Source of the DNA: Desulfuromonadales bacterium
GTDB taxonomy: Bacteria; Desulfobacterota; Desulfuromonadia; Geobacterales; Pseudopelobacteraceae
Direction: 5' to 3'
DNA length: 58,658 bases
Assembly: GCA_016650295.1 (NCBI GenBank)
Contig: JAENWA010000095.1
Coordinates: forward strand, 1 to 58,658
The notes beneath the pieces were generated by a model. It ran no database searches. It was not told the DNA's origin and worked only from the letters and a program-made list of their open reading frames with translations. Position numbers and translations under genes: made by a program. Positions 1 through 58,658 of the stretch are shown here, piece after piece (within the stretch, counting starts at the first letter, position 1; the number at the start of each line of letters is the position of its first letter).

Positions 1-141
1 ATCATCTCGATCCCGCTCGGTTTCATGGCCGCCATCCTGGGTGCTCTGGCATTCCCCAACCGTCGCTCTGAAGAGATGTTCGACGAGGTCTATGTCCGCC
101 AGAACACCGGTCTCGGCATGGCCAAGGCTATCGATCATTAG
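1..141 (+). CDS. C-terminal end of a sodium/cation:acetate symporter (partial)
   Basis: Only the last 46 codons are in the window, in frame 1, ending at TAG 139-141. The visible part is a glycine/alanine-rich hydrophobic stretch followed by a charged tail with the motif FDEVYVRQNTG and the ending AKAIDH. From memory this matches the C-terminus of SSS-family acetate/cation symporters of Geobacter-type bacteria, which bring acetate across the inner membrane. The DUF294-type gene directly downstream fits, because such proteins often accompany acetate permease genes. The fragment is short, so the family is likely but the substrate is inferred. Confidence 0.55.
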   Translation: MISIPLGFMAAILGALAFPNRRSEEMFDEVYVRQNTGLGMAKAIDH

Positions 142-149
142 TAAGTTAG

Positions 150-183
150 AATCTGTTTTCTGTGCTTTTGCAGAAAACAGATT
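150..183 (+). terminator. Perfect hairpin after the symporter gene
   Basis: AATCTGTTTTCTG (150-162) and CAGAAAACAGATT (171-183) form a perfect 13-bp stem around an 8-nt loop, nine bases after the symporter stop. No clear T-run follows, so it may act as a transcript-end stabiliser as much as an intrinsic terminator. Confidence 0.6.
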
Positions 184-246
184 CGTTAACGCACTTATGC
201 CGATTCTGGTCTGATGCTTTGATTTTCTGTTGATTGTGATATAGTG

Positions 247-273
247 GGGAAGGCTTCGGCCTTCCCTTTTTTT
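247..273 (+). terminator. Intrinsic terminator
   Basis: GGGAAGGC (247-254), a TTCG tetraloop and GCCTTCCC (259-266) are followed by seven T residues. This is a textbook rho-independent terminator. A GTG start at 244 for the next reading frame would put coding sequence through this hairpin, which argues for a later start. Confidence 0.9.
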
Positions 274-309
274 GTCAGTTCCTGTTTCATTTTCGTCGAG
301 GAGAAGCTT

Positions 310-1527
310 GTGGAACCTTTTCATCCAGCCTCGGATAGTCCAGATTTCCTGCAGCAGCTTCCCGACCTGCGCCAGATTACGCGCTACTGCACCGCAAGCG
401 AGATCAGCACCTTTGTGAGAAGCATCTCTGCGTCTCTGGACAATGATCGTCAGCGTATGTCCTGCTGGAGCAGTACACTGCAGGAACTTAATCAGTGCAT
501 AGACAGCTCCCCGCACGACAAACAGAGAAGTATCCATGAAGAACTGAACCTGGTTGAACAGGAACGTTTCCTGATGACCTATTCCGTTTCCGCGCTCCAC
601 CAATCCTGTACACACTACCGGGATCTACTGGCCAAGCGCGCCATGACACTGGTTGCAGTCGAGATGGAAGCAGCCGGCAGGCATCAGCCCGCTCTACCGT
701 TTGCCCTGATCAGCATGGGAAGCGATGGCCGCGAGGAACAGACACTGATAACCGATCAGGATTATCTGATCGTATACGGGGATGGGGGCGGAGCAGAGGC
801 CGACCGTTTTTTTCTGGATTATTCGACTCTGCTTGTGGATCGGTTGGAAGAGGCCGGCTTCAAGCGCTGCACCGGAGATATCATGCCGACAAATCAGACC
901 TGGCGTGGATCGCTGTCCCAGTGGCACAAACGCCTGCTGGGAATTGTCCGTTATGAGGCCGAAGATTACGCCAAGAATATGATGAACCTGATAGTACTGT
1001 CTGATGCCCGCTATGTGGCAGGAGACCGCAGACTGGCAGACAATCTTGTCACCTTGATCAGAGACATGGAAAGGGATTACTCGCGAGTGTTGTGGGGAAT
1101 GGCCAAGGCAGCCACTGAAATGAAACTTGCCCTGGGTTTTATGAAACGCCTCTGGACCGAGAGTAGCGGCGAGCACAAGGGAGAGTTCAATCTCAAGCTG
1201 CTGGCGTGGGCTCCCCTGGTAATGAACGTCCGCATCCTTTCCATCAACCAGGGTATCCCAGCCACAAATACGGTAGAACGCATTACCCACTTGGAAAAGG
1301 AGGGGAGCTTTTCGGCATCCACGGCCAGCGATCTTCGGGCTGCCTACCACGTCCTTACCAAGCATCGTATTCTGCTGCAGATCAAGGCTATCAAAGGAAT
1401 CCAGAAAGACTCGTACTACCTCAACCCATACCAGCTTCCCGCCGAAGAGCGTGAACGTATTCGTCATGCACTGATCAAAATCGACGAATTACAAAAAATG
1501 ATTCATACTAATTTTTCCATCGTGTAA
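310..1527 (+). CDS. DUF294-family nucleotidyltransferase-like signalling protein
   Basis: The 405-residue product carries the GSDGREEQTLITDQD motif (about residues 137-151). This is the G-S...TDQD signature of the DUF294/GlnD-like nucleotidyltransferase fold, followed by the alpha-helical DUF294 C-terminal domain. No CBS or cyclic-nucleotide-binding domain is seen at the N-terminus; instead there is about 100 residues of helical sequence. Members often sit next to acetate symporter genes and are thought to modify or regulate partner proteins, but the substrate is unknown. The start is placed at GTG 310, with GAGGAG just upstream. The open frame extends to GTG 244, but that start lies inside a terminator. 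It is probably a separate unit from the symporter because two hairpins intervene. Confidence 0.75.
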   Translation: MEPFHPASDSPDFLQQLPDLRQITRYCTASEISTFVRSISASLDNDRQRMSCWSSTLQELNQCIDSSPHDKQRSIHEELNLVEQERFLMTYSVSALHQSCTHYRDLLAKRAMTLVAVEMEAAGRHQPALPFALISMGSDGREEQTLITDQDYLIVYGDGGGAEADRFFLDYSTLLVDRLEEAGFKRCTGDIMPTNQTWRGSLSQWHKRLLGIVRYEAEDYAKNMMNLIVLSDARYVAGDRRLADNLVTLIRDMERDYSRVLWGMAKAATEMKLALGFMKRLWTESSGEHKGEFNLKLLAWAPLVMNVRILSINQGIPATNTVERITHLEKEGSFSASTASDLRAAYHVLTKHRILLQIKAIKGIQKDSYYLNPYQLPAEERERIRHALIKIDELQKMIHTNFSIV

Positions 1528-1653
1528 TCCTCCGGCACAGCTATCCTTACCGTACCGCCTTGATCATTATAAATTGAATGCCTATCAATGTATAACTAGA
1601 TAATATTATTTGATTATATTTAATTTTATCTTTTTCAACCTACTCAAGGAGAC

Positions 1654-1682
1654 TTGACAGAAACCATCTGTTCTGATATTCA
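1654..1682 (+). promoter_or_regulatory. Sigma-70-type promoter for tRNA-Val
   Basis: TTGACA at 1654-1659 and TATTCA at 1677-1682 are separated by 17 bp. The expected start point is a few bases before the tRNA-Val gene at 1697. Confidence 0.6.
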
Positions 1683-1696
1683 AGTATAACCTTTCA

Positions 1697-1771
1697 GGGC
1701 GCTTAGCTCAGCGGGAGAGCACTGCCTTCACACGGCAGGGGTCGCAGGTTCGAAACCCGCAGCGCCCACCA
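1697..1771 (+). tRNA. tRNA-Val (anticodon CAC)
   Basis: A full cloverleaf can be drawn. The acceptor stem is GGGCGCT/AGCGCCC, the D-arm GCTC...GAGC, the anticodon stem CTGCC/GGCAG around loop TTCACAC (anticodon CAC), and the T-loop TTCGAAA. The discriminator is A and CCA is encoded (1769-1771). A promoter lies upstream and a terminator follows. Confidence 0.96.
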
Positions 1772-1780
1772 ATAATAACA

Positions 1781-1811
1781 AAGGGTTAGCTTTTATAGCT
1801 AGCCCTTTTTA
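1781..1811 (+). terminator. Terminator of tRNA-Val
   Basis: AAGGGTTAGC (1781-1790) pairs with GCTAGCCCTT through one G-T pair, followed by TTTATTTT. Confidence 0.8.
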
Positions 1812-1990
1812 TTTTGCCTTTGGAAGTCTGTGCGGCAAATATGCGGCAGCGATTAGTATTTTAGCTCTGATGAACATTTTAAGCCTTTTGTTAGTGATGG
1901 TATGGAGAACTGCTTTGTATTGCTGTAGAAATCGAATTTGGCCGTTATTTGCACACAGGTTGGTTTGTGTATAGATGACGTTCGGTCGAA

Positions 1991-2014
1991 AATTCGATCC
2001 TCTTCAGCTCCACC
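1991..2014 (+). other. tRNA 3'-end remnant (tRNA-Ala-like)
   Basis: The sequence CGATCCTCTTCAGCTCCACC is nearly the same as the T-loop to CCA end of the tRNA-Ala at 27.7 kb (CGATCCTGTTCACCTCCACC), and CCA plus a terminator follow. No 5' half of a tRNA can be folded upstream. It looks like the scar of an element that once recombined at a tRNA-Ala 3' end. Nothing else is recognisable between 1812 and 1990. Confidence 0.5.
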
Positions 2015-2018
2015 AATA

Positions 2019-2056
2019 AAATAGAGGGTTAGGCGAATTTGCCTGACCCTCTATTT
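2019..2056 (+). terminator. Long terminator hairpin behind the tRNA remnant
   Basis: AAATAGAGGGTTAGGC (2019-2034) and GCCTGACCCTCTATTT (2041-2056) form a 16-bp stem with one G-T pair. The arrangement CCACCAATAA-hairpin copies what follows the intact tRNA-Val. Confidence 0.75.
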
Positions 2057-2178
2057 ATGTAATGGTGCTTTTGTGTTCTCTTGCTATCTTGCAATCATTG
2101 CGGAGGCTTTTTGAATACCCACTGCGTTCCGGTCAGGACGGTGAAGGAACCGAAAAGCCCGCTGGATCTGTGAAAAGC

Positions 2179-2226
2179 AATTATGAAGGATGAAACTCAT
2201 CTCTCATAATTCATAATTCATCCTTT
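2179..2226. repeat. Heptamer-type inverted repeat, locus 1
   Basis: AATTATGAAGGATGAA is faced by runs of TCATAAT/TCATCCT with 7-bp periodicity, so the two sides can pair. It belongs to the same architectural family as the arrays at 6.8, 33.3, 34.5, 35.3, 37.0, 55.4 and 57.0 kb. It lies about 320 bp beyond the 3' end of the minus-strand radical SAM gene. Confidence 0.65.
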
Positions 2227-2266
2227 TACCCCCCTGTTTCCACCCCGCCGGAACGCTGAAAAGCCC

Positions 2267-2290
2267 AAAAGTTCGGCATGCCGAATTTTT
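2267..2290. terminator. Palindromic hairpin, possible bidirectional terminator
   Basis: TTCGGCATGCCGAA (2272-2285) is a perfect 14-bp palindrome flanked by AAAA on the left and TTTTT on the right. It could end transcription from either side. Confidence 0.5.
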
Positions 2291-2411
2291 GCCGTAACTA
2301 ATCGATTTATAATTTGAATCTCGAAAAACACCCTCAGATTTTTGCCGACATTTTTTGATGGTTTTTTAGATGCAACACGCTGATATAACAGTATTTATTT
2401 CTTTATCTGTT

Positions 2412-2519
2412 TCAGTTTTTGAAAGCCATGCGGCGAAGCTGAATGAAGGTGGTTGTGAGTGCTGAATTCTGCTCGGCAGTCAGCTTGGTAACATCCAGCA
2501 GAGAGAGCTTATCATAATT
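2412..2519 (-). pseudogene. Possible C-terminal remnant of an unrecognised gene
   Basis: On the minus strand an open frame encodes about 35 residues that look like real protein (NYDKLSLLDVTKLTAEQ, then LRRMAFKN and a stop). It is in frame with, and directly after, the stop of the radical SAM gene at 2544, and has no start of its own. It may be the tail of a lost gene. I do not recognise the family. Confidence 0.25.
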
Positions 2520-2543
2520 TTGGGAGTGAGGCGTGAGGAAGGG

Positions 2544-3926
2544 TCAGCTGAGCGGCCGGTGATGGCTGCGGCCGAGACCCTTGATCATCTTCCAGAGCGG
2601 CCCCCTGACCTTGAACAGACGGATTGCATCCAGCATGGCGGAACTGGCATTGACCTGCAGACCGGGCACCACCCAGTTTTTACGCTTCATGGCCTCGGAT
2701 GTGATCAGTTCGGCACAGCAGTCCCGGATGGATGGGGAGATATAGAAGACCGGCTCCAGCATGGACTGGCCGGCGGTGATAATTCCTTCCGCGATGGCCG
2801 TGTGATACAAGGCAGTATCAGGATAGATGCGGATGCCGGTCATGGCGATAACCGCTGTCGGCCGCAATTCGTCCATCAGGGCAAAACTCTCCAGAATCGT
2901 CTCGCGGGTCTCGCCGGAACCGCCAAAGAGCATATAATGGGCAAAATCCACCCCCATATCCCGGCAGAGCCGGGATGCCATACGCAAGTCTTCAACCGTG
3001 AAGGATTTTCGCAGGTTCTTCAGCATCCGCTGCGATCCTGAATCGCTGCCAAACTCTACCGCGTCACAGCCGGCCGCCAGCATGTCGTCCATCAACTCAA
3101 CGGTTATGAAATCAGGATTAATGAAGGCCGACCAGTTGACCGGCAGCCGGGCGGCCTTCATGGCGCGGCACAGCTGCGACGCAAAATCGGTCGGATAATT
3201 GAAGATATCATCCACGAAATACAGGTAGGAGACACCATAGTCATTCACCAGGGAGCTGATCTCGGCCAGGATATCCTCAATTGGACGCAGACGCATGACG
3301 CGCCCCTCCAGGTGCGGATAGGTGCAGTAGGAACAGGAAAACGGGCAGCCGCGCTTGGTCTGCACATTGGCCATGCCCCCTTCCCGGTGGTAGCGGTCCA
3401 CGTTGAACAGGCTGCGTTCCGGTGAGCAGATGCGGGAGATCAGGCGGGGCGGTACAAACGATGATGCGCCCGCCACAACCACACCCGGCAGACCGGAGGC
3501 ATCGGCGCCCGAGTCGATACAGGCCAAAAGCAGGGGCAGGACTTCTTCCCCCTCCCCTGCCACGCCGTAGTCTGCGCCGACGGCGGCCAGGATCTCCAGC
3601 GGCATCAGGGAAAATCCGGAACCGCCGACAATCACCGTGCCGCAGACCCGGCAGGTCTCCACGATAGTGCGCAGACCGGGCAGATAGGAGCGGCAGTCGG
3701 GCCAGGTAACGTTGTCCAGATTGCGCAGCGACACGATGATCGCATCCGGGCAATTACCGGCCAATGCGTCAGCCAGCGCCGCTTGCGGGTCTTTTTCAAA
3801 ACAGAGATCAAGCACCGACAGGTTATGGCCGGCCCGGGCCAGCGGTCCGGCCAGGAAGGAAAGTCCGATCGGGAAGACCGGATAGGGGTCGCGTTCCCGG
3901 TTTGCCGATACAAGCAGTACATTCAT
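2544..3926 (-). CDS. B12-binding-type radical SAM enzyme
   Basis: The protein has an N-terminal Rossmann-like cobalamin-binding-type domain (MNVLLVSAN..., GGSGFSLMP, GEGEEVLP) and then a radical SAM barrel with the CxxxCxxC cluster motif GCPFSCSYC near residue 195. Class B enzymes of this kind cleave S-adenosylmethionine reductively and methylate, cyclise or rearrange unactivated carbons; the substrate here is unknown. The start at 3926 forms an ATGA overlap with the upstream thioesterase stop; an in-frame ATG at 3941 is the alternative. It is the last gene of the coupled operon 10695-2544, which contains an acyl carrier protein. A lipid-like or polyketide-like substrate is therefore plausible but inferred. 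Confidence 0.85.
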   Translation of the reverse strand: MNVLLVSANRERDPYPVFPIGLSFLAGPLARAGHNLSVLDLCFEKDPQAALADALAGNCPDAIIVSLRNLDNVTWPDCRSYLPGLRTIVETCRVCGTVIVGGSGFSLMPLEILAAVGADYGVAGEGEEVLPLLLACIDSGADASGLPGVVVAGASSFVPPRLISRICSPERSLFNVDRYHREGGMANVQTKRGCPFSCSYCTYPHLEGRVMRLRPIEDILAEISSLVNDYGVSYLYFVDDIFNYPTDFASQLCRAMKAARLPVNWSAFINPDFITVELMDDMLAAGCDAVEFGSDSGSQRMLKNLRKSFTVEDLRMASRLCRDMGVDFAHYMLFGGSGETRETILESFALMDELRPTAVIAMTGIRIYPDTALYHTAIAEGIITAGQSMLEPVFYISPSIRDCCAELITSEAMKRKNWVVPGLQVNASSAMLDAIRLFKVRGPLWKMIKGLGRSHHRPLS

Positions 3927-4345
3927 GGGATCGCCAACCATTTTGCCAGGTTATCAAGCCGTTCCGCGATGACTTCCGGCAGCCTGAACTGCATGACACC
4001 CTGCCGGTCGGTCAGGGCATGGGTCGTGACGCCGGTTGCCAGCTTGCGGCCGTCAGCGGCGACAATCTCGTTCAGAAAAACCAGAGTCGCTGTCTCGGTG
4101 GGTCGCAGGCTGGTACGCACCAGGATCTCGTCCTTGAAACGGGCCGGGCTCAGGTACTTTAGCTCAAGACTGACGACCGGGCCCAGAAAGCCCAATTCCG
4201 TCAGCTGCGCGGCGTCCAGACCGAAACGACCGGCCAGATCATTGCGCCCGACTTCCATCCAGGCCACATAGTGGCCGTGCCAGACCACATTATAGGAGTC
4301 TACCTCGTTAAAGCGCACCTGTAGATGAGTCTCGTGAAATCTCAT
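3923..4345 (-). CDS. Hot-dog fold acyl-CoA/acyl-ACP thioesterase
   Basis: This 140-residue protein has the 4-hydroxybenzoyl-CoA thioesterase/YbgC signature: VRFNEVDSYNVVWHGHY, with Asp and His in the usual active-site region (here EVDSYNVVWHGHY against the family DxxGxVwhg), then a WMEVGRND helix. Such enzymes release acyl chains from CoA or ACP in the cytoplasm. The start is taken at 4345, where ATGA overlaps the stop of the upstream malonyltransferase-like gene; an ATG at 4363 is also open. It sits between the acyltransferase and the last radical SAM gene, which suggests it offloads or edits the ACP-bound product. Confidence 0.85.
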   Translation of the reverse strand: MRFHETHLQVRFNEVDSYNVVWHGHYVAWMEVGRNDLAGRFGLDAAQLTELGFLGPVVSLELKYLSPARFKDEILVRTSLRPTETATLVFLNEIVAADGRKLATGVTTHALTDRQGVMQFRLPEVIAERLDNLAKWLAIP

Positions 4346-5178
4346 AATTCGTTGTCTATCCATCGGTTGGATTTTGTCAGTGCCCGGCCGGCCCCTACCT
4401 CGTGAAAGGAGCTCGCTCCTGCCAGCCGGAGGGCACGATAGGTCTTTTCCCAGAACACCGGCCGGCAGAGCTCTTCGACCAGAAAACGGGGGATATCAGC
4501 CCGCTTCAGCAGCTTTTGATCCAAATGGTTCAGCAGCGGGATGTGCGGCTCGTGGAAGTCGTATTCAGCCACAATCGTGCGCAGTTCATCGGCGATCTCA
4601 TCGATCAGCGGGCTATGGAGCGGGGCGTCGCAGGAATATACCCCCACCGAGAAAGCACCGGCCGCTTCCGCTTCCACCGTCGCCGACCGGATCTGCTCCG
4701 CATCACCGGACAGAAGATGGTGCCGTGACGTGTTGTAGTTGGCGATAGAGACCCCGTTATGTGCGGCAATGGAGGTCAGCGGATCACCGGTAAGTCCGAC
4801 GACACTCCCCAGGGCATACCTGTGACGTGCCCCCATGGCTGCCAGGCAGACACCGATCCGGCCGGTCAGCTCCAGAGCCGACCCGCTGTCAACCGAACCG
4901 CAGGCTGCCAAGGCAGGATAGATACCCATGCTGTGTTCGGTGATGATATCCGGCGGACCATGTTGACCTGTCAGCAATCCGTAGCGGTACAGGCTCATGC
5001 CTGTGCCGAAAAGCTGCAGGCGGATGCTTTCGGTCAGGTTTAGTCCGCTGGTCTCATGTTCCCGTGGATCATAACCGGTCACGTCCTGACAGCGCCGGGC
5101 TAGCTCGTCAAAAACAGGGTCCCCGGCGGGTATGTCGGCAACCGTCATCGGCTGGCCGGGGAACATGAAACAGTTCAT
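4342..5178 (-). CDS. Malonyl-CoA:ACP transacylase-like acyltransferase (FabD family)
   Basis: The N-terminus MNCFMFPGQ and the motif ITEHSMGIYPALAACG match the FabD/AT fold. EHSMG takes the place of the GHSxG nucleophile elbow, with Glu for Gly at the first position. A later ...YSCDAPLHSPLI stretch resembles the segment holding the active-site His. At 278 residues it is slightly shorter than typical FabD (about 300). It probably loads malonyl or another acyl unit onto the ACP encoded two genes upstream. The start at 5178 overlaps the preceding radical SAM stop as ATGA. No ketosynthase is encoded in the operon, so any chain extension would depend on fatty acid synthase enzymes elsewhere. Confidence 0.8.
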   Translation of the reverse strand: MNCFMFPGQPMTVADIPAGDPVFDELARRCQDVTGYDPREHETSGLNLTESIRLQLFGTGMSLYRYGLLTGQHGPPDIITEHSMGIYPALAACGSVDSGSALELTGRIGVCLAAMGARHRYALGSVVGLTGDPLTSIAAHNGVSIANYNTSRHHLLSGDAEQIRSATVEAEAAGAFSVGVYSCDAPLHSPLIDEIADELRTIVAEYDFHEPHIPLLNHLDQKLLKRADIPRFLVEELCRPVFWEKTYRALRLAGASSFHEVGAGRALTKSNRWIDNEL

Positions 5179-6461
5179 GCCCCGCACCTCTTGCGACGGA
5201 TAGCGGCCCGGAACCCGAGGTTCATCGGCCCGAAGACCTGTACTGAGCGGTGCATCTTGAAGAGCCGGCGATACATGGAGGGAAACGAATAAAATGAGCG
5301 GTTAAGCCAGTCATAGCCTTCCTGAAGCTGCTGGATGGTCATGCCCCTGGGCTGGAAGTTGATATGTTCCATGTCATAGTCGCGCCAGTCGCTGGAGATG
5401 ATGCGACCTTCCGCTTCCAGACGGCGACGGACGGCAGTACCGGGATAGGGGGTCAAGAGCGGGAAAATGGCTGATTCGAGACGCGCCTCCTCGCAGAAAC
5501 GCAGCAGTTTCGGGAAGATCTCGGGGGTATCGCCGTCATTGCCGAGCACAAAGGAGCCCAGGATGCCGATACCGTTGTCGCGGAAGGCCCGGGCATCCGC
5601 CATGAAGGACTGGGCCCGGTTGGTGACCTTGCCCATGGCGGCCAGAGTCTCCTGGCTGAGCGATTCAAAGCCGACGAACATCCCGTAGCAGCCGGACTCT
5701 CCGGCGGCACGCAGCAGTTCGCGATCAGCTGCGAAATCGATCGGCGCATGGGAGAGCCACTTGAAGCCCATCCCCTTCATCCCCTGGAAGAGCGGCAGGG
5801 CATACTTGCGATCAGCCACGATATTGTCATCCACGAAAAAGACGAATGAGTTGGTTTTTTTGAGACTCTGCAACTCGGCCAGCACCTGCTCCACCGGACG
5901 TTTCCGGTAATTGCGCCCGTAAAAGGCGGTTACCGAGCAGAATTCACAGTCAAAGGGACAGCCGCGCGTGGTCTGGACCGTATTGGTAAGCAGATAGTCC
6001 TTGCCTTTGAAGATCTCGCGCCGTGCAAAGGGGATATCGGCCATGCTGATCATCGCATCCGGCTTGTAGACAGGTTGGATGCTGCCAGTGCAAAAATCAG
6101 CCAGAAGCCGGGGCCAGACGACTTCCCCCTCCCCCACCACCACCGCATCAACGTGGGTGAGCGCTTCATCCGGCAGATTGCTGGCGTGAAAACCGCCCAT
6201 GACCACGGTCTTGCCGCGGCTTTTGAAGGCGGCGGCGATCTCATAGGCGCGTGGGGCCTGGGGGGTCATGGCGGTCAGGGCGATCAGGTCGGCATCCGTG
6301 TCGAAGTCGACCTGTTCAAAACTGTCATCACACAGCGCCACCTCCCATTCCAATGGAGTGACGGCGGCAATCGCGGCCAGTGAGAGCGAGGGAAATTTGA
6401 AGGACAATTCCCCCCACAACCTCCCCTTGGGCCATCCGGGGGAGATCAGGAGTACTTTCAT
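5175..6461 (-). CDS. B12-binding-type radical SAM enzyme
   Basis: The 428-residue protein begins MKVLLISPGWPKG and has a cobalamin-binding-type Rossmann domain (GGFHASNLPDEALTHVD, VVGEGEVVWP), then GCPFDCEFC as the 4Fe-4S motif near residue 160. A C-terminal helical extension is typical of BchE/HpnJ-like class B enzymes. The start overlaps the ACP stop by ATGA. Coupled directly behind the acyl carrier protein, it may act on an ACP-bound acyl chain, but this is context only. The canonical DxHxxG B12 ligand motif is not evident, so base-off cobalamin binding without a protein His ligand, or no cobalamin, are both possible. Confidence 0.85.
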   Translation of the reverse strand: MKVLLISPGWPKGRLWGELSFKFPSLSLAAIAAVTPLEWEVALCDDSFEQVDFDTDADLIALTAMTPQAPRAYEIAAAFKSRGKTVVMGGFHASNLPDEALTHVDAVVVGEGEVVWPRLLADFCTGSIQPVYKPDAMISMADIPFARREIFKGKDYLLTNTVQTTRGCPFDCEFCSVTAFYGRNYRKRPVEQVLAELQSLKKTNSFVFFVDDNIVADRKYALPLFQGMKGMGFKWLSHAPIDFAADRELLRAAGESGCYGMFVGFESLSQETLAAMGKVTNRAQSFMADARAFRDNGIGILGSFVLGNDGDTPEIFPKLLRFCEEARLESAIFPLLTPYPGTAVRRRLEAEGRIISSDWRDYDMEHINFQPRGMTIQQLQEGYDWLNRSFYSFPSMYRRLFKMHRSVQVFGPMNLGFRAAIRRKRCGA

Positions 6462-6715
6462 GTGCGGTGTTCCCCGATATATCCTGCCATGCTGCGCACC
6501 GAGGCAAAAACGATGCTGCCGGTGGCGGCGTCCGGAACAACCACGCCGAATTCCTTCTCCATGGCCACTACCAGCTGCAGGGCATCGATGGAGTCCAGCC
6601 CTAGCCCATCGCCGAACAACGGGGCATCGGTCTCGATCTCATCAGGCGACATCCCCTCGATACGCAGGCTGTCAATAATCATCAGTTTTACCTTTTCAAT
6701 CAAATCGTCACTCAT
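6458..6715 (-). CDS. Acyl carrier protein
   Basis: The 85-residue acidic protein has the phosphopantetheine attachment motif LGLDSIDALQLVV, with the Ser in DSID around residue 41, and the four-helix ACP pattern. It carries acyl chains as thioesters in the cytoplasm. It starts at 6715 with an AAGGAA ribosome-binding site and ends in an ATGA overlap with the next radical SAM gene. DSID in place of the DSLD of housekeeping AcpP marks it as a specialised ACP. It is the first gene after a heptamer-repeat hairpin that separates it from the acyltransferase gene upstream. Confidence 0.92.
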   Translation of the reverse strand: MSDDLIEKVKLMIIDSLRIEGMSPDEIETDAPLFGDGLGLDSIDALQLVVAMEKEFGVVVPDAATGSIVFASVRSMAGYIGEHRT

Positions 6716-6752
6716 TCACTATTCCTTTCTTATTTGTAACTACTCAAGGTGG

Positions 6753-6853
6753 TTAGGCTGAAGACTGAAGACTGAAGGTTACTAGTTGAAATATCATTAG
6801 GTTGGTGAGCGTGCCGAGTTTCCCTTCAGCCTTCAACCTTCAGCCTTCAACCT
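6753..6853. repeat. Heptamer-type inverted repeat, locus 2
   Basis: The left arm is repeated GACTGAA units (6757-6778). The right arm is CTTCAGC/CTTCAAC units (6823-6852), spaced by about 45 bp. The arms are complementary and each is periodic at 7 bp. The right arm abuts the stop of the minus-strand acyltransferase gene (6856). The flank TAACTACTCA(A)GGTGG just left of it recurs at the 57-kb copy. Confidence 0.75.
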
Positions 6854-6855
6854 GA

Positions 6856-7758
6856 TCAGTTTGTTTTATCCGCTCCATTACCTTTTCCGAAAAAATCATA
6901 AAAATTGTACCATTGATCGGGGTACGCCCGTATATATCGCTCAAACACCGCCAGCAGCTTCTCCATGCCGGAGCGGATGGCGCTGCCATGCTCCCCGTGA
7001 CCACCTGTGAAGAAGATCGGCTCTTCCATGATGGTCGTGTAGCTGCCGTTTTCCTCCATCAGGACAAAAACCGGAATTACCGGCGCACCGCTGGCCAGGG
7101 CAAGATAGGCTGTCCCCACCGGGATATTGGTCGGTTGACCGAAGAAATCGATCAGAATGGTATGAGAGGAGCCATCCCGATCACCGAGAATCGCCAGCAC
7201 CTCGTTCCGCCGCAAGGCATTGACCGCCTCGATAATGGCCAGCGGCGAGGAATCATCCCGGTCGACATATATGAAACGGACGCCGCGTTCCTGCCGAACC
7301 GCTTCACGAAGCTCATTTACCTTTTCATCCGGCTCGCGGAAGGTCAACATGTTGATTGTATAGCCCATATCGGCCAGACCCAGACCACCCAGTTCCCAGC
7401 CCCCGAGATGGGGTGAAACCAGGATCGCGCCGCTGCCGGCCGCCAGAGCCTGATCGAGCGTTACACTGCTGCTGCGCCGCCCGATCATGGCCTGGAGTTT
7501 TTCACCCCTGAGCCGCATCAGCAGCATCTCATCACACCAGTTGTGGCTGAACATGCGAAAGGTCGAAAACACCAGCCGTTCCACATCATCCCTGCCGGTG
7601 ATCACCCGCAGATTGGAGCGCACCCCCCGTCGTGTATCCGTCAGCAAAAGGTAAAACAGCCCGCCCCAGAAGAATGTGAAGGGCGGGAACAGCCAACGCG
7701 GCACCAGGATGGTGAATAGATTTATAAGGAACAGATTGAGGTTGCTGTAAATTTTCAA
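6856..7758 (-). CDS. LpxL/HtrB-type lysophospholipid/lipid A acyltransferase
   Basis: The 300-residue protein starts with a hydrophobic anchor (NLFLINLFTILVPRWLF) and has the HX4E catalytic motif HLGGWE near residue 117, followed by RDGS (about residue 195) and a C-terminal DQWYNFYDFF motif. All are typical of the lipid A late acyltransferase family. Such enzymes transfer an acyl group from ACP to a lipid at the cytoplasmic face of the inner membrane. Placed next to a dedicated ACP, it may use that ACP as donor. The start codon is TTG at 7758 and has a weak ribosome-binding site, so the start is less certain. Only 68 bp separate it from the upstream radical SAM gene. Confidence 0.85.
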   Translation of the reverse strand: MKIYSNLNLFLINLFTILVPRWLFPPFTFFWGGLFYLLLTDTRRGVRSNLRVITGRDDVERLVFSTFRMFSHNWCDEMLLMRLRGEKLQAMIGRRSSSVTLDQALAAGSGAILVSPHLGGWELGGLGLADMGYTINMLTFREPDEKVNELREAVRQERGVRFIYVDRDDSSPLAIIEAVNALRRNEVLAILGDRDGSSHTILIDFFGQPTNIPVGTAYLALASGAPVIPVFVLMEENGSYTTIMEEPIFFTGGHGEHGSAIRSGMEKLLAVFERYIRAYPDQWYNFYDFFGKGNGADKTN

Positions 7759-7826
7759 CGCAATAATCCGATATCGGCAATAGTGTTACAGGGGGTTGGA
7801 TGATTGAGGGGTTACAGGCGGTACCC

Positions 7827-9206
7827 TCATCTTTTTTTACCGGTCTTCTTCATCTTTGCCGGATGGTCCCTGAACTCCTCTTCCCAAGCCGGATCGGCGA
7901 TCGCGCCATAGGCAGCCGAATATTCATCCATCTTATCCGCCAGACCGGTAAAGATCTCTTCGGCACCTTCATGGGTTGCGTAGGCACCTTCACTGGTAAA
8001 GATCTCCCGGCCCACGTCGGGATGGTCGATCAGCATGCAGGGCCGCAGCAGGTTGTCGTGTTCACCCTGCTTTTCCCTGATTTTCCTGAAAAACGGTGAG
8101 GCCAGCGCATCGCGCAGGGAAGTCCTGCGGATGTTATCCACGGCCACGTGGCAAAAGACGCACGGTTCGATATCTCCGTTGGCATTAATGTGAAAATATT
8201 TTCTGCCGCCGGCCAGACAGCCGGAAACCATTGGTCCGTCGTTCCAGAAATCGATAAAGAGCATCGGTTTGCTGTCACGGAACCCGGCCACGCTGCGGCG
8301 CAGATGATCCCGCTGTTCTGGTGTGGGCATCAGTCCGGTTTCCGGCTTTCTTCCGACCGGGACGTAGGAGAAGAGCCACAGGGCAAAGACCCCCTTGGCG
8401 AGAAGCATGTCGATGTACTCGGGATTGGTGATGATGTGCGAGTTTTTGCTGGAATGGGTGAACGAACCGCAGAAGGAAAGCCCCCCTTCACGCAGCAGAT
8501 CCATGGCCCGCATGACTTTCTTGAAATGCCCGGCACCACGGCGTTCGTCGGTTTCCGGCTCGTACCCTTCCAAAGAGAAGGACGGCATGACATTACCGAC
8601 CTCGGTCAATTTTTCGACCATCTTTTCGTCGATCAGACCGCCATGGGTGAAGACCAGAAAGGCCATGTCACTGTGCTTTTTGAATACGTCAAAGATGCCC
8701 TCCATGTAAAAGGGTTCTCCGCCGGAAATAACGGCAAAATAGATGCCCATCTCCTTCATCTGCATCAGGATCGAATCGAGCTCGTCCAGGGACAGTTCCA
8801 GCGATTTACCGTAGTCGCCGGCGTAGCATCCGTAACATTTCAGGTCGCACTTCATGGTGGGGCTGATCACTACCGTCGAAGGAGGATAGAATCCGTTGGC
8901 ATCGGCCCATTCTTTACGCTTGTTGGTGCCGCTCAAAAGATGATTGATGGCCAGGTTGCTGATCCATTTGTCCCGCTGGTTGGGATGCAGGTCGCGCAGA
9001 ATGCGGCGGGGAAACTCGATGCTGGGATGCTTGTCACGGACTAGTCCCCTGATCCAGCGGATGCGTTCCTTGTAGTAGTCCTTCTTGGGAATCATCTCCA
9101 TCAGATGGGTCATCTTGATCAGCGTCTCATCGGAGGAGTTGGTCGCCAGGGACAAGAGATAGGTAAGCACTTTTTCTTTGGTATAATTTTTCAGGGTGTT
9201 GATCAT
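7827..9206 (-). CDS. Radical SAM/SPASM-type protein
   Basis: The classic radical SAM cluster motif CDLKCYGC (CxxxCxxC) lies near residue 125, followed by the SAM-binding ISGGEPF motif. A C-terminal SPASM-like region has GCLAGGRKYFHI, EPCVFCH and RPCML cysteines for auxiliary clusters. The N-terminal 110 residues are helical and unassigned. No cobalamin domain is seen, unlike the other radical SAM proteins here. SPASM enzymes commonly modify peptides, but proteins of this architecture also occur in lipid and heme pathways, so the substrate is open. ATG 9206 is preferred because GAGGA sits nine bases upstream; GTG 9224, overlapping the GT2 stop, is the alternative. Confidence 0.85.
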   Translation of the reverse strand: MINTLKNYTKEKVLTYLLSLATNSSDETLIKMTHLMEMIPKKDYYKERIRWIRGLVRDKHPSIEFPRRILRDLHPNQRDKWISNLAINHLLSGTNKRKEWADANGFYPPSTVVISPTMKCDLKCYGCYAGDYGKSLELSLDELDSILMQMKEMGIYFAVISGGEPFYMEGIFDVFKKHSDMAFLVFTHGGLIDEKMVEKLTEVGNVMPSFSLEGYEPETDERRGAGHFKKVMRAMDLLREGGLSFCGSFTHSSKNSHIITNPEYIDMLLAKGVFALWLFSYVPVGRKPETGLMPTPEQRDHLRRSVAGFRDSKPMLFIDFWNDGPMVSGCLAGGRKYFHINANGDIEPCVFCHVAVDNIRRTSLRDALASPFFRKIREKQGEHDNLLRPCMLIDHPDVGREIFTSEGAYATHEGAEEIFTGLADKMDEYSAAYGAIADPAWEEEFRDHPAKMKKTGKKR

Positions 9207-9220
9207 TTGATGATTCCTCG

Positions 9221-9883
9221 TCACATATTGCGTAAAAAAGTCATACTGATAGTAAAGGTATCCTTGACGGGCCGGTAATGGCTGGTTGAGCGTCCATCGG
9301 CAACCCGTGCGGCCACCGGGAGGGAACCGACCGTAAAACCGCTCTTCCAGGCCTTCAAAAAAATTTCCATCTCCAGGGCGTACCCATTAGAATTCAATGA
9401 TACGTTTTTTACCACCTCACGAGAATAGTACCTGAAACCGGACTGACTGTCGGTGATCTCGAATCCGGTACGTTTCCAGATGCACCAGACACCGATACGG
9501 TTCCAGATTTTTCGGAGTCCGGCCATCTCTTCGAACTGGGTGTGACGGGATGCAATCAGGATACCCCACTTACCGCCTTGAGCAGAAGCAATAAGTAAAG
9601 GAATAGCTGAAACATCATGCTGGCCGTCGGCATCAACCGTGACCACTCCATCAAAACCGGCCTGTATGGCCCAGGCAAAACCGGTTTTCAGTGCAGCGCC
9701 CTTGCCAAGATTCCGTTCATGCTTGAGCAGCGTCACCGGCAATCCCGACAGCAGAGCCGACGTAGCATCGGTCGAACCGTCATCCACCAGAACTATCGGC
9801 AAGCCATGTTCCAGGCACTCTCGAACAACTGCCGGAATGGTTTTTTCAGCGTTATATGCAGGAATCAGGATGCAAGTTGCCAC
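9221..9883 (-). CDS. GT2 glycosyltransferase, dolichyl-phosphate mannose synthase-like
   Basis: The 220-residue protein has the GT-A fold markers ILIPAYNAEKTI at the N-terminus, VLVDDGSTDAT, and the metal-binding VTVDADGQHD, followed by DSQSGFRYYS. There is no C-terminal membrane segment, so it resembles the soluble DPM1-like class. These enzymes transfer a sugar from a nucleotide or polyprenyl donor to a lipid acceptor at the inner membrane. GTG 9883 has AAGGAG upstream and overlaps the deacetylase gene by 19 bases, so translation is probably coupled. Confidence 0.88.
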   Translation of the reverse strand: MATCILIPAYNAEKTIPAVVRECLEHGLPIVLVDDGSTDATSALLSGLPVTLLKHERNLGKGAALKTGFAWAIQAGFDGVVTVDADGQHDVSAIPLLIASAQGGKWGILIASRHTQFEEMAGLRKIWNRIGVWCIWKRTGFEITDSQSGFRYYSREVVKNVSLNSNGYALEMEIFLKAWKSGFTVGSLPVAARVADGRSTSHYRPVKDTFTISMTFLRNM

Positions 9884-10695
9884 TGGTCTACCAGCTCCTT
9901 GAGGGTGATAAATTGATAACGCCGGAACAATTCACTCAATCGTGGTGTTGCATCCGTTCGGGTCCCATAGGATACGAACCGTTTCAGAGCGGGCAGGTCA
10001 AGCCGGGGACCGGTTGGGTCCACCTCGCGGGGATGAAGATACAGCACAGCCGGGTGATGTCTGCGGTTATACGCTTCAATTGTCGAACAGATCATCCGGA
10101 AAGGAAAGAACCTGAATCCCCATCCGCCACCGGTCGGCAGGTTTCCCATCCAGGAGCGGGTCACCATCGGCGGAATCTCCCACAGTCCCGTTCCCTGACC
10201 CTCAAGACGGTAGGCCGTGCGGCTGCCGCGTGAACAACCAACGAAGGGAAGCGGGTTGAGGCTTGAATCATATCGGTAGCCCTGCTCCCGCAGAATGGCG
10301 AAGGCCCAGCCGTTTTGTTCTGACAGGGACCATTGCGGCGCCCTGTATCCAAACGGTCGCTGCCCGGTCTGTTCGACCAGTAACTGCTCGGTGAGTTGCA
10401 GTTCATCCCGGAACTGTTGCGGTGTCAGATCCGTCACCAGACGGTGCGAATAACCATGGGAGGCGATTTCATGCCCTGCTGAACAGATCATGGGCGCTAA
10501 AGCCGGATCGTTTTCGACCACGGAACCAAGCATGAAAAACGTGGCTTTCCGGCAATGTTCCGCAAGCAGAGCCAGGATTTTCTCCAGGTTACGGCGAACC
10601 CGCCATGACTCGCGCGGAGGGACGGGCACAGCCCCTCCCGGACTGCAGACATGGTACCAATCCTCGACATCAACTGTTAATACATTGTGCGTCAG
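9865..10695 (-). CDS. NodB-type polysaccharide deacetylase, probably starting at CTG
   Basis: The NodB-like domain shows TVDVEDWYHV (metal-binding/catalytic Asp motif), the HGYSH metal-binding motif, and the YRAPQWS motif. A C-terminal region with YLHPREVDP is typical of the DUF3473-associated subgroup found in exopolysaccharide loci. It would remove acetyl groups from N-acetylated sugars. The first standard start in frame is GTG 10629, but that would cut off TVDVEDW. Upstream of it only CTG 10695 is available before an in-frame TGA. CTG is preceded by GGAG at 8 bases and by a promoter, so I place the start there (276 residues). It is the first gene of the coupled minus-strand cluster. Confidence 0.8.
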   Translation of the reverse strand: MTHNVLTVDVEDWYHVCSPGGAVPVPPRESWRVRRNLEKILALLAEHCRKATFFMLGSVVENDPALAPMICSAGHEIASHGYSHRLVTDLTPQQFRDELQLTEQLLVEQTGQRPFGYRAPQWSLSEQNGWAFAILREQGYRYDSSLNPLPFVGCSRGSRTAYRLEGQGTGLWEIPPMVTRSWMGNLPTGGGWGFRFFPFRMICSTIEAYNRRHHPAVLYLHPREVDPTGPRLDLPALKRFVSYGTRTDATPRLSELFRRYQFITLKELVDQWQLAS

Positions 10696-10728
10696 TCAAG
10701 ACACTCCGATAATCATCATTAAATAGTT

Positions 10729-10758
10729 ATTATCGCATGACTTATGACGTCAAGTCAA
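10729..10758 (-). promoter_or_regulatory. Candidate promoter of the lipid/glycan cluster
   Basis: On the minus strand TTGACT (10758-10753) and GATAAT (10734-10729) are 18 bp apart. The start point would leave a leader of about 27 nt before the CTG start of the deacetylase gene. Confidence 0.5.
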
Positions 10759-10763
10759 TATAA

Positions 10764-11027
10764 CTATCCCGGCCCTGACTGGCAGAATACGTATGCCATT
10801 GAAACCGTTTCTGAAAAAGGTGTCCTAGTGAATCTCCCGTTTACAACTGCATCATGATGTTCCGGCTGCATAAAAAGCAGATCGGAAGGAAAACCGTCAG
10901 CCGGTTCCATCACAATTAACATATCTGCCATACATGGCGGCCACTGTTTGATAAGATTGAAATTCCTGCTCCAATATTCCAACGATGCCGGAATCTCAAA
11001 AATAACTGCTATTCCGGAATCTCCATG
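10764..11027 (-). pseudogene. Unrecognised gene remnant
   Basis: An open minus-strand stretch of 87 codons between an in-frame TAG and the stop at 10764 encodes protein-like sequence (for example FEIPASLEYW, WPPCMADMLI, LLFMQPEHHD). The nearest start is TTG 10982. Its biased, tryptophan- and proline-containing composition looks like the C-terminal part of a real enzyme whose 5' end is gone. I cannot name the family. It fills most of the 400-bp gap between the divergent deacetylase and radical SAM genes. Confidence 0.35.
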
Positions 11028-11095
11028 CTATATTGACCGAATTGATTTACAGGCAAAATTGACCCCGAAAATACGAAATCACGCGGAGCATCTGA

Positions 11096-12517
11096 TTGAA
11101 AATACTTTTTCTGCACCCCTTCGGCAGCAATTTTTTGAAGGGAATGAAGGACATTACCACGCTATTTAACCTCATGCCGCCACTGGGTTTGCTGAGTATA
11201 GCCGCCTGGCTTGAGAAACACGGCATCGATGTCGAGATCATCGACGGGTATGCCTCCCGGGAAACTCATGAGGAGATGGTTGCAAAGGTCATTACATCCG
11301 GCTGCAGTGCTGTCGGTTTTTCCTGCACCACCTCGTCATTTCCCGAAACGAACCGTATCGCCACCCTGCTGAAGGAGAAGGCGCCGCATATAGTCACGAT
11401 TCTCGGGGGAGCCCATTCCTGCACCATCGGCGCCCCGCTGCTGGACTCCTATCCGGCCCTGGATTATCTGGTGATCGGTGAAGGAGAAAACACCATGCTG
11501 GAGCTGGCCCGGGCCGGTTTCAGAAACGTGGAGGCCATTCCCGGCGTCGCTTATCGTGACAGGTACTGCAAAGGCACTCTTTCCGCCCAGCGTGAACTGA
11601 TCAAAGACCTAGACAGCCTCCCTTTCCCCGCCTACCACCTGCTGCCGAATTTTCCCCGGCTTTACAAACTGCCGATCTTCAGTTATCCCACGTCGCCCAA
11701 CACCAGCATCATCTCCAGCCGCGGCTGCCCCTACGCCTGTTCCTACTGCGACCGTTCGGTCTTCTCGCGCGGTTTCCGCTTCAACTCGCCCGAATATATC
11801 CTGGAGCATGTGGCCATGCTCAACAGGGACTACGGTATCCGCCACGTTTTTTTCTATGACGACCTGTTCACCTTCGACCGCAAGCGGGTGGCGGAATTCT
11901 GTGAACTGAAGGAGAAAAAAGGGGTCCGGGTCAGCTACAACTGCATCGCCCGCCTGGAGCATGTGGATGAGGAACTGCTGGCTCTCCTGAAGAGTTCCGG
12001 CTGCTGGCAGGTCAATTTTGGTATCGAATCAGGCGACCCCGAGATTTTGAAGAAACATCGCAAATTTTTCGGTCTGGATGAAGTGGGGCAGAAGTTGCTG
12101 ATGGTTAAAAAAGCCGGCATGCGGGTCAAGGGGCTTTTCATGGTCGGACTGCCGGGCGAGGATGAGACCGCCATCCGCCGCACCATTGATTATGCCCTCT
12201 CCCTGCCGCTGGACGAGATCAACGTCACCAAGTTCACCCCTTTCCCCGGCGCACCGGTTTACAAGACCATCCGTGAGTTCGGCGAGTTTGATGAGAACTG
12301 GGAGCTGATGAACTGTATCAACACGGTTTTTGTGCCAACCGGGATGACCCGGGATCAGATCAACAACCTCTATGACGAATTTATCCACCGTTTTTATCAT
12401 CGCAGGCATATCACCCTTGGCTATGCCAAGATGCTCTGGAAATCTCCCCACAGCATCTACTCCTTCCTGAGTCATCTGCCGCAGATACTCGCGTTCCAGA
12501 TGAAGCAGAAGTGGTAA
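11096..12517 (+). CDS. B12-binding-type radical SAM enzyme
   Basis: The 473-residue protein starts at TTG 11096 with GGAG 7 bases upstream. The N-terminal cobalamin-binding-type domain runs from MKILFLHPFG through GGAHSCTIGAP and IGEGENTML. The 4Fe-4S motif GCPYACSYC is near residue 218, followed by VFFYDDLFTF and NFGIESGDPEIL of the barrel. The C-terminal helical part resembles BchE-like anaerobic cyclases. It is transcribed away from the ACP cluster and is followed by the lipid A deacylase gene, so it may share that pathway, but its substrate is unknown. The fold is clear; the role is not. Confidence 0.85.
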   Translation: MKILFLHPFGSNFLKGMKDITTLFNLMPPLGLLSIAAWLEKHGIDVEIIDGYASRETHEEMVAKVITSGCSAVGFSCTTSSFPETNRIATLLKEKAPHIVTILGGAHSCTIGAPLLDSYPALDYLVIGEGENTMLELARAGFRNVEAIPGVAYRDRYCKGTLSAQRELIKDLDSLPFPAYHLLPNFPRLYKLPIFSYPTSPNTSIISSRGCPYACSYCDRSVFSRGFRFNSPEYILEHVAMLNRDYGIRHVFFYDDLFTFDRKRVAEFCELKEKKGVRVSYNCIARLEHVDEELLALLKSSGCWQVNFGIESGDPEILKKHRKFFGLDEVGQKLLMVKKAGMRVKGLFMVGLPGEDETAIRRTIDYALSLPLDEINVTKFTPFPGAPVYKTIREFGEFDENWELMNCINTVFVPTGMTRDQINNLYDEFIHRFYHRRHITLGYAKMLWKSPHSIYSFLSHLPQILAFQMKQKW

Positions 12518-12591
12518 TCAATGCCTGTTTGATTGTAAGCATGTCTCCCTTGCAGTTGCATGAATCCTGATACACCGGAGTAGAGAGTCCC

Positions 12592-13179
12592 ATGATAAAG
12601 ACAACCCTGACCCTGTTCTTCATGCTCTTCATCCTGCTGCTGCCCCTGAATGTCCGGGCCGATAATGTGGCCTCCACCGCCAAAGGCGAATTCGGCTTCC
12701 TCACCGGCTACGGCAGTTCTTTTGTCGGTTTTGGCGAAACCCGTCACACGATACAAACCTGGGATGTAATTCTACGGGCAGGTTTTTACCTGTCTGACGA
12801 GGTCGGCATAGGTAGCTGGTACCAGGGCAGACACGAGCTGCTGCTGGAACTGCCCTACCAGATGGCGGTAAACCGGGGAGGCCGTTCCGTTGTGGGTGGC
12901 TATGCCCTTGGGCACTGGCGCTTTACCAGCCTGGACAAGCTTGTACCCTACGTCTTGGCGGGGGGCGGGCCGCTGTTTGTTGACCTGGGACTGCCGACCA
13001 TGGGTTCGAAACTCTGCTTCAGCTATCAGGGGGGCACCGGGCTGCAGTATTTTATAGACAAGAAGACCGTACTGGATGTGGAGTACCGCTACCATCACAT
13101 CTCAAATGCAGGCACGGCTGAGCCTAATGAACCGATCAATTCAAACAAGCTATTGTTCGGTCTTTCATACTATTATTGA
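12592..13179 (+). CDS. pagL: PagL-like lipid A 3-O-deacylase (acyloxyacyl hydrolase family)
   Basis: This 195-residue protein has a signal peptide (residues 1-23, ending NVRA) and alternating beta-barrel sequence ending in ...LLFGLSYYY, a typical outer membrane C-terminal aromatic. Near the C-terminus, YRYHHISNAGT followed by NEPIN corresponds to the PagL active site, in which His and Ser (here HHIS) act with a downstream Glu. PagL removes the 3-O-linked acyl chain from lipid A in the outer membrane. It lies 75 bp after the radical SAM gene, with no separate promoter obvious. Its presence beside an LpxL-type acyltransferase supports an envelope-lipid theme. Confidence 0.8.
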   Translation: MIKTTLTLFFMLFILLLPLNVRADNVASTAKGEFGFLTGYGSSFVGFGETRHTIQTWDVILRAGFYLSDEVGIGSWYQGRHELLLELPYQMAVNRGGRSVVGGYALGHWRFTSLDKLVPYVLAGGGPLFVDLGLPTMGSKLCFSYQGGTGLQYFIDKKTVLDVEYRYHHISNAGTAEPNEPINSNKLLFGLSYYY

Positions 13180-13238
13180 TTGCGGGCGGTTGTTACCGTT
13201 TGCACCGGAAGGGTGGCGACAACTACATGACCGTGAAC

Positions 13239-13281
13239 AAAGAAAAGGCGTTACGGACAAAATCCGCAAAGCCTTTTCTTT
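13239..13281. terminator. Terminator for pagL and former terminator of tRNA-Leu
   Basis: AAAGAAAAGGC (13239-13249) and GCCTTTTCTTT (13271-13281) form the outer stem, with CGGA/TCCG inside. It lies directly against the attL copy of the tRNA-Leu 3' end. On the minus strand it would follow the CCA end just as a tRNA terminator does, so it is probably the original tRNA-Leu terminator displaced by the element. Confidence 0.65.
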
Positions 13282-13298
13282 TATGGTACGAAGGTCGG
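13281..13298. other. attL: duplicated 3' end of tRNA-Leu
   Basis: TTATGGTACGAAGGTCGG repeats the 19-bp sequence at 27457-27475 except for one missing C. The right-hand copy is the last bases of tRNA-Leu. The two copies define the ends of a 14.2-kb element whose integrase gene lies next to the intact tRNA. Confidence 0.85.
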
Positions 13299-13492
13299 GT
13301 GCAAACTGATTTTAGAACAAGCTGTTTTAACAGCGTTATTAATATGTGGTTTTAGGTATGATACCATCATAAATACCATCATATTTTTTGTGGCCCCTCT
13401 TCTTCTGCCGGGAATATACTGATATTCGTCCTTGGCTGTCAACAAGGAAGCCTCCAGTTTGTTTTGACGGTTGTTCTTGGCGGTTGCTGATC

Positions 13493-13580
13493 ACTGGTAA
13501 TATGTTCTAGACGAACCACGGCACCGCAGGAAGGATGAACAGGCAAAACAGCAGGTTCATGCCCTGGGGATCTTCTACCC
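13493..13580. repeat. Element-end repeat, left copy
   Basis: The core CCACGGCACCGCAGGAAGG at 13516-13534, followed by ATGAACAGGC and later CTGGGGATCTTCTACCC, matches three copies near the other end of the element (cores at 25657, 25829 and 26031). Between 13299 and 13492 I see no gene or structure. Confidence 0.6.
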
Positions 13581-13581
13581 T

Positions 13582-13776
13582 TCATGACAACCGCTTACGG
13601 GACAGCTTTTCCGAGCTCCGCCGGAGGGCTTCACGAAACGCCATGGCCCGGAGTTCATATGAAGCATTGCCGCTGCTCGAAGGGATTGGACTGGGGCTTG
13701 TGTTACGGGCAGCTAGAAGAGCGCCCACCTCTTCTCGGATGATCTGCCGGAACATCTTGATATCATCCGGACTCAT
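13582..13776 (-). CDS. Small hypothetical protein of the element
   Basis: The 64-residue charged protein (MSPDDIKMFRQIIREEVG..., ending KLSRKRLS) has no recognisable domain. Its start overlaps the stop of the upstream gene as ATGA, which supports it being translated. It is the last gene before attL. A DNA- or protein-binding accessory role is possible but nothing shows it. Confidence 0.5.
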   Translation of the reverse strand: MSPDDIKMFRQIIREEVGALLAARNTSPSPIPSSSGNASYELRAMAFREALRRSSEKLSRKRLS

Positions 13777-14138
13777 GCCGGCTCCTCACATACCTTACCG
13801 ACAGCGGCCATGTCCACCATCTTCTTCTTGGCCAGTGCCCGGGCTGCTGCCTGGCGCTGGGGGTCGCTCTCGATCTCCTTACAACGGCAGAGGGCGCGAA
13901 GATCCTCTGCAATCTCACAATTATCCTGCCTTCCTGGTGGCGGCCCAATAATGCCCTGAATAATCCCCTTCATGCTTGCCACGAGAGACTGAAGATCACC
14001 AATGCGGCCAGGTATATATTCAGTGCCTTGGTCCCAAACTTGGGAAAGGTCATAAAGATCCCGATCCATAACATTCAGGTGAGCATTAACCCGGATAATT
14101 TTCATTTCCGTATGCATATCGATCATGTCAGGCCTCAC
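13773..14138 (-). CDS. Hypothetical protein of the element
   Basis: The 121-residue protein is mostly helical. It has a run of four cysteines in the second half (CEIAEDLRALCRCKE, then VCEEPA) that could bind a metal, and an Ala/Lys-rich helix (QAAARALAKKKMVD). It overlaps the RadC-HTH gene by 11 bases and the next small gene by 4, so the three form one operon. The family is not recognised. Confidence 0.55.
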   Translation of the reverse strand: MRPDMIDMHTEMKIIRVNAHLNVMDRDLYDLSQVWDQGTEYIPGRIGDLQSLVASMKGIIQGIIGPPPGRQDNCEIAEDLRALCRCKEIESDPQRQAAARALAKKKMVDMAAVGKVCEEPA

Positions 14139-14895
14139 TCGTTGCAGGCTCCAGGGGTGTTTGTATTAGCAGAAGTTTTCTGTAGTCAATATTAAATACG
14201 GCGGAAATCTTCTGGGCCTCGCCTTCGGTCATTTTGCGTAAACCGGCTTCTATTTGCGAGATATAGCACTGATGGATGCCTGTGGTATCGACAAGCTTTT
14301 TTTGAGTCATCTTTGCTCGCTTTCTAAATTCCTTCACCAGTTCGCCGATGGAAACCAAAAACCTGTTTGCCGGTAATAGTTCCTTTTTGTAGGGTGGGCT
14401 GGGGGTGATGCTCATTGCGCTGGCTTGATTATTGCCCATGTATCCTCGCTCAACAAAGCTCATGTATTCCCCGTCGCCTATAACGATATGGTCAAGGACC
14501 TCGATGCCGATTATTCCGCCGGCTTCACACAAACGCCGGGTTATAGCGATATCGTCAGTGCTGGGGGCTGGATCTCCGGTGGGGTGGTTATGCACGCAGA
14601 TAATTGCCTTGCTTCCGTTATGTACGGCGGCCTTGAAGACCTCTCGGGGATGTACAACTGCCTGACTAAGTGAGCCGATGGAGACAGTTTCTCTGGCAAT
14701 GATGCTGTTCTTACCGTCCAGGTGCAGCACAACAAAATGTTCGCGGTCCAGGTTCGCCATATCCCGGCATGCGTCGAATATCATACTTGGGTTTGTGTAA
14801 CGTACTTCCTTCTCGCTTACCCGGCCGATCTTCACAAGTTTTAGTTCCTGAATAGCCGGCATTCTCAATTGATCTTGTTTCCTTCCTCCTGTCAT
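14128..14895 (-). CDS. RadC-type JAB-domain protein fused to a C-terminal XRE helix-turn-helix
   Basis: The N-terminal 150 residues form a RadC/DUF2466 domain with the JAB metal motif VHNHPTGDPAPSTDD (about residues 100-114). The C-terminal segment from about residue 185 is a helix-turn-helix of the XRE/Cro type (AKMTQKKLVDTTGIHQCYIS, then IEAGLRKMTEGEAQKI). RadC-like proteins are common on mobile elements; their enzymatic role is unsettled. Ordinary RadC carries its extra DNA-binding part at the N-terminus, so a C-terminal Cro-like domain is unusual. It might make the protein a repressor as well as an effector of the element. It heads a three-gene operon, 198 bp after the stop of the long operon. 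Confidence 0.8.
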   Translation of the reverse strand: MTGGRKQDQLRMPAIQELKLVKIGRVSEKEVRYTNPSMIFDACRDMANLDREHFVVLHLDGKNSIIARETVSIGSLSQAVVHPREVFKAAVHNGSKAIICVHNHPTGDPAPSTDDIAITRRLCEAGGIIGIEVLDHIVIGDGEYMSFVERGYMGNNQASAMSITPSPPYKKELLPANRFLVSIGELVKEFRKRAKMTQKKLVDTTGIHQCYISQIEAGLRKMTEGEAQKISAVFNIDYRKLLLIQTPLEPATSEA

Positions 14896-15045
14896 GATGT
14901 TGCCCTCCCCGCGGTTGTATGGTTTCTATGGGGATATCCTGCTGAAAATTAAATGATTGCACAAGCTGATATTTTATTTTATATTCTGAATATATTTTAT
15001 TTTTCAGTATGTTATAAATAATAATAGTTTACGATCTTCCACAAA

Positions 15046-15075
15046 AAATGCCCCAAAGGTTTCCCCCTGGGGCAT
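15046..15075 (-). terminator. Terminator of the element's main operon
   Basis: ATGCCCCA and TGGGGCAT form an 8-bp stem. On the minus strand it is followed by TTTTTT. It lies just beyond the stop of the 170-residue coiled-coil gene. Confidence 0.8.
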
Positions 15076-15093
15076 TGATTACTCAAGACTTTT

Positions 15094-15606
15094 TCAGACA
15101 AACTGAAAGGGTGGATATCCCGGCCTTAACCCCTGTGTATCACGGTAGTGATCATCCAGCGCCTGCTTGAGCAGTCGTAGGTCTTTCTGGTCTCCGGCGT
15201 TACTGGCCAGGTGTTCCAGTTCGTCCCACTCATGAACCGTGTAACAGCCTTTGGCGATGATTAGCGCCCTGGCCGCCTGATAACTATTATTGTGTTCAGT
15301 CGCGGCCTGCTCCCTGTTGATCTGGGTTATCTGATCATAAAGGGGTTGGAGCCGGCTTTCAATAATCCGGATAGCGGCCTGAATCGGTTCTCCTGTTTTC
15401 TCCCTCAAGATCCTCAATTCCGCCCTGAAGGAATCGAGCGCCTCATCCGACGCCTCGCCCAGTGCAACCTTTGCAAGCATCTCCGGGAACTGTTGTTTTT
15501 CCATCACTGCCAGCTTTTCAGCGGCCTGATTCATCCCGTTCAACAGGCCTGTCCTTGCCTGGTTGATCCGGACAACCTCATTTTGTAACCTCTGCAACTC
15601 TTCCAT
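15094..15606 (-). CDS. Hypothetical coiled-coil protein of the element
   Basis: The 170-residue protein is strongly helical, with heptad-like sequence through residues 1-115 (MEELQRLQNEVVRINQ..., QPLYDQITQINREQ). A C-terminal part (CYTVHEWDELEHLASNAGDQ) follows. No enzyme motif is seen. It is the last gene of the alpA-headed operon, 40 bp after the giant gene, so it may be a partner of that protein. The family is not recognised. Confidence 0.6.
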   Translation of the reverse strand: MEELQRLQNEVVRINQARTGLLNGMNQAAEKLAVMEKQQFPEMLAKVALGEASDEALDSFRAELRILREKTGEPIQAAIRIIESRLQPLYDQITQINREQAATEHNNSYQAARALIIAKGCYTVHEWDELEHLASNAGDQKDLRLLKQALDDHYRDTQGLRPGYPPFQFV

Positions 15607-15646
15607 GGTTCATTCTCCTTTTTTGGTTGTGTGTCCTGCGGATAGG

Positions 15647-18600
15647 TTATGCTGCCTGCTGTTGGCGATAGCGTTTCACTGCAAGCATGGGCAGCAGTTT
15701 CTTTTTCTCTGCCTCGGTGGCAACCTCAAACACTCGCATGGCCTCTTCATATGATAGGCGCTTGAATGCTACCTGTATCGGTGAGAGCCGGGCGTTCTTC
15801 GTGATGAGAGCTACATGAATAGAATCCAGCTTCCTTTCTTGGCGGGCCTGTGCAATCTCGGCGGCGGCCGCCGCCGGATCCCGGCGGGTAAGGCTGGTCA
15901 GGTGCTGGACAAGCTGGCTGCGCTCAAACTGCGCTTGCGTTTTGGCTCCCTTCGGCATCCGGTCCGACACAAGCTTGCTTGCCAGGCGTTCCGCCTCGGT
16001 CTTGTTTAGATCTGCCGGCGCCGGCATGACACCGATCAAGGGGGCGGCCATGGCTGCGACTGATCCGCCGCGCTCAAACTCCTTGGCGGCGCCCTTCATC
16101 CAGAAAGGTATGAACGCCTTGGCTGTGAACTCCCCGGCCTGTGCCAGTTGAAAAATGGGGTTGTCTCCCTGGTGCCTGATCTCCGTGCCGTAGTAGTCCT
16201 TATTGTTGGCCAGGTCTCCAATCAGGGAAATAAGCGGGTGCGTCTTGTTCATCAGGGTTGTACCTGGCTTCTGTGCATAGGCGTAAACATCCTTCATGTA
16301 CGTTGGCAGCATGAAACGCTCCGGATTGCCCTTTTCATCCTTCTTACCGGTTCGGAAGGCGAGCAGGTCTTTCCAGTCTTGTGGGGGTTCTCCAGTGAAG
16401 GCGGCGGTCAAGATGGCATTGGCAAGCGCGGTGGTCACCAACAGGGAAAGGGTATAGGCGGCTCGGTCGGTCAGTTCGGCTTTCTTGCCCTTGGTGGCAA
16501 GGTCTTTGGCAAAGGTTGTCAGATCCTTGAAACCGCCTCCAACTTCGAGCACTGTTCCTGAACTCCACCCGGGCGCGCGTACTATGGCTTGTGTCAGGTT
16601 CTTGGCTACGTTGTGGACAAACAGCCGGTCATAGACCACTTGTCCCAGGCGGCTGTCTACGCGGTTCCACGCATGCTGAGCAGCCTTTCTGGTGGCCTCG
16701 TGGCTGGCAGTGGGGTTGCGTCGGCTCCAGTCATTCATCATTTCGGCGAAAACGCCGAATTTCTGCCTTGGCACAAGCCATTCCAGAATCGGGCGGGCGC
16801 TCTGTTCCACAATGGCCGGGATGGTTCGCAATCCGGCGCCGATCTTGTTACCCTCACTCCAGGCCTGAAACATCTTCTGTGTCTGGTCGGTCTGAAAGCG
16901 GCTGTCCATGATCCGGCGGGCTCCGGCCATTTCAAGCCAATGGATGATTTGGGGCATCTCCCGAGCTGCGGCCTCGTCTCCCATCCAGGCCTTCATTACC
17001 TTATCTCCCAGCTTTGGATTGAGATACCAGGCAGCAGGGGCGTGCTTGAAGTATGTGGCCGCCGCCTTGAAGTCTCCCCTGGTCAGGGCCTTGATCCCCA
17101 GGGCGGCGTGAGATATGACAGCCTCCATCGAAGTAAAACCGGCATGGAAAGCGCTGAACACTCCCAGCTGGAATTGATTGAGCGTATTGGCGGCCTTCAT
17201 ATAGGCTGTGAAAGGTTTGCCAAGGTACTTGTTGTCGTAGAGGTTTGATGAAAGGTAATTATTGAACACCTGGGCCACATCCTCACGGGCTACGTAGCGG
17301 TAACTCTTCAACTCCCCCGGCTCCCCGGTGGCCGGGTCTTGATGCGCCCGCTTCGTAACCATGCCGTACTTCCCGGAAATATCGCCGTACCCATCCGGCA
17401 TCTTCTCTCCGGCTGGAATAAGTTCCACCAGTCCGCTTTCCTCCATGGCCTGAAGCGCAATGTGAGCATTCAAATATTTATCCATCTCAGCCATTTTCAG
17501 AAAGACAAGGTTTATAGGGTTGGTATCTACCAGCTTGAACCCGGCCTCAATGCCTGCGTTGATGTCCTCGAATATTCTAACCTTCGTAAATCCTTTGGAG
17601 CCTTCCAGTGGACGTCTTGAAAGCCTGGTGTTAATTTCCTTGCGGGCGTCGTCACTCCTATCCCAGACATGCGGAAAATAGTTGTCCCTGACCGTTTCAA
17701 GCGCTCCGGTCCCCAGGGTTTGCACGGCCTTGGCTTTCTCTTCGAACATGGTCTTGATGGCGGTAGCTACCTGCTGCAGCTCCTTGGTGGCCTGCTGCTG
17801 GCCGGTGTCCATGTTTTGCATAAAGCCGATCCGCTGTGCCTCGGTCATGCGGGCAAAGAGTTTATCGGCCAGGGTGGTGGAAGTCTGCATCAGGTCAAGC
17901 GCCTTGGCAAGTCTGGTTGTGGCAAAAACGCCCTGCATGGTGGCCTTGTTCAGGCTGGTGATGAACTTCTCTTTGCCGTGCTCCATTCTTCCCATGCCTT
18001 CAATCAGGATGCGGCCTGTCTCTTCAGCTGCGGCGCTCCTGTCCATGGGGTTGACTGCGGCCTTGATTCCATCCCAGGCGGCGGCCAGGCCTTCACCGGC
18101 TGCTTTCATGGCGGGCTGCACGTCCTGTTTTACGAAGGTGGATTTGTTGGCCAGGGCGGCCAGCTGGTCCTTGGCGGCTTTGGTCTTGTCGGTGATACCA
18201 GCCAGGGAATACTTGACGGGGGTTCCTGACGGGCCGCTTGTCGAGGGGGTACGTTCAACCGGCTGTTGTGCTTCTTTCTGTATCAAGGTCTCCAGCATTT
18301 TCCCCCAGTTGGCTTTTCCCTGCTCTGTTTTCGCATTGGCTAAACCCTTCTCCAGATTCTGGCGGTGTTGTGACTTTATTTCAGGGGCCTGATGCTGCGT
18401 TGCTGGTGTTTCCCAAACCTTACCGGTGGCTACGTTCTTCATGATCCCGTGTGCCGGGTCAAGCATGGTGCGGATTTTGGAGAAAAAGTTATAAATCATT
18501 TGCAGGTACAAGTGGTGTCGGCGCTCCTGTTTAAACGCTCCGCTATCTCTGAGGCGTTGGTATTCCGTTGCGGCGGCCTCCTCGGTTCCAAACTTTTGCA

Positions 18601-20824
18601 AAATGACTGATCGTTGTTTCTCATTCAAAGCCAGGGCCATGGCAGCGTGGAATGTTTCGTGGTGGATCTCCCTGACTCCCTTTTCAGTCAGGGAGATGAC
18701 GGAGGTCTGATTAAGCTGCTGGAAAGAAGCAACCGGCCTTTCTCCGGGCTTCATCTTGCGGCCGTAGGCGGCCTCTGCGGCAGCTACGTCAAAGCTTATT
18801 TCTCCAGTAGTGGAAATCTTCACGCCGGCGCCACTCTTCAAGGTTACGGTGTAGCCTTCTGTGTCCAGGGTGATGGTCTGGCCGGGGAACGCTGTTTCTA
18901 CCGCCTGGCGTTCTATAACCGGGGTTGGTTCGGTAAGGTCATTCTGTGGTGATGTGGCGGCTTTATGGGCTTGGTTGTCAATGGTGTCAGTAGTGACGGC
19001 ATCGGGGGCGGTTGGTAAAAAATTACCGGGTGTGGTCTCCTTGATAGTATAGAGGGGCGCTGTTGTCGCCTGCTCGGCAACAGCCGGCGCGTTGTGATAC
19101 TCGATGCGGTAATTCCCCTTGGGCTCGCTGGGCGGGACAATGCGTAATCCTCCCTGATCGGTGCGGATGTTGTAACCGCCTTCCGGATCCCGAGACACAA
19201 GGCCCTGTCCGGTGGCGGGCTGCAGATAATCAGACACGGCCTTGTTAAGCGCCGTCTTATTTGGTTTATCCCAGACATGAAGTGCCTGCCCGGTTTGTCC
19301 AGTCTTCTCTTGACCTCTTTTGATGAAGTGCTGAAGCGTTTTATGCAGGCTATCTGTCGGGATGGTGGGAGATAGATCGGCGCCGCTGACGGGTGTTGAC
19401 TCTGGCAGGTTTCTTTCCTGAAATGTCGGGGCGGCAAGGAGACTGACGGCCGGCTCGTGGGCGGTCTCCATGGCTGCTGGTTGTGTTGATTGAATAGCCA
19501 GGGAGGTTTCGTTCAAGAGGTCAGTAGCGCCTGGGGGTAACATGGGTTGCGGGTCGTTCGCTGCCGGTGTCTGGGTTATTGTTGAAAGTGCCCGGGAGAG
19601 CGGTCCGGATGGCTCTGTCTCGGTTTGCAGTGCCCGTGGGGTAAGCGGGTTCAGCGCGCTATCATCGAGGGTCAGGCCATAGGGGACGCTACCGGTGTCC
19701 TGATACCCATGGATGGCGTCAAAGGAATGAGCGGCAAAGTTGGCGGCTGCATCGGGGCTGCTTTTGGCAAGTTCGTTGTAGATGATCTCGGCGGCCTGGC
19801 TGCGGGCTTCGGGCGGGGTGGCCGGATTCTCCAAGGCGCTGGTGATGGCTTTCATCTTCACGGCATGGGAAGCGTGTGCAGGTATGCCGAAAGGCAATAG
19901 AAGTGCCGACATTCCAAGGGTAGGTGCAACGGTTTCCTTGGCAGCTTGCCAGGGATCTTTTGTGTCATAACCGTATTCTTTTTCCACTGCAGATTCACCA
20001 TAGCCCTGCCCCATTTCCACGGCGGTTTCCCCGGTTGCAGTCTCCAGGGCGTTCACACCAAAGCGGGCGGCTGTGCCGGGGTTGGTGAAGGATCTGAGCA
20101 CGGTCTGTGCTGTGGTCTTCTCGCCCTTGTTCAACATTCGGCCGATGACGTTCTTTGCCATACCGCCGCCGATCCCTAGGAACCGACCGGCCAGGGCGCC
20201 GCCTGCTGTCTCGCCGCCGAATTCAATAGAGCCGGTCATACGGGCGGCATTGGTTACCTCTTGTACGCGGGGATCGTCGGGCATGTCGGCAGCCTGCGCC
20301 GGAGTAAGGCCATGCTTGGCAAGGCCCTTTTCAAAGGTGTCCTGTGCCTGTGCCATTCCTGCCGGGGCAGCGGCCAGGGCACTGCCCCCAATAAGTGCCA
20401 GGCCTGCCGGGGCTCCTACGCCTGACAACACAAGACCGGCTCCCAATGCCGGGGCTATGCTCTGTGGGAGCATGCGGGCTCCTTGGCTGAGGGCATTCAC
20501 AATCGGCCGGCCTGTTGTATCGCCGGCCTGCATTTCGGGCAGGGAAGCAATTGCATCAGCGGATTCAACCAAGCCCTGGCCAGTGTCATACAGGTTGTTG
20601 CCAGGGTTGGAAATGTACTTCATCGTCTGACCAGCCATGCGGGGTAAATCAGAGAAGGCGCCGGCTTTCAGTTGGCTCCAAATTTCCCCCAGGGCGCTGC
20701 GATTGGTTGGCGGGGGGGTTGGTAGCAAGTTACTGGTATTTTCAATCGGTAGATTTTCACCGCTGTAGGGCTGTAAGCCGTCTGAATACGGAACGACTTC
20801 GCCTAAATAAGGATTCAAGTCCAT
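15647..20824 (-). CDS. Giant polyvalent/ejection-type phage protein (1725 residues)
   Basis: This is the longest gene in the window and fills over a third of the element. Residues 1-100 are acidic and polar. Residues 100-330 hold Gly/Ala-rich hydrophobic segments of the type seen in phage DNA-ejection proteins (APALGAGLVLSGVGAPAGLA). Residues 380-650 are Pro/Thr-rich. Around residue 720 a compact domain contains HHETFHAA, an HExxH zinc-protease-like motif. Residues 870-1725 are helical, with features such as RDNYFPHVWDRS, and resemble the large-polyvalent-protein-associated domains of phages and plasmids. Such proteins can travel with phage DNA into the host and protect or process it. No capsid genes are present, so it would need a helper's virion. 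Family placement is from pattern, not a search. Confidence 0.7.
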   Translation of the reverse strand: MDLNPYLGEVVPYSDGLQPYSGENLPIENTSNLLPTPPPTNRSALGEIWSQLKAGAFSDLPRMAGQTMKYISNPGNNLYDTGQGLVESADAIASLPEMQAGDTTGRPIVNALSQGARMLPQSIAPALGAGLVLSGVGAPAGLALIGGSALAAAPAGMAQAQDTFEKGLAKHGLTPAQAADMPDDPRVQEVTNAARMTGSIEFGGETAGGALAGRFLGIGGGMAKNVIGRMLNKGEKTTAQTVLRSFTNPGTAARFGVNALETATGETAVEMGQGYGESAVEKEYGYDTKDPWQAAKETVAPTLGMSALLLPFGIPAHASHAVKMKAITSALENPATPPEARSQAAEIIYNELAKSSPDAAANFAAHSFDAIHGYQDTGSVPYGLTLDDSALNPLTPRALQTETEPSGPLSRALSTITQTPAANDPQPMLPPGATDLLNETSLAIQSTQPAAMETAHEPAVSLLAAPTFQERNLPESTPVSGADLSPTIPTDSLHKTLQHFIKRGQEKTGQTGQALHVWDKPNKTALNKAVSDYLQPATGQGLVSRDPEGGYNIRTDQGGLRIVPPSEPKGNYRIEYHNAPAVAEQATTAPLYTIKETTPGNFLPTAPDAVTTDTIDNQAHKAATSPQNDLTEPTPVIERQAVETAFPGQTITLDTEGYTVTLKSGAGVKISTTGEISFDVAAAEAAYGRKMKPGERPVASFQQLNQTSVISLTEKGVREIHHETFHAAMALALNEKQRSVILQKFGTEEAAATEYQRLRDSGAFKQERRHHLYLQMIYNFFSKIRTMLDPAHGIMKNVATGKVWETPATQHQAPEIKSQHRQNLEKGLANAKTEQGKANWGKMLETLIQKEAQQPVERTPSTSGPSGTPVKYSLAGITDKTKAAKDQLAALANKSTFVKQDVQPAMKAAGEGLAAAWDGIKAAVNPMDRSAAAEETGRILIEGMGRMEHGKEKFITSLNKATMQGVFATTRLAKALDLMQTSTTLADKLFARMTEAQRIGFMQNMDTGQQQATKELQQVATAIKTMFEEKAKAVQTLGTGALETVRDNYFPHVWDRSDDARKEINTRLSRRPLEGSKGFTKVRIFEDINAGIEAGFKLVDTNPINLVFLKMAEMDKYLNAHIALQAMEESGLVELIPAGEKMPDGYGDISGKYGMVTKRAHQDPATGEPGELKSYRYVAREDVAQVFNNYLSSNLYDNKYLGKPFTAYMKAANTLNQFQLGVFSAFHAGFTSMEAVISHAALGIKALTRGDFKAAATYFKHAPAAWYLNPKLGDKVMKAWMGDEAAAREMPQIIHWLEMAGARRIMDSRFQTDQTQKMFQAWSEGNKIGAGLRTIPAIVEQSARPILEWLVPRQKFGVFAEMMNDWSRRNPTASHEATRKAAQHAWNRVDSRLGQVVYDRLFVHNVAKNLTQAIVRAPGWSSGTVLEVGGGFKDLTTFAKDLATKGKKAELTDRAAYTLSLLVTTALANAILTAAFTGEPPQDWKDLLAFRTGKKDEKGNPERFMLPTYMKDVYAYAQKPGTTLMNKTHPLISLIGDLANNKDYYGTEIRHQGDNPIFQLAQAGEFTAKAFIPFWMKGAAKEFERGGSVAAMAAPLIGVMPAPADLNKTEAERLASKLVSDRMPKGAKTQAQFERSQLVQHLTSLTRRDPAAAAAEIAQARQERKLDSIHVALITKNARLSPIQVAFKRLSYEEAMRVFEVATEAEKKKLLPMLAVKRYRQQQAA

Positions 20825-20870
20825 GATTTACTCTCCTTTTCTGAGCAGCTAGGCTGTCTGATCTGTGGTC

Positions 20871-21125
20871 CTATGCGCCGTATTCTTTCAATCGGCCTTC
20901 AGCGGCACTTGCCAAATTGATAACCATCCAGGCAAGGGTATTGTTATTGTGATTCAATATGGTGTTTTCTCGTGAAAGCTGTTTGCCTTGTTCCAGGTGG
21001 TTAGCGGCTGTATCGAGTGCAAATACCAGGGCTTCAAGGCATTTGCGGCGATCGACCCGCCCTGTGCCTGAAAGGTTGCCGATTACCTCATTCAACAGGG
21101 CCTGATTGTTGGTCTGGTTGGTCAT
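20871..21125 (-). CDS. Small hypothetical protein of the element
   Basis: The 84-residue polar helical protein (MTNQTNNQALLNEVIGN..., ALDTAANHLEQGKQLSREN) has no recognised domain. It overlaps the helicase stop by 4 bases (ATGA) and is 46 bp from the giant gene, so it is part of the same transcript. It could be a helicase partner, but nothing shows this directly. Confidence 0.6.
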   Translation of the reverse strand: MTNQTNNQALLNEVIGNLSGTGRVDRRKCLEALVFALDTAANHLEQGKQLSRENTILNHNNNTLAWMVINLASAAEGRLKEYGA

Positions 21126-22474
21126 ATTTCAATACCGTTGCCGCTGCGGCGCGGCTGTGCCGGGCTGTAGCTGGTGAGTCCCTTGAACTGCAGGCTGGAT
21201 TTTTCAATATTCACCTGGAATGATTCACTGGCCGGACCGTTGCGGTTCTTGAGGATCTTCAGAATCAACTGGTTTTCCTTGTCCTGGTACAATCCCAGCA
21301 TGAAATCTGCTGAGGCTTCCACGTCTCCCCCACCCTTGGCGCTGTGGGCCTCTATTTCGTGATTGTTTCGCACGCTGTCGCGGTTCACCTGACTGAGAAT
21401 GATCAAGGGCACGTTCTTGGCTTTGGCAAGGTTTTTCAGTTCCGGGCACAGATAGGCGGTCCGCTCAAACAGGGTCTTTCCGGGGGCTGCCATAAGACCC
21501 AGGTAATCAATCCCCACTGCGCCGATCTCTCCATACTTGCGGCGGGTGGCGTCGATGTAGCGGGCAATCTGTTCGATAGTCAGGCGGGGTCGTTCGCAGA
21601 TAATCAGGCGTTGTGATCCCCCTTCCCGACATTGGCGGTGGATCTCCTCGGCGTTGGCTGGTTCGTTTTTCCATTTGTGTTCGATGGTGTAACCGTTGAC
21701 GCCGGATTGCATGGATGCTTCCCGCTCAAACAGCTTGACTGCGGGCATCTCCAGGCTGAAAAAGAGCGAGTACAGGCCGGTTTCCCTGGCCGATCTCAAC
21801 AACAGGTGCTGCAGGAGGGCACTTTTGAAGGTTCCGGAATAGGCGGCTATGGTCAGCACTTCGCCTGGGGCGATTCCTCTGATTTCCTTATCCAGCCGGG
21901 GAAAGCCGGTGACAAACCGGAACTCGTCAACTCTCTTGATAAAGCGGATGTACTGCCGGTGGCGTTCGTTGAAATCAATCAGTTCGTCGGCATTGACGCC
22001 ACATATCGAATCGGCCTCATCACTCAAGGCGTCCAGTGTGCGGCGGGCCTCTTCAATGGCTTCTGCTGCCGGTTGGCCGTCCTGGATGCGGGCCTGCATG
22101 TCGCGGCCGGCTGTCAGCGTTTTGCGGGCAACGGCCTTTTCTTTGACGATACGGATGTAGTAGGCGATATTTGCGGCGGTTGGTACGTAATCAACCAAGG
22201 TGGCCAGGTATGCCGCCCCGCCGATCTCTTCCAGTTCCCCCTTAGCGTTCAGGCCGTTGACCATGGTGATCAGGTCTATCGGCGTTTTTGCCTGGTGAAG
22301 ATCCAACATGGTCCGGTACACCTTGCGGTGTGCCTCTCGATAGAAGTCGTCTGTCGTGATAGTTTCCCGCGTGGTGGTGATGGCTTGGCTATCCACAAAG
22401 AGGCCACCCAGGATGGACATTTCAGCCTCTATGGCCTGCGGCGGTACGTGGCGAAGTTGTTCATTTGAGTTCAT
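21122..22474 (-). CDS. DnaB-like replicative helicase
   Basis: The 450-residue protein has the DnaB N-terminal domain (VPPQAIEAEMSILGGLF..., about residues 8-110) and the RecA-like C-terminal domain, with Walker B-like VGIDYLGLM and the downstream ILSQVNRDS and GGGDVEASAD motifs. The Walker A region reads AYSGTFKSAL: the Lys-Ser pair is kept, but both flanking glycines of GxxxxGKS are replaced by Ala and Phe. It would unwind DNA at the element's origin. It overlaps the O-like gene by 4 bases, a helicase/initiator pairing as in lambdoid phages. Activity is likely but the altered P-loop leaves some doubt. Confidence 0.88.
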   Translation of the reverse strand: MNSNEQLRHVPPQAIEAEMSILGGLFVDSQAITTTRETITTDDFYREAHRKVYRTMLDLHQAKTPIDLITMVNGLNAKGELEEIGGAAYLATLVDYVPTAANIAYYIRIVKEKAVARKTLTAGRDMQARIQDGQPAAEAIEEARRTLDALSDEADSICGVNADELIDFNERHRQYIRFIKRVDEFRFVTGFPRLDKEIRGIAPGEVLTIAAYSGTFKSALLQHLLLRSARETGLYSLFFSLEMPAVKLFEREASMQSGVNGYTIEHKWKNEPANAEEIHRQCREGGSQRLIICERPRLTIEQIARYIDATRRKYGEIGAVGIDYLGLMAAPGKTLFERTAYLCPELKNLAKAKNVPLIILSQVNRDSVRNNHEIEAHSAKGGGDVEASADFMLGLYQDKENQLILKILKNRNGPASESFQVNIEKSSLQFKGLTSYSPAQPRRSGNGIEI

Positions 22475-23238
22475 AGTGCAAGTTTCTCCTGTGCTTCATC
22501 CTGCTGCCAAAAATGCCAATTTTCAAACAGGGTGCCTTCGGGCGGTATGATCCCGGCTGCACGGTAGGCGCCGGCGTTGTGCTTCTCGTCCTTGGCGCCG
22601 GGCAGTCGGTTTATCTGTGATTTAAACATGGTGATATCCCTCTTGCTGGCAAGCCATTCGTCTTGACAGGTCAGAAACCAGCAGGCGGTAATTACAAGCG
22701 GCTTAAGGCCGTAGGCGGTCAGTAGTTCCTTGACCGGCTTAAAGTCTTTACCGCTGGTCAGGTATGGCTTTCCTTGGGTGCGTTCGTAGGCGTATGCCCA
22801 CCAGAAAATAAAAGTTTGATGATCCCCTGAAGGAGGGCGTTTCGACGGAGGAGATACGCAAGAAGATTCTTTCTTATTCTTATTCTTTATAGTACGGAAC
22901 GCCGGTGGAACGTCTGTGGAACGTAAGTGGAACGCTGGCTGTTGTAACTCATTGTTATTGAATGGTTCTAGCGGAACGTCTGTGGAACGCTGGTGGAACG
23001 CGAGTGGAACGTTTGTTGGGTTGCTTTTGGTTACCTGATCTAACACTTCAATTTCCTTGAGAAATCTGCTTACTCGGGGGTGTGTCCACTGCCATATTTT
23101 GGCATATCCTCGAAGAGTTCCGGCTTTTCCGTTGTTCAGGTCAAGCGCAACGGAAAACGCAGCTTCAACACGGGTGAAGGGGCGGCCTGTTGGTAGGTCT
23201 GAGGATAGAAATTTAGGTACAGAGACCCAGGCAATCAC
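22471..23238 (-). CDS. Replication initiator-like protein (lambda O type) containing the origin
   Basis: The 255-residue protein has an N-terminal segment like the helix-turn-helix part of phage replication proteins (FTRVEAAFSVALDL..., TLRGYAKIWQWTHPRVSRFL). A low-complexity middle contains repeats of FHxRSTDVP, and a C-terminal region (FIFWWAYAYERTQGKPYL) may contact helicase. The middle is encoded by eight 11-bp iterons. This layout, initiator gene with an internal iteron array followed by AT-rich DNA and then the helicase gene, is that of lambda O/ori/P. It overlaps the terminase gene and the helicase gene by ATGA. The family assignment rests on layout and partial motifs. Confidence 0.7.
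   Translation of the reverse strand: MIAWVSVPKFLSSDLPTGRPFTRVEAAFSVALDLNNGKAGTLRGYAKIWQWTHPRVSRFLKEIEVLDQVTKSNPTNVPLAFHQRSTDVPLEPFNNNELQQPAFHLRSTDVPPAFRTIKNKNKKESSCVSPPSKRPPSGDHQTFIFWWAYAYERTQGKPYLTSGKDFKPVKELLTAYGLKPLVITACWFLTCQDEWLASKRDITMFKSQINRLPGAKDEKHNAGAYRAAGIIPPEGTLFENWHFWQQDEAQEKLAL
22861..23011. other. Iteron-type replication origin inside the initiator gene
   Basis: GTGGAACG recurs at 22905, 22916, 22927, 22982, 22993 and 23004, with GGAACG-only versions opening each block (22894 and 22971). That makes two blocks of four at an exact 11-bp period, and the blocks are 77 bp (7 x 11) apart. A 36-bp AT-rich spacer separates them. A T/A-rich tract (22861-22893) lies beyond the last iteron in the direction of transcription, where lambda-type origins melt. 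The 11-bp period is not a multiple of three, so protein coding alone does not explain it. Confidence 0.75.
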
Positions 23239-23933
23239 GGCAGCTGCTCCCCGATTGTGACAGTGTAGCCGGCACCTACAAGCGCTTCCATTGAAAGAGC
23301 TATTGACTTTTCTTCCAGCTGTTCATCAATCAAGTCACTAAAGGGGGTGGAATAAATAGGCTCTGAGAAGCTCCGGATGAGGGTAGCCAGGGTGTTTTCC
23401 GGGTTGCTACCATCGCCAAAAAGTTCAACTTTATCTTTGTGCAATCCCATCATTCGGGCCAACTCAATGGAAGCTTGCATACGGGTGGGGATGCGGTAGA
23501 CGGCGCGCTGTTTCCCGAATCGGTCGACAGCAAAATCCAAGTCAAGGATGTTGGCCGCTTCAGTGTCCAGCAGGTTGGCCGCTTTCGGATCCCCCTTCTC
23601 ATCCAGGAAGGCCCGGCGGTCAAGGTTCAATACCTGACTCAGATAGAGTATCAAACTGCCGGCGTTGACTGCATAGCGGCGCTGCAATTCAGCTTTGATT
23701 TCTTCAATGCGTTGCTGCACCCGCTCGTCTTTAAGTAGTCGCCACGCGTGTGCTTTGGCGCTGACTGGCTTGCTGCCGGTGAACGCTTCTAGATATGAGG
23801 CGCTTGCGTTTCCGTTTCTAAGCACGTATTCCCAGCAAAACCGTTCCTGTTTTGGCTTCAGGTGCGTGATGCTCTCGTAGCCAAGATCTTCAACGAGCGC
23901 GGGCAGCGTAGCTTGTCCAGGTACGTAAGTCAT
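23235..23933 (-). CDS. Phage terminase small subunit
   Basis: The 232-residue protein has the Terminase_2/TerS N-terminal pattern LKPKQERFCWEYVLRNGNAS...AKAHAWRLLKDERVQQRIEE (about residues 24-85), a DNA-binding helix bundle that recognises packaging sites. The rest is helical. No large terminase gene lies in the element, so TerS could redirect a helper phage's packaging machinery to this element's DNA, as in phage-inducible islands. It overlaps both neighbours by ATGA, which puts packaging and replication genes on one transcript. Confidence 0.85.
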   Translation of the reverse strand: MTYVPGQATLPALVEDLGYESITHLKPKQERFCWEYVLRNGNASASYLEAFTGSKPVSAKAHAWRLLKDERVQQRIEEIKAELQRRYAVNAGSLILYLSQVLNLDRRAFLDEKGDPKAANLLDTEAANILDLDFAVDRFGKQRAVYRIPTRMQASIELARMMGLHKDKVELFGDGSNPENTLATLIRSFSEPIYSTPFSDLIDEQLEEKSIALSMEALVGAGYTVTIGEQLP

Positions 23934-24187
23934 AAGCCTGACCGCCTGCGGTCTGAAAATGCGCCGGGATTGTTCGAGGGTTTCCGGTCCGGAACTGCTC
24001 CTCTTGCAATTGCTTCCTGAGGGTATGTCCTGAACATCAACACAGTGGCCTTACCCAGGCGTTCTGTTTGCTTGTTGCCCAAAACCGTAAAACCGGCGGC
24101 AAAGAGCAGGTCCCGTTTACGGCGCAGCGTTTCGAAGCGGTCAAGGAATGGCGCGGGTACGAATGTTGCGTTAGTTTCAACCTTCAT
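23930..24187 (-). CDS. Small hypothetical protein of the element
   Basis: The 85-residue basic protein (MKVETNATFVPAPFLDRFET..., ending DRRRSGL) contains FETLRRKRDLLFAAGFTVLG. It has no recognised domain. ATGA overlaps on both sides show it belongs to the replication/packaging operon. Confidence 0.6.
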   Translation of the reverse strand: MKVETNATFVPAPFLDRFETLRRKRDLLFAAGFTVLGNKQTERLGKATVLMFRTYPQEAIARGAVPDRKPSNNPGAFSDRRRSGL

Positions 24188-24348
24188 GAGAATGTCTCGC
24201 TAATCTGACTGGTATCGGTGAAATTCATTAGCTGGATAATACGATCAAGAAACCTTTTGACGGCTTCCGGATCGTCCATCTCTATTGCGGCGTCAAGCTG
24301 AAGAAATGCCCGGTCAAGCATGTTTTGTGCGGCGCTGGAACTGTTCAC
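24184..24348 (-). CDS. Very small coupled ORF (54 residues)
   Basis: The reading frame starts at GTG 24348, overlapping the alpA stop as GTGA, and ends in an ATGA overlap with the next gene. It encodes a 54-residue acidic helical protein (NMLDRAFLQLDAAIEMDDPE, then AVKRFLDRIIQLM). The exact overlaps on both sides and its filling of an otherwise empty gap support it as a real gene. The function is unknown. Confidence 0.6.
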   Translation of the reverse strand: MNSSSAAQNMLDRAFLQLDAAIEMDDPEAVKRFLDRIIQLMNFTDTSQISETFS

Positions 24349-24557
24349 GTGGCTACTCGTTCAATAGCTGCGATGACTGTCTCCGATTTCCAGCGAGTTG
24401 TCCGGCTGGACAATTTAAATGGTGGTTCGAGCGTGAGATTTTTAACTAATGCCCATACCTGGCCCCTCGAAATTCTAAGAGCTGCTGCGACATCTTTGTC
24501 CGTAAGCAACATGCCAGGAACGAGCGGGGGAGCGGGTATTGTTGTTTTTTTTGCCAT
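24345..24557 (-). CDS. AlpA-type excisionase/transcriptional regulator
   Basis: The 70-residue protein has the MerR-like winged-helix motif of the AlpA family: MLLTDKDVAAALRISRGQVW followed by a wing and RTTRWKSETVIAAIERV. AlpA proteins act as excisionase or activate integrase genes of P4-like elements. The start is placed at ATG 24557, with GAGGTG six bases upstream; an ATG at 24611 would put 18 extra residues through a hairpin. It heads a nine-gene operon and lies just behind an intrinsic terminator. Confidence 0.85.
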   Translation of the reverse strand: MAKKTTIPAPPLVPGMLLTDKDVAAALRISRGQVWALVKNLTLEPPFKLSSRTTRWKSETVIAAIERVAT

Positions 24558-24590
24558 GTCATTCACCTCGAATAATTTTTGCAGAAACGA

Positions 24591-24631
24591 AAAAACCCCG
24601 CACGACGTCATTAATTGACGTTGTGCGGGGT
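24591..24631 (-). terminator. Strong hairpin between resolvase and alpA (possible attenuator)
   Basis: ACCCCGCACGACGTCA (24595-24610) and TGACGTTGTGCGGGGT (24616-24631) form a 16-bp stem. On the minus strand it is followed by TTTTTT. Only 33 bases separate it from the alpA start, leaving little room for a promoter, so transcription of the main operon probably passes this hairpin. Confidence 0.8.
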
Positions 24632-24641
24632 CTTGTCTAGG

Positions 24642-24667
24642 CCACCATTCGTAAGTGTAAATGGTGG
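24642..24667. promoter_or_regulatory. Inverted repeat, possible operator
   Basis: CCACCATT (24642-24649) and AATGGTGG (24660-24667) form a perfect inverted repeat spaced by 10 bp, next to the alpA attenuator hairpin. A minus-strand TATAAT (24702-24697) and a TTGACA (24773-24768) lie upstream but are not at promoter spacing from each other. The repeat could bind a regulator such as the XRE or AlpA protein. Confidence 0.4.
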
Positions 24668-24790
24668 GGGACGCGAGAAGCCGCGATATTTATTAAATTA
24701 TAAACCGAAACTCATACTAAATTCGGTGTTTGTTAGTGTTTATTCTTGTGCTCTTGTGCGTTTTGTTTGTCAAGAAAAAAAATCGGAAAT

Positions 24791-24827
24791 AAATAAAGGG
24801 TGCCCGCAAAATGGACACCCTTTATTT
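24791..24827 (-). terminator. Terminator of the resolvase gene
   Basis: AAATAAAGGGTG and CACCCTTTATTT form a 12-bp stem. On the minus strand T-rich sequence follows. It lies 22 bases after the resolvase stop. Confidence 0.75.
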
Positions 24828-24848
24828 GATCTACTCCCTACAAAATGT

Positions 24849-25427
24849 TTAAGCTGCAGCCTGTTCTTCTCTGTCCATGTATCGGTACAAGGTGTCTCGA
24901 CTGATCTTCATTTCTTTGGCAACAACGGCCTTGGGTTCTCCATCGTTGACGCGGCGTTTCAGTTCCGCAATGCGTTCGTCTGTCATTTCGCGCTTGCGCC
25001 CCTTGTAGACACCCTTAGCTTTCGCAATCTGTACGCCTTCTTTCTGGCGCTCCCGGATGATTGCCCGCTCGAACTGTGCAAACGACGCCAGCATGTTCAA
25101 CATAAGCTCACTGAATGGATTGTTGCTGTCCCCGGTGAATGTCAGGTTTTCTTTGACAAACTGAACCGTGACTCCCTTGGCTGTCATATCCTTTACCAGG
25201 CCTCTCAGGTCGTCTATGTTGCGACCCAGCCTGTCCAGGCTATGCACAAGGACCGTATCACCTTCGCGTACAAATTCAACCATTGCCTGGAGCTGCGGGC
25301 GGTTTGTGTCCTTCCCTGATAACTTGTCCTCAAACATCTTATCAACGGCTACGCCGTCAAGCTGGCGCTCGGTACTCTGTACGACGGTTGACACCCTTCG
25401 GTATCCAATGCGTTTGCCTGTGGTCAT
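24849..25427 (-). CDS. Serine recombinase, resolvase/invertase type
   Basis: The 192-residue protein has the serine recombinase N-terminus IGYRRVSTVVQSTERQ (catalytic Ser in RVST), the LDRLGRN motif, and FAQFERAIIRERQKEG at the end of the catalytic domain. A C-terminal helix-turn-helix follows (PKAVVAKEMKISRDTLYRYM). It is full length for the Tn3 resolvase/Hin group. On a mobile element it could resolve multimers after replication. A run of TCGTAC inverted repeats directly upstream is a plausible res site and operator. It is transcribed apart from the alpA operon because two terminators follow. Confidence 0.9.
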   Translation of the reverse strand: MTTGKRIGYRRVSTVVQSTERQLDGVAVDKMFEDKLSGKDTNRPQLQAMVEFVREGDTVLVHSLDRLGRNIDDLRGLVKDMTAKGVTVQFVKENLTFTGDSNNPFSELMLNMLASFAQFERAIIRERQKEGVQIAKAKGVYKGRKREMTDERIAELKRRVNDGEPKAVVAKEMKISRDTLYRYMDREEQAAA

Positions 25428-25454
25428 GGTGACACCACCCTGATAATTTATAAA

Positions 25455-25547
25455 CTGTACGATTTACATTATAAACGTTATCAGAGAAGAGTCAATTATT
25501 ATTTTCGTACATTCATATCGTACAGTTATTTTGTACGATTCTTGTGT
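25455..25547. promoter_or_regulatory. Putative resolvase res site/operator
   Basis: Several copies of a GTACGA/TCGTAC motif occur: CTGTACGAT at 25455, TTCGTACA at 25504, ATCGTACA at 25517-25524 and TGTACGAT at 25532-25539 (the last two a perfect inverted repeat with a 7-bp spacer), and GTGTACG near 25544. They sit in AT-rich DNA directly upstream of the resolvase start, where resolvase-type recombinases usually bind. Confidence 0.5.
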
Positions 25548-25627
25548 ACGGCTAGATTACACCCAAAACAGACAATCGCATACGATATGTGGCGAAACTA
25601 TGATTAAACTGTATGCGGTGCTGCTGT

Positions 25628-26045
25628 CATGTCACTGGTGAAGATGTTCCAGGTATCCACGGCACCACAGAAAGGATGAACAGGCGGTACTTCTGACCAT
25701 GGGTCCGAAATCTGCCACCCGATTGCCGATCGTCTCTATCATGTCCCGCTCCGGTTATGCCTTGGGGATCTGCTACCCGGCTGCTGATCGTCTTGATGCT
25801 GGCCACCGGTGAAGATGTTCCGGATGGACCCACGGCGCTGCAGGAAGGCTGAACAGACAACACAGCAGGTCAGAGTATGGGGCACCCGGCACCGGTACAG
25901 CTGGCCATGCCTTGGGAGCTGCTACCGGTACCGCCGGTTGCTGGTGATGGTGATGGTGATCATCTCAATCCTGTCCGGATTCTTTTGCCAGGTCGCCGAT
26001 GCTGCCGACGGTGAACAGTTTCAGGCGGATCCACGGCGCTACAGG
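25628..26045. repeat. Three degenerate ~170-200 bp repeats beside the integrase gene
   Basis: GAAGATGTTCC...CCACGGC(A/G)C...AAGG...TGAACAG units start near 25633, 25810 and 26010, with cores at 25657, 25829 and 26031. Each of the first two is followed by a CTTGGG(G)A(T/G)CTGCTACC motif. A fourth copy lies by attL. No convincing gene is present between 25548 and 26045. The last repeat ends at the integrase stop codon. Confidence 0.6.
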
Positions 26046-27281
26046 TCATGCGGCCTTCTGTTTGAACGGTATCACCTGTGCCCCCGCCTTCAACCCGTTC
26101 AGATAGTTTGCCCATGTGTCCATCATCTTCCGGCGCTCTACAAGGTGCTGGGTCCGGTTGTATGCTCTCCCAAGTCGATCCGGCACGGCATGGGCAAGTT
26201 GCGCCTCTATAGCATCGGGCGGAAACAAAAGAATTTCATGCAGCATGGTCCTGGCGGTTGCTCTGAACCCGTGCGCCGTGACTTCTGATTTCTCAAATCC
26301 CATCCGGCGAAGAGCGGCATTGATTGCGTTGTCACTCATGCAGCGTAACGGGGTGCGGTGGCATGGTAGGACATATTTGCTATGGCCTGTTAGCGGTTTA
26401 AGTTCATCCAATACATGAAGAGCCTGGGGAGGAAGTGGGACAATGTGCGCTTGCTTCATCTTCATCTTTTCGGCCGGGATATTCCATTGAGCTGCTTCGA
26501 AGTCAATTTCAGTCCATTCCATGTGCCGTAGTTCTCCCGGCCGGACAAACAACATAGGAAGCAACTGCATGGCACATTTGACTATGAACGAACCTTGATA
26601 ATCCTCAATCGCTTTCAAGAGGGGTGCTAGTTTTTTCGGGTCAGTAGGTGCCGCCCTGTGACCAAATTTGACAGGTGGTAACGCTCCTTGAAGATCTACG
26701 GAGGGATCGCGCTCTGCACGGCCGGTTGCAACTGCGTACTTGAACACCTTCCCGCAATGGTTGCGGATCCGGTGGGCTGTATCAAGTGCCCCCCGTGATT
26801 CTACTCGCCGTAGCACTGTCAGTAATTCTGGTGCTTTTATCTCAGTCACTGGCTTTGCTCCCATGTAGGGGAAAACATCCCTTTCCAGCCGTTCCTTTAT
26901 TGTCGCGGCATGAACTGCGGACCATCCCGTTGAAAACTTAACCATCCACTCCCGTGCAATCATTTCAAAACTGTCAGCGGCCTGTTCGCCCTGTATCGCC
27001 TTCTGCGCCTTCTTTGCTGCGCCCGGGTCAACTTCATTGGCAAGTAGCTTCTTGGCATCCTCACGGCGCTGTCTGGCATCGGCAAGGCTTAGTACAGGGT
27101 ATGCACCAAACGAAAGCATCTTCTGCTTACCATCAAAACGATATTGGAGCCGCCACAACTTCCCGCCGGTGGGGGTAACAAGTAGATGCAGGCCGTAACC
27201 GTCTGATAGCTTGTATTCACTGGCTTTGGGTTTTGCGTTCTTTACCTGGATATCTGACAGGGGCGGAATCCGTTTGGGCAT
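26046..27281 (-). CDS. P4-type tyrosine recombinase (integrase)
   Basis: The 411-residue protein has the DUF4102-type N-terminal arm domain (LSDIQVKNAKPKASEYKLSD), a SAM-like core-binding domain, and the catalytic domain with Arg in RPGELRHMEW, the HGFRATARTML box (HxxR), LAHAVPD, and the nucleophile in RAYNRTQH. All catalytic residues are present. It catalyses integration at, and excision from, the tRNA-Leu 3' end, whose intact copy lies 180 bp upstream of its start. It points away from attR. The length is normal for the P4/CP4-57 family, and the gene appears functional. Confidence 0.95.
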   Translation of the reverse strand: MPKRIPPLSDIQVKNAKPKASEYKLSDGYGLHLLVTPTGGKLWRLQYRFDGKQKMLSFGAYPVLSLADARQRREDAKKLLANEVDPGAAKKAQKAIQGEQAADSFEMIAREWMVKFSTGWSAVHAATIKERLERDVFPYMGAKPVTEIKAPELLTVLRRVESRGALDTAHRIRNHCGKVFKYAVATGRAERDPSVDLQGALPPVKFGHRAAPTDPKKLAPLLKAIEDYQGSFIVKCAMQLLPMLFVRPGELRHMEWTEIDFEAAQWNIPAEKMKMKQAHIVPLPPQALHVLDELKPLTGHSKYVLPCHRTPLRCMSDNAINAALRRMGFEKSEVTAHGFRATARTMLHEILLFPPDAIEAQLAHAVPDRLGRAYNRTQHLVERRKMMDTWANYLNGLKAGAQVIPFKQKAA

Positions 27282-27403
27282 TGGCTTGTCTCCTTTTGGT
27301 GGTATCTGCCTTTTCGCTTTGGTGGTATACCATAAAGATTGCCAACAAAACCGAATGATTTAGCTATACCAAAGCAGACAATATAAGACAACAGGCAAAG
27401 AAA

Positions 27404-27426
27404 AAGCCCCTATTTTCAAGGGGCTT
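27404..27426 (-). terminator. Terminator now serving tRNA-Leu
   Basis: AAGCCCCT and AGGGGCTT form an 8-bp stem. On the minus strand TTTTTCTTTG follows. It lies inside the element, 34 bases past the tRNA-Leu CCA, and would replace the terminator left at attL. Confidence 0.75.
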
Positions 27427-27456
27427 AATTACTATATCAGACTGTAGCTGACTAAC

Positions 27457-27475
27457 TTATGGTACCGAAGGTCGG
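27457..27475. other. attR: element junction within tRNA-Leu
   Basis: TTATGGTACCGAAGGTCGG covers the CCA end and 3' acceptor of tRNA-Leu and is repeated (minus one C) at 13281-13298. The tRNA sequence stays intact on this side. Confidence 0.85.
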
Positions 27476-27545
27476 ACTCGAACCAACATGGGGTTGCCCC
27501 CGGCAGATTTTGAGTCTGCTGTGTCTACCATTTCACCACTCCGGC
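27460..27545 (-). tRNA. tRNA-Leu (anticodon CAA)
   Basis: The minus-strand 86-nt gene has acceptor GCCGGAG/CTTCGGT (with G-U pairs), anticodon stem GCAGA/TCTGC around CTCAAAA (anticodon CAA), a long class II variable arm (GGGGGCAACCCC), T-loop TTCGAGT, discriminator A and an encoded CCA. It is the attachment site of the 14-kb element. Confidence 0.95.
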
Positions 27546-27554
27546 ATTCCATTT

Positions 27555-27583
27555 TTATAACTGCATATAGCGTCATGCGTCAA
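27555..27583 (-). promoter_or_regulatory. Promoter of tRNA-Leu
   Basis: On the minus strand TTGACG (27583-27578), a 17-bp spacer and TTATAA (27560-27555) precede the tRNA 5' end at 27545. Confidence 0.6.
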
Positions 27584-27624
27584 GCAAAATTCCGGCTGAC
27601 TGACTCAATTGATGTAAAAAAAAG

Positions 27625-27654
27625 TTGACATCACCGGTATTCGTCTGATAGAAG
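27625..27654 (+). promoter_or_regulatory. Promoter of tRNA-Ala
   Basis: TTGACA (27625-27630) and TAGAAG (27649-27654), spaced by 18 bp, lie upstream of tRNA-Ala at 27670. It is arranged back to back with the tRNA-Leu promoter. Confidence 0.55.
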
Positions 27655-27669
27655 AGATATTCATTTTGT

Positions 27670-27745
<76 letters not shown>

Positions 27746-27754
27746 AACAAATTC

Positions 27755-27787
27755 AAGGGTTACGGAGTTTTCCGTAGCCCTTTTTTT
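27755..27787 (+). terminator. Terminator of tRNA-Ala
   Basis: AAGGGTTACGGA and TCCGTAGCCCTT form a 12-bp stem with one G-T pair, followed by seven T residues. Confidence 0.9.
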
Positions 27788-27974
27788 GTTTTAATTTTTT
27801 CCACATCTGTCCACAATTTTATCTCATTCCCGGCAGCATTTCCGAGCCTTACCATCCTCACCTTTGATCACGAATGTGCTGTGCCCACTTCATTCCCGGA
27901 ATTCTCGCACAATAGACTTTCAGCAACATGTTCTTTTGGAATATAATAAGCGCAGATAGAAAGGGGGTATCTTC

Positions 27975-28367
27975 ATGAAGACAAGCCCCGTCTTCCCGCT
28001 TCAGATTTTTTATGACGGATCCTGTTCGGTGTGCGCCAATGAGGTCGAACGTTACGTCCGCAAGGATCAGGATGGACGATTGATCCTGGTGGATATCAGC
28101 GCCCCGGAGTTCGATCCGGCCGCTTTAGGCTTCACCCTGGCGGAATTCATGTACCAGATGCATGCAATCGACCGGAACGGCCGTGTCTTTCGCGGGATAG
28201 ATGCCTTCTGGGCCATCTGGCAGGCCTTCCCCGCTTCTACGTTTCTTGGACTGTGCGGGACAATAATCAAACTGCCGGTGGTCAATCCGGCAGCCAGGCT
28301 CTGTTACCGTGCCTTCGCCGGCATACGCGGAATTCTGCCAAAACGGCGCGCGGCGTGTGAGATCTGA
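27975..28367 (+). CDS. DCC-family (DUF393) thiol-disulfide oxidoreductase-like protein
   Basis: The 130-residue protein has the DUF393 signature: IFYDGSCSVCANEV (CxxC with the D-x-x-C-x-x-C pattern, about residues 11-24), then DAFWAIWQAFP and a hydrophobic segment. The family has a thioredoxin-like fold and a presumed redox role, but physiological substrates are not established. AAGGGGG lies upstream of ATG 27975. It stands alone between tRNA-Ala and the OmpA-like gene. I see nothing notable in 28368-28531 or in 27788-27974. Confidence 0.85.
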   Translation: MKTSPVFPLQIFYDGSCSVCANEVERYVRKDQDGRLILVDISAPEFDPAALGFTLAEFMYQMHAIDRNGRVFRGIDAFWAIWQAFPASTFLGLCGTIIKLPVVNPAARLCYRAFAGIRGILPKRRAACEI

Positions 28368-28531
28368 CCTGCATGCTTCACACCCGGACGATCCTTTTTG
28401 ACTTTGATTCAACTCCAATGATCAGGCTTTCAAGCGTATCCTTATCCTTTGTGCTGCAGCAGACCATTTACACTGGTTTGTCAGCAGATTAAAGTTGAAG
28501 AACTCTTTTGCTTGGTATATAAAGAAATGAT

Positions 28532-29737
28532 ATGAATTGGATACTGAGAAGAATTTTGTCGAGAGTTATACGTGGCATCATCATCGCCAACATTTTATCT
28601 CTTTTTCTGTCATCCTCCGTATTTGCCGCCACTGAAAATAAAAAACAAAATATTCCGACCTCATCAATCTCTTTGACCCCTGTCATTGGCGGCTATTTGT
28701 TTGCAGGATCGGAGTCCCTCAACCCCACCATTCTCTATGGACTGAAACTCAGCTACGACATGATTGGTGTCGGCATCTCCGACACTCTCGGCGTTGAGGG
28801 CACCTTCGACTATTTCAGCACAACAACAAAATCGGGATCAAAAAAGGTCGATGGGGCACTTTTCCGTGTCGATGCCATTTACTCCGTAACACCAAGAAAC
28901 AAACTGGTTCCTTTTCTTGCCGTCGGTATCGGAGACATCCTCGTCAACAAAGACTCCACGCTCGACAACAGCCCTCTTCTCAATTACGGTATAGGACTGA
29001 AATATTATCTTCAAGACTATCTTGCAGTAAGAGCCGATGTACGTCATCTTTTTGTGTATAATTCCGTAAGCACCAGAAACAACTTCGAATTAAGCATGGG
29101 GCTCACCTACGTCTTCGGTAAGGAACGTAAGAAAACTCCCGCGCAGCCACCGGTAGTGCCTCCCAAACCGGTGCCTGTCGTCGTCGAACCGGTTTTGACA
29201 CCGGCACCGGTTCCGACACCCGCACCGGCACCGGTTCCGACACCCGCACCGGAACCTGTTATTGAAACCGCACCACTACCGATTCCTGCCGTCGAATCGC
29301 CTCCGGCACCGGTAGCGCCCGTTGAACCGACACCCGTATCCGCACCTGTTCAGGCGCAGAAAAAAGCCGTTGTCACATTGGACCGTAATCTCATGAGGAA
29401 TGAATCTATCGAGTTCGAATTTGCCAAAACAGTCATGGATAGCAGCTATGATGACAGCCTCAAGGCAACTGCCGCGCTTATCAATTCTTCGCCGAATGCG
29501 ACTATACGCATCGAAGGGCACACTGATAGTATTGGCAGTAGTGCGGCAAACCTTTCTCTCTCGGTAAAACGGGCGATAAGCTTCAAAAACGGCCTCGTAA
29601 AGCTTGGAGTTGATCCCGGAAAGGTAACCATCAAGGGCTATGGATTTGCCAAGCCGATAGCCAATAACTCAACAGAAGAAGGCAGGAAGAAAAACCGCCG
29701 GGCGGTTGCAGTCATTGTTATTAAACAAAAGAAATGA
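28532..29737 (+). CDS. OmpA-family outer membrane protein
   Basis: The 401-residue protein has a signal peptide (about residues 1-33, ending SSVFA) and an N-terminal beta-barrel of about 170 residues (GVGISDTLGVEGTFDYF, ending MGLTYVFGKE). A Pro/Ala/Val-rich linker with PTPAPAPVPTP repeats follows, then a C-terminal OmpA/MotB domain with IRIEGHTDSIGSSAANLSLS and GRKKNRRAV, which binds peptidoglycan. It links the outer membrane to the wall. It may be its own transcription unit. The linker DNA contains short tandem repeats of an ACCGGCACCGGTTCC type, a possible site of length variation. Confidence 0.9.
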   Translation: MNWILRRILSRVIRGIIIANILSLFLSSSVFAATENKKQNIPTSSISLTPVIGGYLFAGSESLNPTILYGLKLSYDMIGVGISDTLGVEGTFDYFSTTTKSGSKKVDGALFRVDAIYSVTPRNKLVPFLAVGIGDILVNKDSTLDNSPLLNYGIGLKYYLQDYLAVRADVRHLFVYNSVSTRNNFELSMGLTYVFGKERKKTPAQPPVVPPKPVPVVVEPVLTPAPVPTPAPAPVPTPAPEPVIETAPLPIPAVESPPAPVAPVEPTPVSAPVQAQKKAVVTLDRNLMRNESIEFEFAKTVMDSSYDDSLKATAALINSSPNATIRIEGHTDSIGSSAANLSLSVKRAISFKNGLVKLGVDPGKVTIKGYGFAKPIANNSTEEGRKKNRRAVAVIVIKQKK

Positions 29738-29874
29738 CTGCCAACACGGCTTGACCATTGAAGTGGTCGTACTTATCGTGAGTACCACGTATTTTTAGAA
29801 TCGTACATATTTGAGGAAACCAAATGCGTCTGATCCCGGACCAGACCTAACTATGCAGGTAGAGGAGTTAAGAA

Positions 29875-30606
29875 ATGACTAGAAACATCCAGCTGATAAC
29901 CATCGGAGTACTATTGACGATTCTATCAGGCACCCTGACGGGCTGTTCCGCTCCAGCCAGGTCTACAATGGCAGCTGAACAGGCATCGCCAGCATCGGAA
30001 CTCTCGGGTACGATTGTGGAGACCATGGATGCCGCAGGATATACCTACATCTGTATTGAAAGAGATGGGAAAAAGACCTGGGCGGCAACAACCACGACGA
30101 AAGTCACCGTCGGACAGCAGATCAAGCTTCAAAACGGCGCTGAAATGAACAATTTTCAGAGCAAGGCGCTGAACCGTACCTTCGACAAGATCATATTCTC
30201 GGGAGGGGTGGTTCAGGAGGCTGCTGCACCGGTCCAGGCAAAAGCAGCAGTCAACAACATAACCCAGGAGAAAACAACCGCCAACATGGTTCAGAAGGAC
30301 GGGCTTCTGGCGGGCAAAGTAGTAGAAACCATGAATGCTGCGTCATACACCTATCTCCTGCTGGAAAAGGACGGCAGAAGGTCATGGGCCGCGATACCTG
30401 CGGCGCAGCTTTCCGTCGGTGACGAGGTCGAGCTGTATCCCGGTACCGAAATGGGAAATTTTACAAGTAAGACACTGAACCGGTCATTTGACAGCATAAA
30501 CTTCTCTGGCGGGTTAAAAAGCGTAAACGCGAAGGGTACCTCTGCGCCAACAGCGCCAACTGCACTCCCCACAGGGCACCCGAAAATGGATGCGCCCACA
30601 AAATAG
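29875..30606 (+). CDS. Two-repeat exported lipoprotein
   Basis: The 243-residue protein has a lipoprotein signal peptide with lipobox LTGCSAP (Cys at about residue 24). Two copies of a domain of about 70 residues follow (residues 42-112 and 142-212). Each begins with G(T/K)(I/V)VETM(D/N)AA and continues with a Y(T)Y segment, a W-A-A, VG(Q/D), G(A/T)EM(N/G)NF, and ends LNR(T/S)FD...FSGG. The domain looks like a small beta (OB-like) fold seen in exported proteins of Geobacter-like bacteria; its ligand is unknown. The internal duplication is clear. It ends shortly before a strong terminator. Confidence 0.8.
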   Translation: MTRNIQLITIGVLLTILSGTLTGCSAPARSTMAAEQASPASELSGTIVETMDAAGYTYICIERDGKKTWAATTTTKVTVGQQIKLQNGAEMNNFQSKALNRTFDKIIFSGGVVQEAAAPVQAKAAVNNITQEKTTANMVQKDGLLAGKVVETMNAASYTYLLLEKDGRRSWAAIPAAQLSVGDEVELYPGTEMGNFTSKTLNRSFDSINFSGGLKSVNAKGTSAPTAPTALPTGHPKMDAPTK

Positions 30607-30701
30607 ACTCTTTAGTAAGTTAGAAGTTATCCTGTTTATCAGGGCCAGGCGCCTGTCTCCTGAGGCCGCCGTAACGAACACGCAGATTACTACCAGTATT
30701 G

Positions 30702-30735
30702 AACGGCAGGGATGCAAATCCCTGCCGTTTTTTTA
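30702..30735 (+). terminator. Terminator of the lipoprotein gene
   Basis: AACGGCAGGGA and TCCCTGCCGTT form an 11-bp stem followed by TTTTTTATT. Confidence 0.92.
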
Positions 30736-30787
30736 TTCATGGCACCGTGCCTTAACGCACACATAAAGTTCGCGACATTGACGCGGG

Positions 30788-31531
30788 TTATTTAATCGTG
30801 AAAATTCGTGCCTTCAGGAGCTTCATTTTACACAATCTGAATTGAACTGCTGTTCCAAGGACCCCGAGTCCGTATACCACACTGCGGCGGAAATTGATTG
30901 ATGAAGCTTCTTTAAAGTATTTTGTCGGACAGGAGACTTCACCGATACGGTAGCCGAACCAGATTACTTGTGCGAGCATTTGATTGTCGAATACGAAATC
31001 GTCGGAATTTGATTCGAGAGGGAGTTGTTCGAGAACCTGCCGGGAAAAGGCACGGTAGCCCGTGTGATATTCGGAAAGCTTGTGGCCGAGAAGCAGATTC
31101 TCCACGAAGGTGAGCAGCCGGTTGGCGATGTACTTGTAGAGCGGCATGCCCCCCTTGAGCGCTCCGATACCGAGAATTCGTGAGGCAAGCACCACATCGA
31201 ACTCACCGTAGGCAATCATGGAACTCATTGCTGTAATGAGATGCGGAGTATACTGATAATCCGGATGGAGCATAACAACGATGTCCGCACCCATATCGAG
31301 AGCTGTCTTGTAGCAGGTTTTCTGATTCCCGCCATAGCCCCTGTTGGCAGGATGGATGACTGTTCGAATCCCGAGGCGAAGCGCCACTTCCGCTGTGTCA
31401 TCCATGCTTGCGTCGTCAACGAGCACCACATTGTCCACGAACTCAAAAGGTATTTCCCTGAACGTTTTCTCAAGCGTCTGAGCCGCATTGTACGCGGGGA
31501 GTACAACTACTATGTTTTTACCGTTGAGCAT
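30788..31531 (-). CDS. GT2 glycosyltransferase, DPM1-like
   Basis: The 247-residue protein has [18 protein letters not shown] at the N-terminus, [35 protein letters not shown] in the metal-binding position, and a C-terminal [10 protein letters not shown] segment. It is a soluble polyprenyl-phosphate-sugar synthase type. It is the last gene of a minus-strand run with two radical SAM genes and a two-component system. A 5' fragment of a related gene lies at 37263. The acceptor is unknown. Confidence 0.88.
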
Positions 31532-31600
31532 CTGAACACCTTTTTCAGAGAAGCGATTACGGAATCATCAGGAAAATGATTCTAACACCGCATACAATAA

Positions 31601-31627
31601 CAGCCGGGGGAAAATTCCCCCCGGCTG
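31601..31627 (-). terminator. GC-rich hairpin between radical SAM and GT2 genes
   Basis: CAGCCGGGGG and CCCCCGGCTG form a 10-bp stem with a loop of about 7 bases. On the minus strand it is followed by TTATTGT, a weak T-tract. It may partly terminate or stabilise the upstream transcript. Confidence 0.5.
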
Positions 31628-31664
31628 CGGATCTGCTATGCCCGCAACGGACATATATGACGGA

Positions 31665-33140
31665 TCAATAACTCTTTAAAGAGTCTGTGGTGAAATGCAT
31701 GGGCATATCGGAGCCGGCGAAATCGAAATGGTCGCCGTGGTCTTTCATCATGAGTTGGAAGGCGCTGAGCATGTACCTCCGTTTGAAACCATCCTCAAGA
31801 GCAACAATCTCCTGGACTTTATTACTGTAGAACTTCATGTAGCAGGTGCCGAGCGCCTGGGTTATTTCGTCCATGGTCATCTCGAACGGCTCGATGATGG
31901 GGGTCACCAGGTTGTATTTCGAGTAATCCCATACCCGGATGCGGTCCTTCATATCAGCGTGTATCGGCGTGAACGGCATGGGTGTGACCACGGGAAATAC
32001 GGCGATGTCCGGATTGAGATAGATAGCGGAGTCGATGGTGTTTTGTATGGAATCCCAGGTTTCGTTCGGAAAGCCGATCATGAACGACGCTTCGGTAATG
32101 ATGCCAGCCTCGCGGCACAGGTCCAGGGCCTGTTTGTTCTGCTCGAAATCGGTTCCTTTGTTCAGGCTGTTCAAGGTATCCTTGTCAGCACTCTCCGCAC
32201 CGATATAGATATGGATGATCCCGGCCTCCACGTATTTGTGCAGGATGTCGGCATCCCTGATGATATCTTCCACCCTGGTTTCGATCAGCAGATGGACACC
32301 GAACTTCCGTTCAATCAGGAGGTCCAGATACAGTTCCCAGCGGTCGCGGTGTTTTGTCGGATAGGCATCGATCAGCGTGAAGAAGCTGATTTTATAGGTA
32401 TCGATCAGATAGGCCATTTCTTCGACGACCTTTTCCGGTTTCCGGCAGCGCCAGTCTTCGCGCCAGAACATCCTCTGGCTGCAGAAAGCGCAGCCCATGT
32501 CGCAGCCGCGTGAGGTCAGGATGGAAGCCATTCTGCCGAGGGGCGCAACGCGGTACTGGTAATCATCCCAATTCAGCAGATGCCAGGCCGGATTCAGGGA
32601 GTCCAGTTCGACAATATGAGGTTGATTTTCATTGGACACAACCTGCGTACCATCCAGATAGGCAATCCCCTTGACGCTTTTACCAGTGCCTTCGGGAATT
32701 GCGGCAAGCAGCTGCTTCAGGGTCTGCTCCGGTTCTCCCTTAATGATATAATCGACGTTGTTTTTTTTGTCCCCCAGGATTTCCAGGATTTCCTGAAACA
32801 TGAAGGTTGGATGGGGGCCGCCCAGCAGGGTCACTATGGCCGGGTTGACCTCTTTGGCAACATCAAGAATCTTCAGTGCGTCGGGGACCGTGGCGGTGCT
32901 GATGGCTCCGGTGACGGGGAGGTAATCCAGGGTCATGACGTAATCGGGCTGAAAGTTCTCTATTTCCTGCTTGATATCCACGAAGGTAAGACCTTTGTTC
33001 ATGGCATCGAATATCCTGGCCTCATGCCCCTCTTCCAGCGCGGCTCCGGCGAGATAGGCCAGATGCAGCGGCGGCCAGGTGCCGACCACCTGTACTCCCC
33101 AGCAGTGATATGGTGCAGTTACAAAAAGTATCTTGCTCAC
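31665..33140 (-). CDS. B12-binding-type radical SAM enzyme
   Basis: The 491-residue protein has a cobalamin-binding-type N-terminal domain (VTAPYHCWGVQVVGTWPP, LLGGPHPTF, IKGEPEQTL) and the 4Fe-4S motif GCDMGCAFC near residue 215. The barrel contains FFTLIDAYPT, HLLIETRVEDI and HIYIGAESADKDTL. It is clearly a paralogue of the gene at 35385 (shared LLxETRxxDI(I/L)RD and IG(A/I)E(S/T)AD segments). Class B enzymes of this subgroup include hopanoid and porphyrin cyclases; the substrate here is not known. It follows the sensor kinase gene, with a heptamer repeat between them. Confidence 0.85.
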   Translation of the reverse strand: MSKILFVTAPYHCWGVQVVGTWPPLHLAYLAGAALEEGHEARIFDAMNKGLTFVDIKQEIENFQPDYVMTLDYLPVTGAISTATVPDALKILDVAKEVNPAIVTLLGGPHPTFMFQEILEILGDKKNNVDYIIKGEPEQTLKQLLAAIPEGTGKSVKGIAYLDGTQVVSNENQPHIVELDSLNPAWHLLNWDDYQYRVAPLGRMASILTSRGCDMGCAFCSQRMFWREDWRCRKPEKVVEEMAYLIDTYKISFFTLIDAYPTKHRDRWELYLDLLIERKFGVHLLIETRVEDIIRDADILHKYVEAGIIHIYIGAESADKDTLNSLNKGTDFEQNKQALDLCREAGIITEASFMIGFPNETWDSIQNTIDSAIYLNPDIAVFPVVTPMPFTPIHADMKDRIRVWDYSKYNLVTPIIEPFEMTMDEITQALGTCYMKFYSNKVQEIVALEDGFKRRYMLSAFQLMMKDHGDHFDFAGSDMPMHFTTDSLKSY

Positions 33141-33160
33141 CCGTTTCTCCCATTCATGTA

Positions 33161-33200
33161 TTAGACTGAAGACTGAAGGCTGAAGGTAAAATCTGTCAAC
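33161..33200. repeat. Heptamer-type repeat, locus 3 (short)
   Basis: GACTGAAGACTGAAGGCTGA at 33164-33183 is a short run of 7-bp units like the left arm at 6757. Only a weak facing arm (GTCAACCTG) follows. It sits just upstream of the radical SAM start. Between 33200 and 33304 I see nothing else. Confidence 0.55.
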
Positions 33201-33304
33201 CTGAAAAAATTATACCGGGCGGTTCACGGAGCATAGTCCTAAATCATCCCGCCATACTGTAGCAAGGAAACTTGAAATGGTCATGTAAAGATTTGGTAAA
33301 GAAG

Positions 33305-33392
33305 CAGATGAGTGATGAGAGATGAGGGTTGAATGAAAAAGAGCTTTTCTCATCCCTCATCCCTCAACGTTTTCACCTCATCCCTCATCCTG
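33305..33392. repeat. Heptamer-type inverted repeat, locus 4
   Basis: Left-arm units GATGAGT, GATGAGA and GATGAGG (33308-33328) face right-arm units TCATCCC/TCAACGT (33350-33388). The stop codon of the sensor kinase (33385-33387) is part of the right arm. Confidence 0.8.
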
Positions 33393-34461
33393 TCTCACAA
33401 GGGAGTTTGAACCAGACCCGTGTTCCGCTTTCGTCACTTTCCGCGCCTACGGTGCCGCCGTGCGCCTCGATCAGTTCCTTGACGATCGCCAGTCCGATAC
33501 CAGCGCCCCCCGCATCCCTGGAGCGCGAACGATCCGCCCGGAAGAACCTTTCGAACAGGTAGGGGATATCCTTTTCCGCGATTAGCGCGCCACTGTTGGC
33601 AAAGACCGTCTTAATACCGTCCGGGGCACGCTGCACCGAGATCGTGACGCTCCCTCCGCGCGGCGTGTATTTCCAGGCATTGTCGGCCAGGTTGCGAATC
33701 GCCTGCAGCAGCTTGTCACGATCTGCCGCCACCAGATCGCTCCCCGGATCCAGCTGCCACTGCACGTCAATCTCCTTCTCCTGAAAGTTCGGCCGGTACA
33801 GATTCATGATCTGGCCCAGCAGTTCGTGGAGGGAGAGTTCCTGGCGATCAAGGAATGATCTGGCGGCATCGGCTCTCGCCAGTTGCTGGAGGTCTTCGAC
33901 CAGATGGACCAGCCGCAGGACCTCCTGTTCAAGCATCCGGAAGGTTTCAGGGGATGGCGGTATAACCGAGTCGCTCAAACCCTCCAGATATCCGCGCAGG
34001 TTGGTCAGCGGAGTCCGCAGTTCGTGGGATATGTCGGCTACCATGTTCTTGCGCAGCCGTTCTATCATCTCCAGGTTCTCGGCCATGTGGTTAAAGGCAT
34101 CGGCAAGCTGCCCCCCCTCGTAGCGGGATACCGCGTTGACCCGTTCGGAATAATTGCCGTCGGCAACCTTTTTGGTGATGGCGGTGATCTGCAACAGGGG
34201 GCGCAGAACCCAGCTGGTCAAGAGATAGGTAAAGAGAAGGGTAAAGGCCAGCGCTACGAGAACTCCCCAGAACAGGTGGTGATGGATAGCTTCAAGAAAC
34301 CTGCTGTGCGCGTCAACCGGCGCCACATGAAAATGATCCGTCAACTCCTGATAATACTCGGCCGCCCGCCGATCAACGTCTCGCCACACCATCAGTGTAA
34401 AGATCGCGAAGACCGGGACAATGTGGCCAATCAACAGCTTCCAGAGCAGCCTCTGTCTCAT
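33385..34461 (-). CDS. Membrane sensor histidine kinase (BaeS/EnvZ-like)
   Basis: The 358-residue protein begins MRQRLLWKLLIGHIVP with a first membrane segment. It has a periplasmic loop of about 60 residues, a second membrane segment (WGVLVALAFTLLFTYLLTSW) and a HAMP domain. The dimerisation helix has phospho-acceptor His in DISHELRTPLTN, followed by the ATP domain (NLADNAWKYTP, GGAGIGLAIV). It would phosphorylate the adjacent response regulator. ATG 34461 is chosen; the open frame continues to 34527, but those 22 codons come from a heptamer repeat. The C-terminus also ends in a repeat. The signal sensed is unknown. Confidence 0.93.
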   Translation of the reverse strand: MRQRLLWKLLIGHIVPVFAIFTLMVWRDVDRRAAEYYQELTDHFHVAPVDAHSRFLEAIHHHLFWGVLVALAFTLLFTYLLTSWVLRPLLQITAITKKVADGNYSERVNAVSRYEGGQLADAFNHMAENLEMIERLRKNMVADISHELRTPLTNLRGYLEGLSDSVIPPSPETFRMLEQEVLRLVHLVEDLQQLARADAARSFLDRQELSLHELLGQIMNLYRPNFQEKEIDVQWQLDPGSDLVAADRDKLLQAIRNLADNAWKYTPRGGSVTISVQRAPDGIKTVFANSGALIAEKDIPYLFERFFRADRSRSRDAGGAGIGLAIVKELIEAHGGTVGAESDESGTRVWFKLPCETG

Positions 34462-34476
34462 ATTTTTCCCCAAACC

Positions 34477-34575
34477 GATGAGAGATGAGAGATGAGAGTT
34501 GAAAGATGAGAACTTCTCATCACTCACCCCTCATCCCTCATCCCACAACAGCTTTTCTTTCATCCCTCATCACTC
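34477..34575. repeat. Heptamer-type inverted repeat, locus 5
   Basis: Left-arm units GATGAGA (34479-34512) face right-arm TCATCAC/TCATCCC units (34517-34570). It lies between kinase and regulator genes, and the regulator's stop codon (34570-34572) is inside it. Confidence 0.8.
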
Positions 34576-35274
34576 GTCACTAAAACAATAGCCATGCCCT
34601 CGCACTGTCAGGATATAACGCGGCCGGGATGGATCGTCCTCGATTTTTTGCCGGAGCTTTCCAATATGAACATCAATAACCCGCTCGATAACCGCTTCAC
34701 TGTTCTGATAGCACTGGTTCAGAAGTTCCTCACGTGAAAAGGCCTTGCCGGGAGAGTCCATCAAGGCGTGCAGCAGCTTGTATTCCCACGTTGTCAGGGT
34801 AACAGGTTTCCCATCGCGGGTGACCCTGTGCTTCTCCGGATCCAGCACCAGGCCGGCAAACGAGAGTACTGCCGAAGCAGCCGGTGAAACCGGTCTGCTG
34901 CGACGCAGGATCGCCTTGACCCTCTCCACCAGTTCGCGGGGGCTGAAGGGCTTGACCACGTAATCATCGGCGCCCATCGCCAGCCCCGCGACCCGATCAA
35001 CCTCCTCTTCCCGTGCCGTAAGCATCAGGACCGGGACATCTGAGGCTTTCCGCAGAGCGCGGCAAATCTCCCAACCGTCCACGTTCGGCAGCATGACATC
35101 GAGGATCACGAACACGGGATTGCAATCGCCTGCAACCAGAATCGCCTGCCCGCCATCGTGGACAACCACCGTCGCAAAACCCTCCCGCTCGAGATATGCT
35201 GCAACCAGCGCGGCGGTATTGCGGTCGTCTTCGACAATCAGCACCGTGCCCTGGTTACCGTTAGGTTGGGACAT
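34570..35274 (-). CDS. OmpR/PhoB-family response regulator
   Basis: The 234-residue protein has a receiver domain with acidic pocket VEDD, the phospho-acceptor Asp in FVILDVMLPNVDG (about residue 57), and Lys in VVKPFSPRE. A C-terminal winged helix follows (LTTWEYKLLHALMDSPGKAF, then VDVHIGKLRQKI and LTVRGHGYCF). It should bind DNA upstream of target genes when phosphorylated by the kinase encoded next to it. The pair lies between two paralogous radical SAM genes, which are the most likely local targets, but no binding site was identified. Confidence 0.95.
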   Translation of the reverse strand: MSQPNGNQGTVLIVEDDRNTAALVAAYLEREGFATVVVHDGGQAILVAGDCNPVFVILDVMLPNVDGWEICRALRKASDVPVLMLTAREEEVDRVAGLAMGADDYVVKPFSPRELVERVKAILRRSRPVSPAASAVLSFAGLVLDPEKHRVTRDGKPVTLTTWEYKLLHALMDSPGKAFSREELLNQCYQNSEAVIERVIDVHIGKLRQKIEDDPSRPRYILTVRGHGYCFSDE

Positions 35275-35287
35275 TTTTTTCTCCGAA

Positions 35288-35412
35288 ACTGATGAGGGAT
35301 GAGCGTTGAGGGATGAGAAAATCTTCTTTCAACTCTCATCTCTCAACGATTTTTCCTCATCTCTCATCTCTCATCTCTCATCTCTCAACGATTTTTCCTC
35401 TTCATCTCATCC
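35288..35412. repeat. Heptamer-type inverted repeat, locus 6
   Basis: GATGAGG/GATGAGC/GTTGAGG units (35292-35318) face TCATCTC/TCAACGA units (35336-35392). It separates the response regulator from the radical SAM gene, whose stop codon (35385-35387) lies in the right arm. Confidence 0.8.
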
Positions 35413-36893
35413 ATCTTTGCCGGGATTTTGCCGAGAATGCCAACCCCCAGTTTTCTGATGACAAAGGGGCTTCCCATGAACAGCTTGGTGATGCGCATCA
35501 AAAAGTCCCGTTTGAAAGTGGCCTTCATGGTCATGAATTCAATGAGCTTGCCCATGTAAAAGCGACGGTAGCAGTCCGCCTGAGCTACTTCAACCTGCAG
35601 GATGCTCATATTGCGAGGTTCGAGGACCGGATCCACCATGTTGTATTTCCCGTAATCGCGGACCCGGATAAAGGGTTCGAGATCGGTGTATCCGTCTGCA
35701 TAGGGCCAAGGTGTATAGGTCAGAAAGTTCGCAATATCCGGGTTGTATTGCTGGACCAGTTGCATGGTTTTCTTGATGCTCGCGGGGGTCTCGTCGGGGA
35801 AACCGAGCATGAAAGAGGCCTCGGACACAATCTCCTGCTCACGGAGGATCTCAATTACTTGTTTTGTCTCTTCTACAAGCATCCCTTTTCTCATTGCATC
35901 AAGGGCAGCCTGATCAGCGGTCTCGATACCGATGGAGATGTAGATGATTCCTGCCTTTCGGTACTTCCAGACGATGTCCCTGTCCCGGAGGATGTCATCG
36001 GCCCTGGTTTCCATCAGAAGATAAATCGGTATATTCTTGGCGATGATTGCGTCGAGGATGGCTTCCCAACGCTCACTGCTTCTGGTGGGATTCTCGTCGG
36101 TAATCAAAAAGACGTTAACGTGGTGGACAGAATACAGACATTCCAGTTCGTCGGCCACTTTTTGAGGATCACGGGCGCGCCAGGATTTCTCCCAAAACTT
36201 TTGCTGAGAACAGAATACACAGTCGTGACTGCAGCCGCGGGAGGTGCTGATTGCCCCCAGGCGTGAATCTGAGATGACAAAGCTGGTATACACCGGCCAC
36301 TCCAACAGATCCCAGGCTGCGGGAAGGCTGTCCAGGTTCTCGATCAGAGGGCGCTTGCCGGTAGTAATGATCGTGCCTCCGCGCCGGAAGGCAAGCCCTG
36401 CAACCGTTGCGGGATCGCCATCTGCTTCGAGAACAACCAGCAACTGCCGGAGCGTCTCTTCCCCCTCACCCAGAACTATATAATCAACGTATGCGGAGGA
36501 ATCCAGAATTTCCTCATACATCAAGGTCGGATGAATGCCACCCAGGATGGTTATAGTGTGCGGTTTGATCTGCTTGGCCAGTTCCAGGACTTTTACAGCA
36601 TCGTTGATGGTGGCGGTGATGGCGGTAGTGGCTACATAATCAGGCGTGGTGGCACATAGTCGTTGTTCTATCTCACGAAACGTATGCCACTTGGCCATGG
36701 CATCGTACAGTTCGACTGTCAGGCCCGCCTGACGGGCGGCAGCAGCAAGATAGACCAGGCCGAGCGGGATCCAGCGGCCAGCGATTTCATCCACACCGCT
36801 ATGATAAGGAGGGGTTACAAACAGAATTGTTCTGGAGGTGTCCGAGGTTTCTATTGAATATTTCCCTGAAGGCTTATCTGGTACTTGATGCAT
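35385..36893 (-). CDS. B12-binding-type radical SAM enzyme
   Basis: The 502-residue protein has a cobalamin-binding-type domain (FVTPPYHSGVDEIAGRW, LGGIHPTLM, LGEGEETLRQ) and the CxxxCxxC motif GCSHDCVFC near residue 220. The barrel contains VFLITDENPT, LLMETRADDILRD and YISIGIETAD. It is the closest relative in the window of the protein at 31665. It is the first gene of the minus-strand run that continues with the response regulator, kinase, second radical SAM gene and GT2 enzyme. The last residues (KMDEMKRKNR) are encoded at the edge of a heptamer array. Confidence 0.85.
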   Translation of the reverse strand: MHQVPDKPSGKYSIETSDTSRTILFVTPPYHSGVDEIAGRWIPLGLVYLAAAARQAGLTVELYDAMAKWHTFREIEQRLCATTPDYVATTAITATINDAVKVLELAKQIKPHTITILGGIHPTLMYEEILDSSAYVDYIVLGEGEETLRQLLVVLEADGDPATVAGLAFRRGGTIITTGKRPLIENLDSLPAAWDLLEWPVYTSFVISDSRLGAISTSRGCSHDCVFCSQQKFWEKSWRARDPQKVADELECLYSVHHVNVFLITDENPTRSSERWEAILDAIIAKNIPIYLLMETRADDILRDRDIVWKYRKAGIIYISIGIETADQAALDAMRKGMLVEETKQVIEILREQEIVSEASFMLGFPDETPASIKKTMQLVQQYNPDIANFLTYTPWPYADGYTDLEPFIRVRDYGKYNMVDPVLEPRNMSILQVEVAQADCYRRFYMGKLIEFMTMKATFKRDFLMRITKLFMGSPFVIRKLGVGILGKIPAKMDEMKRKNR

Positions 36894-37009
36894 AAGTAAT
36901 GATGTCCCACAACGATGTTAGATTCATTTGACAACTGCATAACGTATAGTGTTGTATTTTTAGCATGTTGAAGCTATCAAATCCAGTCATTTCATCGGTT
37001 CACGTCTTC

Positions 37010-37120
37010 GGGACCGGGGATCGGGGACTGGTGATCGGTAAAACCGGAACTTGCTGTTCCCCGTTCCCCGTTCCCCGTTCCCCGTTCACCGTTCACCGAT
37101 TCACCGTTCACCATTCACTG
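37010..37120. repeat. Heptamer-type inverted repeat, locus 7
   Basis: Left-arm ACCGGGGATCGGGG units (37013-37051) face right-arm CCGTTCC/CCGTTCA units (37056-37113). The unit sequence is quite unlike the TCATCCC arrays, yet period and arrangement are the same. It lies in the divergent gap 36894-37262, where I see no gene. Confidence 0.75.
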
Positions 37121-37262
37121 ATCTCGCACTATTTCCCCATCGATAACTGAAACGGAACTTGGGAAATAACGGGCAATCAAGAACATGCCATACCCTCGAG
37201 GCTTTCTTGATTGTTCTCGAAATCTAAATGTGATAAGCACGTTATGTTAATGGAGTCTGAGC

Positions 37263-37352
37263 GTGATAAACGAGCAAAAGGTGATTGTGATGCTCCCAGC
37301 ATACAACGCAGAGAATACTCTGGAAAATAAGTTGTGTCATGTTGATCTCTGA
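37263..37352 (+). pseudogene. 5' fragment of a GT2 glycosyltransferase gene
   Basis: GTG 37263, with GGAG upstream, begins a 29-codon frame encoding VIVMLPAYNAENTLEN, then a stop. This is the N-terminus of a DPM1-like GT2 enzyme, closely similar to the start of the gene at 30788 ([15 protein letters not shown]). The rest of the gene is absent; the sequence switches to the leader of the TPR gene. Confidence 0.7.
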
Positions 37353-37386
37353 GGTCAGGGTGAAGATTTTGGAAAGGTTTTGTGCA

Positions 37387-39207
37387 ATGACTGACTCACA
37401 AAAAGCGTTTATATACCGGTTCCTGTTTATCACCGTCCTTCTCCTGGCAGTGTTCGGCAACACCTTGAATCACGGCTTCGTATGGGATGATCAGGAAATA
37501 ATTGTCAATAATCCAATTATTCAAAAGCTTGGCAACATCCCAAGATTTTTTCTTATGGAAGATATCGCCACGGGCCCAACGGGTTTTTACCGACCCGTTA
37601 CCTACGTTTCATTTGCGCTGGATCGGGCGCTCTGGGGATTGAACCCGGTTGGCTTCAACATTACCAATCTTGCACTTCATATAGCAGCGGTTATGCTGTT
37701 CTACCGTGCCGTTAACGCGCTCTTCAGGGATGACCGTCTGGCCTTATACTCCGCGCTGATTTTTTCCCTCCACCCGATCGTCGGAGAAAGCGTCAATTTT
37801 CATGCCGGAGGTAGGAACACGCTGCTCTGCGCTTGCTTTGCGCTTGCATCGCTACATGCCTACGTTAATGAAAAACGGATCCGCTCCATCCTGTTCTTCA
37901 CCCTGGCGATTTTTTCCAAGGAGTTCGGGCTGCTGCTGCCGGCGCTGTTTCTTATTCACGATACCGTGAGCGGCAAGGGGAGCAAAAAGAAAACGTGGAT
38001 CGGATACTTCCCCTTTCTTGCCGCCATTGCCATTTACCTTATCCTTCGCTCCCTGTCCGTCGTCCAGGGCAACCTGCTGAAAACAATCAACATAGCGGAA
38101 AATTTCTGGATCGTGCCACAGACCATCATGAGCTACCTGAAACTCATGATCGCTCCGATTGACCTGAAAACGCTCTATGATGTGAACAATCAGATCACAT
38201 GGATCTCCTTCATTACCTACTCGCTGCTGCTCTTGGCGCTCATCGCCGCCGCCGTAGTCTTCAGAAAGAAGACGGAGATCATGTTCGGCATCGCCATATT
38301 CCTGCTGTTCATGCTTCCGGTCACCAACCTCTTCCCGCTCGGAACAGCCATGATGGCGGATCGCTACGCTTACTTCTCACTGTTCGGCTTCAGCCTGGTG
38401 CTGGCATATGGTATCAGCAGGCTGCAAACACAGGTCGGCATCGTCGTTATGGTTCTGCTGTGCGCCCTGTATATCTCCATTGACGTCAGACGCAACGGAT
38501 ACTGGAAGGATGAAGTGACCTTATTCACCCAGATGACCAAGGATGCGCCGGAGGTATTTGTCGGCTACATGAACCTTGGCTCCACCTATTTCAAACTCCA
38601 CGACTATGTCAACGCGGAGAAATACCTGACCGCCATCCCGGGCAAGAAAGACCTCACCGGCGAGTTTCTCCTGGAAGCCGGCAGGGCGCTATGGGAGATG
38701 GGGCGCCTCGAAAAGGCCATCTCCTTGCTGGACCAGGCTATCGCCATGGATCGGGACTCCTACCTGGCCTATCTCCTGGCAGGCGCCGTGCACGATGAGA
38801 TGGGGCATCCGGACCTCGCCCGTTCCTACCGTGAAAAAGCCAAATCCCTGACCCCGCGCCTCTCCGAAGCAGCGCACCAGAAGGCCATATCGGCCCACCA
38901 CAACGGGCAGACCCGCATGGCGGAGGGCCTTAACGACAAGGCGGAAGTGTTGTTCAATAAAGCGCTCAGCAATGCCCCCTTCTTCGCGCCCGCCATCATC
39001 GACTTGGGGATATTGTCAGCCCGAAAGGGAGACACCACAAGCGCTATGCGCTACTTCAGAAGAGCTGCGGTGCTGGACCCGCACAATCCCACGATATACG
39101 ACAACCTGTCCCGCGCCTACGATGCGCTCGGCAGAAAGGCAGAGGCCGACACCGCCAGGGCCCGCTTCAACGAACTCTCGACCAGCCCCGCGCCGCCGGC
39201 GCACTGA
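37387..39207 (+). CDS. TMTC-like membrane protein with C-terminal TPR repeats
   Basis: The 606-residue protein starts at ATG 37387 with GGAAAGG upstream. The N-terminal half has about ten membrane segments and the GT-C-like first-loop motif GFVWDDQEIIVNN (acidic pair Asp-Asp). The central part contains FRPVTYVSF-like and LHIAAVMLF stretches. The C-terminal 240 residues hold TPR motifs (GYMNLGSTYFKLHDYVNAEKY and later units). TMTC/DUF1736-type proteins are related to O-mannosyltransferases that use polyprenyl-phosphate sugars on the periplasmic side. It may glycosylate exported proteins or lipids. It is followed after 20 bp by a GT39-like gene; the two are likely co-transcribed. Confidence 0.8.
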   Translation: MTDSQKAFIYRFLFITVLLLAVFGNTLNHGFVWDDQEIIVNNPIIQKLGNIPRFFLMEDIATGPTGFYRPVTYVSFALDRALWGLNPVGFNITNLALHIAAVMLFYRAVNALFRDDRLALYSALIFSLHPIVGESVNFHAGGRNTLLCACFALASLHAYVNEKRIRSILFFTLAIFSKEFGLLLPALFLIHDTVSGKGSKKKTWIGYFPFLAAIAIYLILRSLSVVQGNLLKTINIAENFWIVPQTIMSYLKLMIAPIDLKTLYDVNNQITWISFITYSLLLLALIAAAVVFRKKTEIMFGIAIFLLFMLPVTNLFPLGTAMMADRYAYFSLFGFSLVLAYGISRLQTQVGIVVMVLLCALYISIDVRRNGYWKDEVTLFTQMTKDAPEVFVGYMNLGSTYFKLHDYVNAEKYLTAIPGKKDLTGEFLLEAGRALWEMGRLEKAISLLDQAIAMDRDSYLAYLLAGAVHDEMGHPDLARSYREKAKSLTPRLSEAAHQKAISAHHNGQTRMAEGLNDKAEVLFNKALSNAPFFAPAIIDLGILSARKGDTTSAMRYFRRAAVLDPHNPTIYDNLSRAYDALGRKAEADTARARFNELSTSPAPPAH

Positions 39208-39227
39208 CCGGTCGTTTAAGGAACGTC

Positions 39228-40850
39228 ATGGACCAGCACGAACCTGCATCCGGGCGCAGAGAGACCTATCTGGCAGCACTTCTGCTGCTGGTGGTCGCGG
39301 CTGTTGTCCTCTACGTCCGCATCCGGCTTCTGGCGCTTCCCCTGGAGCGTGACGAAGGGGAATTCGCCTATATGGGGCAGCTCCTGCTCAATGGCACCTC
39401 CCCCTACCTGCACGCCTACACCATGAAACTTCCCGGAGTCAGCGCCGTCTACGCACTGTTCATGCTTCTGTTCGGTCATACCTCCACCGCCCTGCACCTG
39501 GGGCTGCTGCTGGTCAACACCGGCGCAGCGTTCCTGATCTTCCTGCTGGCAAAGCGGCTGCTGGATACCAGCGCAGCGCTCTACTCGTGCAGCGCATACC
39601 TTTTGCTCTCCCTCAGCCAGTCGGTATACGGCCTGTTTGCCCACGCCACCCATTTTGTCGTATTGTTTGCGTTGGGAGGATTCCTGCTGCTGCTGCGCTC
39701 CATCGATGAACGCCGCATCGCGCTCCTGTTTCCGGCAGGGCTCTGCTTCGGCCTGGCCGTAACCATGAAACAGCACGCCATGCCACTGGTCCTGTTTGCC
39801 ATCCTGTTCTGGTTATGGCGCTGTCGGATGGATTCCACCAGCAACACCGGGCAACGGAGCAGCGGTACCGGCATCGTTCTGCTGGCAGTCGGGGCCTGCG
39901 TGCCCTACCTTCTGATCCTCCTCCACAGCTGGAGTACCGGCACCTTGAGCACATTCTGGTTCTGGACCGTACGCTACGCCCGGGAATACGTCTCCAGCCA
40001 GACACCGGCAACCGGGCTGGCCAACCTCAGCACCTCCCTGGGCATCATGCTGCAGGTGCAGTGGCCGTTCCTGCTGCTGGCAGCTATCGGCGCGGGGATG
40101 CTCCTGAAACAGAAAAAAGCTGATAAAAGCACCATATTCATATCCGGGCTGCTGCTGTTTTCCTTTCTTGCCATCAGTTTGGGCCTGATCTTCCGTCGGC
40201 ACTATTTTATCCTGTTGCTGCCGGCCCTGTCCCTGCTGGTCGGTATCATGACACGCACCGCATCCGGTTGGCGTTTAAGGGTGCCCGTTGCTCCCCTTCT
40301 CATCGCCGCTGCTGCCGTATTCGGCATCTACCAGGAGCAGCTTTTCTATTTCCAGCTATCACCCCTGCAGGCCAGCCGGGCCTCCTATGACGAAAATCCC
40401 TTTCCCGAGGCGCTGCAGATTGCAGAGTACATAAAAAAACATACCTCTCCTGATGACCGGATTGCAGTGCTGGGCTCCGAGCCCGAGATCTATTTCTATG
40501 CCGGCCGCCTTTCGGCCACCGGACATATCTATATGTATGGCCTGATGGAAAATCAGCCCTATGCCGAGAAGATGCAGATGCAGCTGATTCGTGAAATTGA
40601 AGCGACTCGACCTAAATATATCGTGGATGTCAATGTGGCAAAATCGTGGCTGACACAATCTTCATCTTTGCACAAAATCCTGGATTGGAAGGATGGGTAC
40701 CTGCGAAATTTTTATGATACGGTGGGTGTTGTCGATATCGTAAATTCCGCCACGACTCGCTATACATGGGACGATAAGGCAGCGGGGTACACACCTGTAT
40801 CCCGTGCTTATGTAAGGGTTTTCAAGCGCAAGACAGGAGAGGGATTTTGA
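39228..40850 (+). CDS. GT39/ArnT-type membrane glycosyltransferase
   Basis: The 540-residue protein has about 11 membrane segments. The first periplasmic loop carries LERDEGEFAYMGQLLL, the Asp-Glu catalytic motif of GT-C transferases. The C-terminal soluble domain contains IAVLGSEPEIYFYAGR and TRPKYIVDVNVAKSWL. It transfers a sugar from polyprenyl phosphate to lipid A, protein or polysaccharide; the acceptor is not known. It is closely related to the protein at 48413 and to the short fragment at 53451. It ends convergent to the next gene with an 18-bp gap. Confidence 0.85.
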   Translation: MDQHEPASGRRETYLAALLLLVVAAVVLYVRIRLLALPLERDEGEFAYMGQLLLNGTSPYLHAYTMKLPGVSAVYALFMLLFGHTSTALHLGLLLVNTGAAFLIFLLAKRLLDTSAALYSCSAYLLLSLSQSVYGLFAHATHFVVLFALGGFLLLLRSIDERRIALLFPAGLCFGLAVTMKQHAMPLVLFAILFWLWRCRMDSTSNTGQRSSGTGIVLLAVGACVPYLLILLHSWSTGTLSTFWFWTVRYAREYVSSQTPATGLANLSTSLGIMLQVQWPFLLLAAIGAGMLLKQKKADKSTIFISGLLLFSFLAISLGLIFRRHYFILLLPALSLLVGIMTRTASGWRLRVPVAPLLIAAAAVFGIYQEQLFYFQLSPLQASRASYDENPFPEALQIAEYIKKHTSPDDRIAVLGSEPEIYFYAGRLSATGHIYMYGLMENQPYAEKMQMQLIREIEATRPKYIVDVNVAKSWLTQSSSLHKILDWKDGYLRNFYDTVGVVDIVNSATTRYTWDDKAAGYTPVSRAYVRVFKRKTGEGF

Positions 40851-40868
40851 TTCATAACCATCAACCAA

Positions 40869-42395
40869 TCAGCCGGATGGCCAAATGAACCAGTTGGAAG
40901 TAACTGAGGAGAGGAAAAACGGAAAGTCGGAAATTATGAAAAACAGCGCTACAGCTACAAATACTGCCAGTCTCCAAGACCTGCCGCTGAAGAGGCGCAT
41001 CAGGTAACAGCTTGAAAGCACGTAGATCGGACCGATTACGGGAAAAATGTAGCGCCCCTGCAGCGACAACCAGATTGATCGATAATCGAGGTATGTCCGG
41101 TAGTTGACAACGTACATAAGAAAAATAGCATAAAAAGCGGCGATTACCCCCAGGTAAGCCGGCAGCCAACCAGTTTCCCGTGGCCGCCAGCGAATCAGGA
41201 ATGCCAATCCAGCCAATCCCATCAAGCCAATCACCAGAAATATTTTGAACTCCGTAATCGGCATGGGCAGATGGGCAAATACACCGAAGACCCCAGCGCA
41301 CATCGTCTCCACCCAGATCGGTATGTATTCCAACGGTGAAATGACCGGTTCCCCACTCTTTATCTGAAAATCAAAGTCCTCTATAAGACCGACTGTATTG
41401 TCACGATCTCCCTTATGGCTGATAATCGTGGTCATTTCCAGCGCCTTTTTTTTCGTGACCTTCCCCTCTTTAAACATCGTAAATATCATATTGCGGGCCT
41501 GGGTACGGTATTTCATCGCGATTTCGGGGGAGAGGACAACCTCCATATCAGGAGTCAGGTTCCTGTAATTAAAAATATTGCCGCCGTAGAGTTGGAGGTT
41601 GAACACAAGACCGATGACTATGCCGAAGGTCAGGCACAAGCTGTACCTTCCCGACGGGCGAAACCAGGATGACAGGGCGGATGGCAGCAAACGCAGCTTT
41701 TTGAACTCATTAGCCAGCAGAATGACCATCAGCACCAGAACAAGCGGTAAAAATGTGGGTTTCATAAGACAGCCCACCAGCTGACAGAGAAATGATGCGG
41801 CCAGCAGCGTGCCAGAGCGGTTGCAGAAAAAGGCCAGCAGATAATAGATCGACATGGCAGCCAGAAGGTTGGTCAGATTGTCGTAAGACACGGAAGCTGA
41901 GAGAAACGAAAACATGACGGTGTTGGTCATGGCAATAATCAGCAACAGCTGGGTGAGACGGTCGTCCGTCAGCAGTCGAAGTGTGCGCCAGGCGAAGTAT
42001 ACCGTGCCGAAGGCAAACGGGATATTGCACAGGCGCAGGAAGACCAGATCATGAATGCCGAAAAAATTAAGATGGAGCAGCTTCCCCATGATCCAGTAAT
42101 AAAGCCAGGGGATGGTGGTGACAAGACCATACTGATACGTTTCAGGCGAATTCTCGGGCAGAAGGAAAACCTTGGAAAAGATCCGGCTGACGGCAAAATG
42201 GGTAACCTCGTCCGGCGGCACGGATGACGAGATCTTTAAGGCGAAAAACAAAAGGCGCAAACCGAAGTAGACCAGCAGAGCAGTAGTAAGCCATCGCATC
42301 TGACTTTTTGAGGGAAAATAGTCATCCGCTGTGACCCGAGGAACTGACAATACTGAACTCGGCTGTATCTGCTGGTTTGACGGTTCACCGGACAT
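40869..42395 (-). CDS. GT-C-type polytopic membrane protein (DUF2142/GT39-like)
   Basis: The 508-residue protein has about 11 membrane segments. After the first, the loop reads SSVPPDEVTHFAVSR, an Asp-Glu pair in the position typical of GT-C enzymes, and a long loop lies near residues 270-360. It is probably a polyprenyl-phosphate-dependent glycosyltransferase or a DUF2142 relative; the substrate is unknown. It starts at 42395 with AGGAAAAG upstream and lies downstream of the 42470 gene on the same strand. Confidence 0.7.
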   Translation of the reverse strand: MSGEPSNQQIQPSSVLSVPRVTADDYFPSKSQMRWLTTALLVYFGLRLLFFALKISSSVPPDEVTHFAVSRIFSKVFLLPENSPETYQYGLVTTIPWLYYWIMGKLLHLNFFGIHDLVFLRLCNIPFAFGTVYFAWRTLRLLTDDRLTQLLLIIAMTNTVMFSFLSASVSYDNLTNLLAAMSIYYLLAFFCNRSGTLLAASFLCQLVGCLMKPTFLPLVLVLMVILLANEFKKLRLLPSALSSWFRPSGRYSLCLTFGIVIGLVFNLQLYGGNIFNYRNLTPDMEVVLSPEIAMKYRTQARNMIFTMFKEGKVTKKKALEMTTIISHKGDRDNTVGLIEDFDFQIKSGEPVISPLEYIPIWVETMCAGVFGVFAHLPMPITEFKIFLVIGLMGLAGLAFLIRWRPRETGWLPAYLGVIAAFYAIFLMYVVNYRTYLDYRSIWLSLQGRYIFPVIGPIYVLSSCYLMRLFSGRSWRLAVFVAVALFFIISDFPFFLSSVTSNWFIWPSG

Positions 42396-42469
42396 TCAAT
42401 CTTTTCCTTTCCAACCAAGCTATTTAAAATTACCACTTGGCCAAACACCGAAATTTTTAATCGTTCCCT

Positions 42470-44410
42470 TTACGGCCCTTTTCTTCGCAGAATAAGGATA
42501 TTTCCCAGATCTTCAGCAACGCTGTATTTCTCACGCAGATAGCCGGCCACTTCCGGCACCTGAACATCTTCCGGGATATCGTCGATCCGCCAAGTATCCA
42601 GGCTGTATACCACATATTGCGGTTTGTTATGCTCCAATTCAGTCACCATTTCCCGACGTTGCGCCGTAGTTATGGCAAAATAGGAAAAGACGAAACGGGT
42701 TGGAACACTGCGGTTAAAGAGGAAATAGTACGCCGCTTCATTGGGGAAAAAGAGGACATAGTCCCCCGGCTTCGTGTAACGATCGAGGGCATTTCCAATT
42801 TTCACCAGATCCGCAGCCGTTGCAGGGTCATAGAAAGTTCCACCACGGCTCAGGTGGGGCAGCGCCACCCCAGTCTCCTGCACCGTGAATTTTGAGGGGA
42901 ACCGGCGCATCTCGGTAAAGACATTCACAATATTTTCGCGCAGTACGCGAGAAGTACCGAACAGGAGGACGAGAGACAACAGGAGGGCTCCGATCAGTAT
43001 GCGCCGCCCAGTTTTCAGGGCTTTCAAAGGACAGTCGGCCAGCCCCCTGACCGCATCGTCGAACATAAGAGACGTGAGCAGAAGTGCCGGCGGCAAGGCA
43101 AAAAAGAAGTGGCTTTCATCCGATCTGCCGAGAGCTGCACGGAACAGAAGCAGGCCGAAGACCAGCAGTGCGACCCTGAAATGAATTTCCCGGTTGCCCA
43201 GGCCGAGGAAAAGGAGGACAAGCAGAGTGATGGCGGTAAGGAGATATATCCCGATCATCCAGTAGGGGAAGTAAACCCCGCCGGTCAGGGGATCTGCCAA
43301 AAATTGCATAAAAGATGGAAAAGGAAGCGATCCATAGCCAAGCGTGACCAGCTTGGGGTAACCATACAGACTCTCGAAAAATCGGTCGAGGGCGCCCTGG
43401 CGATACATGTATCCCAGCATCGGGAGCACCACCAGGCAGCAGCCCATGGCAACAAGCCCGCACTGTTTGATCAGCCGGCGATATGCCTTCGTTGTATAAG
43501 CCTCAAGACACAGAAAAACCCCTGTCGCAATAAGCGCGCAGAGGCCGACCTCCTGGCTGAACAGCAGGCTGATCCCCAGCACCGTTCCGGCTGCCACTGC
43601 CGGCATCTTGCGTTCGCTACCCGCATGCCGATAGATAATCAGCAGGGGGACAAATCCCAGGAAAACTCGCAGGAGAGTGGCATTGGTCCGTCCGCCCCCC
43701 CCGATGAAGAGTGCTCCCATGAGCAGTGTTGATGAAATGAGAATAACTCGGTTCCGTATGGTCCGGTTAAGAACGGTCACAAGGATCACGGCCGAGATCA
43801 GGGTCAGCCCATAGGAATAGAACCGGCCGACCATCACCGAAGCCCCGAAGATTTTCATGGTCCAGGCCAGGGGATAAACGACAAGCGGGCCGTAGAGGCA
43901 GAAGAAGTCGCGCGCGTAGTCACCGCCATTCAGAATGATCTGCGCATCAGCAAGAAATTGTCCCTCCTCGCCGAGGAAAGCCCACCCTCCTGCAGGTTCA
44001 TAGAAATTGTTGATATTGAAGTTTGCCAACAGAACGGCCAGGAGAAGGAACAGCATTATGACGCGGCGGTTGACGGGCAATCCTGCCTTAGCCGTGGACC
44101 GGCTCCGGAACAGGAGCGCCAGTTCAGCTCGCCGCCCCCTGCTCCAGACGAGCCAGGCGCCAAGCGAAAAAGTAACCGGCAGCAGGATGAATGCCGCATA
44201 CAAAAGAACGTCTCTGCTTTTGGGGTAACCTGCCAGTATGGTCTTGCTGGCAATGCCTAATCGCTTGGCCTCGGCTATCTCGGCCGAAAAATCTATCGGC
44301 AGACTACTAACCAGGGCGGCGACCACGACACCGGCCAGGCAACCACAGGCTAGAACAGCCCAATGGGTGAAGCAGAGGCGATTGGGAGATGTCTTTTCCG
44401 AGGAGTCCAT
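42470..44410 (-). CDS. Large polytopic membrane protein, GT39-like
   Basis: The 646-residue protein has about 12 hydrophobic segments. The loop after the third membrane segment reads NINNFYEPAGGWAFLGEEGQ, with acidic residues where GT-C enzymes have their catalytic pair. A C-terminal soluble domain of about 130 residues resembles those of dolichyl-phosphate-mannose-type transferases (YVLFFPNEAAYYFLFNRSVP). The start is placed at ATG 44410, two bases after the methyltransferase stop; the frame runs open to 44590, but that would overlap the upstream gene by 178 bases. It is likely part of a surface glycan assembly operon. Confidence 0.7.
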   Translation of the reverse strand: MDSSEKTSPNRLCFTHWAVLACGCLAGVVVAALVSSLPIDFSAEIAEAKRLGIASKTILAGYPKSRDVLLYAAFILLPVTFSLGAWLVWSRGRRAELALLFRSRSTAKAGLPVNRRVIMLFLLLAVLLANFNINNFYEPAGGWAFLGEEGQFLADAQIILNGGDYARDFFCLYGPLVVYPLAWTMKIFGASVMVGRFYSYGLTLISAVILVTVLNRTIRNRVILISSTLLMGALFIGGGGRTNATLLRVFLGFVPLLIIYRHAGSERKMPAVAAGTVLGISLLFSQEVGLCALIATGVFLCLEAYTTKAYRRLIKQCGLVAMGCCLVVLPMLGYMYRQGALDRFFESLYGYPKLVTLGYGSLPFPSFMQFLADPLTGGVYFPYWMIGIYLLTAITLLVLLFLGLGNREIHFRVALLVFGLLLFRAALGRSDESHFFFALPPALLLTSLMFDDAVRGLADCPLKALKTGRRILIGALLLSLVLLFGTSRVLRENIVNVFTEMRRFPSKFTVQETGVALPHLSRGGTFYDPATAADLVKIGNALDRYTKPGDYVLFFPNEAAYYFLFNRSVPTRFVFSYFAITTAQRREMVTELEHNKPQYVVYSLDTWRIDDIPEDVQVPEVAGYLREKYSVAEDLGNILILRRKGP

Positions 44411-44412
44411 GG

Positions 44413-45300
44413 CTACGCGCCTTCTCTTGATGAATTTCTGCCATTTCGTGCCAACACCAGCATTTCGCCACAATACACAGGAAAATTCCATTCTTTCAGG
44501 CTTGCCGGCAGCAGGGTATCGACGATACGACACAGAGGGGTCATCAGGAAATGAGGATAAACCCTGAATTGGTTGGCAACATAGGCGCAATTGAGAATCT
44601 TGGCGGCAGCGCCATTTAACACCACCGAGAAACCGCTTTCCGACAGAAGGCGCGTGATAGTCTCCGGTGAAAAATAGTGAAGATGCTCCTGCTTGTAGTG
44701 ACTCCAGCGCCCCCCCATCAGGCGGGCGGACAGACTTGTGACATCAGGGGTGACTATCATCAGCATGCCATCGGGGCGGAGCAGCCGCCTGACCTCACTG
44801 AGGAACGGACGGGGATCCGGGACATGTTCCAGAAGATCGGAAAGTGTGACCAGATCGAAGTAACCGTCGGGATAGTGCGCCTGTTCTAGAGTGCCATTGA
44901 AGACATGATCTCCAAATGTGCGCCTGGCCAGCTCAGACGCATAGTCTGACAACTCGACACCAAACACCTCCCAGCCTGCCGACGCCGCAACCTCCAGAAA
45001 ATAGCCGGTGGCGCACCCTACATCCAGCACCCTGCCGATAGGCACTAAGCCGGCCAGTCTCTTCATTCTACGAACAAAGGTTCCTTGCTTCATGACACGG
45101 GTGGACTCATCATCGTCGCCAGCAATCCCCCAGCTCCGGTAATAGTCTGACCGGTACATCTCCCGTAATTGCTCGTCATCAGGCTGCGGAGAAAGGAAAA
45201 CCATCCCACAGGCGCACTGCCTGATGGGCAGGCGGTGCTGCTGGTAGCGGAGGGGAGCATCCGATGCTCCGCAGAGTGGACAACAAAGATCAGACGACAC
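44413..45300 (-). CDS. SAM-dependent methyltransferase with N-terminal zinc motif
   Basis: The 295-residue protein begins with a zinc-ribbon-like CCPLCG...RQCACG segment. It then has the class I methyltransferase core: VLDVGCATGYFLEVA (SAM-binding, about residue 108), GVELSDYASELA, and VTLSDLLEHVPDP. It belongs to the methyltransferase 11/23-type enzymes of glycan clusters, which methylate sugars or lipid carriers. GTG 45300 is chosen as start because it lies at the end of the GT9 gene with GGGGG upstream; the longer open frame (to 45567) lies entirely over the GT9 gene. Confidence 0.88.
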   Translation of the reverse strand: MSSDLCCPLCGASDAPLRYQQHRLPIRQCACGMVFLSPQPDDEQLREMYRSDYYRSWGIAGDDDESTRVMKQGTFVRRMKRLAGLVPIGRVLDVGCATGYFLEVAASAGWEVFGVELSDYASELARRTFGDHVFNGTLEQAHYPDGYFDLVTLSDLLEHVPDPRPFLSEVRRLLRPDGMLMIVTPDVTSLSARLMGGRWSHYKQEHLHYFSPETITRLLSESGFSVVLNGAAAKILNCAYVANQFRVYPHFLMTPLCRIVDTLLPASLKEWNFPVYCGEMLVLARNGRNSSREGA

Positions 45301-46480
45301 GTTTGTATTGCCCCCAGATATCGCTGAAATGCTCCCGCATGCCGTCAAGAACGGCCTCGGCATGAATGCCCTGCATGCAGACGTTCTGCCCGCTACAGGG
45401 GGCTGTCTTGACATTGAACACATTGAGACAGGGGCTGCAGTATACACCTTCGTAAAAGACCAGAGCATCCCCCCCCACAGGCCCATAGAGCATCGGCGTC
45501 TCCGGTCCGAAAAAGGAGACCGTGGCGATGCCGAGCGATGCAGCAAGGTGAAGCGGCCCACTGTCATTGGTGATGAAGATCCGGCAGCGTCTCAGGATTT
45601 CAACTAGGTCTTCCAGATTAGTCTTCCCCGAAAGATTGATGATACGGCCGTCACGAGGCAACTCCGCAACCATCTCAGCCACATACTCCGCTTCGGCGGG
45701 AGTGCCGATGAATACCAGCCTGGCATTCAACTCATTCAGCAGCCCGCGCGCCAGTGTGAGAAACTCCCTCTTTGGCCAACGCCGTTCCAGGGAGAGTTCG
45801 CTGGCGTTCACATTGAAACCTATCAGCAGATCCTCTGGCCCGACCCCTTCCCGTGTCAGCAAGACTCCGGCAGCCTTTCTTTCCTCATCCGTTATCAACG
45901 GCGGCTGCAACGTAAAATCATCAACCGTAACGTCCAAAGGCGCCGCCAGCGCGCCGAATACCTCGGTAATATGCTTGTAATTGTTGTAGTAAACCTGCTC
46001 GGTCAGAAGATCGCCCCGCCACATCTGCCGGAGGAAATACCCGATTCTGATCGGACTGCCTGAAAGATATGTAACAATCGTGGAAAATTTGGAGAAAAAC
46101 TCCATGTCAATAGTGGCGTCATAGCGCTTGCGCCTGATCCGGCCGATGACGCGAAACAGATCGCATGCAAAGTGCAACAACGAATCGGTACGGAGAGTAT
46201 GGATCTCATCCACCAGGCCGAGGCGCTCGACCATATCCCTGTTTCCGGCAAAGGTAAGGAAACCGATCTTGACGTTGGGATTTCGAGACTTGATGGTGCG
46301 CAACATCGGGGAAGCCAGCAGAATGCTGCCGATTCCGAAGTATTTCATTACCAGGACGCGACGTAGGGGGGTATGGTTGGCACATCGAAATGGCGATCTA
46401 ATACGTTGAAAAAGATCGAGCATCAGGCAGACCGGAATGCCCACGAAATGGTCGATCGCTTTCATAGTGCGAATATTCAT
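45290..46480 (-). CDS. GT9 (heptosyltransferase-family) glycosyltransferase
   Basis: The 396-residue protein has the GT9 N-terminal RRVLVMKYFGIGSILLASP, a central GFNVNASELSLERRWP, and the C-terminal donor-site motif FITNDSGPLHLAASLGIATV with FFGPETPMLYGP. Family members add heptose or other sugars to lipopolysaccharide core at the inner face of the membrane. The donor here is unknown. It overlaps the methyltransferase gene by 11 bases, indicating coupling. A pseudogene tail ends five bases before its start. Confidence 0.92.
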   Translation of the reverse strand: MNIRTMKAIDHFVGIPVCLMLDLFQRIRSPFRCANHTPLRRVLVMKYFGIGSILLASPMLRTIKSRNPNVKIGFLTFAGNRDMVERLGLVDEIHTLRTDSLLHFACDLFRVIGRIRRKRYDATIDMEFFSKFSTIVTYLSGSPIRIGYFLRQMWRGDLLTEQVYYNNYKHITEVFGALAAPLDVTVDDFTLQPPLITDEERKAAGVLLTREGVGPEDLLIGFNVNASELSLERRWPKREFLTLARGLLNELNARLVFIGTPAEAEYVAEMVAELPRDGRIINLSGKTNLEDLVEILRRCRIFITNDSGPLHLAASLGIATVSFFGPETPMLYGPVGGDALVFYEGVYCSPCLNVFNVKTAPCSGQNVCMQGIHAEAVLDGMREHFSDIWGQYKRVV

Positions 46481-46484
46481 TAGT

Positions 46485-46741
46485 TCACTTTGTCCGGCTG
46501 CCGATGGCGCTGTTTTTCTGCTGCATGAGGCTGCGCAGGGTTTCCATGCTTCTGATCGCGTTGATACGGTGGCCTACCACATCGGATTCCTTTGGCAGCA
46601 GCATCCTTTCGAAATACGCAATCGCCTTGCGATGGTCACCAAGGTAGTAGTATGACCGGGCGAGCAAGTCAAGCGTATCAAGCGCATCTTCTTTTTCACC
46701 AAGGCTGCCGGCAAACTGTGGATAGCCTCATTCCGTTCCTT
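46485..46741 (-). pseudogene. Frameshifted 3' fragment of a TPR membrane protein gene
   Basis: The last 60 codons (SYYYLGDHRKAIAYFERMLL, then PKESDVVGHR) match the C-terminus of the protein at 53702 (SYYYLGDNPKAIEYFKRMLL). Just upstream the match continues in another frame (NEAIHSLPAALVKK against REAIGPLQAALMKN), with the shift within an A-rich GTGAAAAAGAAG run. No start or membrane domain is left, so this is a decayed copy. From 46742 to 46875 I see no gene. Confidence 0.8.
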
Positions 46742-46875
46742 TATTCTGGAAGACCAAGAGTGTTGTGTCCTTTGAATGCATTGTACAGACACACAGCAGT
46801 AAAACTTCGGTAATATGCAGAGGTTCAGGGGTTGCTTCGTTTTTAAATATCCCCAGAAAGGTCGTAAGTTTGTAT

Positions 46876-48321
46876 TTACTCCGATTGATTACTGATGTTT
46901 TTCAGGGCAATAGCCTTTTCTAAGACAATATTTGCACCCTTGAAATCAGGGGTTATAATAAGTGTCTCTTGGAATTCCTTTATTGCTCCATCCAGGTCTC
47001 CTTTATGAAAAAGAGCTAAACCTAGGGTGTAATGAGCAACATCGTTATCTGTTGTTACTTGTAGGGCGTGCTTAAAAAGAGAAGTGCTGTCCCTCCAATA
47101 ATCCAACTGTTGCCAAGTCAGAATTGCTGATATAAATATGATTGCACTAGCAAAAAAAGTAAGAAGGCTATTGCGATGTTTCAAACCTCTTGTCAAATCA
47201 GGTATACCCCATGCGACCATGATGAAAAGTCCTACCAAAGGAATATATGAGTAGCGGTCTGCCATTGATTGTGAACCAACCTGTATAAGACCAATCACCG
47301 GCACTAGGGTGAAAAGAAACCAGAACCATCCCATCGGAAGGTATGGATATTCACGCCCGAAGCGAATAACTAAGGTGGTTACAATAATCAGTATGGTAAA
47401 TGAAACAAAGATCATCCATATTTGAAACGACGTTGGGTATGGGTAGTACACTGCGAGATTATGCGGAAAAATGGTTTTAACTATATATTTAACATATGAA
47501 ATAACAATATTAATAGTGCGAATATTAAAATCAATATCGTGTGGACTAACCACTGAATTATCAAGAGCTTGAGCTAAAAAAGTAACTATTGCCGATAAAA
47601 CTGATAAGAGAAAGAAAGGTATTTTCTCTTTGACCAGTGAAAGGAACCTGCCAAATAAATGGCGTAGACATTGATCATCCCTAGCATATCGATAGCGATC
47701 GAGAGGCCATAAATCTACGAGGAGCATGATTACGGGAAGAGTTACGAGCATTGGTTTCGACATAAGGCCGAGCATAAAAGATAAAAAAGCGAGGATGTAA
47801 AAAGCTGGCTTTAGATTTCTACTATATTCGCCATAAAACAGGAGAGTTAAAAAGCAGAAGAATGCGCTGAGGACATCCTTCCGCTCTGCAATCCATGCAA
47901 CCGATTCAACATGCAGAGGGTGAAGAGCAAATAATGCAGCAACGAATAAGCTTTGCCACAATGCGCCACTAAATCGGAGCAAGAGAAGCAATAGCAGTAC
48001 AGAGTTAACGGTATGAATAATGACGTTTGTAATATGGTGTCCACGAGGATTCATACCATAAATCTGAACATCTAACATATGAGAAATCCATGTGATTGGA
48101 TGCCAGTTAGCAGAATGACTGGTTGTAAAAGCCCAGAATATGTTGCTACCAGTTATACCACTTACTACATGGGGGTTCTCAGTGACATATTCAGCATCAT
48201 CGTAATTTAAGAACTCATGACTTGCTGTTTTAAAATATACCCCAAATGTAATAGTTGATAATAGCAAACAAGCTATGACTATATTACGTGTCGATGTATT
48301 AAAACCAATTTGAAACACCAT
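46876..48321 (-). CDS. TMTC-like membrane protein with short TPR tail
   Basis: The 481-residue protein has about ten membrane segments. After the first, the loop reads FLNYDDAEYVTENPHV with the Asp-Asp pair, and downstream are NWHPITWISHMLDVQIYG and LFALHPLHVESVAWIAERKD, which are strongly conserved TMTC/DUF1736 motifs. A single TPR-like unit follows (HYTLGLALFHKGDLDGAIKE). It probably uses a polyprenyl-linked sugar in the periplasm. The start has a perfect AAGGAGGT ribosome-binding site. Base composition is more AT-rich than in neighbouring genes, which hints at acquisition. Confidence 0.85.
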   Translation of the reverse strand: MVFQIGFNTSTRNIVIACLLLSTITFGVYFKTASHEFLNYDDAEYVTENPHVVSGITGSNIFWAFTTSHSANWHPITWISHMLDVQIYGMNPRGHHITNVIIHTVNSVLLLLLLLRFSGALWQSLFVAALFALHPLHVESVAWIAERKDVLSAFFCFLTLLFYGEYSRNLKPAFYILAFLSFMLGLMSKPMLVTLPVIMLLVDLWPLDRYRYARDDQCLRHLFGRFLSLVKEKIPFFLLSVLSAIVTFLAQALDNSVVSPHDIDFNIRTINIVISYVKYIVKTIFPHNLAVYYPYPTSFQIWMIFVSFTILIIVTTLVIRFGREYPYLPMGWFWFLFTLVPVIGLIQVGSQSMADRYSYIPLVGLFIMVAWGIPDLTRGLKHRNSLLTFFASAIIFISAILTWQQLDYWRDSTSLFKHALQVTTDNDVAHYTLGLALFHKGDLDGAIKEFQETLIITPDFKGANIVLEKAIALKNISNQSE

Positions 48322-48412
48322 ACCTCCTTAAGCGAATAACAACTCCAAAGTAAAAGTAGTAAGTGATTGCAGATTTTGCCTCTGCTTCAAGACAGAGCAG
48401 ACATAATGAGTG

Positions 48413-50020
48413 CTATACTCCACTTTTTCTTTTAAAGATTTTCACAATACTTTCAGATATGGGCGTATATCCTACAGCTTCATTATCCCAAATATATCTG
48501 GTTGAATAAGTGCCAATATCTATTACTCCCACCGGATCATAAAGGTTATCAATATAAAGTCCTCCCCAATTAAAAATTGCCTTGATAGAAGATGTTCGCA
48601 CCAACCATGATGAGGGAACATTTACAAAAACAATATATGTTGGACGTGCCGCCTCAATTTCACGAATCATTTGCATCTGCATACGCTCTGCATTAGGCTG
48701 GTTTTCCATCAGACCGTACATGTATATATGGCCAGTAGCTGAAAGTCTATCAGCGTAAAATAATATTTCTGGTTCAGATCCAAGGACCGCAATTTTCTCA
48801 TCGGATGTGGAGTGGTTTTTGATGTAATTGGCAATTTGAAGAGACTCAGGAAAGGGGTTTGCTCCATAAGTTGCACGGCTCACTTCAACTGGAGATAATT
48901 CATAAAATATATTTTTTTCATGGTAGAGACTGTAAGTAATGGCTGTTATAAACAGGAGAGTCTGAATAAATTGTGTATACATCACTGACTTAAATGTGAA
49001 AAGACAAGAACTTATCCCCGCACCTATCATTATCGCCACGGATGGTAGAATCAAAATAAAGTAGTGCCCTCGAAAAAACAATCCCGGACAGATCGACAAG
49101 AACGAAAACACGAGGAATCCGAATACGAAAAGTTTGTCATCACAACATTTTTTTTTTGTTACGAGTAAGATACCCCCGAAACCTGCAAGAAACCATAGCG
49201 GCAACTGTGACTTTGCAATATCGCTAAAAGAATCTTTGAAATCATTCCAGCCGAACTCAAGTGTCTGACTTGAAGTGTATTCATAAGCGTACTGTACGGT
49301 CCAAAACCAGAAATTTGCAAAGCTTCCGGCCTCGACCATCCAAAAGGCAATCAACGCATAGGGAATGATGGTTCCAAGCAGGAAGAGGAAACTTCCAGCT
49401 ATACGAGCTCTTTTATCAAAGAGGGGATTTTTCCAGACACACCACAATAAATATAGAACGGCGAAAATAAACAGCAACACAGCATGTTGCTTCATAGTGA
49501 TGGCCATGCCAAAACAGAGTCCACTTATTAAAAGAAGTACAATTTGCCTTTTATCATTGGAGCGGAGCAACAGCAGGAACCCTGCTAAAGCAAACAGCAC
49601 AACAAAATGGGTTGCATGGGCAAAAAGACCTTCCACCGAACAACTGAGCGATAATACTGCGTAACTGGCGCAAGAGAACAAAGCAGCGTTACCATCAAAG
49701 AGCCTTTTTGTGAGCAGGTATACCAAGTAGATGCATGCGCCATTGACAATTATTAACCCTACATGGATTCCTGCAGGAGTCTGGCCAAACAGAAACATGA
49801 AGAAAGCATATACTACGCTGACACCTGGGAGTTTCATAGTGTAGGCATGGGTAAACGGAGGAATACCTTTCAACAGGAGTTGCCCCATGTAGGCAAACTC
49901 TCCTTCATCCCGTTCTAAAGGTACCGTCATGAGTCGGATGCGCACATAAAGGACAATTGCCAGTACTAATGAGACAACAATATATGGAACGTATTTACTC
50001 AGGCTATCTATTTTCATCAT
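48413..50020 (-). CDS. GT39/ArnT-type membrane glycosyltransferase
   Basis: The 535-residue protein starts at ATG 50020 with AGGT five bases upstream. It shares with the protein at 39228 the loop LERDEGEFAYMGQLLL, the KLPGVSVVYAFFMFLFGQTP stretch and the C-terminal IAVLGSEPEILFYADRLSAT. It is therefore a paralogue with about 11 membrane segments and a soluble C-terminal domain. The open frame extends to 50113 through the duplicated leader. AT-rich composition sets it apart from the 39228 copy, which suggests a separate origin rather than recent duplication within this strain. Confidence 0.85.
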   Translation of the reverse strand: MMKIDSLSKYVPYIVVSLVLAIVLYVRIRLMTVPLERDEGEFAYMGQLLLKGIPPFTHAYTMKLPGVSVVYAFFMFLFGQTPAGIHVGLIIVNGACIYLVYLLTKRLFDGNAALFSCASYAVLSLSCSVEGLFAHATHFVVLFALAGFLLLLRSNDKRQIVLLLISGLCFGMAITMKQHAVLLFIFAVLYLLWCVWKNPLFDKRARIAGSFLFLLGTIIPYALIAFWMVEAGSFANFWFWTVQYAYEYTSSQTLEFGWNDFKDSFSDIAKSQLPLWFLAGFGGILLVTKKKCCDDKLFVFGFLVFSFLSICPGLFFRGHYFILILPSVAIMIGAGISSCLFTFKSVMYTQFIQTLLFITAITYSLYHEKNIFYELSPVEVSRATYGANPFPESLQIANYIKNHSTSDEKIAVLGSEPEILFYADRLSATGHIYMYGLMENQPNAERMQMQMIREIEAARPTYIVFVNVPSSWLVRTSSIKAIFNWGGLYIDNLYDPVGVIDIGTYSTRYIWDNEAVGYTPISESIVKIFKRKSGV

Positions 50021-50099
50021 CACATACCTGGTTGTTAGTGTTAACGGGCACTCGTATAAACCACCAAGCAAGAACAGCCAGTGGGTAGTTTGCAACAGT
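49960..50099. repeat. 140-bp direct repeat, copy A (gene start and leader)
   Basis: The sequence from CAGTACTAATGAGAC to TTTGCAACAGT is nearly identical to 53451-53590. It covers the first codons and leader of the GT39 gene at 48413. Confidence 0.85.
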
Positions 50100-50119
50100 G
50101 TGCGAATATGCAAACCGTA

Positions 50120-51643
50120 TTATCGTATTTTTTTAAAAATTATCACCGGATCTTCATCCTGCATGGTTCTGTACTGGTGTAATGATGGTGATTCATTGTT
50201 TTCAAACGGAATGTCAGGAGAGTTAATTGGTATGGCCTGATAATTATGCCAATCGACATTCTGCTCCAGATAAAGTCTTACTTGCTCATCTTTATCACAG
50301 ATGACATGTTTCCTGATGATTATCCAGTCTGCATTTCTGGCAGGTAAAAGATTTTCGCCAGTCAACCCGCCTACGATCTGTAGTGTTGTGTAGAACTTCA
50401 AGGGTAGGTCCTCATAGGTAATGGCAACAATGTCACTCGTTTTTGCATGATTATTGAGATAACTGACGATACCTTCGATAGGGCCGTTATATTTATGGGT
50501 CATCTCATACCAGTAGTCTTTTAGTGGATTAGAGTACAGCAATAACATTACGATTAGAGCACCAAAGATAAGTGATCTCGTCAGAGCAGCCTCGACAACC
50601 ATCGCCATAAGTATGCACAAAACGGGAATCAGTGGCGAAAGATACCGAAAGTACGGGGCCGGACTCGTAACTGATAATATTGCCAGGCAGGATATTATAA
50701 AGAGAGACAGGAGTGCAACCAGCTCTTTTGTGGCTTTATCCAGCGGAATGAAGCGTTCAACGGCACGGCATCCGGAAATCCAGAGGTATATTACAGGGAT
50801 AAGAATAGCTACAGGAACTACATGCTGAAATATCTCTGCGATAAAGTGTTTGGCAGACATGAATGCCTGAGTTCCTGTATGAATGGCTTGATACCCACTG
50901 CTGTAGAATGTTCCTCCATACCAGATTATTCCGGGGATATTCACAATACCGACAATTGCATATAAAATAACAATTATCTTGATACATCTCCGATGATAGA
51001 TAAGGGCATGAATCATCATTGTCAGTCCGAGTGGAACGCAGTAGATGTAATGGGTATTAAAAAGAAAAATGAGGGCAATTGTTGTTATGGTTGCGCCATG
51101 TTTCCGGTCAGCTGTAATTCTGGAATAACCGTACAGGGCCAGTAGCGAGAAAAAAGCGGTAATACTGAGGTATTTACATTGGCGAGATAAAATCAGGAAA
51201 GGGACACATGTAGCGAGGATAAACGACGCAAGCAGCGCAAGACGACGATTTTTCCAAGTTGTTCGGACATATATGTAACCAAGTACTACCGTTGCAACAC
51301 CAAACAAGGCAAAGGGTAGACGAGCAGTAAATGTTGATATATGAACAGAGAAAAAGAGGGCAAGGAGATAAAACGGGAACCAAGGATGCCATTTCCAGAG
51401 ATAATTGGCTCCGTAATCAGCCCCCAGTTCTTGGGAGAAAAAATTCACTCCGTCATAGCCGAGCGGCAAACCACCGTGAAGAATCGTCCTTGCAATCAGC
51501 GCAGTTTGTGCCTCGTCCTGCCAGAGATAGCCATTTCCCAAATTTGTAAGGAAAAGAAAAAAAACCACCCCCAATATCAGGAGTTCACACAAAACTCCTT
51601 GTTGACTAAACTCACGTGAAACAAATTTCTGTACCAAGGTCAT
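50120..51643 (-). CDS. GT39-type membrane glycosyltransferase
   Basis: The 507-residue protein has about 11 membrane segments. The first loop reads LGNGYLWQDEAQTALIARTI, with the Asp-Glu pair of GT39/PMT enzymes. The middle has LWKWHPWFPFYLLAL and RLPFALFG, typical of ArnT-like transferases. The C-terminal domain of about 100 residues is soluble. The start is placed at ATG 51643; the longer frame to 51760 overlaps the flavoprotein gene. It probably transfers a sugar from a polyprenyl carrier to an unknown envelope acceptor. Confidence 0.85.
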   Translation of the reverse strand: MTLVQKFVSREFSQQGVLCELLILGVVFFLFLTNLGNGYLWQDEAQTALIARTILHGGLPLGYDGVNFFSQELGADYGANYLWKWHPWFPFYLLALFFSVHISTFTARLPFALFGVATVVLGYIYVRTTWKNRRLALLASFILATCVPFLILSRQCKYLSITAFFSLLALYGYSRITADRKHGATITTIALIFLFNTHYIYCVPLGLTMMIHALIYHRRCIKIIVILYAIVGIVNIPGIIWYGGTFYSSGYQAIHTGTQAFMSAKHFIAEIFQHVVPVAILIPVIYLWISGCRAVERFIPLDKATKELVALLSLFIISCLAILSVTSPAPYFRYLSPLIPVLCILMAMVVEAALTRSLIFGALIVMLLLYSNPLKDYWYEMTHKYNGPIEGIVSYLNNHAKTSDIVAITYEDLPLKFYTTLQIVGGLTGENLLPARNADWIIIRKHVICDKDEQVRLYLEQNVDWHNYQAIPINSPDIPFENNESPSLHQYRTMQDEDPVIIFKKIR

Positions 51644-51677
51644 GAGACACTCTCTTTCCGCTTCACAATCCCGACTA

Positions 51678-53303
51678 TTATTGGTAATTTTTATTCTCCT
51701 CGTGGTATTCTTCTTCTGCATTGACCTGCCAAATATTACTTTTATCGGTGCGATTAACAATTATATTATCCACAGCAGTCATGGCTGTTAACATTGAGTG
51801 ATCGGCATTATTGTAACGATGCATTCCGTTGCGCCCGATTAGAAACATATTGGTAATACTGTCGGTAAAATCACGCACAGTGTCGAATAATTCATAGCTA
51901 CCAAAATAGGCGGGGTAAGCCTTCGGCATTCTCAATACAGTTGAATCAAGTACATCTTCCTGATTGATAATTTCAATACTGGCAAGTTCTCTGATGGCAA
52001 AATCAGCTAAATGAGCATCCACCATAGACCAGAGTTCATCCCCCTCGTTGCAAAAGTATTCGAGGCCGATCCAAACGGTATCCGGATCATGCACCATATA
52101 GGGGCTCCAGTTATTAAAAATTTGCAACCGTCCCAGTTTTACCTCGCGTTCTTGGATGTAGATCCAATTGTCAGGTACTAGATCATGAATAGTTTTGTGT
52201 TCTGTCTCCTTTTTGATTTTTAGCCTCTTTAGGAGCAGCCCAACTGTTATGAAATCTCTGTAAACAAGTCCGCTGGCAACGAACTTGACCGGCTCCGGAA
52301 CCGTCTCTCCCATCGCTGCAACAAGTTCACGTACAGGCATAGAAGATAGTAAATAGTCAACTTTGTGTCGAGTCACCTCTCCACTGATGCCATCTCGCAC
52401 CTTAACCATCGTTATACGATTATCGGCTGTTTCAATCCCTACAACCGTAGCGTTGAGAATTACTTGACCGCCATTGGCTTGAATGGCCTCTGCTGCTTTC
52501 TCCCAGATCTGACCAGGTCCTAGCTTTGGGTAATAGAATTGTTCGATCAGACTTGTTTCAACCTCTTTCTGGTCGATGTTGTCCTGTGACACAAACCTTT
52601 TCCTGAGGGCGTGTAGGATGGTTTTCGTCACTGAAAGACCTTTTATCCGCTGTGCACCCCATTCAGGCTTGATATCACGGCAGGATACCCCCCAGACCTT
52701 TTCTGTGTAGTCCTTGAAAAAGGTTCGATACAGTTCAACCCCGAAACGATTGATAAAGAAATCTTCCAGGGATTTTTCAGTGCGAAGTGGTAGCAGTTGC
52801 ACTTTCAGATAACTCAATCCTATTTTCAGGATACGAATTAGGCCTAGGTTTGTCAGAGTGTCAAAGGTGAGTCTGATGGGGTAATTGAAAAACTTTCGTA
52901 GAAAAAAAATGCGCGAGAGGCGGTTTCTGACCAACATTACTTCATCAGTTTTTTCTGGATCAGGTGCTTGAGTTGGAATCACCTCTTTAGATCGAAGAGG
53001 GCGCAGGTTACATGAACTGGAAATAGGCACGGTGCGGCCAAGCAGCTTGTCGTCCCTTGCAGGTGCTCCCTGGAGTGGAAAAATATTTTGCCACCATTCC
53101 ATGACTCGTGTTGATTTTGAAAAGAAACGGTGCCCGCCGATGTCTATCCGGTTGCCCTTATATACAACTGTCTTGGAAATACCGCCAATGTCACCAGTCA
53201 TCTCGAAGACTATCGGCACAATATCGGTTTTATCCAGAAGTTCATATGCAGCAGTTAGCCCAGCCGGGCCAGCTCCGATGATTATGGCTGTTTGTTTGTC
53301 CAA
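51678..53303 (-). CDS. FAD-dependent oxidoreductase, UDP-galactopyranose mutase/protoporphyrinogen oxidase-like
   Basis: The 541-residue protein has the N-terminal dinucleotide-binding motif [18 protein letters not shown] and a [20 protein letters not shown] segment typical of the amine-oxidase/UGM-like superfamily. A C-terminal FAD-contacting part contains [19 protein letters not shown]. Such enzymes in glycan clusters are often called UDP-galactopyranose mutase-like but may act on other nucleotide sugars. It is followed closely by a GT39 gene; the upstream 400 bp contains only remnants. The reaction is not determined. Confidence 0.85.
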
Positions 53304-53450
53304 GGAAGTTCCGTCCTTATTGTGAGAGAATCTGAAACATCATTAGCAGATATTATTAAAACTATCTACTTAAATACGAGACTAAACGATTATCAGCACT
53401 TAATACGAAATCACATTGAAGATCCCCTCAAGCCCCTTGGCCATCCCGGT

Positions 53451-53590
53451 CCAGTACTAGTGAGACAGCAATATATGGATCGTATTTTCTCAGGCTATCT
53501 ATTTTCATAATCACATACTTGGTTGTTAGTGTTAATGGGCACGCGTATAAACCACCAAGCAAGAACAGCCTGTGAGAAGGTTGCAACAGT
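53451..53590. repeat. 140-bp direct repeat, copy B, with GT39 5' fragment
   Basis: This is the second copy of 49960-50099. On the minus strand ATG 53508 begins MKIDSLRKYDPYIAVSLVL, the first residues of a GT39 protein (compare MKIDSLSKYVPYIVVSLVL of the 48413 gene), and then homology stops at 53451. It is a truncated GT39 copy. Between 53304 and 53450 I see nothing else. Confidence 0.8.
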
Positions 53591-53650
53591 TAAAAACCGC
53601 AGTGCCTCAGGGTTTAATAGCTTAAAAAGAACTTTTTCTTTGCTGTTCAT
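53495..53650 (-). CDS. Possible small membrane peptide gene (51 residues)
   Basis: ATG 53650 opens a 51-codon frame encoding MNSKEKVLFKLLNPEALRFL and then a hydrophobic stretch (TFSQAVLAWWFIRVP). Its C-terminal half is conserved in frame in copy A of the 140-bp repeat (AVLAWWFIRVPVNTNNQVCD), where the 5' half has been replaced by other sequence. Conservation in frame suggests a real small gene preceding GT39 genes, now beside a truncated one. The function is unknown. Confidence 0.4.
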   Translation of the reverse strand: MNSKEKVLFKLLNPEALRFLTVATFSQAVLAWWFIRVPINTNNQVCDYENR

Positions 53651-53701
53651 TTTGTCATCTTATACATAAGAGTAAAAGCTTACGCTACAACTCTGGCCAT
53701 G

Positions 53702-55363
53702 TCAGTAATTATCCGCCGATACTGCCTGTTTCTCTTGCATAAGCTGCCGTATAAGATCCAGACTCCTGACCGCATTAGCACGGTAGCCCACCAGATCGGA
53801 TTCCTTTGACAGCAGCATCCTCTTGAAATACTCAATCGCCTTGGGATTGTCACCAAGGTAGTAGTATGACTGGGCGAGCAAGTCAAGCGTATCAAGTGCA
53901 TCTTCATTTTTCATCAAGGCCGCCTGCAGCGGGCCGATGGCCTCTCTCCATTCCTTTCGCTGGAAATGTAACAAGCCGGTGGCCAGATCAATATTCCTGT
54001 CGCCCGCATCCAGTTGCCGAAGTCTGGAAAATGTAGCAAATGCCTTGTCATTCGACCCGGCATGAAAATAGTTCCAGCCCAGGTTCGAGAGACTCTTCAC
54101 ACTTGTGGGATTAGTTGCGACCGCATGCTCCCAGAGCACGGTATCATTGCGGTATACCTGATTCTGCCGGGATGAAAGGATCGCAAGTGCGATGATCGCC
54201 ATCGCAAGAACTGCTTGGCGCTGAACGGCCCAGAGGCCTTCTTTCAATAACAGCGCCACAAGGATAAAGACCATGCCATACGAAGGGAGGTAGAAATAAC
54301 GGTCTGCGACCACCGGATAGGTCTGGAAGAAATTCATCACCGGCAGAAGTGTGATGATGTACCAGAGCAGGCCGAAGAGAAGTTCCGGATGCTTCTTTCG
54401 CTGATTAATCGACACGGCACCCAGTGCGGCAAGTATCGCCACCGATCCCGCGACCTTCCAACTTGCCAGCGTCAGGGCGAACGGCACCTCATATGCGATG
54501 GTGAAACCGACCGGCGCCACCAATTTACCCAGATAATAGAGCGGGATCTGCAATGCCACGGACAACCGCTCCGTGAAACTCCAGGAAGAGAGCCCCTGTT
54601 CGGCAATCATATGAGTCTGTGTTGCAACGGTTTTAAAGAAGAAGAAGGCAGCCAGCATGATAATGCCTGAAGGAATCATAACTTGTGCCGCCGCTTGCAC
54701 GCGGATCTTTTGCTGTCGGCAAAACAGTACGGCAATGAAGATCAGGGGTAGCGTTATGGTGGTAGCTTTCGAAAGCATCGAGCAAAGATAAAGCAGCAGG
54801 ATGCCGACAATCTGCAAGGGTTTCGGGTCGGTATCACTCTCAACGGCATTTACAAATGCATAGGTTGTCATGAAGAAAAAAAAGCCTGATACGAGAACAT
54901 TCCTGGTGAACAACGCAGAAACCGGTTCGCAGTGGTAGGGGAGTACGGCAAACAGGAGCGCTGTGAAAAACGGAATCAGGCGTTCCGGCACAGATGATTG
55001 ATTTTTGTCTCGGCCAAGACAAAGAAGCAACGCATGGGTAAAAAAATAAACGGCAACGAGATTGCCGCAGTAGTAGATAAGATTTGAAGCATGAAACCCG
55101 GAAGGCCTTCCGTCCCACACAAGATAATCGATGGCATAGGTGACATCACGCAGAGGAAGATATTCCACGCCATTGGAGAGGGTGAAAAAAATCTTTCGAA
55201 GATCAAACTGCCGGTAGACTTCATTGGTTACGACATTTGTGTTGTCGTCGTACACGAAACCATTGAACAGGGTATTGCCGTAGACCAGAAGCGCAACAAC
55301 ACAGAGAAGTGAGAGCTGCACCCACAAAGATGACCATTTTTCCATGCCCTGCTGTTCACTCAT
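53702..55363 (-). CDS. TMTC-like membrane protein with C-terminal TPR repeats
   Basis: The 553-residue protein has about ten membrane segments. The first loop reads GFVYDDNTNVVTNEVYRQFD, with the Asp-Asp pair, and YLPLRDVTYAIDY follows. The C-terminal 180 residues contain TPR units (SLSNLGWNYFHAGSNDKAFA and LLAQSYYYLGDNPKAIEYFK). It is homologous to the proteins at 37387 and 46876 and to the fragment at 46485. The first ATG (55363) touches a heptamer array; ATG 55345 (MEKWSSLW) is an alternative start. It probably works with neighbouring GT39 enzymes in periplasmic glycosylation. Confidence 0.82.
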   Translation of the reverse strand: MSEQQGMEKWSSLWVQLSLLCVVALLVYGNTLFNGFVYDDNTNVVTNEVYRQFDLRKIFFTLSNGVEYLPLRDVTYAIDYLVWDGRPSGFHASNLIYYCGNLVAVYFFTHALLLCLGRDKNQSSVPERLIPFFTALLFAVLPYHCEPVSALFTRNVLVSGFFFFMTTYAFVNAVESDTDPKPLQIVGILLLYLCSMLSKATTITLPLIFIAVLFCRQQKIRVQAAAQVMIPSGIIMLAAFFFFKTVATQTHMIAEQGLSSWSFTERLSVALQIPLYYLGKLVAPVGFTIAYEVPFALTLASWKVAGSVAILAALGAVSINQRKKHPELLFGLLWYIITLLPVMNFFQTYPVVADRYFYLPSYGMVFILVALLLKEGLWAVQRQAVLAMAIIALAILSSRQNQVYRNDTVLWEHAVATNPTSVKSLSNLGWNYFHAGSNDKAFATFSRLRQLDAGDRNIDLATGLLHFQRKEWREAIGPLQAALMKNEDALDTLDLLAQSYYYLGDNPKAIEYFKRMLLSKESDLVGYRANAVRSLDLIRQLMQEKQAVSADNY

Positions 55364-55462
55364 CCATCATCCCTCATCCCCTGTCAACTCTCAATGTGCC
55401 GCATGCTGCATGCGCGTTTCAACGTTCAACCTTCAACCTTCAACCTTCAACCTTCAACCTAC
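55361..55462. repeat. Heptamer-type repeat, locus 8
   Basis: TCATCCC-like units (55363-55383) are followed by five CTTCAAC/GTTCAAC units (55419-55458), with GCATGCTGCATGC between them. It fills the gap between two minus-strand genes and ends at the stop codon (55459-55461) of the GT39 gene. Confidence 0.75.
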
Positions 55463-56946
55463 CTGAAAGGGACATCCCTGCGTCTGACGATGTAACCGAA
55501 CGGCAACTGCCGGTCAAAAACATACCAGCTACTGATAACCAACATAACTTCGTTAATGCCAGGCTGTTTTGACCATTCTGGCTGAAAGACGATGTACTTG
55601 GGACGTTTGGCAAACAGCGCACTCGTCAGTTCATTCTTTGCAGCTTCGGGGTCACGCGACCACCCCACCAGAACGCTTCCAAGAAACGGCGTCGGAGATC
55701 TTCGGTCAGCCAGAAAATACAACTCAGGCTCCAGACCCCACTGGAAGATGTAATCGTCCGTCCCGGTTCGTTCTTTCAGGAAGCGAGCAGTCTTGGCAAC
55801 ATTGACAAAAATCGGGCCATGCTTGGTAATTGAAATCTCCTCTGGGGAATAGACTGTGTATAATTTGTAGTTCTTGAGTAGTATCATCCCAAAGCATACA
55901 GCGAAGAGCAGCAGGGTAATCCATGCAACCGGCCTTCTCAAGGAGGCAAGATAGGCAAGGGCGATGCCGGCGAGGGCGGAGATAAACGGCACCAGGTTAA
56001 TAAAATAGTGGGGAAAGTATTTTCCCGGCAAGGCGACCGCACACCATGCGGCAGGAATCAGAAGGAACATGAAGAGGCCCGACAGGTTCCTTTTCTCCTT
56101 CAGTAGCCAGGGGAGTGAAAACAGGGCCAGAGCAAACGGTATCAACAATGGGGCCAACATACTGATCATCATCGGAAGCGTTGCTCTGGAAAGTTGCATC
56201 CCTTTATACTTGTTTGGGAACACCACCGTCCAGTAGAGAAACTGATCCAAGCCACCGCGAAGGGCAAAGTAACCAATTGTTGCCAGAGCCAGAATCGCCA
56301 TGGGAACAAGGAAAGCGGCCAGATCGATAAGCGTCTCCTTAAGACGATTTTTACCGGATCTGGTGAAGGGTATAACCAGAAATTCCAGGGCCACAAAGGG
56401 CAAAGCTACCGGCTTGATCAACATGGCCAGACCGGCGCACAGACCGCACCAGCAGAGCGACGAGCGCTTGTTCGTCTCAATCGCCCCCAGCATGAACCAG
56501 GCGCCCAACGTCAAGGGCAGGATCAGGAACACCTCACTGTTGCTGCTGCTCCCCTCCATCAGTGGAAAGCTGGAAAAGACCGCGAAGATGGCTGCCGCCC
56601 ACAGACCGGCAGTAACTCCCGCTACACGACGAGCCACAAGGTAGACCGCAAGTACGGTTCCCAAGGCGTAGAGAGCGGTGAAGATGCGGATCCCTTCGAC
56701 GGTGGCACTGAACAACACGATGCCGAGAGCGTGCAGGTAGAATACTCCGGGAGGTTTGATTTCGATCGCATCCCGGTAAGGCAGGCCGCCCCGCAGGATC
56801 TCCTGGGCAATGGCGGCATAATGCCCCTCGTCCCGGTCGAACGGTTCATGGAGGAACGCCAGCCGGAGTAGCACGGACAGGGCCAGGATTGCGGCAAGAA
56901 CGACAAGCTCCCAGTGATCTTTCAGGTATTTCAATGCATGTATCAT
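55459..56946 (-). CDS. GT39/ArnT-type membrane glycosyltransferase
   Basis: The 495-residue protein has about 11 membrane segments. The loop after the first reads FDRDEGHYAAIAQEILRGGL, containing the Asp-Glu motif, and the second half of the loop has IKPPGVFYLHALG. The C-terminal domain has DDYIFQWGLEPELYFLADRR, similar in arrangement to the other GT39 proteins here but clearly divergent. It transfers a sugar from a polyprenyl carrier to an unknown acceptor. The gene is bracketed by two heptamer arrays. Confidence 0.88.
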   Translation of the reverse strand: MIHALKYLKDHWELVVLAAILALSVLLRLAFLHEPFDRDEGHYAAIAQEILRGGLPYRDAIEIKPPGVFYLHALGIVLFSATVEGIRIFTALYALGTVLAVYLVARRVAGVTAGLWAAAIFAVFSSFPLMEGSSSNSEVFLILPLTLGAWFMLGAIETNKRSSLCWCGLCAGLAMLIKPVALPFVALEFLVIPFTRSGKNRLKETLIDLAAFLVPMAILALATIGYFALRGGLDQFLYWTVVFPNKYKGMQLSRATLPMMISMLAPLLIPFALALFSLPWLLKEKRNLSGLFMFLLIPAAWCAVALPGKYFPHYFINLVPFISALAGIALAYLASLRRPVAWITLLLFAVCFGMILLKNYKLYTVYSPEEISITKHGPIFVNVAKTARFLKERTGTDDYIFQWGLEPELYFLADRRSPTPFLGSVLVGWSRDPEAAKNELTSALFAKRPKYIVFQPEWSKQPGINEVMLVISSWYVFDRQLPFGYIVRRRDVPFR

Positions 56947-56961
56947 ATTGGTTTCCTAAAT

Positions 56962-57101
56962 AGTAACTACTCAGGTGGATAGACTGAAAGGGTTTAGACT
57001 GAAGGTATAATCCTTCATCCTTCATCCTTCATCCTTCATCCTTCATCCTTCATTCTTCATTCTTCATCCCTCATCCCTCATCCCTCAACCCTCAACCTTT
57101 T
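56962..57101. repeat. Heptamer-type inverted repeat, locus 9 (longest)
   Basis: The flank TAACTACTCAGGTGG (as at 6.74 kb) and left-arm GACTGAA units (56980-57005) are followed by eleven or more CTTCATC/CTTCATT/CTCATCC/CTCAACC units (57011-57099). The methyltransferase stop codon (57078-57080) and its last six codons lie in the array. Confidence 0.8.
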
Positions 57102-57995
57102 AAACCCCACCACAGCGATATTGCCGACAGACATGGCCACGGTCACCCGGCCAATGCCCATCCGGTCGAGAGCCGCAATCAGAGTATGCTTTGCACCCAG
57201 TGGAAACGGCAGAAGCCTGAGCCAGTAGTTGAGTGGATAGCGGTTAGCTATCGGCATTACCCTGATATCACTGAAACCGGCCTTCTCGAGTAGATAGCGG
57301 ACACTTTGGGGTGAGAAGAGCTGAAGGTGTTCGATATCGAAAATGGGAGACTTCCGTCCAAGTAGCCGAGCCGAAAGAGCTCGCCTGTTATGGCAGATGA
57401 AAAAAGCAGCCCCGCCCGGCTTAAGCAGTTTCTCCACCGCACAAACCATCACCAGTGGATCATGAAGATGCTCAAGGGTCTGGAAGCAGGTTACCAGGCT
57501 GAAACTGCCAGGCTCAAAATCAGCGTCGTGAAAGATTCCTTCCCTTATCAGCGGACGTATATCGTCACGGGCAGCCGCAATCGGCGCCCGCGATGGTTCC
57601 ACTCCAAGCACTCCATCGAAACCGGACTCCAGCAGGCGTTCCAGAAACGCACCGTCGCCCGTGCCGATGTCCAGGGTTCCGTGGCGATCCGGCAAGCGTT
57701 CGATAAAATCCGCTAACACCTCAGCGTATGTTTTGGCCGCATAGTGGGCCTCGATCCCGCTATCAAAAGCAGCTTCTCCATAGCCCGCCGCCATGTAATT
57801 CTCACTGGGGAGTGGATTGGCATACAGCAGGTCGCAGGTGGGGCAATCGAGCAGCCGGTAATGCATGTACTCGGGCATTTTGCGGGAGGCGAAGGCAAAA
57901 CTGTCGAGCCGGCCAAATTCGAAATTTGCCTCGGCAAAGACCCGGCTGGTGTCGGAAGAACCGCACACAGGGCACTGTCTCGAAATCATTTCCAT
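57078..57995 (-). CDS. SAM-dependent methyltransferase with N-terminal zinc motif
   Basis: The 305-residue protein has an N-terminal zinc-ribbon pattern (CPVCGSSD...LLDCPTCDLLYANPLP) and the class I methyltransferase core LDIGTGDGAFLERLL (about residue 110), GVEPSRAPIAAA, and VTCFQTLEHLHDP. A C-terminal region contains FDIEHLQLFSPQSVRYLLEK, typical of methyltransferases of the C-methyl/glycan type. The last residues (RLRVEG) are encoded by a heptamer array, so the native C-terminus may have been changed. It lies 17 bp after the GT2 gene and is probably co-transcribed with it. Confidence 0.88.
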   Translation of the reverse strand: MEMISRQCPVCGSSDTSRVFAEANFEFGRLDSFAFASRKMPEYMHYRLLDCPTCDLLYANPLPSENYMAAGYGEAAFDSGIEAHYAAKTYAEVLADFIERLPDRHGTLDIGTGDGAFLERLLESGFDGVLGVEPSRAPIAAARDDIRPLIREGIFHDADFEPGSFSLVTCFQTLEHLHDPLVMVCAVEKLLKPGGAAFFICHNRRALSARLLGRKSPIFDIEHLQLFSPQSVRYLLEKAGFSDIRVMPIANRYPLNYWLRLLPFPLGAKHTLIAALDRMGIGRVTVAMSVGNIAVVGFKRLRVEG

Positions 57996-58012
57996 GGTTC
58001 GGTCATCTCCGG

Positions 58013-58658
58013 TCAGTTGCCGTGCCGTTCGACCGAGAAGTTACGCACTTCCCCGTCCCGGATCAGATGTTTTCGGATGAACAGCGGCCGCTGTTTGACC
58101 TCTTCGAATATCTTGGCGACGTACTCGCCGACTATCCCGATGGCAAAGAGATTGACCGAGCCGAAGAAGAGGATGATCAGCAGCATGGTTGTCACCCCCC
58201 GCGGCGCCAGTTCGGGGAAGAGTACGCGACTCGCGATCTGTGCTATCCCCATAATTATCGAGATTATGAAGAGTATGGTGCCGGCAAAGCTGAGGATGTT
58301 GAGCGGGGTATTGCTGAAGGAGAGAATACCTTTTTTCGCCCAGCCGATATTCTTGAGCAGACTGTTGGTAGTGACGCCGAACATCCGTTCCGGCCGGACA
58401 TAGTCGACGCCGGTCTGCCGGAAGCCGACGAAGGCCCTGATACCCCGCAGGAAGAGATCCCGTTCGGGGAATTGAAGGATGCACTGCACGACCTTCTTGT
58501 CCATCAACGAAAAATCGCCGGCATCGTGAGGTATGGTCAGATAGGAGAAGGCGTCGAATACCCGGTAGAACAGTTTGTAGGCCACCCGCATGAAAAAAGG
58601 AGCTTCCCGCTTGACCCGGCTGCCATAGACCACGTCGTACCCTTCGCGCCACTTTGCC
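58013..58658 (-). CDS. GT2 bactoprenol-type glycosyltransferase (5' end beyond the window)
   Basis: The C-terminal 214 residues are visible, and the frame runs off the right edge. The sequence WREGYDVVYGSRVKRE and DAGDFSLMDKKVV is that of the GtrB/ArnC/DPM-like GT2 group (the latter is the acceptor-side motif). Two membrane segments follow (PLNILSFAGTILFIISIIMG and TMLLIILFFGSVNLFAIGIV). These enzymes make polyprenyl-phosphate sugars, the donors that GT39 and TMTC-type proteins use in the periplasm, so the neighbourhood is consistent. Confidence 0.9.
   Translation of the reverse strand, partial: AKWREGYDVVYGSRVKREAPFFMRVAYKLFYRVFDAFSYLTIPHDAGDFSLMDKKVVQCILQFPERDLFLRGIRAFVGFRQTGVDYVRPERMFGVTTNSLLKNIGWAKKGILSFSNTPLNILSFAGTILFIISIIMGIAQIASRVLFPELAPRGVTTMLLIILFFGSVNLFAIGIVGEYVAKIFEEVKQRPLFIRKHLIRDGEVRNFSVERHGN

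Follow-up and report, generated by a model that had tools for sequence, protein, structure and literature searches.

Gene organization of the locus

The window (the whole stretch of DNA analysed, 58,658 nucleotides) carries nine same-strand genes within positions 2544–10695; alongside them lie a PagL gene and, in divergent orientation, a third gene for a B12 radical SAM enzyme (Table 1). Every gene named in the initial annotation was recovered as an open frame at its given position and in its assigned family. The four radical SAM enzymes counted there comprise three B12-binding proteins (2544, 5175 and 11096) and one SPASM protein (7827). The coupled operon described there was likewise recovered, with four exact ATGA overlaps (3923–3926, 4342–4345, 5175–5178 and 6458–6461) that use the starts supported by homologues. 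The canonical open reading frame of the deacetylase reaches only to 10629, and a stop at 10696–10698 cuts off the start used by homologues; the gene may be damaged in this genome, which counts against the pathway proposed below.

Table 1 Features of the cluster and its flanks, with supporting domain matches.
Feature	Coordinates	Strand	Evidence and remarks
tRNA-Val	1697..1771	+	on the side where relatives continue with FabG-KS
B12-binding radical SAM, TIGR04072 (rSAM_ladder_B12)	2544..3926	-	ORF listed to 3941, conserved start 3926
Hot-dog thioesterase (4HBT/YbgC type)	3923..4345	-	PF13279, PF03061; ATGA overlap; ORF listed to 4363
FabD-like malonyl/acyl-CoA:ACP transacylase	4342..5178	-	PF00698 over cut-off; ORF listed to 5187
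B12-binding radical SAM with DUF4070	5175..6461	-	PF04055, PF02310, PF13282
Dedicated acyl carrier protein, motif GLDSID	6458..6715	-	PF00550
LpxL/HtrB-type acyltransferase	6856..7758	-	PF03279, E 1.3e-27
Radical SAM/SPASM enzyme	7827..9206	-	PF04055, PF13186; ORF listed to 9224, conserved start 9206
GT2 glycosyltransferase, polyprenyl-phosphate sugar synthase-like	9221..9883	-	PF00535
Polysaccharide deacetylase (DUF3473 type)	9865..10695	-	PF01522, PF11959
Divergent third B12-binding radical SAM protein	11096..12517	+	PF04055, PF02310
PagL-type outer-membrane lipid A 3-O-deacylase	12592..13179	+	PF09411, E 6e-20

Conservation of the gene order

All nine genes occur in the same order, with extra genes between some of them, in 28 of the 35 closest named loci (L031–L065, 71–89% identity); the remaining seven loci are interrupted by contig ends. 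Chance neighbours are excluded by this order, which is conserved far beyond chance, and this part of the cluster is common to many Geobacter-like anaerobes. The initial annotation had singled out synteny as the feature to look for, and the orthologues are indeed not scattered. The neighbourhood is mostly absent from the 45 more distant loci (at most 50% identity) among the 80 listed. A survey of 47 TIGR04072 loci returned a ketosynthase in 32, an ACP in 32, a second B12 radical SAM gene in 28, LpxL in 22, FabG in 21, GT2 in 19, a third B12 radical SAM gene in 17 (12 at 45% identity or more) and MMPL in 14.

Radical SAM proteins

The CX3CX2C motif is invariant in the aligned homologues of the 2544, 5175, 7827 and 11096 proteins (45, 80, 46 and 8 rows, from 41, 73, 41 and 7 distinct sequences, respectively). 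Its cysteines lie at 199, 203 and 206 in the 2544 protein, and the 7827 SPASM enzyme contains eight cysteines that are all invariant (46 rows). The 2544 protein passes NCBI's ladderane-named model TIGR04072 with 382.9 bits against a curated cut-off of 360, while the 21 high scorers in the tree reach 482–698 bits. The 2544 protein is 31–37% identical to this 21-row group and falls outside it, and the radical SAM gene tree places the cluster as a branch beside the high scorers of the ladderane-named family.

An orthologue of the DUF4070 enzyme (5175) at 71% identity or more was found in 40 of 57 genomes. Homologues of the third B12 radical SAM protein at 45–48% identity occur in other families of the phylum, where they stand directly after the other two B12 genes and ahead of GT2-LpxL-ACP-KS. 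Among solved structures, the four radical SAM proteins matched distant relatives only. Membership of the B12 radical SAM superfamily is shared with the hopanoid enzymes HpnJ and HpnR, but the best scores against these models were 176 bits (cut-off 577.6) and 113 bits (cut-off 650), and the cluster and exporter proteins all lie far below the curated HpnJ, HpnR and HpnN cut-offs. We rejected an interpretation of the cluster's radical SAM enzymes as plain hopanoid or BchE-type enzymes, because their scores fall far short of the cut-offs.

The ketosynthase half of the pathway

This contig yielded no match to the cluster ketosynthase. A tblastn search of positions 1–2600 with 24 reference proteins revealed no remnant of the ketosynthase half, returning only the end of the 2544 gene and matches at E 0.02 or worse. 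Among the 35 close loci, 21 carry a ketosynthase gene, accompanied by FabG (21), a Cys-less ketosynthase partner (21), LolA (21), a dehydratase (19), LolB (14) and MMPL (12). The B12 radical SAM genes, the ACP and the ketosynthases, including the Cys-less one, are linked in these 21 relatives and lie on separate contigs in the present genome. Here, contig C59 encodes FabG, a FabF-type ketosynthase, its Cys-less partner, a FabZ-like dehydratase frame and a LolA-like protein, and contig C26 encodes a LolB-like protein and an MMPL/HpnN-like exporter. The ketosynthase and the exporter are 77% and 62% identical, respectively, to their counterparts in locus L036. LolB was assigned through the L036 homologue; the protein of this genome itself had no NCBIfam match at 1e-8, and the best NCBIfam model for the exporter is HpnN, far below its cut-off.

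The Cys-His-Lys-His residues of the ketosynthase are intact in 34 of 34 rows (31 distinct sequences), and Phe or Tyr replaces the cysteine of the partner in all 33 rows (30 distinct sequences). Orthologues of both the DUF4070 radical SAM enzyme and the ketosynthase were found in 38 of 57 genomes, within 20 kb of each other in 32 of these; the radical SAM orthologue alone was found in two genomes, the ketosynthase orthologue alone in one and neither in 16 (Fisher's p 4e-11, relatedness ignored). In G003, from the same genus, the third radical SAM gene and the ketosynthase half are retained, but no close match to the DUF4070 enzyme was found. In four of the 35 loci (L043, L047, L048 and L059) the 4.5–7.2 kb beyond the last radical SAM gene contain no ketosynthase, and in the genomes matching two of them the ketosynthase lies 10–15 kb away. 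These cases, like the reverse pattern in G032 and G035, count against the pathway proposed below.

The absence of a ketosynthase claimed in the initial annotation therefore describes this contig but not the pathway, whose ketosynthase lies in the same gene run in relatives and on C59 here. The local, ketosynthase-free picture is misleading, since this genome has the cluster in separate pieces. Very large open frames of 2161, 2328 and 2713 codons with ketosynthase matches in this genome look like putative multidomain synthases.

Other cluster proteins

The FabD-like enzyme matches the fabD and mdcH models below their cut-offs. Ser86 and His191 are invariant in 45 rows and Arg110 is present in 42 of these 45. 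In a pairwise alignment the Arg used by FabD for malonyl is one position off, which counts against the pathway proposed below. The ACP scores 67.7 bits against NF006617, just under the cut-off of 70, and the GT2 protein scores 93 bits against NF058614, below the cut-off of 370. The HX4E motif of the LpxL-type acyltransferase is invariant (46 rows), and a 41% homologue of PagL occurs in the L176 cluster.

Comparison with ladderane-type and aryl-polyene clusters

Similar FASII clusters were already reported in 2009 from anammox bacteria (where ladderane synthesis was proposed), Desulfotalea, Pelobacter carbinolicus and Geobacter, according to the available excerpts of Rattray et al. (PMC2649909). 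The view of the initial annotation that no described pathway has this gene set was therefore too strong. Rattray et al. describe a striking synteny between the Desulfotalea and anammox clusters, found no ladderanes in Desulfotalea, and proposed a role in anaerobic polyunsaturated fatty acid or hydrocarbon synthesis for the Desulfotalea cluster. The accessible part of the Pelobacter genome paper (PMC3543383) does not mention such a cluster. No product assigned to the cluster was found in the literature sections searched, including a known product of the kind that the initial annotation had named as evidence against itself.

As described in the 2009 excerpts, ladderane-type clusters share with the present system B12 radical SAM enzymes, ACPs, a glycosyltransferase and extra ketosynthases, one of them without the active Cys, and the deacetylase-like Kuste3351 parallels the deacetylase here. 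The residues given there for G. sulfurreducens (F,P,A,A,G,R,A; PMC2649909) agree with those of the Cys-less partner (F,S,T,A,G,R,A) at five of seven sites. Compared with the ladderane-type clusters, neither a phytoene-desaturase-like nor a phenylacetyl-CoA-ligase-like gene was found among the operon genes annotated here. About 8.5 kb from the exporter gene, C26 encodes a Pyr_redox_3-type FAD protein (L123:2824–3927). The present cluster also differs in having the FabD-like transacylase and the SPASM enzyme as constant members, in its TIGR04072 protein, which is distant from the 21 high scorers, and in being split in three.

The gene table of the aryl-polyene (APE) cluster APEEc, in the available excerpt (PMC8253772), lists ACP, thioesterase, glycosyltransferase/acyltransferase, ketosynthase, ketoreductase, dehydratase, LolA-like, LolB-like and RND functions. 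The ketosynthase and its partner, the ketoreductase, dehydratase, thioesterase, glycosyltransferase/acyltransferase, LolA, LolB-like protein and RND exporter are all present here, over three contigs. The attachment and export set, with its LpxL-type, GT2-type and RND/MMPL proteins, resembles that of APE clusters. In contrast to APE clusters, no second ACP and no acyl-ACP synthetase are among the annotated operon genes here, and no ApeH-type synthetase was found among the recurring genes from the deacetylase to the exporter in relatives (one annotated representative each). The present cluster contains at least three radical SAM enzymes, together with the FabD-like transacylase. Its ketosynthase scores 274 bits against FabF chains and 154 bits against 6qsp_A; this closer match to FabF also counts against the proposed pathway.

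The difference in kind from ladderane and aryl-polyene clusters drawn by the initial annotation is not supported: the ketosynthase half is in the same genome and adjacent in most relatives; the 2544 enzyme also passes the ladderane-named model, and the attachment and export genes are of the aryl-polyene sort. The chain-building ketosynthase is encoded on another contig of the same genome, and the cluster appears to be a rearranged version of an already described kind, related to the proposed ladderane and aryl-polyene clusters.

Proposed pathway and alternatives

The best reading, in line with the initial annotation, is a lipid cluster organised around an ACP, with a conserved gene order and tailoring by radical SAM enzymes. 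We propose, with a probability of roughly 0.6, a type II fatty-acid/polyketide pathway that is split into three parts, one of them on this contig, and that would place a radical SAM-tailored unsaturated chain on an outer-membrane glycolipid. Judged from the predicted enzymes, the product is most likely a polyene-type acyl chain on an exported glycolipid. The FabD-like enzyme would load malonyl units onto the dedicated ACP, and the ketosynthase with its inactive, chain-length-factor-like partner would extend the chain. FabG and the dehydratase would process the chain, which would stay unsaturated because the recurring operon genes include no enoyl reductase. The B12 radical SAM enzymes could then C-methylate or cyclise the chain, the thioesterase may edit or release it, and the LpxL-type enzyme would transfer it to a glycolipid built by GT2 and the deacetylase. 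The lipid would then reach the outer membrane by way of LolA, LolB and the exporter, and PagL may trim it there. Such a pathway would work much like aryl-polyene synthesis, with the aromatic starter gene swapped for radical SAM enzymes and a transacylase.

In one alternative the acceptor is lipid A: the LpxL-type enzyme would transfer an ACP-borne, radical-SAM-modified chain to it, and the same molecule would be trimmed by PagL and the deacetylase. The LpxL-type family, PagL in the neighbourhood and the adjoining sugar deacetylase and GT2 agree with this, but LolA-, LolB- and MMPL-type genes in the same gene run of relatives would be needless for lipid A, which has the Lpt route, and we consider this variant unlikely. 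An anaerobic polyunsaturated fatty acid or hydrocarbon pathway, as suggested for related clusters in the 2009 excerpts (PMC2649909), is less probable still: the three long frames noted above could explain such products, and the export genes suggest a lipid destined for the cell surface.

A ladderane or other polycyclic lipid is slightly less probable again. The TIGR04072 membership of the 2544 protein, the similar clusters of anammox bacteria and Geobacter (PMC2649909, in the excerpts) and the common B12 radical SAM set of the 47-locus survey favour it. Against it stand the finding of no ladderanes in Desulfotalea, which has the syntenic cluster (same excerpts), and the position of the 2544 protein outside the high-scorer group. 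In addition, E. coli expressing anammox genes made no ladderane, according to the available part of PMC4790861, although in the single-operon strains the proteins escaped detection. The form given in the initial annotation, a ketosynthase-free set acting on chains that ordinary fatty acid synthesis supplies, agrees with the lack of a cluster ketosynthase match on this contig and with two of 57 genomes, both drafts (G032 and G035), that have the radical SAM but no ketosynthase orthologue, but is the least probable reading and was rejected in view of the ketosynthase on C59, the 21 linked loci and the tight co-occurrence (38 of 57 genomes) and usual adjacency with a dedicated ketosynthase pair.

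Within the proposed three-part pathway, we tentatively suggest that the product might be a Geobacter-type outer-membrane glycolipid not seen before, with a polyene chain multiply methylated or ring-closed by the three B12 radical SAM enzymes and the SPASM enzyme. If so, it would be the equivalent of aryl polyenes in a life without oxygen and, biochemically, a step on the way to ladderane chemistry. How ladderanes are synthesised has not been elucidated, and according to PMC4790861 anammox bacteria were not yet available as pure cultures. The conserved relative of the ladderane-type clusters in Geobacter-type bacteria would offer a tractable place to study radical SAM chemistry on ACP-bound chains: its B12 radical SAM enzymes belong to the same family, its chain-building and export genes form a full set, and several of its carriers are named strains.

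Conserved gene order and active sites

When GTDB genomes were scanned with the DUF4070 radical SAM enzyme and the best 80 of 577 confirmed matches were taken, 35 proved to be close loci (L031-L065; 71-89% identity to that enzyme), hosted by Geobacter-, Pelotalea-, Oryzomonas- and Trichlorobacter-type organisms. The synteny search proposed in the initial annotation bore fruit: the nine operon genes stand in the same order in 28 of these 35, the remaining seven being cut by contig ends. Extra B12 radical SAM genes lie mid-operon in some close loci, and the divergent third radical SAM (at least 74% identity) and PagL (at least 63%) were each found in 5 of the 35. Among the other 45 matches (at most 50% identity) the neighbourhood is mostly absent. 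A Cas6-like protein is encoded directly upstream of the deacetylase in one close locus (L045:1809-2723).

Features of the window and of the split cluster; the window is contig C95, C59 and C26 are other contigs of the same genome, L036 is a close locus; operon genes are numbered in the order of transcription
Feature	Position	Strand	Remarks
Polysaccharide deacetylase	9865-10704	minus	operon gene 1
GT2		minus	gene 2
Radical SAM/SPASM enzyme		minus	gene 3
LpxL-type acyltransferase		minus	gene 4
ACP		minus	gene 5
B12 radical SAM enzyme with DUF4070		minus	gene 6
FabD-like transacylase		minus	gene 7
Hot-dog thioesterase		minus	gene 8
Second B12 radical SAM enzyme		minus	gene 9
Third B12 radical SAM enzyme	11096-12517	plus	divergent
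PagL		plus	divergent
tRNA-Val	1697-1771		window side of split
Ketosynthase	C59:49966-51162		77% identity to L036 ketosynthase
Companions of ketosynthase	C59		FabG, partner, dehydratase frame, LolA-like gene
Exporter	C26:12449-14974		62% identity (vs L036); LolB-like gene alongside
RadC-like	14128-14895
Frame of 1725 codons	15647-20824		no Pfam hit
DnaB-like helicase	21122-22474
Integrase-like	26046-27281		297 bits, cut-off 434; beside tRNA-Leu
tRNA-Leu	27460-27545

The exact ATGA overlaps claimed earlier number four when the homologues' start codons are used. In alignments, each of the four radical SAM proteins shares its CX3CX2C with its homologues. The SPASM enzyme keeps eight Cys, and the LpxL-type enzyme HX4E, in 46 of 46 homologue rows each, and the FabD-like enzyme keeps its catalytic Ser and His in 45 of 45; some loci were fetched twice, so each of these three sets has 41 distinct sequences. 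Of the 45 FabD-like rows 42 have an Arg, and pairwise alignment with E. coli FabD places the FabD Arg one residue off. In the deacetylase, a stop codon (10696-10698) directly follows the homologues' start, and the first canonical start codon of the frame, at 10629, comes only after the conserved TVDVEDW motif; the gene is therefore damaged, uses an unusual start codon, or is wrong in the draft.

The ketosynthase half

The cluster was initially described as having no ketosynthase, which can be kept for the operon within the window but fails for the genome, whose ketosynthase lies on C59, and for 21 of the 35 relatives' loci. A FabF-type ketosynthase of a single family occurs in those 21 with FabG (21), a second, short ketosynthase (21), LolA (21), a dehydratase (19), LolB (14) and an MMPL exporter (12), these counts being lower bounds since the stretches run no further than 10 kb or the end of the contig. 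Family models named all of these in L036, save the dehydratase, which was named in L045. Five of the 14 loci lacking a ketosynthase also lack the last radical SAM gene, and five have at most ~2 kb of sequence past it; in L043, L047, L048 and L059 no ketosynthase was found in the 4.5-7.2 kb past that gene.

The window's genome comprises 4.07 Mb in 123 contigs. Because the C59 ketosynthase and the C26 exporter are both interior to their contigs, the split appears real, and the cluster is, judged from the assembly, truly divided in its own genome unless misassembled. No remnant of the ketosynthase half was found in window positions 1-2600. GDP-mannose-dehydratase family, nucleotidyltransferase and aminotransferase genes near the C59 genes bear no sign of cluster membership. 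Very large open frames with ketosynthase matches (2161, 2328 and 2713 codons) on contigs C101 and C98 are perhaps PUFA- or polyketide-type megasynthases.

Both the DUF4070 enzyme (at least 71% identity) and the ketosynthase (at least 62%) have orthologues, as taken from match tables, in 38 of 57 genomes including the window's own; the former occurs alone in two (G032, G035), the latter alone in one (G003), and neither in 16. G028 (52% complete) has a ketosynthase fragment that was left out of the count; including it would give a second ketosynthase-only genome. A Fisher test on this co-occurrence ignores the relatedness of the genomes. The two genes share a contig within 20 kb (3.4-15.1 kb apart) in 32 of the 38 and lie on different contigs in six; in at least G012 and G033 one gene or both abut the end of a contig, so that the assembly itself may have introduced the break. 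A genome of the window's genus carries FabG, ketosynthase, partner, dehydratase, LolA, LolB and MMPL (L181:9930-18625) adjoining the third radical SAM gene (85%), and a search of it for the DUF4070 enzyme gave no close match.

The ketosynthase retains Cys, both His and Lys in 34 of 34 rows (31 distinct sequences). Its partner lacks the Cys in all 33 rows (30 distinct sequences), with Phe in 32 of them and Tyr in one; the first His is missing from every row as well and the second from 32, a pattern suggestive of a chain-length-factor-like partner. The ketosynthase scored 274 bits to FabF chains versus 154 bits to 6qsp_A, which we take to be an aryl-polyene ketosynthase. At seven sites for which Rattray et al. 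2009 (PMC2649909) give Phe, Pro, Ala, Ala, Gly, Arg and Ala in a G. sulfurreducens FabF paralogue, the partner has Phe, Ser, Thr, Ala, Gly, Arg and Ala. A one-family protein of 990-1176 residues, alpha-amylase-like judging from its L050 member, lies beside the cluster's LolA and LolB genes in Geobacter-type loci (L050:18304-21273, L129:2751-6233, L132:11389-14919).

The TIGR04072 family

The B12 radical SAM protein encoded at 2544 scored 382.9 bits on TIGR04072 (cut-off 360). In a sample of 395 genomes of the phylum, matches at 1e-60 occurred in 156, and 84 exceeded the cut-off. Neighbourhoods of 47 loci, picked mostly from the top of the match list, held ketosynthase (32), ACP (32), DUF4070-type radical SAM (28), thioesterase (23), LpxL (22), FabG (21), GT2 (19), third radical SAM (17; 12 at no less than 45%), MMPL (14), partner (12), dehydratase (10), LolA (9), SPASM (7), FabD (6), PagL (4) and deacetylase (2) genes, the labels being best hits, some at 20-30% identity, in neighbourhoods cut by contig ends. 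One locus, the own genome's second TIGR04072 copy, is below the cut-off and has no ketosynthase. In a tree of 57 such proteins and three outgroups, whose very long branches leave the root unsure, the window protein falls in a Geobacter-type clade (11 rows, support 100/100). Twelve rows from other families join this clade (23 rows, 100/99), and the 21 high scorers (482-698 bits) form a group apart from it (99/96).

Proposed pathway and known clusters

Gene content, conservation, linkage in relatives and intact active sites are observed directly; every step from malonyl loading to export is inferred, on a scheme patterned on the aryl-polyene pathway as described in PMC8253772. Putative malonyl loading would come first, followed by chain extension by the ketosynthase and its partner, and by reduction and dehydration steps in which no dedicated enoyl reductase would take part. 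The radical SAM enzymes may then methylate or ring-close the chain, the LpxL-type enzyme could move it onto a glycolipid built by GT2 and the deacetylase, and LolA, LolB and MMPL would export the product. The deacetylase stop, the same-genus genome with L181, and the negative ladderane results for Desulfotalea and for E. coli carrying anammox genes weigh against this scheme.

This kind of cluster was noticed in 2009: the paper of Rattray et al. (PMC2649909) reports clusters similar to anammox ones in Geobacter members and Pelobacter carbinolicus, the former probably being the cluster studied here. It also describes a Desulfotalea cluster strikingly syntenic with the anammox one, in an organism where no ladderanes were found, and a deacetylase-like gene in the anammox cluster, so the deacetylase is not special to the present variant. 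Anammox genes in E. coli gave no ladderane, the proteins being undetected in single-operon strains (PMC4790861). Searches of mainly open-access journal papers turned up no product for the Geobacter cluster and, beyond Rattray 2009, no account devoted to it. On sequence comparison, the present variant is marked by a FabD-like transacylase and a SPASM enzyme as constant members and by the three-way split.

Other features of the window

The region adjoining PagL (13516-27545) is likely an integrative element: it has the integrase-like gene beside tRNA-Leu, the DnaB-like helicase, the RadC-like gene and the 1725-codon frame of the table, and a 29-base repeat occurs both at 13516 and at 25657. Two further B12 radical SAM proteins, of BchE type (31665-33140 and 35385-36893; 391 and 422 bits, cut-off 481), are encoded with a GT2 gene and a histidine kinase nearby. 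TPR proteins, PMT_2-type glycosyltransferases and large frames without Pfam hits occupy 37339-50113, and between 46 and 54 kb the G+C content drops to 0.40-0.45.
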